Shown piece after piece: positions 1-30,258 of a stretch of 30,258 bases of DNA. The stretch is taken from positions 1 through 30,258 of IMG/VR virus record IMGVR_UViG_3300037042_000738; one strand, given 5' to 3'. Below the pieces are notes generated by a model. The model did no database searches. It saw only the letters and a list, made by a program, of their open reading frames with translations, and was not told the DNA's origin. Each line of letters opens with the position of its first letter. Position 1 is the first letter of the stretch. Both the position numbers and the translations under genes were made by a program. The stretch is from a virus.

Positions 1-755
1 CTAATGGGATAGCTTACACTGTTGATGATGCTGTAAGAACAATTACTATTCAGTCTACAGGAAAATGTAAGGTGACTAAATCATTTGGTGTAGATAATCC
101 AGTGTATATCAATCAGTTACAGTTTGCAACATTCACACCATCTAGAAATGCTTGTCTCTGGAGACACTTAACTAATCCAGTGATATACAACTATTTCTAC
201 GGAAATATTGAGCCTTATATTATTGAGTATCCTTTTGCCTATTCTTTCCAGGATGAAATCCTGCAGAATGTAAAAGATTACACTAAGGCTTACAAATATT
301 TCCAATCCTCTGCTGGTGTGTGGAATGATAATGCTAGAATTGAAACTGATGATAGATGGTTCAATAAGGCTGTTCTGTACAATGGTCAACAGAGTACAGG
401 TGTGCTCGAACTGGTTCCCAAACCAATGCACAATCTCAGCCAATATCTTACTTATCCCATCTATGGAACTGAAAGCAAGACAATCACTTACACCAAGAGT
501 GATAACTTCTATCAGTATAACACCTTCTGGTCTTTGGTGAAAAGTAAAGCTGAACCTTTATTTTTAACAACTTGTGACAGCCTATCGCTTGACAAAGTGG
601 TTAACCAGGCTAATATGGACTATGGCAAGAGATCCTTTAAAAAGGAACCTCTAAGAGCTAAAGAGTTGAAGGTGAGACACATATTAGATAATCGATATGA
701 TGCACACCTAGTTTCCCAATTCATTGTTACACCTGCTCAAATTTCTTATAAGTAA
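1..755 (+). CDS. C-terminal part of virion structural protein, probably tail muzzle (5' partial)
   Basis: The reading frame is open from base 3 to the TAA at 753-755, so about 250 residues of a longer protein are visible; the GTG at 72 is an internal valine, not the start. The visible part is rich in Tyr, Trp, Phe and Asn with alternating polar and hydrophobic stretches, which suggests beta structure, and it ends in a basic segment followed by IVTPAQISYK. There is no enzyme motif. In crAss-like phages with known virion structure the muzzle protein, the distal tail component, is encoded just before the cargo genes, and the next gene here is a cargo protein. The assignment therefore rests on gene order and composition. 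Another tail or stabilisation protein is possible. The following start codon lies 3 bases after the stop, so the two genes are surely co-transcribed. Confidence 0.55.
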   Translation, partial: NGIAYTVDDAVRTITIQSTGKCKVTKSFGVDNPVYINQLQFATFTPSRNACLWRHLTNPVIYNYFYGNIEPYIIEYPFAYSFQDEILQNVKDYTKAYKYFQSSAGVWNDNARIETDDRWFNKAVLYNGQQSTGVLELVPKPMHNLSQYLTYPIYGTESKTITYTKSDNFYQYNTFWSLVKSKAEPLFLTTCDSLSLDKVVNQANMDYGKRSFKKEPLRAKELKVRHILDNRYDAHLVSQFIVTPAQISYK

Positions 756-758
756 GAT

Positions 759-3700
759 ATGGCTAATAAGATTACATGTACATGTGGACATTCCTGGAAT
801 AAATCAGATTCTAGCAAGAAAGACATGCGTGTATGTCATGTATGTGGAAAGGATAACACCATGAAAAATGGTGGATGGCTAGATAAATTTGATGCTCCCC
901 AAGCACAGAATGGTATTGAGGGAACTATGGGAGGACTGACAGACAAAGGATTTAATTTCAATCCTGCCTGGGGTGGTGCTTGGAGAGATGGTGGTGTTCT
1001 ACAGCCTCCTATGGCTGGAGCTAACCAGACTGTTCCTATGGCTCAAAATGGTCTAACTTATTTAGAACCAAATAGTTCTAAGCTTCCAAGGGTTGGTCCT
1101 AGCTCTGAGCTAGCCATGTCTGTTGGTGGTGAGAATGGTGAACCAGCCTACTTGATTCCTTCTATGAAATATGGAAGAATGCAAGTTGATCCTACGTTTG
1201 AGTTTAGAAGAACAGGAGAACATTTGGGAGGACCATTTAAAACATGGCAGGAAGCTGAGGCATGGGAAAGAGATGTTAGACATCCTTATGTTGAAAAAGG
1301 ACAGTCTATCCCTACACCTTACAGAAGATGGGGACAGTTTGCAATGGGTGGAAGTATTCCTGGTGCTGTAGGATTCACATACGCACGTGTAGCAGGAGCT
1401 GCTCCTTCAGAAGGTCCTTATGCTAAGAAGACATTACCTAGTGCTCAGCAGGGCAAATCTGTAGATGCTAGCAAGGAGTTTCTAAAAGACTGGTACTCAA
1501 ATAGAAAGATAACAGATCAGTATATCCAGGGAGCATTTGATTTGGATCGTCCTGCATATATGAAAAATCTGCAGAGCATTCCAGAATATACAGTGGTAGA
1601 TAGTATTGACAACAATCCTAATGTCACTGGTAGATATGAGGGTGATACTAACAAGCTTCTTATTACCAAAGGTGCTCCAGAACATGTAAAGACCCATGAG
1701 CTAAATCATTATTTGAATACTGGGGGTGCTGGAGATTACATGAGAACCATTCATGGTGAGATTGCTAAAAATGAGCTTCTCCCACAATCACAGGTTCAAG
1801 GAGTGTACAAGGATAAGTATGATTACTTCTCTAATCCTGATGAGGTGCATTCTCGTATAATGGTGCTTCGTGAGAAAGTAGGAATTAAGCCAAATGAAAC
1901 TGTCACCCCAGAAAAACTGAAAGGTTTCATGAAGACATATAAAGGAGATGTTGACAATATCAACGATCTTCTCAATATGTCTAAAGGAGAGGAAGGATTA
2001 CTTAACATGTTGAATTTCATGGCAAAAGGAAAATCATCCACTCCCACAACAGCTCAGAATGGATTAATGACTGGAAAAGATTACTATGAGCAATGGATGA
2101 ACTCTCCAATGTACAAACAAATGCTTGAGACGAGTGTTCAAGGTCCAGAACTTGAAAGAATATCTCAAGGAAGAACAAAGAGTTATAGTTTGCCATATTC
2201 AGTAGTACCAACAAACTTTGAAGATCCTACAGTTGGTGGAGAAAGAAGATATCGTGTAAGAACCCCTCTAACTGCAACTTCCAAAGAGTTGGAAGAAATG
2301 ACCAGTGCTCTGAGATATGCAGCTGCAAATCCAAAAGATAAAGATGCTGTTAGAAAAGCTAAACAAATAATGGAACCAACGATTACAGGTTGGGATGTAT
2401 TAATAAATAAACAATTCAAGCCAGGAACTGCAAGATATGAAAGTACACTTGCTCATGAGCTTGGACATTTAACTGATGCTCCTTTTGTTCCAGGAAAACT
2501 TTCTGCTTCTGATTTAAAGAAGTTTGATACAAGAGATTATATACCAGCTTCTGATAAAGAGAAAATAAAGAAATATACAGAAAACAAAACCCTTGATGAA
2601 TACAATAAGTATCTGAGTAATCCTAAAGAAACTAGACAGTTTCTCAATGAACTTAGATATGTAGGAAAAACACAAGGTATCTATGATCCTTTTACAGAAA
2701 AAATAACTGTTGATAAGTTTAGAAAAATTAGTGGAGATCAATCACCATCAAAAGATGCTCTTTTACATTTATATAGTGAGGATGAGATTGTAGATATGTT
2801 GAACAGCATATCAAAAGCTCCACAAGAAGGAATTCCTACAGCCCAGAATGGTCAGGAAATGTCCTTCTACCAACAAGGATTAGACTGGACTCCTAGAAAC
2901 ATTAGTAGAAATGGAGGATGGTTGGATAAGTACAGTGATGATGTTCCTGAAGCTCAGGCAGGAAAAGTTCTTCAACAGAGATATAGCACAGGACCGATGA
3001 TGGGTGATTTAGCTCGGCAGTCTGGTATTTTAGAAAATCTACGTCAGGCTGAAATTAGAAAAACACGTCCTGATTTAGAAGCAAAATTAAAAAAAGAAAA
3101 AGAACAACTAGCTGCTAGAGCTCGTTATGAAGCAATGCCTAAAATAGGTCCTGCAAGAGAACGTAATTATTCTGAGCAAGTTCAAGCTGAAGAACAAAGA
3201 AGAAGATTGAACCAACAGTATGCTGACCAGAATCCTGAGGTAACAACAGATGAGTCTGAAAACATCATTCCTTCTGGATATGGTAGATTCATGCAGACAT
3301 ACGGTCCTAGTATAGAGAAGTTTGGTCGTAGTTTAGAAACTCCATTGTCTGCTATGAGTCTTGCAACAGGAGTAGGTTCAATAGCATCTAACACTTTAAG
3401 ATTAGGAGCTAGTGCTTTAGAAAAACAGATTGGTAGAAATCTTCTATCTAAAGGTATTAAAAACATTACAGGTAGAGTAAGTCCTGTAATAAACAGTTTG
3501 GATGATGCTGCAGCATATGCTCAGCTTGATCCTGTTGGCATTATGGGAAATAGATTAAATGCTCTAAGTTACAACCCTACCACTGTTTTAAATACAGCCA
3601 ACAATACTATTACAGGTGTTCAAAGAAATTTAACTAATTCTGGGATTGAAGCTTCTGATCTTGTTCTAGGAGAGAATAATACAGTTAGATTGCTTAGTGA

Positions 3701-4685
3701 AGAAATTCCTAAACAAAATAACTTTGGATCTATTTATACATTAAATCCAATCACTGCTCTTGGTGATCTTGGAGATTATAAATACTATAGAAAAATAGGA
3801 AGTGGAGGTGGAATAAAAGATTTAATTGAGAGTGGTGCTATAAGAAGCGGAGGTGGTTATGATGCTCCCTATTTTAGCCCTAATACAACTTGGGAAGGAT
3901 ACCGTGGAACCTTTGCTGTTGGTTTGAACCCAAAACAAGTAGAAGGATTACAGATGATTAATAAAAATAAAGGTGGTTTACAGAGAGGATATAAGTCTTC
4001 TCTAGATGAAATACCTTTATCTGAAGGAGCCACTGGTGTATTTAGAAGATTTCCATTCTCTTCAGCATATATTGAAATACCTATAAGTTCAGTATTAGAT
4101 CCTTCTAAAAGGACATTGAGAGAAAAGATATTGTTGAATCCTACACTAGCAAATATTCAACATGGTTCAGAAGAGGCTTTGAGATATGGTATAAAAGGAT
4201 CTGTAGCTCAATATATTGGAAATGAATTGTATGGAACAGAAAAAGATCCTACTCCTCTTGGAACTCCTGTTCTATTGCCAGCTGTTTCATATTTAAAAAA
4301 AGATTTTGAGAAATCTTTTTTAAATAAACCTCAACAAAAAGAAGAAGGTGGTGAGGTTGTAAAAGATAATGAGGGCTATTGGAATCCTCAAAACTGGGGA
4401 AAGCCTGTTGAAATCAATTCTAATAAAATCACCATGGAAGGTGTATTAGAACCTCTCCTTGGAGTGTCTGATACAGGAGATACACAGATGATGTATCCTG
4501 GGAAAAACTATACATTCAGTGGAACCAAGGTGGTGGAATATCCAAGAGAACATTTCAGAGCAAAGGATGGTAAAAGTGTAAATAGAGCTGATGAGTATCC
4601 CTTGGAGAAACTAGACAATTTACTTAATTTTACTAACTATAATAAACCAAAAGCTAAGAACGGCTGGCTTGAAAAATACAAATAA
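759..4685 (+). CDS. Giant virion cargo protein: zinc ribbon, two zincin metallopeptidase domains, possible ART-like domain
   Basis: A 1308-residue multidomain protein, probably carried in the virion and delivered to the host. Visible in order: a zinc ribbon with C7, C9, C26 and C29; a linker with NGGWLDKF (37-44) and AQNG (49-52, 95-98); zincin 1 with HELNH at 313-317 and a likely third ligand E362; AQNG at 432-435; zincin 2 with HELGH at 566-570 and a likely third ligand E624; AQNG at 695-698; a second NGGWLDKY (718-725) with AQAG (732-735); a charged helical stretch (about 740-840); a Gly/Ser-rich alpha/beta domain (about 1000-1115) that may be ART-like; then a C-terminal module with SDTGDTQMMYPG and a final KNGWLEKYK. 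Two complete HExxH sites imply active metallopeptidases. The start is the ATG 3 bases after the preceding stop, with no Shine-Dalgarno. Peptidase calls are strong; the cargo role is inferred from the family and context. Confidence 0.85.
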   Translation: MANKITCTCGHSWNKSDSSKKDMRVCHVCGKDNTMKNGGWLDKFDAPQAQNGIEGTMGGLTDKGFNFNPAWGGAWRDGGVLQPPMAGANQTVPMAQNGLTYLEPNSSKLPRVGPSSELAMSVGGENGEPAYLIPSMKYGRMQVDPTFEFRRTGEHLGGPFKTWQEAEAWERDVRHPYVEKGQSIPTPYRRWGQFAMGGSIPGAVGFTYARVAGAAPSEGPYAKKTLPSAQQGKSVDASKEFLKDWYSNRKITDQYIQGAFDLDRPAYMKNLQSIPEYTVVDSIDNNPNVTGRYEGDTNKLLITKGAPEHVKTHELNHYLNTGGAGDYMRTIHGEIAKNELLPQSQVQGVYKDKYDYFSNPDEVHSRIMVLREKVGIKPNETVTPEKLKGFMKTYKGDVDNINDLLNMSKGEEGLLNMLNFMAKGKSSTPTTAQNGLMTGKDYYEQWMNSPMYKQMLETSVQGPELERISQGRTKSYSLPYSVVPTNFEDPTVGGERRYRVRTPLTATSKELEEMTSALRYAAANPKDKDAVRKAKQIMEPTITGWDVLINKQFKPGTARYESTLAHELGHLTDAPFVPGKLSASDLKKFDTRDYIPASDKEKIKKYTENKTLDEYNKYLSNPKETRQFLNELRYVGKTQGIYDPFTEKITVDKFRKISGDQSPSKDALLHLYSEDEIVDMLNSISKAPQEGIPTAQNGQEMSFYQQGLDWTPRNISRNGGWLDKYSDDVPEAQAGKVLQQRYSTGPMMGDLARQSGILENLRQAEIRKTRPDLEAKLKKEKEQLAARARYEAMPKIGPARERNYSEQVQAEEQRRRLNQQYADQNPEVTTDESENIIPSGYGRFMQTYGPSIEKFGRSLETPLSAMSLATGVGSIASNTLRLGASALEKQIGRNLLSKGIKNITGRVSPVINSLDDAAAYAQLDPVGIMGNRLNALSYNPTTVLNTANNTITGVQRNLTNSGIEASDLVLGENNTVRLLSEEIPKQNNFGSIYTLNPITALGDLGDYKYYRKIGSGGGIKDLIESGAIRSGGGYDAPYFSPNTTWEGYRGTFAVGLNPKQVEGLQMINKNKGGLQRGYKSSLDEIPLSEGATGVFRRFPFSSAYIEIPISSVLDPSKRTLREKILLNPTLANIQHGSEEALRYGIKGSVAQYIGNELYGTEKDPTPLGTPVLLPAVSYLKKDFEKSFLNKPQQKEEGGEVVKDNEGYWNPQNWGKPVEINSNKITMEGVLEPLLGVSDTGDTQMMYPGKNYTFSGTKVVEYPREHFRAKDGKSVNRADEYPLEKLDNLLNFTNYNKPKAKNGWLEKYK
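1560..2040 (+). other. Zincin metallopeptidase domain 1
   Basis: Within the 759-4685 gene. HELNH (residues 313-317) is an exact HExxH zinc-binding motif in which E314 would be the catalytic base. Downstream, SNPDEVHSR carries E362, a suitable third zinc ligand on the following helix. A helical tail follows and AQNG closes the domain at 432-435. The arrangement matches zincin-like domains known in crAss-like phage cargo and polyvalent proteins. The substrate cannot be seen; self-processing of cargo or cleavage of a host protein are both possible. Confidence 0.8.
2220..2840 (+). other. Zincin metallopeptidase domain 2
   Basis: Within the 759-4685 gene. HELGH (residues 566-570) is a second exact HExxH motif. 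SNPKETRQFLNELR follows with E624 as the likely third ligand; this segment lines up with SNPDEVHSR of domain 1, so the two domains look like diverged tandem copies. It is bounded by AQNG motifs at 432-435 and 695-698. All predicted zinc ligands and the catalytic Glu are present, so activity is likely. Confidence 0.8.
3740..4115 (+). other. Possible ADP-ribosyltransferase-like (toxin-type) domain
   Basis: Residues about 1000-1115 of the 759-4685 protein. Seen: YYRKIG with R1011, a helix ending LIESGAIRSGGG, then APYFSPNT, a strand around FAVGL (1052-1056), and later FRRFPF and YIEIP with E1106. An early Arg/His strand, a helix ending in xSGxI, a YFS turn and a late Glu is the general order in ART-fold toxin domains, which are known in phage polyvalent proteins. 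The canonical catalytic triad cannot be assigned with certainty from sequence alone. It could be an unrelated small alpha/beta domain. Confidence 0.3.
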
Positions 4686-4686
4686 T

Positions 4687-7600
4687 ATGAAAGCACAAAT
4701 GCTCAAAATCGCTGGTGTTAAGTCTGAAAAGGAATTCTACAAGAAGTTTCCTGATGAGGCATCATTTATGAAGGCTCATGGTAAAGAATTTAAAAAAGCC
4801 ATGCGTGGAAGTAAAGTGAATAAGGCTCAGATGGGAATTGATATTCCTATTCCTCCCATAGATGAATCAACTATAGACAGGCCTCAGACTCCAACAGATT
4901 ATAGTTACCTTTTTGAAGATCCAGGAGCTAAGCAGGCTGCACAATCAGCTGATAGAGATGCTGCAATGTTAGGCAGACCTACGGGTGGTGGTCAAAACTT
5001 TGACATTACAAATCCCACTGGTCAGGACTTAACTGGTATGAGAGCTGCTCAAGCTAAAACAGACAAGAGAGCAAACTTTGCAAAAAATGCTAGTCCTTAC
5101 ATTCAAGCTGGCTCAGATATTGCTAGAGGTATATCCATGATCAAGGAGCAAAAGAAAAAGGTGAAGCAAGCACAGCAAACAGCTAGTCTCACTGGTTTGC
5201 AATCTGCAGCTATTGCATCTAAACCTATGCAACCACTTAAGAATCAATATGTTACACCTTGGGATAAAGTGGTTCAGCCAGATCAAAGGTTTCCTTCCTA
5301 TGGTGTAGGAACAAATGTTCTTGCAGAGGATGGTGCTGTAATCAACCAGATTGGTGGCAATCCCACAGAGATCATGAACACCTTTGCTCCTAACACTATC
5401 TATACAGATATGGGATATGAGCCCTTGAGCGATAGCAGTAGAGTGAAACAATATCAGCAAGGCGGTCAGCTCTATGGTATGATGAATGATAGCAAGTTTG
5501 GTGATGTTATGAATCAAGGTGGTGGAGATGTATTGAATAATCTCGGCACAGCAATCACAGGGGAAGAAGATGCTGGTACAGCTATTGGTGGGGGTATTGG
5601 TCAAGCTGCTGGTCAGTTCTTTTTAGGTCCTATTGGTGGTAAGGTAGGAAAAGTAGCTGGTAAACTGATTGGTGATCTTGTTGATACAAGTGAAAGAAAG
5701 ATTAAGAATGCCCAGAAGCAAACAAGAAAGAACAGGGCTTCTATTATAGGCAGTCAGGTTGGAACAGATATTCAGAATATGTATAGTGCTAATGTAAGAG
5801 ATGGTGGAATTATTAAAGCTCAGAACGGTAAAGATCTCACTCAAAAAGATGGTAAATGTGCTAGAGAAGAAGCTCAAAACAGAGCTGATAGAGCACAGAG
5901 TAAAGTTGATGCTAAAGCAAATGCTGCATGGGATAGGGAAGTTGCTAGAGATAATAAAGAAATTGTAAGACAAAATGCTCAACGGATGGCTGACTATCTG
6001 AGTGAGGGATTGACAGGATATGGTGATAAGATTAAGAAAAAAGATTTTGAAGCTGCCTATCAAACATTTGCAACACAGAATCCTGAACTAGCTAAAGACA
6101 GACTTCTTTATACATTGGCTAACAAAGAATTCAATAAGGTTCGTAATAACCCTGATTATCTGATGCGAAATGTTTTTAGAAGAACAGATCCCAATCTTGA
6201 CTACAAAGCTCTCACACTTCCTCAACTTATGCAAACAATGCAAAAAGGATATGGAAGTGGACAGGGATATTATGATGCTTGGAAAGAAGGGTTTCCAATG
6301 AGACAATCTGCAATACAGCAAGTTGTTCCTGTTCAACAAGAAAATGGTGGACAAACTTCTGATTATCAATGGGTTAGCCATACATGGCAGCCACAGGTGA
6401 TTACACATTTTGGAGAACATAGAATGCGCGATCTTCTCAGACCTCCTCAAGATGCAGATATGCTTCGTACAGGTGGAAGTATTAGACAGAACTATATTAG
6501 TCCTGAAGAAGAGATGCTTACGCAAATGTCTTTAGGTGGACAGCTTCAAACCACATGGGGTGGATATGCTGAGCCTATTTCTCAGAATCCCTATCTCCCT
6601 GGAACAGGACAAACTGTTATGTTTAGAGGTCAGTCTCATGATGAGAGTGATGGAAAAGGAAGAACAGGTATTGGTGTAAAATACGGAAAACCAGATAGTT
6701 ACACAGAGTATGCTGAATATGGAACAAAGGCTGATGCTGATGTAGAGGTGGAAAGAAATGAGCCTGCTGTAGAACTTCCAGATACAAAATCACAACTTGA
6801 TGAAATTTCACAACTTACAATGGGTGGTGGAGTAGGTAATAAAAATTTGTCTATGAATGTATTTGGTAACTTGGTTGTAAGTGATTTAGTTTCACAAGAA
6901 TATGCAGGAAGAAGATACAAAAGTGTTGTAGAAGATTTGTCAGAACAAACAACAATATCAAATAAGAAGATAGAAAAAGCATCTGAGAAACTTGTAAACT
7001 TAAACCCACAGAATGCATATGACATGGCTAAGTTTAACTCTTATAAAGCAACTATACAAGGAGAAAACATGAAGCTTAAGAAAATTGCTACCGATATACA
7101 AGACTTAGCTATAGGTCAAAATGCTACTAATGATACAGCTGAAGAATTTGGACTAGATGCTGATTCATTGGCTAAGGGTAAGGTGGCTATGGCTAAACGT
7201 GGAGCAGCCATCCGTAAAGCCCAGAATGGCTTACAAACAGATCTTGGTGAAAGTATTAGTGATGCTGATTTACAAAGTCTCACCAGTCTTTATGATAAAG
7301 CAAAAGCCACTAAGAAAGGATCAGATGTTATTAAATTTCAACAGGAGTTTCATAGACTTCTTCCAAAAGCTGCTCTTAAATATAACAAAGAAACTAAGTT
7401 TCTTACACGTAAGGCTAAGAATCTTAATGTAAAAAAATCGGATTTTGATAAGATTGATATTAATAATCCTACTGGAGATCTTGAGAAAAGGGTGCTTCAG
7501 GGTAATGAGGATGAATACTTTGGTCCTATTACCACTAAGTATATGGAGATTGCCAAAGCTTCTACAAAGAAAAAAGAAGTTCCTAAGCAAAATCTTGTTC

Positions 7601-8547
7601 CTTTAAAACAACTTAATACTTATGGTGAAAAGAAAACAGAGACAACTACCACAGAATCAACACGTTATCCTGTTACAAAATACAAAGACAGCCAACTTCT
7701 TGGAATTGCAAATCAACTCCTTCCTTATCTAAGACCTTCTGATATAGAAGAACTTGATCCTAATCAGTTGGTTGGTGAGCTGTATGCACTGTCTCAAAAT
7801 CAAGTGGAACCCGTCTTTGCACAAAAAGCTATTCCCAGACTTGACACACCGTATGATATCTCTCTCCAGGATATTCTGAACGAGAATAGAGCCACCCTTA
7901 GAAGACAACAACAACTGATTGGATATAACCCAGCAGCCCAATCTTCTCTTGCTGCTGGTGAATATGAGGCTAATCAGAAGGTGCTTGCTGAACAGTTTAG
8001 ACTTAATCAAGCTAAGAAAGATCAGGTGTATAGCAGAAATAGAGAAATTTTGAACCAGTACGATATGACTAATCTAGGAATCCTGGGTCAGCAAGCTGAT
8101 AGACAAGCACAGGCTCTTTCTAAAACTAAGGCTACAACACAAGAGGCTTTGAATTCTATTTCTAGCAAAATTGCTCAGAACAAGCTGGATAACAGGACGT
8201 TAGCTGTAATGGAGAATATGTATGGTTATCGTTATGATCCTAATTTTAGATTGAGAAATTTGCAAACAGCACAGTGGAATATTCCTACAAAATATTCAGG
8301 TACTGCTGGAGCAAATGAAGTTCCTGTATATGATAAAGACGGAACCCTTTTGTACTATAAAACTGGTACACCAACATCATCTCAGTTAGCTCCTTCAAAT
8401 ATTACCACAGGAACTATTCCTACCAATACCTACGATCAAATGAACTGGCAAGATCAGCCTTCAGCATCTATGGCTAAAAAGGGTAAGAAGGTGAGCAAAA
8501 CTGAGCAAAGAAATAGCTCAATTGTAAAAGCCCTAAAAAATATCTAA
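4687..8547 (+). CDS. Giant virion cargo protein with glycine zipper and conserved helical C-terminal domain
   Basis: About 1286 residues, with no recognisable enzyme motif. The N-terminal 45 residues form a small basic helical module (MKAQMLKIAG, then KFPDEASFMKAHGKEF) ending in AQMG at 47-50. Residues about 295-335 are a Gly/Ala-rich stretch with GxxxG spacing (AIGGGIGQAAGQFFLGPIGG), like the glycine zippers of membrane-active ejection proteins. AQNG occurs at 378-381 and 845-848. Residues about 1050-1195 form a long, Gln/Asn-rich helical domain (TPYDISLQDILNENRAT onward) of a type that recurs in crAss-like cargo proteins. An in-frame ATG at 4669 would overlap the previous gene; I prefer 4687, one base after that stop, because family members appear to start with this MK-x-Q-M-L-K-I-A-G phrase. 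Role inferred: internal virion protein helping genome or polymerase delivery. Confidence 0.75.
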   Translation: MKAQMLKIAGVKSEKEFYKKFPDEASFMKAHGKEFKKAMRGSKVNKAQMGIDIPIPPIDESTIDRPQTPTDYSYLFEDPGAKQAAQSADRDAAMLGRPTGGGQNFDITNPTGQDLTGMRAAQAKTDKRANFAKNASPYIQAGSDIARGISMIKEQKKKVKQAQQTASLTGLQSAAIASKPMQPLKNQYVTPWDKVVQPDQRFPSYGVGTNVLAEDGAVINQIGGNPTEIMNTFAPNTIYTDMGYEPLSDSSRVKQYQQGGQLYGMMNDSKFGDVMNQGGGDVLNNLGTAITGEEDAGTAIGGGIGQAAGQFFLGPIGGKVGKVAGKLIGDLVDTSERKIKNAQKQTRKNRASIIGSQVGTDIQNMYSANVRDGGIIKAQNGKDLTQKDGKCAREEAQNRADRAQSKVDAKANAAWDREVARDNKEIVRQNAQRMADYLSEGLTGYGDKIKKKDFEAAYQTFATQNPELAKDRLLYTLANKEFNKVRNNPDYLMRNVFRRTDPNLDYKALTLPQLMQTMQKGYGSGQGYYDAWKEGFPMRQSAIQQVVPVQQENGGQTSDYQWVSHTWQPQVITHFGEHRMRDLLRPPQDADMLRTGGSIRQNYISPEEEMLTQMSLGGQLQTTWGGYAEPISQNPYLPGTGQTVMFRGQSHDESDGKGRTGIGVKYGKPDSYTEYAEYGTKADADVEVERNEPAVELPDTKSQLDEISQLTMGGGVGNKNLSMNVFGNLVVSDLVSQEYAGRRYKSVVEDLSEQTTISNKKIEKASEKLVNLNPQNAYDMAKFNSYKATIQGENMKLKKIATDIQDLAIGQNATNDTAEEFGLDADSLAKGKVAMAKRGAAIRKAQNGLQTDLGESISDADLQSLTSLYDKAKATKKGSDVIKFQQEFHRLLPKAALKYNKETKFLTRKAKNLNVKKSDFDKIDINNPTGDLEKRVLQGNEDEYFGPITTKYMEIAKASTKKKEVPKQNLVPLKQLNTYGEKKTETTTTESTRYPVTKYKDSQLLGIANQLLPYLRPSDIEELDPNQLVGELYALSQNQVEPVFAQKAIPRLDTPYDISLQDILNENRATLRRQQQLIGYNPAAQSSLAAGEYEANQKVLAEQFRLNQAKKDQVYSRNREILNQYDMTNLGILGQQADRQAQALSKTKATTQEALNSISSKIAQNKLDNRTLAVMENMYGYRYDPNFRLRNLQTAQWNIPTKYSGTAGANEVPVYDKDGTLLYYKTGTPTSSQLAPSNITTGTIPTNTYDQMNWQDQPSASMAKKGKKVSKTEQRNSSIVKALKNI
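5560..5690 (+). other. Glycine-zipper segment (possible membrane insertion)
   Basis: Residues about 292-335 of the 4687-8547 protein contain repeated small-x-x-x-small spacing (GGGIGQAAGQ, GPIGGKVGKVAGKLIG) in an otherwise polar protein. Such zippers pack helices in membranes, and podovirus ejection proteins use comparable segments to build a channel through the cell envelope. It is amphipathic rather than a plain transmembrane helix. Confidence 0.5.
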
Positions 8548-8559
8548 CTGATTCAGTTA
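8545..8559 (+). other. Small perfect hairpin across a stop codon
   Basis: TAACTG and CAGTTA form a 6-bp perfect stem with a 3-base loop; the first three bases are the stop codon of the preceding gene. It is not GC-rich and no T-run follows, so it is not a canonical intrinsic terminator. A weak attenuator, an RNA processing site, or chance are all possible. Confidence 0.2.
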
Positions 8560-8587
8560 TAGTGAATTACCAAAAATTGTTAGATCT

Positions 8588-8619
8588 CTTGGAAATTCTA
8601 ATTCTTCCCATTAAATTTG
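8588..8619 (+). promoter_or_regulatory. Bacteroidetes-type promoter-like sequence
   Basis: The gap 8548-8633 is the only intergenic space longer than a few bases in the window. It contains TAAATTTG (8612-8619), an exact match to the Bacteroidetes -7 consensus TAnnTTTG. Twenty bases upstream is CTTG (8588-8591), matching three of four positions of the -33 element TTTG. Transcription would begin near 8624-8628, leaving a very short leader before the ATG at 8634. If real, host RNA polymerase would drive the downstream cargo and polymerase genes late in infection. An AT-rich gap can produce such a match by chance. Confidence 0.4.
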
Positions 8620-8633
8620 TAACTTAACACGCC

Positions 8634-11291
8634 ATGGCTTCATATACCGATATTATCCCAAAGTTTAACCCCTACATCCAGCAGCTTCCTGTGGAAGCTA
8701 TGGTGAAGGTGGGTATGGAGAAGCAGAAACGCTATGATGAAGGCGTTCAAAAAATTCAGTCCCAGATAGATAATATTGCTGGTATTGATATTGTTCATGA
8801 TGCTGATAAAGCATATCTGCAATCAAAGCTCAACGAACTGGGAAACAACCTGAGAACGGTTGCAGCTGGTGATTTTTCTAACTTTCAGTTAGTTAACTCA
8901 GTTGGGGGCATGACTAATCAAGTTATCAAAGATCCATTTGTCCAAAATGCTGTTGCTTCTACGGCTAATCATAGGAAGAACATGGAACAAATGGACAAGG
9001 ATGCTGCTGAAGGAAAGCTCACTCCTGATAACAAATGGTTTTACGAAAACCAGTTTTCAAGCTATTTGAAGTCTCCAAAGGCTGGACAGTTATTTAGCGG
9101 AAAGTATATCAAAAACTATGATATTGATAAAGATATACTAGAGATGGTAAAGGCTGCTCATGGTGATGAGGCTGAGTGGGAAGAACAAGCTAGAAATCCT
9201 GATGGTAGTATCAATGCTGATATACTGGTTGAAAAATCTAAGAAAGGACTCCTTTCTCCAAAACTTAGAAATATTGTAGATACAGTTTTCTCAAAGCCAC
9301 AGGTTCAACAACAGTTGATGATCTCTGGACTTTATAATTATAAAGACTACACTCCCCAGGATTTATTAAAAACACAGGATGTTTCTCTTCAAGCTCTTAC
9401 AGATAAAGCTATGAAGATGAGAGAACAGTATGCTGTAGTTAGTGCAGTTAATTCTAAAGATGCAGCAGATGCTGACAAAGCTATTGTAGCAATTGATGAT
9501 CAAATTAATAACTATAGAGAACAGTATAATAGATTTGTTGAGAAATTGAATAATAATCCTGAGTCTGCTAAGATTGAACTCTATTCTCAAAATCTTAAAG
9601 AAAGATATGTCTCTGACTTTTCTTGGGAAGCAAATTCTCAGAAAAGTAAGGTGGCTCCTCAATTTGATGTTAGTATCAGAAGAGCTACGTATGAACTTAG
9701 TGTAGCAAAAGAGAAGTTTGATCAGTGGATTCAAAAGGAACAGCTTGATATATCTAGAGCAAATTTAGCAATTGCTCAAGAAGATGCTAAAAGAAAAAGA
9801 CTTATTGCTGAGGGTAAACTTAATCCTGATGGAAGTGCAAAGGTGACATTCTCTCTTGGAGCTGTTGATCCTGCTAAAGCTGCTGCAACTGGATCATCTT
9901 CTTGGAAAGACGAAAGTAAGGCACTGACAAATGAACAACTAGATCTTCAAACAAAACTCATCATGTCCCTCCCTGGATATGAAGATTTGTATGTTATGAA
10001 AGATGGTCAGCTTGTTCCAAATCGTGATAAGTATGGTGATCAGGGTCTGTTAGATAAAATGGGTGAAGCACTTGTTGCACTTAACAAAGCTCATTTGAAT
10101 GGTACAGTTAATCCTAATCTTAGAGGGGATGTTCAACGTTACTATGATTTGGCATCATTAACTTCACAGAGAGCTGTAGAAGAAAATGCAATTGAGGATA
10201 AGTTTAGACCTTTACTTAATCAGTTTGATAAAAATGTCAGAAGTCTTCCTGGGATGAAAGATTCTTTTGTAGTTGATTACTATGCTCCAAAAGAAGTTTC
10301 TGAGAGTCCAAAGCCTAGAACAATGACTGTAAACAAACAAGATATTTTTGACTACTATCTCTGGAAAAATTTAGATTCAGATAAAGGAGGAAGTGCAGCT
10401 AAAGAAAGAATTGTTTCAAGACATGGTGAAGATGGATTTTTTGGATTAAATCGTTTATTGAATCAAGTGTATAGAAACACTCCTGATAATAATCTTTTAT
10501 ATAGTCTTTCAGAAGGTATTCAAAATGCAATCACTGCTATTCCAAATTTAAAAAATAGCATGAATCAAAGAGAATCACAGTATAGAAATTTACAAACACA
10601 AAGACAATATTATTACGGAACATCAAATACGGCAAAACCAGAAGATAAACTTACTGTAAATCAAATATTTGCAGCACAAGTATCTGCTCTTACAGGTGAA
10701 CAATCAGGTGATTATGAAACACTCATTAAATGGTTAGATGCTACAAAACCAGAAAACCTGAACAATAATCTTTATGATCATTATAAAGGATCTGATGGTA
10801 AGTGGTATATTCAGGTGAGAAGAAATACTGGCGAAGGGAAATTTGAATATTCAGAAGCTCTCTCTGTTCCATACGATGTTGTCCAAAAACTTGGAGGGAA
10901 TTTAGATCCAAACGAGCAAGCATTCAATGATGTATTTGGTGGATTCCTTAATATATATGGATGGGACGCTACTGCAAAAGATGTTAAATCCAAAGATGCT
11001 GAATCTACGGCTGTTATGAGAGGTCCTGTTGGAAAATACTCTGTTGGATACCATCTTAAAAAATTTGGAGGTGGATATGTTCCATATGCCTACGTTAGAG
11101 ATTCTAATGGAAATATTCTTGCCAATGGTGTACAAGTAGATTTTTCTGTATATTCAAAAGATAAATCTTTGTCTCCTGCTCAAAGAAAGATGTTCTCAGA
11201 TGCTCAAACTATAATTAGTCCAGCGGATATGCTTCCCAAGCTTAATATGCTTGATGAGCACTTTTTTGATCTTCTGCTAAAAAATAAATAA
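8634..11291 (+). CDS. Helical virion cargo protein of crAss-like phage type
   Basis: An 885-residue protein with no enzyme motif. The N-terminal part (IIPKFNPYIQQLPVEAM, then a helical run ending KLNELGNNL and the phrase AAGDFSNFQLVNSVGG) is a type I recognise from crAss-like cargo proteins that sit next to the virion polymerase. The first 500 residues are mostly predicted helix with charged heptad-like stretches (about 270-400). The last 200 residues look more beta-rich, with GKWYIQVRR, then repeated Gly/Tyr/Val patches (GKYSVGYHL, YVPYAYVRD). It is the first gene after the promoter-like gap and is followed after 3 bases by the polymerase gene, so the two are co-transcribed. Likely role: an internal protein that accompanies or scaffolds the polymerase. 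Function is inferred from context; the gene itself is certain. Confidence 0.75.
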   Translation: MASYTDIIPKFNPYIQQLPVEAMVKVGMEKQKRYDEGVQKIQSQIDNIAGIDIVHDADKAYLQSKLNELGNNLRTVAAGDFSNFQLVNSVGGMTNQVIKDPFVQNAVASTANHRKNMEQMDKDAAEGKLTPDNKWFYENQFSSYLKSPKAGQLFSGKYIKNYDIDKDILEMVKAAHGDEAEWEEQARNPDGSINADILVEKSKKGLLSPKLRNIVDTVFSKPQVQQQLMISGLYNYKDYTPQDLLKTQDVSLQALTDKAMKMREQYAVVSAVNSKDAADADKAIVAIDDQINNYREQYNRFVEKLNNNPESAKIELYSQNLKERYVSDFSWEANSQKSKVAPQFDVSIRRATYELSVAKEKFDQWIQKEQLDISRANLAIAQEDAKRKRLIAEGKLNPDGSAKVTFSLGAVDPAKAAATGSSSWKDESKALTNEQLDLQTKLIMSLPGYEDLYVMKDGQLVPNRDKYGDQGLLDKMGEALVALNKAHLNGTVNPNLRGDVQRYYDLASLTSQRAVEENAIEDKFRPLLNQFDKNVRSLPGMKDSFVVDYYAPKEVSESPKPRTMTVNKQDIFDYYLWKNLDSDKGGSAAKERIVSRHGEDGFFGLNRLLNQVYRNTPDNNLLYSLSEGIQNAITAIPNLKNSMNQRESQYRNLQTQRQYYYGTSNTAKPEDKLTVNQIFAAQVSALTGEQSGDYETLIKWLDATKPENLNNNLYDHYKGSDGKWYIQVRRNTGEGKFEYSEALSVPYDVVQKLGGNLDPNEQAFNDVFGGFLNIYGWDATAKDVKSKDAESTAVMRGPVGKYSVGYHLKKFGGGYVPYAYVRDSNGNILANGVQVDFSVYSKDKSLSPAQRKMFSDAQTIISPADMLPKLNMLDEHFFDLLLKNK

Positions 11292-11294
11292 GAC

Positions 11295-14200
11295 ATGGCT
11301 TTACCAGATGAGCAAATAATAAAGAATACTGAAGGTGGGATTCCTGATCCTACAGCCAAACCTTTTATAACATATCCAAGCAAGTTTTCCCCTGCTCCTT
11401 TGGATATTGGTACTAGTGGTGCTGATGGTGGTCAGAGTTCTATTCTTAATACGGCTTTGTTCCTTACAAATCCTATTCAGAAAAATTCTAGACTCAATTC
11501 TGGGAGCTTTGTTACATATAACCCAAATGATATTGATCTTTCTGGTAGATATGATAGATGGATATTAGGAGCAGATAATGAAGACCTTTCTGGAAAACTT
11601 CAATCAGGTTGGGATCAAGCAGCTAATGGTTTGCTCAAAGGATTAGGTATTGCTGGTACAACATTTCTTCAGGGTACAGCTGGGCTAGTCTATGGGCTTG
11701 GTGCAGCAGTTGGTCAAGGAGAACTTAATAAATTCTACAATAACGACTTTTCAAATTTCATGGCTGATTTGAATAAGTCAATGGAAACAGCTCTTCCTAA
11801 CTATTATACTGCTGTTGAAAGAAATGCAAACTGGTATAGTCCAGACAACTGGTTCACTGCAAACTTTTTCTGGGATAAGATTATTAAAAACCTTGGTTTT
11901 TCTGTAGGAGCCCTTGGATCTGGTGCTGCTGTAGCAGGTGCTCTTTCTAAAGTTCCCACGTTATTTGGATTGTCTAAAGCAGGAATGATTGGTAAAGTGA
12001 GTGCTGCTCTTGAAGAAGGACTTGCTGGTGTTCCTCAGATTGAAAGAGCTGCTAAGGCACAGAGCATTATTATGGAGAATGCTAAGCTTATTAATACAAT
12101 AAATAAGCTAAGTACTGTTGAGAGAGGTGTAGTGGCTGGACTTTCTGCTGCTACAGAAGGCGGTATTGAAGCTCTCCAAGGACTTAATGATTATAGAGAT
12201 AAGTTAATTGATCAATATAGAAAAACATTTGGAACAGATCCTGTAGGTGAAGATTTAAATGCAATTAATGAAAAAGCAGAAGATCTTGGTAATGCAAGGT
12301 TTGGATTGAACATGCTCCTATTGACAGGAACAAACTATATTCAAATTCCTAGAATCCTTGGTGGTTCATATTCTGCTGGTAGAAACAATCTTGTAAACGC
12401 TGTTCGTAATAATTTTGAAAAAGGGATGTTGGAAAGTGCTCTTCCAACAAAAGGATTTCCAAAACTTCTTTACAAAGCAAAAAATGTAGCTGGTCTTTTT
12501 ATCTCTCCTACAGAAGGATTTGAAGAGGGGGCTCAGTATGCTATCGAAAAGGGTGTTGAATCCTATTACAATAAAAAAGACTATTCTAAAGATCAATCTC
12601 TCAACCAGTTCATTAGTTCATTAAGTGATGCTGCTGGAGAGGGAATTAGATCAGTTGCTGATAAAGAGGGCATGGAATCCGTGCTAATTGGAGCACTCTC
12701 TGGAGGAATTCAACAGGCTGGTTTTGTTGGAAGATATACCACTCCTGAGGGTAAAACATCTTTTGGTTTTGGTAAGTCTGGGGAACTAGCAGAAAGAGGA
12801 TGGACAGGATATGGTGGGGCTCTTGCTAAAAATACAGCTGAGTTAGCAAAAGCTGCTCCTTTTACACTTAAGGGAGATAACTGGCTAAAGGATAATATAG
12901 ATGCTACAAAAAGAGCTGTAGTATTACAAGAGGAGTTTGATAAACAAGTGAGACAAGGTGATTTCCTTGAAGCTAAGGACAATCAGTTTGACTACCAGCA
13001 TAACTATCTCACTCCTAGAATTAAATATGGCAGATTTGATCTAGTGATGGATGATATTTCTTTCTATAGATCCACTGGTGCTACACAAGAAGGTCTTGAT
13101 CAATTGAAACAAAAAGGTATTGCTTCTGAACTTGATACAATTGAAAGCTTTGGGCAAAGACTGAATAATTTTAAAAATCATGCCACTCTTGTAAAAACTT
13201 TACAAGAAACATATAAACTTAGCTATGGATCATTAGTAGATAAAACTACTAATAAGCCTTTATATTCTGATGAGGCTATTGACAAGATGGTATATGCAGC
13301 AGCAAAGATTGCTGACTATGATAGAAGAATTCCTGAGATTTCAGCCAAGCTTGTAGATGCTGGAATTAATGTTACAGAGATTGTTGAAAGTGTCCTCACT
13401 GGTAAACCAGAAGCAAAACAACTTATAGAAGATGCTTTTAGTAAAATTGATAAAATAGAAACTCCTGGGTTAGCAGATGAGTTGAAGGTGTCTTTGGAAG
13501 ATGTTAACGAACTGTCTCTTCGTAGAAAACAGTTCTTGAGTGATTATAATGATATTAAAGCTAACCCTCTTAAATATACAACTAAGACTGCCACTCCTGC
13601 TGATCCTACGGTCACTGGAGAAACTATCACTATCAAAACTGTAGATGGTGAAAAACAAGTTGCTGTAGGAGAAAGATATGTTGGTGGATCTAAAGAGATT
13701 CAAACAAAAGAGGGTGTCACAATCAATAAGTTTACAGAGTTTGATGTAGTTGGAACAAATGATAAGGGTGATATAGTTATTAAGACTCTTGATGGAAAAA
13801 TCCATAATGTTACACCAAAAGCATTTGAAGAATATGGGCTTGCAAAATCTTCTGAGCTTGGTCGCACTGGAAGATTTTATATTGACAACTCTGACAAGAT
13901 TTTTAACTTTAGAAAGAAGGGTGGTAAAGAGATTCCTGGATATGTTGTGTACGACAAGAAGACTAAAACACTATTCTTTGAATCTATTGAGAAAAAACCA
14001 AACGGCAATCCTGTAAGCAGAATTCCTGTAAAGCTTGAGCAGTTTCAAGTTCAAGAAGGATATTCAAGACCTCAGATTTGGAGCAATCAAAGATTTTCTC
14101 CAGAAACAGAAGCATTACTTCAAGAAGCTCCTACACAGGAAGAGAAAGATGCTGAGGCAAACCTTGAGCAAAAGCTCAATTCTAGAAGAGCCATCATTAA

Positions 14201-17200
14201 GGAAATCCATGATGATGCTAAGGAAAGAATTGAATCTATTGATAAACAAATCACCTCTAAGAAAGAAGAACTCGCTAAGATAAATGAGGATCTGAAGGAA
14301 CTTGGTGAGGTGAAAGTGGCTGAGGCAAAGACCAAAAGAGAGAAAGCTCTTGAGGCAAAATACCCAGAACTCAGCAGACAGAAGATTAGATTTTCTAAAG
14401 TTTTCTCTAAGACAAGTAGAGCTCTTTTGAAGCTTGCTCGTTTGAAAGAAACACTACAAGATGAAATAGCACAGCTTGAAGGTGATAAGGATAATCTTGA
14501 AGCAAACGTTACATACTTTGAAGATTTCTTGCAGAATATGCGAGAGCTTCCAGAGAATGTATTTGATTTGGTTCAGGAGTTGAAAGATCAGGTTGAAGGA
14601 CTAAAAGATCTTACAAAGTCTACAGGTAAGCAGATTGTTCAGCTCAATGAGATGTCTGATGACATTGATGAAACTCTCAGAGATCTAACCAAATGGCTGA
14701 AGGATGCTCTTCAAAAGTTTGATAGTGAGTATCCTGCAGACATCAGAGATAGAGCTCAGAAGATCATTGAGTCTAAGACAATCTCCTTCCTGGAAGTAAG
14801 TGCTCTAAAAGATGCTATTTCTGACTATGCACTTATACAAGATCTGACTAAGGAGGTTTCTGTAAACCAGGGAATTCTTGATGAGGTGACGGCTAGCTTA
14901 GAAAAGCTAACAGAAAAGCTTGATGAGGTTGGAAAAGAGCAACGAGCTAAAGAGATCATTCTCAAAAAGTTTGAAGATATTGTTAGTAGAGAAGTTAAGA
15001 GAATTAAAGAAGAACGTGCTGTTTCCAGAGATGAGGCTGTGATCAATCAGATCCTGGGAACAATGAACCAGGGTGTTCAGAATAGAGAGTACCAAAGAGG
15101 TTATGAACCTGATTCAAAGATGTCTGCTGTAGCTGCTGCTACAAGCACATCTGCTCCTTCTGAAAAATCATTTGCCACTACTAAAGAGGATGTGGCTGAA
15201 CATCATGCTAGAGCTAATCGCTTTGGAGCAAGAATGCCTAATCTCCCTAATGCTGGTGAGATCAAGGGTGTTATTGTTACGTCCGCAACAGAAGGTGACA
15301 TCATCCCTGGATTGACTAACCATTTGAAACAGGGTAAGGAGGAGATTAAAGCTGAGACAACAATAGCCCTTGTTATGGCTATTCCTAACAAGGATGGTAA
15401 AGGATATACACTTATTGATGAGAATGGTGTACCTATTGCTGAAAGAGCTGCAGATGAGTCTAATGAAGACTATCAGAACAGAATCTTGAATAGTGCCATC
15501 TATCAGACATTCCCTATTAATATTGAAAGTAGATTCAGAGAGAGCGTTCCTCAGGAAGTTAGAATGAAGCTTGTAAACTCCTATGATGAATGGAGAAATG
15601 AAAAGCTTGCTGAAACCACTCTGAAGAACTATGATGTTAGACCTTCTTTCGGATTCACTGAGAAGGTTCAACAGCCTACAAAAGATGGTTTAGGATTTGA
15701 GACTGACTATAATGCAAGGGTTGCTCTTCAAGATTCTGGTCTAATTACAGAAGATGACTTGGGATCTAGACAACTTGTATATGTCCCAACAACGGAAGAA
15801 ACAATTGCTCTTGGTTCTACATCTTTCACCAATGCACTTGGTAGAACTTTCCTCATCACTAAGAATGGATATGTTCCTCTGAATAATAGACAGCATACAG
15901 CTCAAGAAGCTGAGACCATCCATCAAGTGATGGTTCGTCTAGCTGAGATTATTGCAGAAGAGAATACAAAAGGTAAGTTTGTTTACGATCAATCCCTTGA
16001 GGCTCAACGACTTGTAAATTGGTTGAGAAGTGTCACCTATTGGGGAACTCCTAAAGCAGCAGCTGGATATAATAGTGTATGGTTCCAGAAGACAGATAAT
16101 GGACTTAAACTTTTCATGTCTGGAAAGACTAATGAGAAAGGAGAGAACATTCCCATCTGTGACTTTGGAGCTATAGCTCTTAATGAGAATAAAGGCATCA
16201 TCACTGGAGCTCTCCAGAAGATGTATTTGAATACAAATGCTAAAGCTACCAGTGCAGACTATTATAACGAGAGATATGAGCAAATAACAGGAGTTAATGA
16301 AGATGGTAGTGTAAGCTTTGTAATGTGGCCGAACTATCAAACCTATCTGCTCTCCAAGAAGAATGCTGACGGAAGTGCTAGAAATGGTGAAGAGATTCCT
16401 CTCACTACCAACATCAGACCTCTCAAGAACAGTGAAGATGTTAACAAATATGGTATCTATTTTACCATTGATGAGAAGAATATTGATAAGAGATTTACAG
16501 ACATTTCTCCTGAAGGAAAAACTGTAACCATTCAACCAGAAGGTAAAACAGCCCCCAAGGGTAAGTTTGTCCTCGATGGAAAAACAGAAAACTCTGCTCC
16601 TATACGCTCAGGAGAAGTTGAATTAGGTAATGTAAGATTTACGGCAGATGAGTCTGATCTGGATGGATCAGTCAAAATCCTTGCATCTACAGATGAGTCA
16701 CTGATCAATGCTGTTGGTCAGAAACTAAGAGATGCTGGTGAGGTAGATGATCCAGAGGTAGTCTTTAATACACTTGCTAAGGTTGCTCTCAAAAAGATAA
16801 GAGAGGATTTGGCTGCTGTTACAGAACAACAAGCTCCTGCTCCTACAGTTACACCCACCACTGTTGAAGAAGCTCCCGCACCCACAGCTCCTACAGCAGC
16901 TCCTGTTTCTAGTGTAGATGTTACTCAACAAAAAACATTATTTAGAGCTTTTGAAAAAGCCTTCTATGAAGGTAATGATAAAAGATACGAGAATATATCA
17001 GACGAAACTTTAGCTAAGCTTTCTTCTGCCACTCGTCAATACTTGTTGAATCTGTATGAGGCGTTAAAGCCCTACAACTCTACATTCCAGCGTCTGGGTA
17101 AAATTCTTGATACACAAACTAGTAAAGAACTTACTACTGATGACGAGAAAATAAAGTACGTCACCTCTTCTTACTTTGGTGGATTGGGTCGCGGGTCAAG

Positions 17201-20200
17201 TGAAATGGGTTCTTCTACCAATCCTAAACACAAAGACCTGGTGATGCCTGTACCATCTGCAGATGTACTTGGTAACATTAACGAGGTGTTTGGTGCAAAA
17301 TTAACTGATGCAGAACTAGCTGCCTTAGAAGGAGCTAAACCTGCTGCTCCTGCTGTTGAAACTGTAACAAAAGATGAGAACCAACAGCTGAATGATGCAT
17401 GGAATGCCACAGAAGGCAATCCTGACAATCCTGAAGAATATCGTGTTGTTCTGGATGATAACTATGATGAGACAGAAGACTTTGCTAAGTTTGAGGAGTT
17501 TCTGAAAAGAGCTCTCCCAACAGTTCCTGTATATAGAGTAAAGAACATGCTCAGAGGAGCTAACGGTGTTAGAGCTATGGGTATGTTCAAGAAAGCTGCC
17601 ATCTACCTGTGGGAATCTGCTGAGGTGGGTACAGGCTATCACGAGGTGTTCGAGGCTGTATGGAAGATGTTTGCCACTCCTAGAGAACAGAAGGCTATTC
17701 GTAATGAGTTCAGAAATAGAACTGGACAGTTCAAGGATAGACCTTCTGGACAGATGGTTAAATACTCTGAGGCTACAGATCAGCAAATCAAAGAGCAGCT
17801 AGCTGAAGAATTTAGAGCTTACATCAAGGATGGCGTGATTCCTCCTAAGCCTGTCAAAGCTAAACCATTCATTCTCAAGTTGTTTGCTGACATCTGGTCA
17901 ATGATTAAGGCTTTTGTCATTGGTTCTAATGCTCAGAGCAACACTGAAAGACTGTTTGAGAAAATCAACAAAGGCTATTACAAGAGATATACAGGACTAG
18001 AAAGTGCTATGTCCTATGCTAATGCTGGCATTATTGATATAGAAGATGCTACCATTACAGATGATGCTGAGCTTAGCGAGATCCCTGGATTTACAAATAG
18101 TGAGGTGCATGACTTCATGCAACAAATGACCTTCTTGGCTGTAGGCTTTCTCACTAGAGATAACAAGAGCTTGTTCAATGTTTCCTCAGATCTTACAAAG
18201 GCTGATGTATATGGTAAGGTTCAGGCTAACTTGATGGAGACATTCAAGAAGATTTCAAACATAGAGAAAGAAAGACTTAAGAAAGGGGAAATCACACAGG
18301 AAGCAGCTGACCAGAAGGAAGCTGATATGAGAGGCTTATTCAACAAGATGCTCCTCAACTGGGACAGTCTTCTTGAAAACCATGAGATCTACCTTAGAAA
18401 GTATGGTATTGAGTTTGATGAGAATGATGAGATGAATGTGAAGGATGAGAATAATACAGGTAGAGGTGAGTACGATGGATCTCATAAGGTGGATCATTTC
18501 AGAAAGATGAACAGTGCTGTAAGACTTGTTCTTGCCACTATGCCTATTTTAGATAATAATGGTAAGCCTATTCTTTCTCCAATTGGTGGAGTTAAGCTTA
18601 TGCCTGTTGGTGAGACATACATCTCCATCATGAATAGAGTACATGATTCTGTTGATGCAGATGATATGATGAACAGAATCAGAGAGATGGCTAAAGAGGA
18701 TACCAACTATGAGACCCTCTATAGAAGACTTGCAAAAGTATCCTCAGAAGATCTTCCCAATTGGGATGCTATGGAACTTGATGATATTAAGCTAGTTACA
18801 GCATTCTCATCTCAGTTCACTAAACAAAACCCTGAGGTGAAGGTGCTTAACATCCTTCCTATGGGAGGTGTTCAGGTGGGTGAAGCAAATCTCACCACTG
18901 CTTCCAGACAGCTTGAAAGAAACTATGTTAATGGAATCAAGACTGTTGCAATGAAGCCTGATAATAAATTCTTTGAATACAACTTCAAAGAGAAGGCATA
19001 TATTGCAAAGCCTGGTGCTTTTGATGGTGTAAAACTTACAGAAGATCCCGCTACATATGTTAAGTTCTTGGCTAATGTAGGAATTGAGTTTGACATTAAT
19101 GATATCATTAACCTGTCTGTAACCAATCCTGCTCTCTACACTAGATTTAGAGAAGCTACATCTGGTGTTCTGAAGAGTTTCAAAGAGCGTAAGAAGATTG
19201 TATCTTTCTCAGATCAGGCTCTTGATATCAAAGGACGCTTGCTAACACTTGGTGGAATCCAAGCAAGAATCAGTAATCCTGAGTTCTCTAGTACGTTCTA
19301 TGGTGTAAGCGGTGAGAAGCTTCAGACATTCATGGGAACCAATCCCAGCTTTGATCTGTATAAGGAACTTTCTAAGTTTCCTACATATGAATCATTGAAT
19401 GGTCATCCTAGATTTGGCTATCTGTATACAGACAGCTTTGCTCAGAACTCCGTGATTCTCAATGCTATATTCAACATCAATAAGGATACAAAGACTGGCT
19501 CTAGAAGACAAGGTGCTGAGGCTAAAGAATACATGAAGCCTGGTGTTGCAAATGGTACAATTAACCAGGTGAGCGGAAAGAAGAAAGAGTCTTCCAAACT
19601 TAATTTTAGAGAGCGTTTGATTCAGGAGATTAACATGAACCTGGATGGTTACTATTATAACCTGGTAGCTGGCGATGCTTCTCTGGAATATATGACCTAC
19701 ATGGGTAATGAAATTAAGAATGAAGATCTTGATCCTGGAAAGACCATTGTACAAGAAATCTTCAGAGGCTACCTGATTGATGAAATCAATCTGGCTAGAG
19801 AGAACAGACCCACTGTTAAATCAGCTGATTCTGAGAAGCTTAGATTCATGGATGCCATCCTTGGAAGTGAGCTAGCTAATGATTTACTCTCTCAAAAGGA
19901 TAAAACTGCTGAGCAGATCTATGAAGATAACAAGACAAAGATTGATAACGCATTTGAGAAATACATCAATAATTCTACAGAATCCTTCAAGAAAGTACTG
20001 ACACAGTATAGTATTATCTCTGAGGAAGCTGATGGAACCTTTGAGGTGAGCGATCTTGCATTTGCAAAAACTGGAGAAGCTTCTAAAGATGTATTGAATA
20101 GAAACCTTAAGAGACTGAATATCAATTACATAATTGCAAATATTGAGTTCCACAAGTTGCTTTATTCTGATCCTTATATGTACAAGGATGAGCTGAAGCG

Positions 20201-23200
20201 TATCAAAAACTTCCTGTCTCCTAGACAAGCTATTGTTAGCTCTGGTAATGTAAACACTGTTCTTAATAAGGTTTACAACCAGGGATATGAGAAAGGTGAT
20301 GTTGGTCACACAGACATGACTCAGACTTATTTTAAGTCTACCACCATTGCTGATGTACAGGGAATCATCGATCTTGAAAACTATGATGCATGGGATGAGG
20401 CAGATGGTGCTGGTATCATTTCATTCAAAGCTCACAGAAATCTTAGAATTCGTGCTAATAACTGGAGTGATGCTGATGAGGCTCAATACAGATATGATGT
20501 AGCTTGGGAAAAGCAACACAAGAAACTGGCTGTATCTAAGGCAGAACAGAAAATCCTTGATAAAGGAAACCCACATGTTAAGAGTGCCTACACAGATCAA
20601 AAGCCTATTATTTCTGGTAACAGAGCTGATGGTAAGAGCTACAATGATGTGATGCTGGATAAGCTTGCCTTATTCCCTCTTTCCTATCGTATAGCTGTAG
20701 AAATGGCTGAACTGGCTGGTCAAAAGACATCCAATGCTGTAAGACTGTATAATAAAATGCAGGAAGAGAACATTGACTATGCTGTCTTCAAGAGTGCTAG
20801 AAAGGTAGGTGGCACTGTAACAAATGAGATATATGATGAGAACGGTGTTATTACCAAAGAGCCTTTCAAGGGTGTAATTACTGTACCATTCAGCATTATC
20901 AGCATCCAGACAGAGGTGCCTTCTAAAGAAGATAATTTGGTAACCAGAGGATCTCAGATGACCAAGCTTGCCACTATGGACATGATGGAAGCTGGTGTTC
21001 CTATTGACTTCATGGTGGATGAGAAAGACTTCAGTAAGAAAATGGAGGCTTGGTACAAGATTCCTTCTGAAACACAAAAGAAGATAGAGTCTCCTCTGTA
21101 TGCTGAGATTAAGAATAACGAGGCTCTTCTGAATGCTCTTACAGAAGAAGGCTATAACATTGTACTTAAGAAGCTTGGTATTACAGAAAAAGATGGTAAG
21201 CTATCTGTAACAGATTTCAGCAAAGCAGCTAAAACTCTCCGTGATGAGATATTTAGAAGAGAGGTAAATAGCAATATCATCAAAACCCTGGCTGATTTCT
21301 TGAATGGTAAGGCTATTCTGGAAGCTACACCTGCTTATCAGCAAGTGAGAACCGTTCTGTATTCTATTATTGATAAGAATATTGCTTCTCCTAAAATGTC
21401 TGGAGGGCAGAAGGTACAAGCTCCTTCTACATTCCTGGAAGATATTAGAGCTAAGAAAGAAAAAGGTGGATATTCTTCTGATGTTCTCAAGTTCTATGAA
21501 GATAAAGATGGTGAACGTTATTGCGAGATAATGGTGGGCAGATGGTTTGATAGTCCATTGAGCGACAAGGAGTTAATGGATTATTTTAACAACACTGAAG
21601 AGGGTAAGAAAGAGCTTGCAGCTATGTTTGGTGCAGCTTTCCGTATTCCTACAGGTAAGCAGAACTATATTGAGCACTATAAGATAAAGCAATTCCTTCC
21701 TAGAGAAATGGGTGATAAGGTGATTGTCCCTTCAGCTCTGGTTAAGAAGGTGGGTTCTGACTTTGATATTGATAAACTCAATGTCTACCTAAAGAATGTG
21801 TATGTTAGAAACGGTAAGCCAAAGGTTATTCCTTTCTTTGGAATTGGTGAAGAGGCTAGACAAAAGCTCCAGAAGACTATTCTGAAGGAGGACCTAGAAA
21901 GCATTTTCAAACTGGATCAAGAGTTTCCTGAGACATATGATGTTTCCTATGACTCCCTGTATAAGAAGTCTTTGGAGAATGCATACATTGAATCTCTGGA
22001 AAAACTCACCTCTCACGAGCTCAACTTCAAACAACTCATCACTCCCAACTCATCTGATGAACTAAAAGGTATCTCTCAAAAGATTACCAAAAAGTTGGGT
22101 GTCACACCTTTTGAATCTGCAGCTATTGGTAACATCTTGGATAGAGGGTTTATGTCTAGTTTGAGACATGCATTTGTTACAGGTAAGTATGCAATTGGTA
22201 TTGCTGCTACAGCTCAAACAAACCACTCTCTGAACCAGCGTCAGCCTACATTTGTAGATACAAGAAAACGAAATTTACTTAATGAAAGAGACAGACCTTG
22301 GGTAGGTGATGGTAAATTGAAGTTTGAGAAGTTTAATAAGATTAAGATTGGTGGTGAGCTTTTTACATCCTTATCTGGAATAAAGAATGCTGCTGGTAAA
22401 TACATCTCTGATGTTATAGGTCAGTTTATTGATGGATATGTGGACATCTCAAAGGGTCCCTGGATCATTGAGCTTGGTGCTAACCCCAATGTGGCTGGTA
22501 CATTCCTATTCCTTGCTAAAGCTGGTGTACCTGCAGACACTCTGTCCTATTTCATGAACCAGCCTATCATCCGTGATTATCTGCGCTCTTTGGAGAATGC
22601 TGGACAGAGCTACCTGTTTATTGATGACAATGTTGAAGAAATTAAAAACAAGTATAAGGTTGCTAAATCTCAGGTGGATAAAATTACAAAGATTCCTAGC
22701 ACTGATAAGCTGTTTGAGAACATTGGAAAAACTGAATTTGATGCACAAGAGAAAGCAGAACAGCAGTTTATGCTTGACGAATTTTTGAAATATTCTAAGC
22801 TTGCTGAACAACTCTTGATAGTTCAACAAGGAACCAACTATGATACAGCAACACTAAATGATCCAATGTTAGTGTTTAAAATAAATGAGCTGTATGAGAA
22901 AGCTAAAACTTCTCTAATTTCCTCTGCAGAAGATATAATGAAAAATTCTTTCATGGGCGATCTTCGTAAGTTCATGAATAAATCAAGAGATGCTGCATCT
23001 AATTTCTTAGCATCTGATAGAGGAAGAGTGAGGTCTATTCTGGAGGATGTAATGAAGCCATATGTTACACTACCCAATAGAGACTTCCTTGCTGTATCCA
23101 GGAAAGCTGTAAATACCTTCTTTGACTGGGCTGTTCAAGTGTCTCAGAACAGAAATACATTCATTGAGTCTCTGCTTCTGTCAGATAAGAATGCTGCTAG

Positions 23201-24293
23201 TCAGGTGTTGGCATTCAAAAATGAGATTGCTCAGGATGAAAATCATGCCCTGCATAACAACTATATTATAGGAAAAAATGGTATCTTGCAGACAATTACA
23301 CCAAATAAAGCTGGTGGTGTAAATAACATCTCTGTGACGAACAAAGAAAACAAAGCATATGACCAGGATCAGATAATCTACTCCTTCAGGGAACTGAGAG
23401 ATCATCTGGACACTATGGGTAATTTGCAGCTCTACAAGAAGATTGTAGGAGTGTCTATTCTCCAGTCTGGTTTATCAACCACTCCTTATTCCTTCACATC
23501 CCTGCTTCCTTATGAGGACTTTGTAGAGATTTATAACGATGCTATTTACAAGCTTGAAATGTCTAGTGAGTTGGATGTCAACAAGTTCTACGAGCTTGGT
23601 GTATTCCAAAGGAACAACTGGCAAGATGATGACATTGTTCCTCAGCAGAGAGCTAAGATTAGTGGATATGACATGTACGGTTACCCAATCTATAATCAGA
23701 ACATGAATTTCAGTAAGATGGCTCCTGTTCAGAAAGCTATGAACAATGGTGAGATTCCCAAGCTTCTGAAAATATCTACCCTCTCAAATGCAGGAAGACA
23801 AGACTTTATTTCTTATTCTTGGGAAAAAGTTCCTGAAGGAAAGAGTAAAGGACAGATGCGTAAGGATGGTGATTTCTCTTACATCAAAAAGGGACTCTTC
23901 AAGAAGGTGTATTATGACAAGGAAAGAACAAAGCCTGTCACTACATCATTCACCAAGAAACTGGCTGATGGTACTACCAAGACATTCACCAGCTATGTTT
24001 ACCAAATGGTAAACGCTTGGGGAGATAGCTTCAGAGCTAATGAGCTGTATGATGTTGCAAGAGAGTCTGTTATAGATAATGGCTATGAGAAGGTGACAGC
24101 TGGACAATATCAGGTGGTGGGTTCCTATCTAGGTGAAACCTACACAGTGGATATGTACACCTCTCCTGAAAGAGATGACCAAGCTGTGGCTAGATTGTTT
24201 GGTACTGTTGTTGAAACTGCTCCTGTAAATGACACTACAGTTGTAAATGCTTTGAGAGATAATAAAGTCATAGATAAAAAATGTAATAGCTAA
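11295..24293 (+). CDS. Giant virion RNA polymerase protein (two double-psi beta-barrel type)
   Basis: A 4332-residue protein. The C-terminal third carries the crAss-like virion RNA polymerase core: a first barrel signature VTRGSQMTKL (3216-3225) and the metal-binding DFDID (3489-3493), whose three Asp residues coordinate catalytic Mg. Conserved helical elements follow (about 3630-3650 and 3705-3745). Earlier parts: Gly/Ala-rich hydrophobic segments (about 106-148, 198-231, 458-478), a beta-barrel-like stretch (about 771-930), a long coiled coil (about 950-1265), a Pro/Ala-rich linker (1847-1872), a second short linker (about 2014-2032) and a zincin-like domain with HEVFE (2116-2120) and E2171/E2172. 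In characterised relatives this enzyme is ejected with the DNA and transcribes early genes. It is about twice the length of the phi14:2 enzyme, so several delivery or processing domains are fused on. Its stop overlaps the next start by one base. Confidence 0.9.
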   Translation: MALPDEQIIKNTEGGIPDPTAKPFITYPSKFSPAPLDIGTSGADGGQSSILNTALFLTNPIQKNSRLNSGSFVTYNPNDIDLSGRYDRWILGADNEDLSGKLQSGWDQAANGLLKGLGIAGTTFLQGTAGLVYGLGAAVGQGELNKFYNNDFSNFMADLNKSMETALPNYYTAVERNANWYSPDNWFTANFFWDKIIKNLGFSVGALGSGAAVAGALSKVPTLFGLSKAGMIGKVSAALEEGLAGVPQIERAAKAQSIIMENAKLINTINKLSTVERGVVAGLSAATEGGIEALQGLNDYRDKLIDQYRKTFGTDPVGEDLNAINEKAEDLGNARFGLNMLLLTGTNYIQIPRILGGSYSAGRNNLVNAVRNNFEKGMLESALPTKGFPKLLYKAKNVAGLFISPTEGFEEGAQYAIEKGVESYYNKKDYSKDQSLNQFISSLSDAAGEGIRSVADKEGMESVLIGALSGGIQQAGFVGRYTTPEGKTSFGFGKSGELAERGWTGYGGALAKNTAELAKAAPFTLKGDNWLKDNIDATKRAVVLQEEFDKQVRQGDFLEAKDNQFDYQHNYLTPRIKYGRFDLVMDDISFYRSTGATQEGLDQLKQKGIASELDTIESFGQRLNNFKNHATLVKTLQETYKLSYGSLVDKTTNKPLYSDEAIDKMVYAAAKIADYDRRIPEISAKLVDAGINVTEIVESVLTGKPEAKQLIEDAFSKIDKIETPGLADELKVSLEDVNELSLRRKQFLSDYNDIKANPLKYTTKTATPADPTVTGETITIKTVDGEKQVAVGERYVGGSKEIQTKEGVTINKFTEFDVVGTNDKGDIVIKTLDGKIHNVTPKAFEEYGLAKSSELGRTGRFYIDNSDKIFNFRKKGGKEIPGYVVYDKKTKTLFFESIEKKPNGNPVSRIPVKLEQFQVQEGYSRPQIWSNQRFSPETEALLQEAPTQEEKDAEANLEQKLNSRRAIIKEIHDDAKERIESIDKQITSKKEELAKINEDLKELGEVKVAEAKTKREKALEAKYPELSRQKIRFSKVFSKTSRALLKLARLKETLQDEIAQLEGDKDNLEANVTYFEDFLQNMRELPENVFDLVQELKDQVEGLKDLTKSTGKQIVQLNEMSDDIDETLRDLTKWLKDALQKFDSEYPADIRDRAQKIIESKTISFLEVSALKDAISDYALIQDLTKEVSVNQGILDEVTASLEKLTEKLDEVGKEQRAKEIILKKFEDIVSREVKRIKEERAVSRDEAVINQILGTMNQGVQNREYQRGYEPDSKMSAVAAATSTSAPSEKSFATTKEDVAEHHARANRFGARMPNLPNAGEIKGVIVTSATEGDIIPGLTNHLKQGKEEIKAETTIALVMAIPNKDGKGYTLIDENGVPIAERAADESNEDYQNRILNSAIYQTFPINIESRFRESVPQEVRMKLVNSYDEWRNEKLAETTLKNYDVRPSFGFTEKVQQPTKDGLGFETDYNARVALQDSGLITEDDLGSRQLVYVPTTEETIALGSTSFTNALGRTFLITKNGYVPLNNRQHTAQEAETIHQVMVRLAEIIAEENTKGKFVYDQSLEAQRLVNWLRSVTYWGTPKAAAGYNSVWFQKTDNGLKLFMSGKTNEKGENIPICDFGAIALNENKGIITGALQKMYLNTNAKATSADYYNERYEQITGVNEDGSVSFVMWPNYQTYLLSKKNADGSARNGEEIPLTTNIRPLKNSEDVNKYGIYFTIDEKNIDKRFTDISPEGKTVTIQPEGKTAPKGKFVLDGKTENSAPIRSGEVELGNVRFTADESDLDGSVKILASTDESLINAVGQKLRDAGEVDDPEVVFNTLAKVALKKIREDLAAVTEQQAPAPTVTPTTVEEAPAPTAPTAAPVSSVDVTQQKTLFRAFEKAFYEGNDKRYENISDETLAKLSSATRQYLLNLYEALKPYNSTFQRLGKILDTQTSKELTTDDEKIKYVTSSYFGGLGRGSSEMGSSTNPKHKDLVMPVPSADVLGNINEVFGAKLTDAELAALEGAKPAAPAVETVTKDENQQLNDAWNATEGNPDNPEEYRVVLDDNYDETEDFAKFEEFLKRALPTVPVYRVKNMLRGANGVRAMGMFKKAAIYLWESAEVGTGYHEVFEAVWKMFATPREQKAIRNEFRNRTGQFKDRPSGQMVKYSEATDQQIKEQLAEEFRAYIKDGVIPPKPVKAKPFILKLFADIWSMIKAFVIGSNAQSNTERLFEKINKGYYKRYTGLESAMSYANAGIIDIEDATITDDAELSEIPGFTNSEVHDFMQQMTFLAVGFLTRDNKSLFNVSSDLTKADVYGKVQANLMETFKKISNIEKERLKKGEITQEAADQKEADMRGLFNKMLLNWDSLLENHEIYLRKYGIEFDENDEMNVKDENNTGRGEYDGSHKVDHFRKMNSAVRLVLATMPILDNNGKPILSPIGGVKLMPVGETYISIMNRVHDSVDADDMMNRIREMAKEDTNYETLYRRLAKVSSEDLPNWDAMELDDIKLVTAFSSQFTKQNPEVKVLNILPMGGVQVGEANLTTASRQLERNYVNGIKTVAMKPDNKFFEYNFKEKAYIAKPGAFDGVKLTEDPATYVKFLANVGIEFDINDIINLSVTNPALYTRFREATSGVLKSFKERKKIVSFSDQALDIKGRLLTLGGIQARISNPEFSSTFYGVSGEKLQTFMGTNPSFDLYKELSKFPTYESLNGHPRFGYLYTDSFAQNSVILNAIFNINKDTKTGSRRQGAEAKEYMKPGVANGTINQVSGKKKESSKLNFRERLIQEINMNLDGYYYNLVAGDASLEYMTYMGNEIKNEDLDPGKTIVQEIFRGYLIDEINLARENRPTVKSADSEKLRFMDAILGSELANDLLSQKDKTAEQIYEDNKTKIDNAFEKYINNSTESFKKVLTQYSIISEEADGTFEVSDLAFAKTGEASKDVLNRNLKRLNINYIIANIEFHKLLYSDPYMYKDELKRIKNFLSPRQAIVSSGNVNTVLNKVYNQGYEKGDVGHTDMTQTYFKSTTIADVQGIIDLENYDAWDEADGAGIISFKAHRNLRIRANNWSDADEAQYRYDVAWEKQHKKLAVSKAEQKILDKGNPHVKSAYTDQKPIISGNRADGKSYNDVMLDKLALFPLSYRIAVEMAELAGQKTSNAVRLYNKMQEENIDYAVFKSARKVGGTVTNEIYDENGVITKEPFKGVITVPFSIISIQTEVPSKEDNLVTRGSQMTKLATMDMMEAGVPIDFMVDEKDFSKKMEAWYKIPSETQKKIESPLYAEIKNNEALLNALTEEGYNIVLKKLGITEKDGKLSVTDFSKAAKTLRDEIFRREVNSNIIKTLADFLNGKAILEATPAYQQVRTVLYSIIDKNIASPKMSGGQKVQAPSTFLEDIRAKKEKGGYSSDVLKFYEDKDGERYCEIMVGRWFDSPLSDKELMDYFNNTEEGKKELAAMFGAAFRIPTGKQNYIEHYKIKQFLPREMGDKVIVPSALVKKVGSDFDIDKLNVYLKNVYVRNGKPKVIPFFGIGEEARQKLQKTILKEDLESIFKLDQEFPETYDVSYDSLYKKSLENAYIESLEKLTSHELNFKQLITPNSSDELKGISQKITKKLGVTPFESAAIGNILDRGFMSSLRHAFVTGKYAIGIAATAQTNHSLNQRQPTFVDTRKRNLLNERDRPWVGDGKLKFEKFNKIKIGGELFTSLSGIKNAAGKYISDVIGQFIDGYVDISKGPWIIELGANPNVAGTFLFLAKAGVPADTLSYFMNQPIIRDYLRSLENAGQSYLFIDDNVEEIKNKYKVAKSQVDKITKIPSTDKLFENIGKTEFDAQEKAEQQFMLDEFLKYSKLAEQLLIVQQGTNYDTATLNDPMLVFKINELYEKAKTSLISSAEDIMKNSFMGDLRKFMNKSRDAASNFLASDRGRVRSILEDVMKPYVTLPNRDFLAVSRKAVNTFFDWAVQVSQNRNTFIESLLLSDKNAASQVLAFKNEIAQDENHALHNNYIIGKNGILQTITPNKAGGVNNISVTNKENKAYDQDQIIYSFRELRDHLDTMGNLQLYKKIVGVSILQSGLSTTPYSFTSLLPYEDFVEIYNDAIYKLEMSSELDVNKFYELGVFQRNNWQDDDIVPQQRAKISGYDMYGYPIYNQNMNFSKMAPVQKAMNNGEIPKLLKISTLSNAGRQDFISYSWEKVPEGKSKGQMRKDGDFSYIKKGLFKKVYYDKERTKPVTTSFTKKLADGTTKTFTSYVYQMVNAWGDSFRANELYDVARESVIDNGYEKVTAGQYQVVGSYLGETYTVDMYTSPERDDQAVARLFGTVVETAPVNDTTVVNALRDNKVIDKKCNS
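14150..15090 (+). other. Long coiled-coil region of the polymerase protein
   Basis: Residues about 950-1265 of the 11295-24293 protein are almost free of Pro and Gly, very rich in Lys, Glu, Leu and Ile, and show repeated heptad-like patterns (for example IDKQITSKKEELAKINEDL). This is expected to be an elongated helical rod, either an oligomerisation spacer or a shape that can pass through a narrow tail channel. Confidence 0.65.
16833..16910 (+). other. Pro/Ala/Thr-rich flexible linker in the polymerase protein
   Basis: Residues 1847-1872 are dominated by APAPT and TAPTAAP repeats. This low-complexity, disordered linker separates the N-terminal 1850 residues from the zincin-like and polymerase half. 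A shorter AKPAAPAVETV stretch lies at about 2014-2025. Both are natural candidates for proteolytic maturation sites, though no cleavage motif is certain. Confidence 0.6.
17440..17980 (+). other. Degenerate zincin-like domain (HExxE) in the polymerase protein
   Basis: GYHEVFEAVW holds H2116, E2117 and E2120, so the second His of HExxH is replaced by Glu. Downstream EQLAEEFRAYI gives E2171/E2172 in the position of the usual third ligand. The helix-motif-helix layout is zincin-like, but zinc binding and catalysis are doubtful unless Glu can serve as a ligand. I recall the same HExxE form in related crAss-like proteins, which would argue for a retained structural role. Confidence 0.55.
20880..22630 (+). 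other. RNA polymerase catalytic core region
   Basis: Residues about 3196-3779 of the 11295-24293 protein. It includes GSQMTK with K3224 on the first double-psi barrel, then about 260 residues later SDFDIDKLN on the second barrel, with D3489, D3491 and D3493 as predicted metal ligands. The order barrel 1, insert, barrel 2 and helical elements is that of the single-chain crAss-like virion enzyme, related to the two-barrel RNA polymerases of cells and to eukaryotic RNA-dependent RNA polymerases of the QDE-1 type. Confidence 0.85.
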
Positions 24294-27200
24294 TGAGCTG
24301 CGTAGTAACATATAATAATCAGCAACTGCCAGAAAAGGAATTTATTGAAAAATATATTCCTAAAGAAGGTGAGATCATTGAGTATAATGGGATTGAATAC
24401 ATGGTTCATGACTCTTCTCGCTCAGGTTCTCAATTTTTGAATCAAGAAGCATTGTCTGAAGAAGCATATGATATACAGCAGCAATTGGTAGACACTGCTG
24501 ATCAAATACCTGTTTACAATTTAGATCCTGTAGGAAGAGGAACTGTTGAGTTTGGAGGAATTGATCCAATATTTAATATACCTCTGACAAAACTTTTACA
24601 AGACGGGTTTACAAAAACAGGAGAAACATTTGATATTGAAAAATATAAAAATGTTTTTGGAAAAGAATTAACTGATGACCTAGCCTTTCAGGTGGAAGGG
24701 ATGCCTGCTTCTAGAGCTGCTGAAGCTACACTAGATAAAATTAAAGAGGCTGCTGCTCAAATGGGCATTGATATTCAGGAACTTACGCAATATGTCAAGT
24801 CCCATCCTGAGATGGAAGATAGAGTGAAGAATGCTAATGGTGTGGCAGATTTGGTGAGAGGTGTTGTGGCTATTGCTGAAGGAAGAGCAGATACAGCTCT
24901 TACAGAGGAGATCGTGCACATTGCTAGAGCTATTGCTGAGCAGGTTAATCCTAAACTCATCACAAGCCTCATCTCTAAGATTGATAGATTCAAGATCTAT
25001 AAGCAAACCCTTGAGGCATATAAGGGTAGAAAAGACTATCAGCTTTCTGATGGTAAGCCTAACATTCGTAAAATCAAGATGGAAGCTGCAGATAAACTGA
25101 TTGCTGAGCTTATCATCAATAGGAATGAAGGCACTACAGAATATCCTGAACTTCTTGAGGAAGAAAATAGATCCTTCTTACAGAGAATGTGGGATGCTAT
25201 CCTGGATGTAATAAGAGGCATCTATACTAAGTCAAACATCAATCTGTTTGAGACAGTGGCTGAGATGGTAGAATCTGGTAGAGTGGGTGGTACTACAGCT
25301 GATTTAACAGCTGATGATGTATTCTTACAAGTTGCTGAGAATCAAGGAGTTAACAAGTTCTATGACACCATCATGGACTTTGCCAATAAAATAGTTGGTC
25401 CTGTTGATGCTACACCAACTAAAAAAAGACATTATATTTTTGATGGTGTAGAGGTGCCCCGCACTGTTACAGAAAAGATCAAAGAGGCTAAGAGTAAGAA
25501 GTTTGAGAGAACTGAGTTCGAGAAGAAGATGGATGAAATGAAAAGAGAATGGGGTAGTAGAGGACATATCTATCTTGAGGCATATATAAAGAATGTGCTG
25601 ATTGACAAAGAGGGTTATAAAAAAGCAAGACCGACACCTACACAAATTCAAACAGAACTTCCTGAGATAGTTGCGGAAAAGATCAGAAACTTTGCTGATA
25701 AGCTCATTGCATCCTATCCTGCTGGAACTAGATTCATTATTGAAACCAAAGCTGTAAATAACAGAACTAAGAAGGTTGCTTCTACATTAGACTTTATTGC
25801 TATTGAGCCTGTTGGTAAAGATGACTTTAAGGTGGACATCCTTGACTGGAAGTTTGCCAGTATTGATAAGAGTAGAGAAGAAGATGTTCCCTGGTTTAAA
25901 CAAGAAGAGTGGAATGAGCAAATGGGTGAGTATGCCAAGATGATGTATAGCTATGGCTTGAAACCCACACAGTTACGCAAAGCTAGAATGATTCCATTTG
26001 TTTCCAATTATACAAATGCAATCAAGGATGATCCCAAGAGTGATTTGCTCTTGACATCTATTGAGGTGGGAGATCTTGATAATCCCAAGAAAACCGATCT
26101 CTATCTGCTCCCTGTTCCACTTAATACAGAATCTACAGGGAGTGTTCGTGTTGACAATCTTCTGAAGTCCTTAAGACAACAAAGAGATAAGATATTTAAA
26201 AAATATAGTCCTGAGGAAAAAAGCTCTAAAATCTTGCAACTTAAAGAGATAGGTAAAGCTATTCGTAGTTTGCAGATGAAACTTGATTTCAGTCCTCTAG
26301 TAAATGTTGGTAAGACATTCTTGAATAAAGCGGCTGATGCATTTAAGTCTTTTGAAACTCTTGACTATTCCAAACTCTCTGAACAAGAGGTGAGAGCTAA
26401 GCTTGGTGATCTTATTGAATATAAAAAGAGTGCTGAAAAATATGCTGAGCTTGGTAAAGATTTCTTGGATGTATACAAGAAAGAAGACCTAGATGATGAG
26501 GCAAAGAAAACCTTAGAGTCTCTGGAAAAAATATCTTCAGCTACAGATAGAATGCTTGAGAAGATTGAAGACCTGCAAAAGGAGTTTGTTATCCAGCTGG
26601 CTATCAAAATGAAAGCCATCACTGCTGATGAAGCTGGTCAGGTGACACCTGAAACAAAAGAAGCATACCTAGCTGCTCAGATAGAAGTGAAAGGACTTCT
26701 AAATAGTTTTACAGAAGCCACCAGACTACCATCTAGACTCATTAATCTGGCAGCTCGTGCATATCTGGAATCTAAAAATATACTGAATGTCAAACTTGCC
26801 AGAATGATTAGTGAGTTTGACAAAGCATTATCACCTCTTCAAGAAGAAGCGTCAAGACTTGGTAAGAGTGCTTTTGACATGATTGGTGAGGTGAGAAATG
26901 GTCAGCTCAAATTTATCAGAAAGGTAGATCCTAAGTTCTATGAAGACGCTGCTGTGGCTAGAAAAGCTAAAAACAAGAAGTTCTTCTTGGATAATATGGA
27001 TATGACAAAGTTCAGTGAGCTTGCTAAACAGGCTATTGAACAAGGGGAGAAGGAACTTGAACTGATGGTTTTCTCTACAGATGCTGACAAAGATGCTATT
27101 ATTAAAAAATATAGAATCAAAAAGCTAAGAGACTCTATTGACATTAACAGAGATTCTTTTAACGGATTTGATTCATATGATTTCAATTCCATATTTTCAA

Positions 27201-29323
27201 AAACACTCCTTGAAGATAAGCATTTGTCTCAGGAGTATAAGAACATGAGTGATAATGCTAAGAAGGTGTGGACATTCTTTAATAATTTGAATGTTAGAGC
27301 TAAAGATATGGGCTACATCCAAAAAGAAGGTGTGTCTTTCTTTCCTCTCATGGAAGCTACATTCTTACAAAAGATTGGACAAACATCTGATCTTGGTGGA
27401 CAAACAAGAGATTTCTTTGGTGACTTATTTACAGCAAGAGTGAACGATCTTCCTGCTCATGCTAAGATTGATCCTGAAACAAACAAGATTAAAAAGGAAA
27501 TCCCTAGATATTTCACCAAGACAGATAAGGATGTCAAAGAGCTTTCTAAAGATTTGACTAAGGTGGGAACACTCTGGATAAGAGCTATTCTTGAATATGA
27601 GAATGCTAAGAATCTGGAGAATGTAATGCTCACCGTGCATAGTGTTGAGCAGTCTAGAGGTCATATTGTGGTGAATGAAAAAAATGAAATCATCTTTGAA
27701 GGAGGTGCTCCAAGAGTTGATGAGAGAAGTAATGAGACTGCTAAGGTGATGGAAAAGCTCATAGATGATTACATCTATGGAATTAAACAAGATTCTAGCT
27801 CTTTTGGAAACATGGCAATTGATACCATGGTTGATAAGGTGAGTGGGACAGATGAGGAAACTAAAGAGAAAAAATCTATTTCTGCTAAGAAAGCATTAGA
27901 CAACTCAAATGTTCTTGTTAGATCGCTTGCTGTAGGTTTAAGTCCTCTTATTTCTATTGCAAACTATTTCGGTTTCCAGTTTCAATCTTTCATTACAGCC
28001 AGAGACTTCTATAGATATAGAGAGTTTGTAAGTAATCACTTTGGAATAGTGAGTGGTGTTGGATTATCCACAATTGATAAGGGGTTGATGGATTTAATCA
28101 TTCCTTTGAATGAAGACATCACTCTTGAGAAGAGAAGGCAGATGGCTAAGAAAAATTCTTACATTGACTACCTATCTACTTGGACATTCTCAGATGTAAT
28201 GATGTCCACCAACTCATTCCCTGAAAGAAAGCTGCAGCTTACAAATGCTAAGACATTTAACGACAATGCAATGGTGGTAGATGGTGAGATTGTTAACATT
28301 AGAAAGTACTTGAAAGAACAAGACAGAGGTAAGAAATATAAAATCTCAGAAAGCGAAAGAAAAGAACTTGAGAGAAAATTTGAGAATAGAGTGAAGGAGC
28401 TTAAAGAAACAAAATCTCTTTCAAAAATTGCTAAGATTGAAAATGACCTTGTTGTAATCCCTGGTGTATCAGATGAGGCTTTGGGTAGATATAGAATGAG
28501 AATTATTGAATATGCTAGAAATCTGAATGGTCAGTTGAGTGAAGATAACAAAGCTGGTTATAGAAGAGATGCTATGTTTAGCTCATTCATGATGTTCAAA
28601 ACCTGGGTTCCTAAACAACTTTCTGTTCGTTTTTCTGATCTCCAAAAAAATACAGAGCTTGATGAATGGCAGTATGGTAGAGTGAGACTGTTTGTCAAAA
28701 CCTGGGCTAATCTTGGATTCCGTGGAATTTTTAAAATGAGTGCTATTCTCAATGGAACTGATGAGGGAATTAGGATTATGAATGATATGCTTGAGCAGAA
28801 GAGACAAGACTATTACAAAAAGACTGGTCAGCAGCTTGAGATTACAGAGGAAGAATGGTATGATATGATCAGAGGTGAGCTCGCTAGAGAGATGAGAGAG
28901 TTAGGTACATTATTTGCAACACTTGGTTTGTTGCTTGCAGCCAAAGCAGCAGAACCACCAGAAGATGCTGATGAGCTTGAGAGAAATAGATATAAGTTCT
29001 GGGCTAAAGCTGTAAATAAGATTTCTGATGAGATGAAATTTTATTATAATCCTCTATCTTTCCAAAGCATTACGAAGGGTAGTGTTCTTCCACAGATAGG
29101 TCTTTTGTCAAAAGCTGGCAGTTTTATTGAAGACTTTTCTAAAGAGGTGACAGGATATGCTATTGATGATCAAGAACTTATAGAAAAGAACTACCCAACA
29201 AAGTATTTCTTGAATATGATTCCTGGAGCATATCAGTTCCAAAGAGACATTCTTCCTCTGGTTGATCCAGAACTAGCTAAGGAAATGGGCATTCGAGTAA
29301 CAACACAATCTAGACTTTACTAA
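24293..29323 (+). CDS. Large polyvalent cargo protein with zincin-like remnant and PD-(D/E)XK nuclease-like domain
   Basis: A 1676-residue protein whose ATG overlaps the preceding stop by one base (TAATG), implying translational coupling. In order: an N-terminal module (1-150); a zincin-like segment with TEEIVH (204-209), where Glu replaces the first His, and a possible third ligand E272; a PD-(D/E)XK nuclease-like domain (about 395-560) with G424-H425 and E429, STLDF (D500) and ILDWK (D518, K520); a long helical coiled region (about 615-900); and a C-terminal part with hydrophobic segments at about 1209-1236 and 1536-1557 and aromatic- and Arg-rich helices. Such mixtures of peptidase, nuclease and helical domains are typical of polyvalent proteins that phages and conjugative elements send into the recipient cell. 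It probably travels with the polymerase. The nuclease target, host or competitor DNA, is unknown. Confidence 0.75.
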   Translation: MSCVVTYNNQQLPEKEFIEKYIPKEGEIIEYNGIEYMVHDSSRSGSQFLNQEALSEEAYDIQQQLVDTADQIPVYNLDPVGRGTVEFGGIDPIFNIPLTKLLQDGFTKTGETFDIEKYKNVFGKELTDDLAFQVEGMPASRAAEATLDKIKEAAAQMGIDIQELTQYVKSHPEMEDRVKNANGVADLVRGVVAIAEGRADTALTEEIVHIARAIAEQVNPKLITSLISKIDRFKIYKQTLEAYKGRKDYQLSDGKPNIRKIKMEAADKLIAELIINRNEGTTEYPELLEEENRSFLQRMWDAILDVIRGIYTKSNINLFETVAEMVESGRVGGTTADLTADDVFLQVAENQGVNKFYDTIMDFANKIVGPVDATPTKKRHYIFDGVEVPRTVTEKIKEAKSKKFERTEFEKKMDEMKREWGSRGHIYLEAYIKNVLIDKEGYKKARPTPTQIQTELPEIVAEKIRNFADKLIASYPAGTRFIIETKAVNNRTKKVASTLDFIAIEPVGKDDFKVDILDWKFASIDKSREEDVPWFKQEEWNEQMGEYAKMMYSYGLKPTQLRKARMIPFVSNYTNAIKDDPKSDLLLTSIEVGDLDNPKKTDLYLLPVPLNTESTGSVRVDNLLKSLRQQRDKIFKKYSPEEKSSKILQLKEIGKAIRSLQMKLDFSPLVNVGKTFLNKAADAFKSFETLDYSKLSEQEVRAKLGDLIEYKKSAEKYAELGKDFLDVYKKEDLDDEAKKTLESLEKISSATDRMLEKIEDLQKEFVIQLAIKMKAITADEAGQVTPETKEAYLAAQIEVKGLLNSFTEATRLPSRLINLAARAYLESKNILNVKLARMISEFDKALSPLQEEASRLGKSAFDMIGEVRNGQLKFIRKVDPKFYEDAAVARKAKNKKFFLDNMDMTKFSELAKQAIEQGEKELELMVFSTDADKDAIIKKYRIKKLRDSIDINRDSFNGFDSYDFNSIFSKTLLEDKHLSQEYKNMSDNAKKVWTFFNNLNVRAKDMGYIQKEGVSFFPLMEATFLQKIGQTSDLGGQTRDFFGDLFTARVNDLPAHAKIDPETNKIKKEIPRYFTKTDKDVKELSKDLTKVGTLWIRAILEYENAKNLENVMLTVHSVEQSRGHIVVNEKNEIIFEGGAPRVDERSNETAKVMEKLIDDYIYGIKQDSSSFGNMAIDTMVDKVSGTDEETKEKKSISAKKALDNSNVLVRSLAVGLSPLISIANYFGFQFQSFITARDFYRYREFVSNHFGIVSGVGLSTIDKGLMDLIIPLNEDITLEKRRQMAKKNSYIDYLSTWTFSDVMMSTNSFPERKLQLTNAKTFNDNAMVVDGEIVNIRKYLKEQDRGKKYKISESERKELERKFENRVKELKETKSLSKIAKIENDLVVIPGVSDEALGRYRMRIIEYARNLNGQLSEDNKAGYRRDAMFSSFMMFKTWVPKQLSVRFSDLQKNTELDEWQYGRVRLFVKTWANLGFRGIFKMSAILNGTDEGIRIMNDMLEQKRQDYYKKTGQQLEITEEEWYDMIRGELAREMRELGTLFATLGLLLAAKAAEPPEDADELERNRYKFWAKAVNKISDEMKFYYNPLSFQSITKGSVLPQIGLLSKAGSFIEDFSKEVTGYAIDDQELIEKNYPTKYFLNMIPGAYQFQRDILPLVDPELAKEMGIRVTTQSRLY
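25475..25975 (+). other. PD-(D/E)XK nuclease-like domain (RecB/Cas4 type)
   Basis: Residues about 395-560 of the 24293-29323 protein. Seen: SRGHIYLEAY with H425 and E429, as in the G-x-x-H helix of RecB/Cas4-type nucleases; a strand RFIIETKAV; STLDFIAIE with D500; VDILDWKFA with D518 and K520, the D-x-K core; then a Gln/Tyr helix (WNEQMGEYAKMM) like the QxxxY helix of this clan. All core residues are present, so DNA cleavage activity is plausible. Confidence 0.7.
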
Positions 29324-29324
29324 A

Positions 29325-29627
29325 ATGGACATAACATTTCAAGGAGTGGTGGCAACTGATGGTAGTACAAAAATCACTTGTACTGGCACCAAACTTACTA
29401 TTCATAGCATAATTGTAAACAATGGTACATTAAATTATGTTCTTACATACAATAGATGTTCTATAGATCTTCCAGTGATCACGATAGTGCCTATTTATGA
29501 ACTTACATTAGACGCTGGTGACACTATTAGAGATACGGAAGAATATGTATTGAACACTGCAGAATACATTCAGCTCATCTCTGATGTAGCTGGAACCACT
29601 TATTCTATCACTGCTACAGAAATATAA
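29325..29627 (+). CDS. Small beta-rich protein of unknown function, probably virion-associated
   Basis: A 100-residue protein with no signal peptide and no enzyme motif. It is rich in Thr, Ile, Val and Tyr and alternates short polar turns with strands, suggesting a single compact beta-sandwich. The start ATG is 1 base after the previous stop, and its own stop overlaps the next start by one base, so it is wedged between the cargo block and a fibre-like gene. The middle part (ELTLDAGDTIRDTEEYVL) resembles small decoration or adaptor proteins that phages encode beside tail fibres, but I do not recognise the family. An appendage adaptor or capsid-surface role is a guess from position. Confidence 0.6.
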   Translation: MDITFQGVVATDGSTKITCTGTKLTIHSIIVNNGTLNYVLTYNRCSIDLPVITIVPIYELTLDAGDTIRDTEEYVLNTAEYIQLISDVAGTTYSITATEI

Positions 29628-30258
29628 TGTTACAGAAGTTAAATAATCAGGGATATACTTTCACTGACAATGGTAGGGTGATTGTTGTAGATAAGTATGG
29701 GGCTGTGAAAAGGCTTACCAACTTAACTCTTACAACAATAGGAACCACTGGTCCTGCTACATTGATCGGGAATGTTCTGAATATTCCTGATTATACAGAA
29801 ATGTATTTTGGAACTGTTACATCTGTAGGACTATCAATGCCTGCAGCTTTCACTGTAACAAACAGTCCTGTTACAACAGCTGGTACACTCACTGTAACAG
29901 GAGCAGGGCTTGTAAGTCAATATATAAGAGGAGATGGTACACTGGCTGACTTCCCAGGATCTACAGGTGGTGGTTCTTCTGTAGCATACTATCTAAATGG
30001 ATCTGTTAACCAGGGGATATTTGGAGGTAATACATATTACCAAATGAGTAGGACACCTGTTGCAGGTGCAGGTACAAACTTCACAATTGGAGCTAATGGA
30101 TATATAGCATCTTTTATAACAGATGCAAGTGATCCTTCTCTAATCAGCATTCCTTCTGGTAGCTGGAACATTCAGTTTTACATGAGTGCTAACCTATCAG
30201 GTGGAACTCCCAGCTTCTATATAGAACTGTATAAATACGATGGTGTCTCTTTTACACT
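29627..30258 (+). CDS. Tail-fibre or appendage protein (3' partial)
   Basis: The frame opens at the ATG at 29627, which shares a base with the previous stop, and stays open to the window end, giving 210 complete codons. It starts MLQKLNNQGYTFTDNGRVIVVDKYGAV in short form, then passes into Gly/Thr/Ser/Val-rich repeats: GTVTSVGLSMP, TVTNSPVTTAGTLTVTGAG and YIRGDGTLADFPG. The GTVTSV...SPVT...GTL phrase is common in tail fibres and appendage proteins of Bacteroidetes phages and prophages. A second domain begins near residue 118 (YYLNGSVNQGIFGG) and continues as a beta-rich fold past the edge. Probable role: host-surface attachment. The receptor-binding tip is outside the window. Confidence 0.75.
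   Translation, partial: MLQKLNNQGYTFTDNGRVIVVDKYGAVKRLTNLTLTTIGTTGPATLIGNVLNIPDYTEMYFGTVTSVGLSMPAAFTVTNSPVTTAGTLTVTGAGLVSQYIRGDGTLADFPGSTGGGSSVAYYLNGSVNQGIFGGNTYYQMSRTPVAGAGTNFTIGANGYIASFITDASDPSLISIPSGSWNIQFYMSANLSGGTPSFYIELYKYDGVSFT

Follow-up and report, generated by a model that had tools for sequence, protein, structure and literature searches.

How megadaltons of folded enzyme pass in order through a narrow phage tail is the question addressed here, and the systems closest to the locus described below are those of Cellulophaga phage phi14:2 and Bacteroides phage crAss001. In phi14:2, three separate genes encode gp67, gp66 and gp65, and gp66 is the solved crassvirus virion RNA polymerase (6VR4). 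The corresponding set in crAss001, gp47, gp50 and gp49, is likewise encoded by three genes, with gp47 on the strand opposite gp50/gp49; the three have masses of 262.5, 276.9 and 154.5 kDa, respectively, together ~694 kDa (PMC10172136). The crAss001 gp47 is a virion cargo protein. Modelling has the cargo of this phage exiting in a partly unfolded state, past constrictions narrower than 50 Å, and gp45, one of the cargo proteins, is expected to travel N to C; inter-subunit disulfides were resolved in the tail and portal-vertex proteins of the same virion (PMC10172136). The gp47/gp49/gp50 cargo was not resolved by cryo-EM.

N4-like virion RNA polymerases (vRNAPs) are T7-type polymerases. The vRNAP of N4, gp50 (3500 aa), resembles the protein described here in being a giant injected polymerase purged of cysteine, but has no end couplers of the kind proposed below; the cysteine-free state of N4-type vRNAPs has been ascribed to passage through the tail and the oxidising periplasm (PMC3715699, PMC3915230). 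In Thermus phage P23-45, gp96 (5002 aa) is also a giant virion chain, comprising a two-barrel polymerase together with membrane and metallopeptidase parts (PMC10770324).

Gene organization of the window

The window, that is, the whole stretch of DNA analysed, is an entire linear virus record of 30,258 bp; its seven genes are collinear and all lie on the + strand (features in Table 1). Searches of the 30,258-bp window revealed no tRNA and no Rfam match. The giant ORF, which has cysteines only at residues 1622, 3410 and 4330, is a single open frame, as an earlier note made from the sequence alone had stated, and is not an artefact, since the same fused frame was found in relatives. Judged by homology, it unites two neighbouring members of the crassvirus set of injected proteins in one chain, namely a gp47-like protein and the polymerase, whereas these are encoded by separate genes in phi14:2 and crAss001. 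The earlier note had taken the whole machine to be one polypeptide; the machine is not a single chain, however, because a gp49/gp65-like third component is encoded by the next gene, which is homologous to the crAss001 gp49 family (via cr108 gp52; phmmer and HMM searches).

The weak tape-measure profile match in the window belongs to the 1292-aa gene and not to the giant ORF, the polymerase of which forms the C-terminal half and is fused to gp47-like cargo; in P23-45 gp96, by contrast, it is the N-terminal part that is polymerase, and its fusion partner is a tape measure protein. The 1308-aa protein begins with MANKITCTCGHSWN (window 759-840), with Cys at 7, 9, 26 and 29, and this start is probably zinc-binding, in contrast to the remaining cargo.

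Table 1. Features of the 30,258-bp window and of the giant ORF
Feature	Residues	Coordinates	Strand	Basis or remark
1308-aa protein		759..4685	+	Weak similarity to phi14:2 g070 (tail/cargo), E 2.5e-5
1292-aa protein		4669..8547	+	Weak tape-measure profile match, phrog_167, E 5.5e-6
885-aa protein, no Cys		8634..11291	+	Upstream of giant ORF; resembles phi17:2 gp40, a structural protein of the virion
Giant ORF, 4332 aa, ATG start		11295..24293	+	Fusion of a gp47-like cargo protein with a crassvirus virion RNA polymerase
gp47-like half	1-2232	11295..17990	+	blastp to crAss001 gp47; phi17:2 gp39, E 1e-26
Gly/Ala-rich hydrophobic stretch LGFSVGALGSGAAVAGALS	200-218	11892..11948	+	Hydropathy scan; within conserved gp47 N-terminal region
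Lys/Glu-rich coiled-coil-like stretch	841-1260	13815..15074	+	Conservation 0.08-0.23, gaps up to 0.6
Variable linker	1801-2040	16695..17414	+	Identity 0.09-0.18, gaps up to 0.66; not the seam
Zincin-like domain	2041-2232	17415..17990	+	Final part of gp47-like half
HEVFE	2116-2120	17640-17654	+	Aligned to crAss001 gp47 YHEAFH
Fusion seam, no Cys	~2233-2266	17991..18092	+	Split relatives L087, L028 end/begin here
Polymerase half (gp66/gp50-like)	2267-4332	18093..24290	+	Sequence match and fold
GSQMTK	3219-3224	20949..20966	+	Conserved in core alignment
DFDID, catalytic metal-binding motif	3489-3493	21759..21773	+	Invariant in 48 relatives
Cys4330 codon TGT (...DKKCNS stop)	4330	24282..24284	+	Proposed C-terminal coupler cysteine
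gp49/gp65-like RNAP-associated protein, 1676 aa		24293..29323	+	Overlaps stop of giant ORF (TAATG); sole cysteine Cys3
Cys3 codon TGC of gp49-like protein (MSCVVTY)	3	24299..24301	+	Proposed N-terminal coupler, partner of Cys4330

The polymerase half

Direct searches with the giant ORF gave no match in PHROGs or among PDB sequences, sub-threshold matches only in Pfam, and no match by megablast against phages. A tblastn search with its last 2132 residues, however, matched 74 phage records, each at <60% identity, including phi14:2 gp66 (E 3e-13), which aligned to residues 2851-3761 (E 2e-19), and crAss001 gp50 also matches this half. We modelled the core (residues 2861-3860) from 48 relatives, with a mean pLDDT of 84.8, and found 6vr4_A to be its best Foldseek match (E 3.8e-26, TM 0.65), covering the two-barrel core fold, followed by the RNAi polymerase QDE-1. 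That the giant ORF contains a crassvirus virion RNA polymerase is thus settled: the GSQMTK and DFDID signatures lie exactly where the earlier note had placed them, and the kinship of the DFDID region with the crAss-like polymerase, which it had proposed, was confirmed by both the homology search and the 6VR4 fold match. The polymerase is not confined to the last third of the chain, as had been supposed, but its equivalent takes up 48% of it, since gp66, at ~2180 residues, already includes a long N-terminal part. As a member of the gp66/gp50 family, the giant polymerase would be present in virions and transcribe early genes.

The gp47-like half and the fusion seam

The long N-terminal protein to which the polymerase had been said to be fused is indeed present and is homologous to crAss001 gp47, which matches both of its ends: in blastp, residues 100-587 aligned to gp47 89-585 (E 6e-25), and residues 2091-2215, in the zincin-like region (HEAFH in gp47), to gp47 2132-2236, near the gp47 C-terminus. 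Among the parts described in the earlier note, the hydrophobic Gly/Ala segment was recovered by the hydropathy scan, and the coiled coil in part, as a Lys/Glu-rich coiled-coil-like stretch, at about residues 940-1160, with weak coiled-coil matches in Pfam. The zincin-like domain likewise stands as a motif region, but HEVFE is of the form HExxE and not HExxH; among 66 relatives, HExxE was found in 49 and HExxH in 17, whereas phi14:2 gp67 is without an HExx[EH] motif. A model of this region (pLDDT 74.5) gave zero PDB matches at E<=0.001, and no zincin fold was significantly matched. The label zincin-like is therefore used here as a putative one, drawn from the motif and from homology.

The earlier note had raised linkers at residues 1847-1872 and 2014-2032 as possible fusion points. 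Both sit within the variable stretch of the gp47-like part, before the zincin-like domain, whereas the split relatives break at ~2233-2266. Specifically, the leader (gp47-like protein) of L087 terminates past the zincin-like region, and the polymerases of L028 and L087 start at positions aligned to window residue ~2266.

Giant fusions among relatives

Giant fusions are common in crassvirus relatives and are of a kind already known. We found 101 complete fused giants of 3068-5322 aa among the relatives, and a scan of viral contigs yielded 80 loci, nearly all with a single long frame, of up to 5004 aa. Among RefSeq/GenBank genomes of Suoliviridae, giant versions measured 4461-5794 aa; the leader-polymerase fusion of the window is shared by cr50_1, cr118_1, cr56_1, cr115_1, cr4_1, cr53_1, cr10_1, cr55_1 and cr273_1, some of which are recoded, with many in-frame TAG codons. 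The RefSeq names of four of these (cr50_1, cr118_1, cr56_1 and cr115_1; L010-L013) are misleading, reading DNA helicase, exonuclease V and nuclear pore complex protein-like. The same fusion is present in cr108_1 (Steigviridae, NC_055878, L008), where it is interrupted by a group I intron (28375-28693; RF00028, E 1.8e-20) placed exactly in the catalytic DFDID codons; the record lists the two polymerase exons as separate hypothetical proteins, gp54 and gp53. In the Intestiviridae phage crAss002, gp33 (L104, 11243-23980; 4245 aa) joins the other pair, polymerase and gp49; it is probably annotated from a start 32 codons too far upstream, the likely true start being Met33 (MSCTPSN). A triple fusion of leader, polymerase and gp49, of 5005 aa, was found in L190 (2043-17060).

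Cysteines at the ends of the injected proteins

In the clade of the window, all 77 giants have a cysteine in their last six residues, and all 74 proteins that follow these giants have one at residues 3-5. Interior cysteine content is 0.023% in the giants and 0.008% in the next protein, as against 0.5-0.6% in other ORFs, and where a giant has exactly one cysteine, that cysteine is in the last six residues (35/35). We then curated 169 loci, in which leader, polymerase and gp49 were identified by phmmer and HMM searches, and scored a cysteine as N-end if it was one of residues 2-7 counted from any ATG among the first 40 codons, and as C-end if it was one of the last 35 residues, the majority being at -1 to -6. 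In this test, the counts of which are of related sequences and not of independent events, the leader had a C-end Cys in 39/40 and the polymerase an N-end Cys in 39/40 of the loci where the two are split, while fused leader-polymerase giants had an N-end Cys in 0/108; the polymerase C-end carried one in 160/161 and the gp49-like N-end in 154/154. The outer ends, which serve as a built-in control, had a cysteine in 0/37 (leader N-end) and 1/139 (gp49 C-end). As to the exceptions, L079 represents a frame break within the polymerase, and in L157 the polymerase is in two ORFs, the last of which nonetheless ends in Cys; three leaders carry their C-end Cys at -18 to -32. TAG-recoded genomes were excluded from the 169-locus count, and their annotation agrees with the rule except in cr273_1. 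Among the nine Suoliviridae giants, 8 have the C-end cysteine, that of cr10_1 being at -11, and the nearest Cys in cr273_1 is at -50.

Both described sets follow the same pattern. The three proteins of phi14:2, which share the order and the end cysteines found here, have four cysteines in 5398 residues, all at the two joints. In crAss001, all joints have end cysteines, in the peptides CNS (gp47 C-end) and CITTNSTIEELAAK (gp50 N-end) at one joint and ICGANTLYEL (gp50 C-end) and CAIIPQVR (gp49 N-end) at the other.

Other ORFs had a cysteine at the N-end in 14% and at the C-end in 11%, despite a cysteine content at least 20-fold higher. Chance or a start-codon artefact as the cause of the end cysteines is ruled out by this baseline and by the outer-end controls. 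The flanks of the polymerase C-end cysteine comprised 145 distinct 9-mers in 160, TGT and TGC codons both occurred, and the leader lies on the strand opposite the polymerase in crAss001, cr85_1, cr128_1, DAC15 and cr106_1. Since the flanks are unconserved, two codons are used and the leader can be on the opposite strand, the pattern is not an artefact at the DNA level, and the opposite-strand leaders of these five genomes also show that it is not a by-product of gene adjacency. What is new here is that proteins assigned to the injected set, which are nearly free of cysteine, keep cysteine solely at the ends that abut the next subunit. In the literature searched, which did not include Drobysheva 2021 (the phi14:2 structure), we found no earlier account of cargo end cysteines, and disulfides were described only in tail and portal proteins.

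Loss of end cysteines on fusion

We found that the cysteines of a joint are lost when the joint is fused. With fusion of leader and polymerase, the joint cysteines are lost; in the polymerase-gp49 fusions (crAss002 gp33 and L164), the C-end cysteine is lost and the N-end one retained; and the triple fusion has zero cysteines in its 5005 residues. On a tree of 145 polymerases, the state of joint 1 (leader and polymerase) changed at least 8 times and that of joint 2 (polymerase and gp49) at least 3 times, these being the independent changes, and the cysteines match the state. The break in L140 and L179 falls on the opposite side of the zincin-like domain; cysteines are still found at it, that of the L179 leader being at -18.

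One split locus, L028, is sister to a fused one, L071 (support 0.935), and its leader is without the zincin-like region. In L028, about 140 bp spanning the stop-start junction of leader and polymerase are similar, at the DNA level, to the junction of polymerase and gp49 (about 7800-7940 and 14250-14390), and the former joint appears to have been copied from the latter. When N-heads and C-tails were compared between the two joints of each genome, no general similarity was found, L028 being the only clear case.

The middle member of the set can also be replaced. Phages phi17:2 (L105, 20996-34500; a Lightbulbvirus that its record does not place in Crassvirales) and csAssE-Sib (L111, 15401-39488; an epsilon phage) keep the leader and a gp49-like protein, and in place of the large polymerase they have proteins of 517 and 752 aa, respectively, with cysteine at both ends, so that the end-cysteine rule still holds. 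These two proteins are homologous to each other (E 1e-7), and the N-terminal 77 residues of the csAssE-Sib protein resemble the gp49 heads of the window's clade (E 2e-12).

A proposed covalently joined thread and alternative explanations

Based on these observations, we propose, with a probability of roughly 0.68, that leader, polymerase and gp49 are joined by end-to-end disulfides or by fusion and injected as one thread. The set would be joined end to end in the fixed order leader, polymerase, gp49, and would exit the capsid as one continuous thread, leader N-terminus first. Each joint would be either a peptide fusion or a disulfide between the C-end cysteine of one protein and that at residue 2-7 of its successor, the two ways being exchangeable; in the window, joint 1 would be the fused seam and joint 2 a Cys4330-Cys3 pair. 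The disulfide may form once the virion has left the reducing cytoplasm and survive the oxidising periplasm, and the cytoplasm of the new host would then reduce it and release the polymerase. A disulfide doing the work of a peptide bond is the simplest reading, because the cysteines are found exactly at the unfused meeting points; a joint of the native chemical ligation type is not expected, since the cysteine occupies residue 2-7 and not residue 1. The disulfides resolved between subunits of the crAss001 tail, and the modelled exit of its cargo in a partly unfolded state, agree with this reading (PMC10172136). The end cysteines that were kept are conspicuous because crassvirus cargo, too, has undergone an N4-like purging of cysteine. 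Coupling of ends is not a general requirement, since the giant polymerase of N4 is cysteine-free and is delivered with no couplers (PMC3715699), and leader, polymerase and gp49 need not be present in equal copy numbers per virion, which counts against coupling.

The same cysteine statistics would apply if the ends made a subunit contact other than a disulfide, such as shared zinc ligands or docking that sets the order of packaging, and with assembly in a reducing cytoplasm the ends could conceivably serve in ordering before any oxidation takes place. We consider such a contact unlikely, however, as there are only two Cys per joint, the flanks show no conserved His or extra Cys, a metal site could be built only by bringing two joints together, and thiol pairing accounts better for the near-complete disappearance of other cysteines. 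Tethering of the ends to other virion parts (portal, tail tube or DNA end) would also explain the loss on fusion, with fusion removing the need for a tether, but the outermost ends are free too and carry no cysteine (0/37 and 0/108 for the leader N-end, 1/139 for the gp49 C-end), making this idea quite improbable. The least probable alternative is that the cysteines have no function, those at the ends being merely tolerated after purging from injected proteins. The cysteine-free N4 vRNAP does suggest selection for purging (PMC3715699, PMC3915230); yet tolerance predicts scattered survival, whereas four ends show ~100% and the two outer ones ~0%, with gain or loss of cysteine following the state of fusion.

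The earlier note had raised the question of how the giant is matured, and a polyprotein cut at linkers by the zincin-like domain or by a phage protease has in its favour that an HExx[EH] domain adjoins the seam. A seam cut before delivery, however, predicts joint cysteines there, and these are what the fused forms lack; the motif is HExxE in the window as in most relatives, with no zincin fold match, so that self-maturation finds no positive evidence; and the comparable fusion P23-45 gp96, of 5002 residues, is full-size in virions (PMC10770324). We regard maturation of this kind as very improbable, and the reading of disulfide or fused joints as the better one.

It also seems probable, though we hold this a little less firmly, that crassviruses and some relatives inject a covalently coupled train of proteins in which disulfide couplers are portable cassettes interchangeable with fusion; the apparently copied joint of L028 and the epsilon phages with similar heads on different proteins are signs of such portability. 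Should the joints prove to be disulfides, sequences alone would reveal in what order the cargo travels and that it does so in single file, the frequent fusions would be explained as a peptide bond replacing a coupler, and such joints would constitute a redox-releasable way of chaining proteins.

Additional observations

A scan with cr118_1 gave no matches, and scans with crAss001 gp50 and phi17:2 gp36 returned near-identical records only. The C-terminal part of the cr118_1 giant (L011, 11382-26222) matches Dda/RecD-like helicases of many phages and is thus an additional domain of the injected chain. In addition, ORFs beginning with MNKHIEAEGNEL (L152, 13194-16700) and MSKNIEVEGGEI (L148, 17649-19370) were found in or adjoining interrupted polymerase genes.
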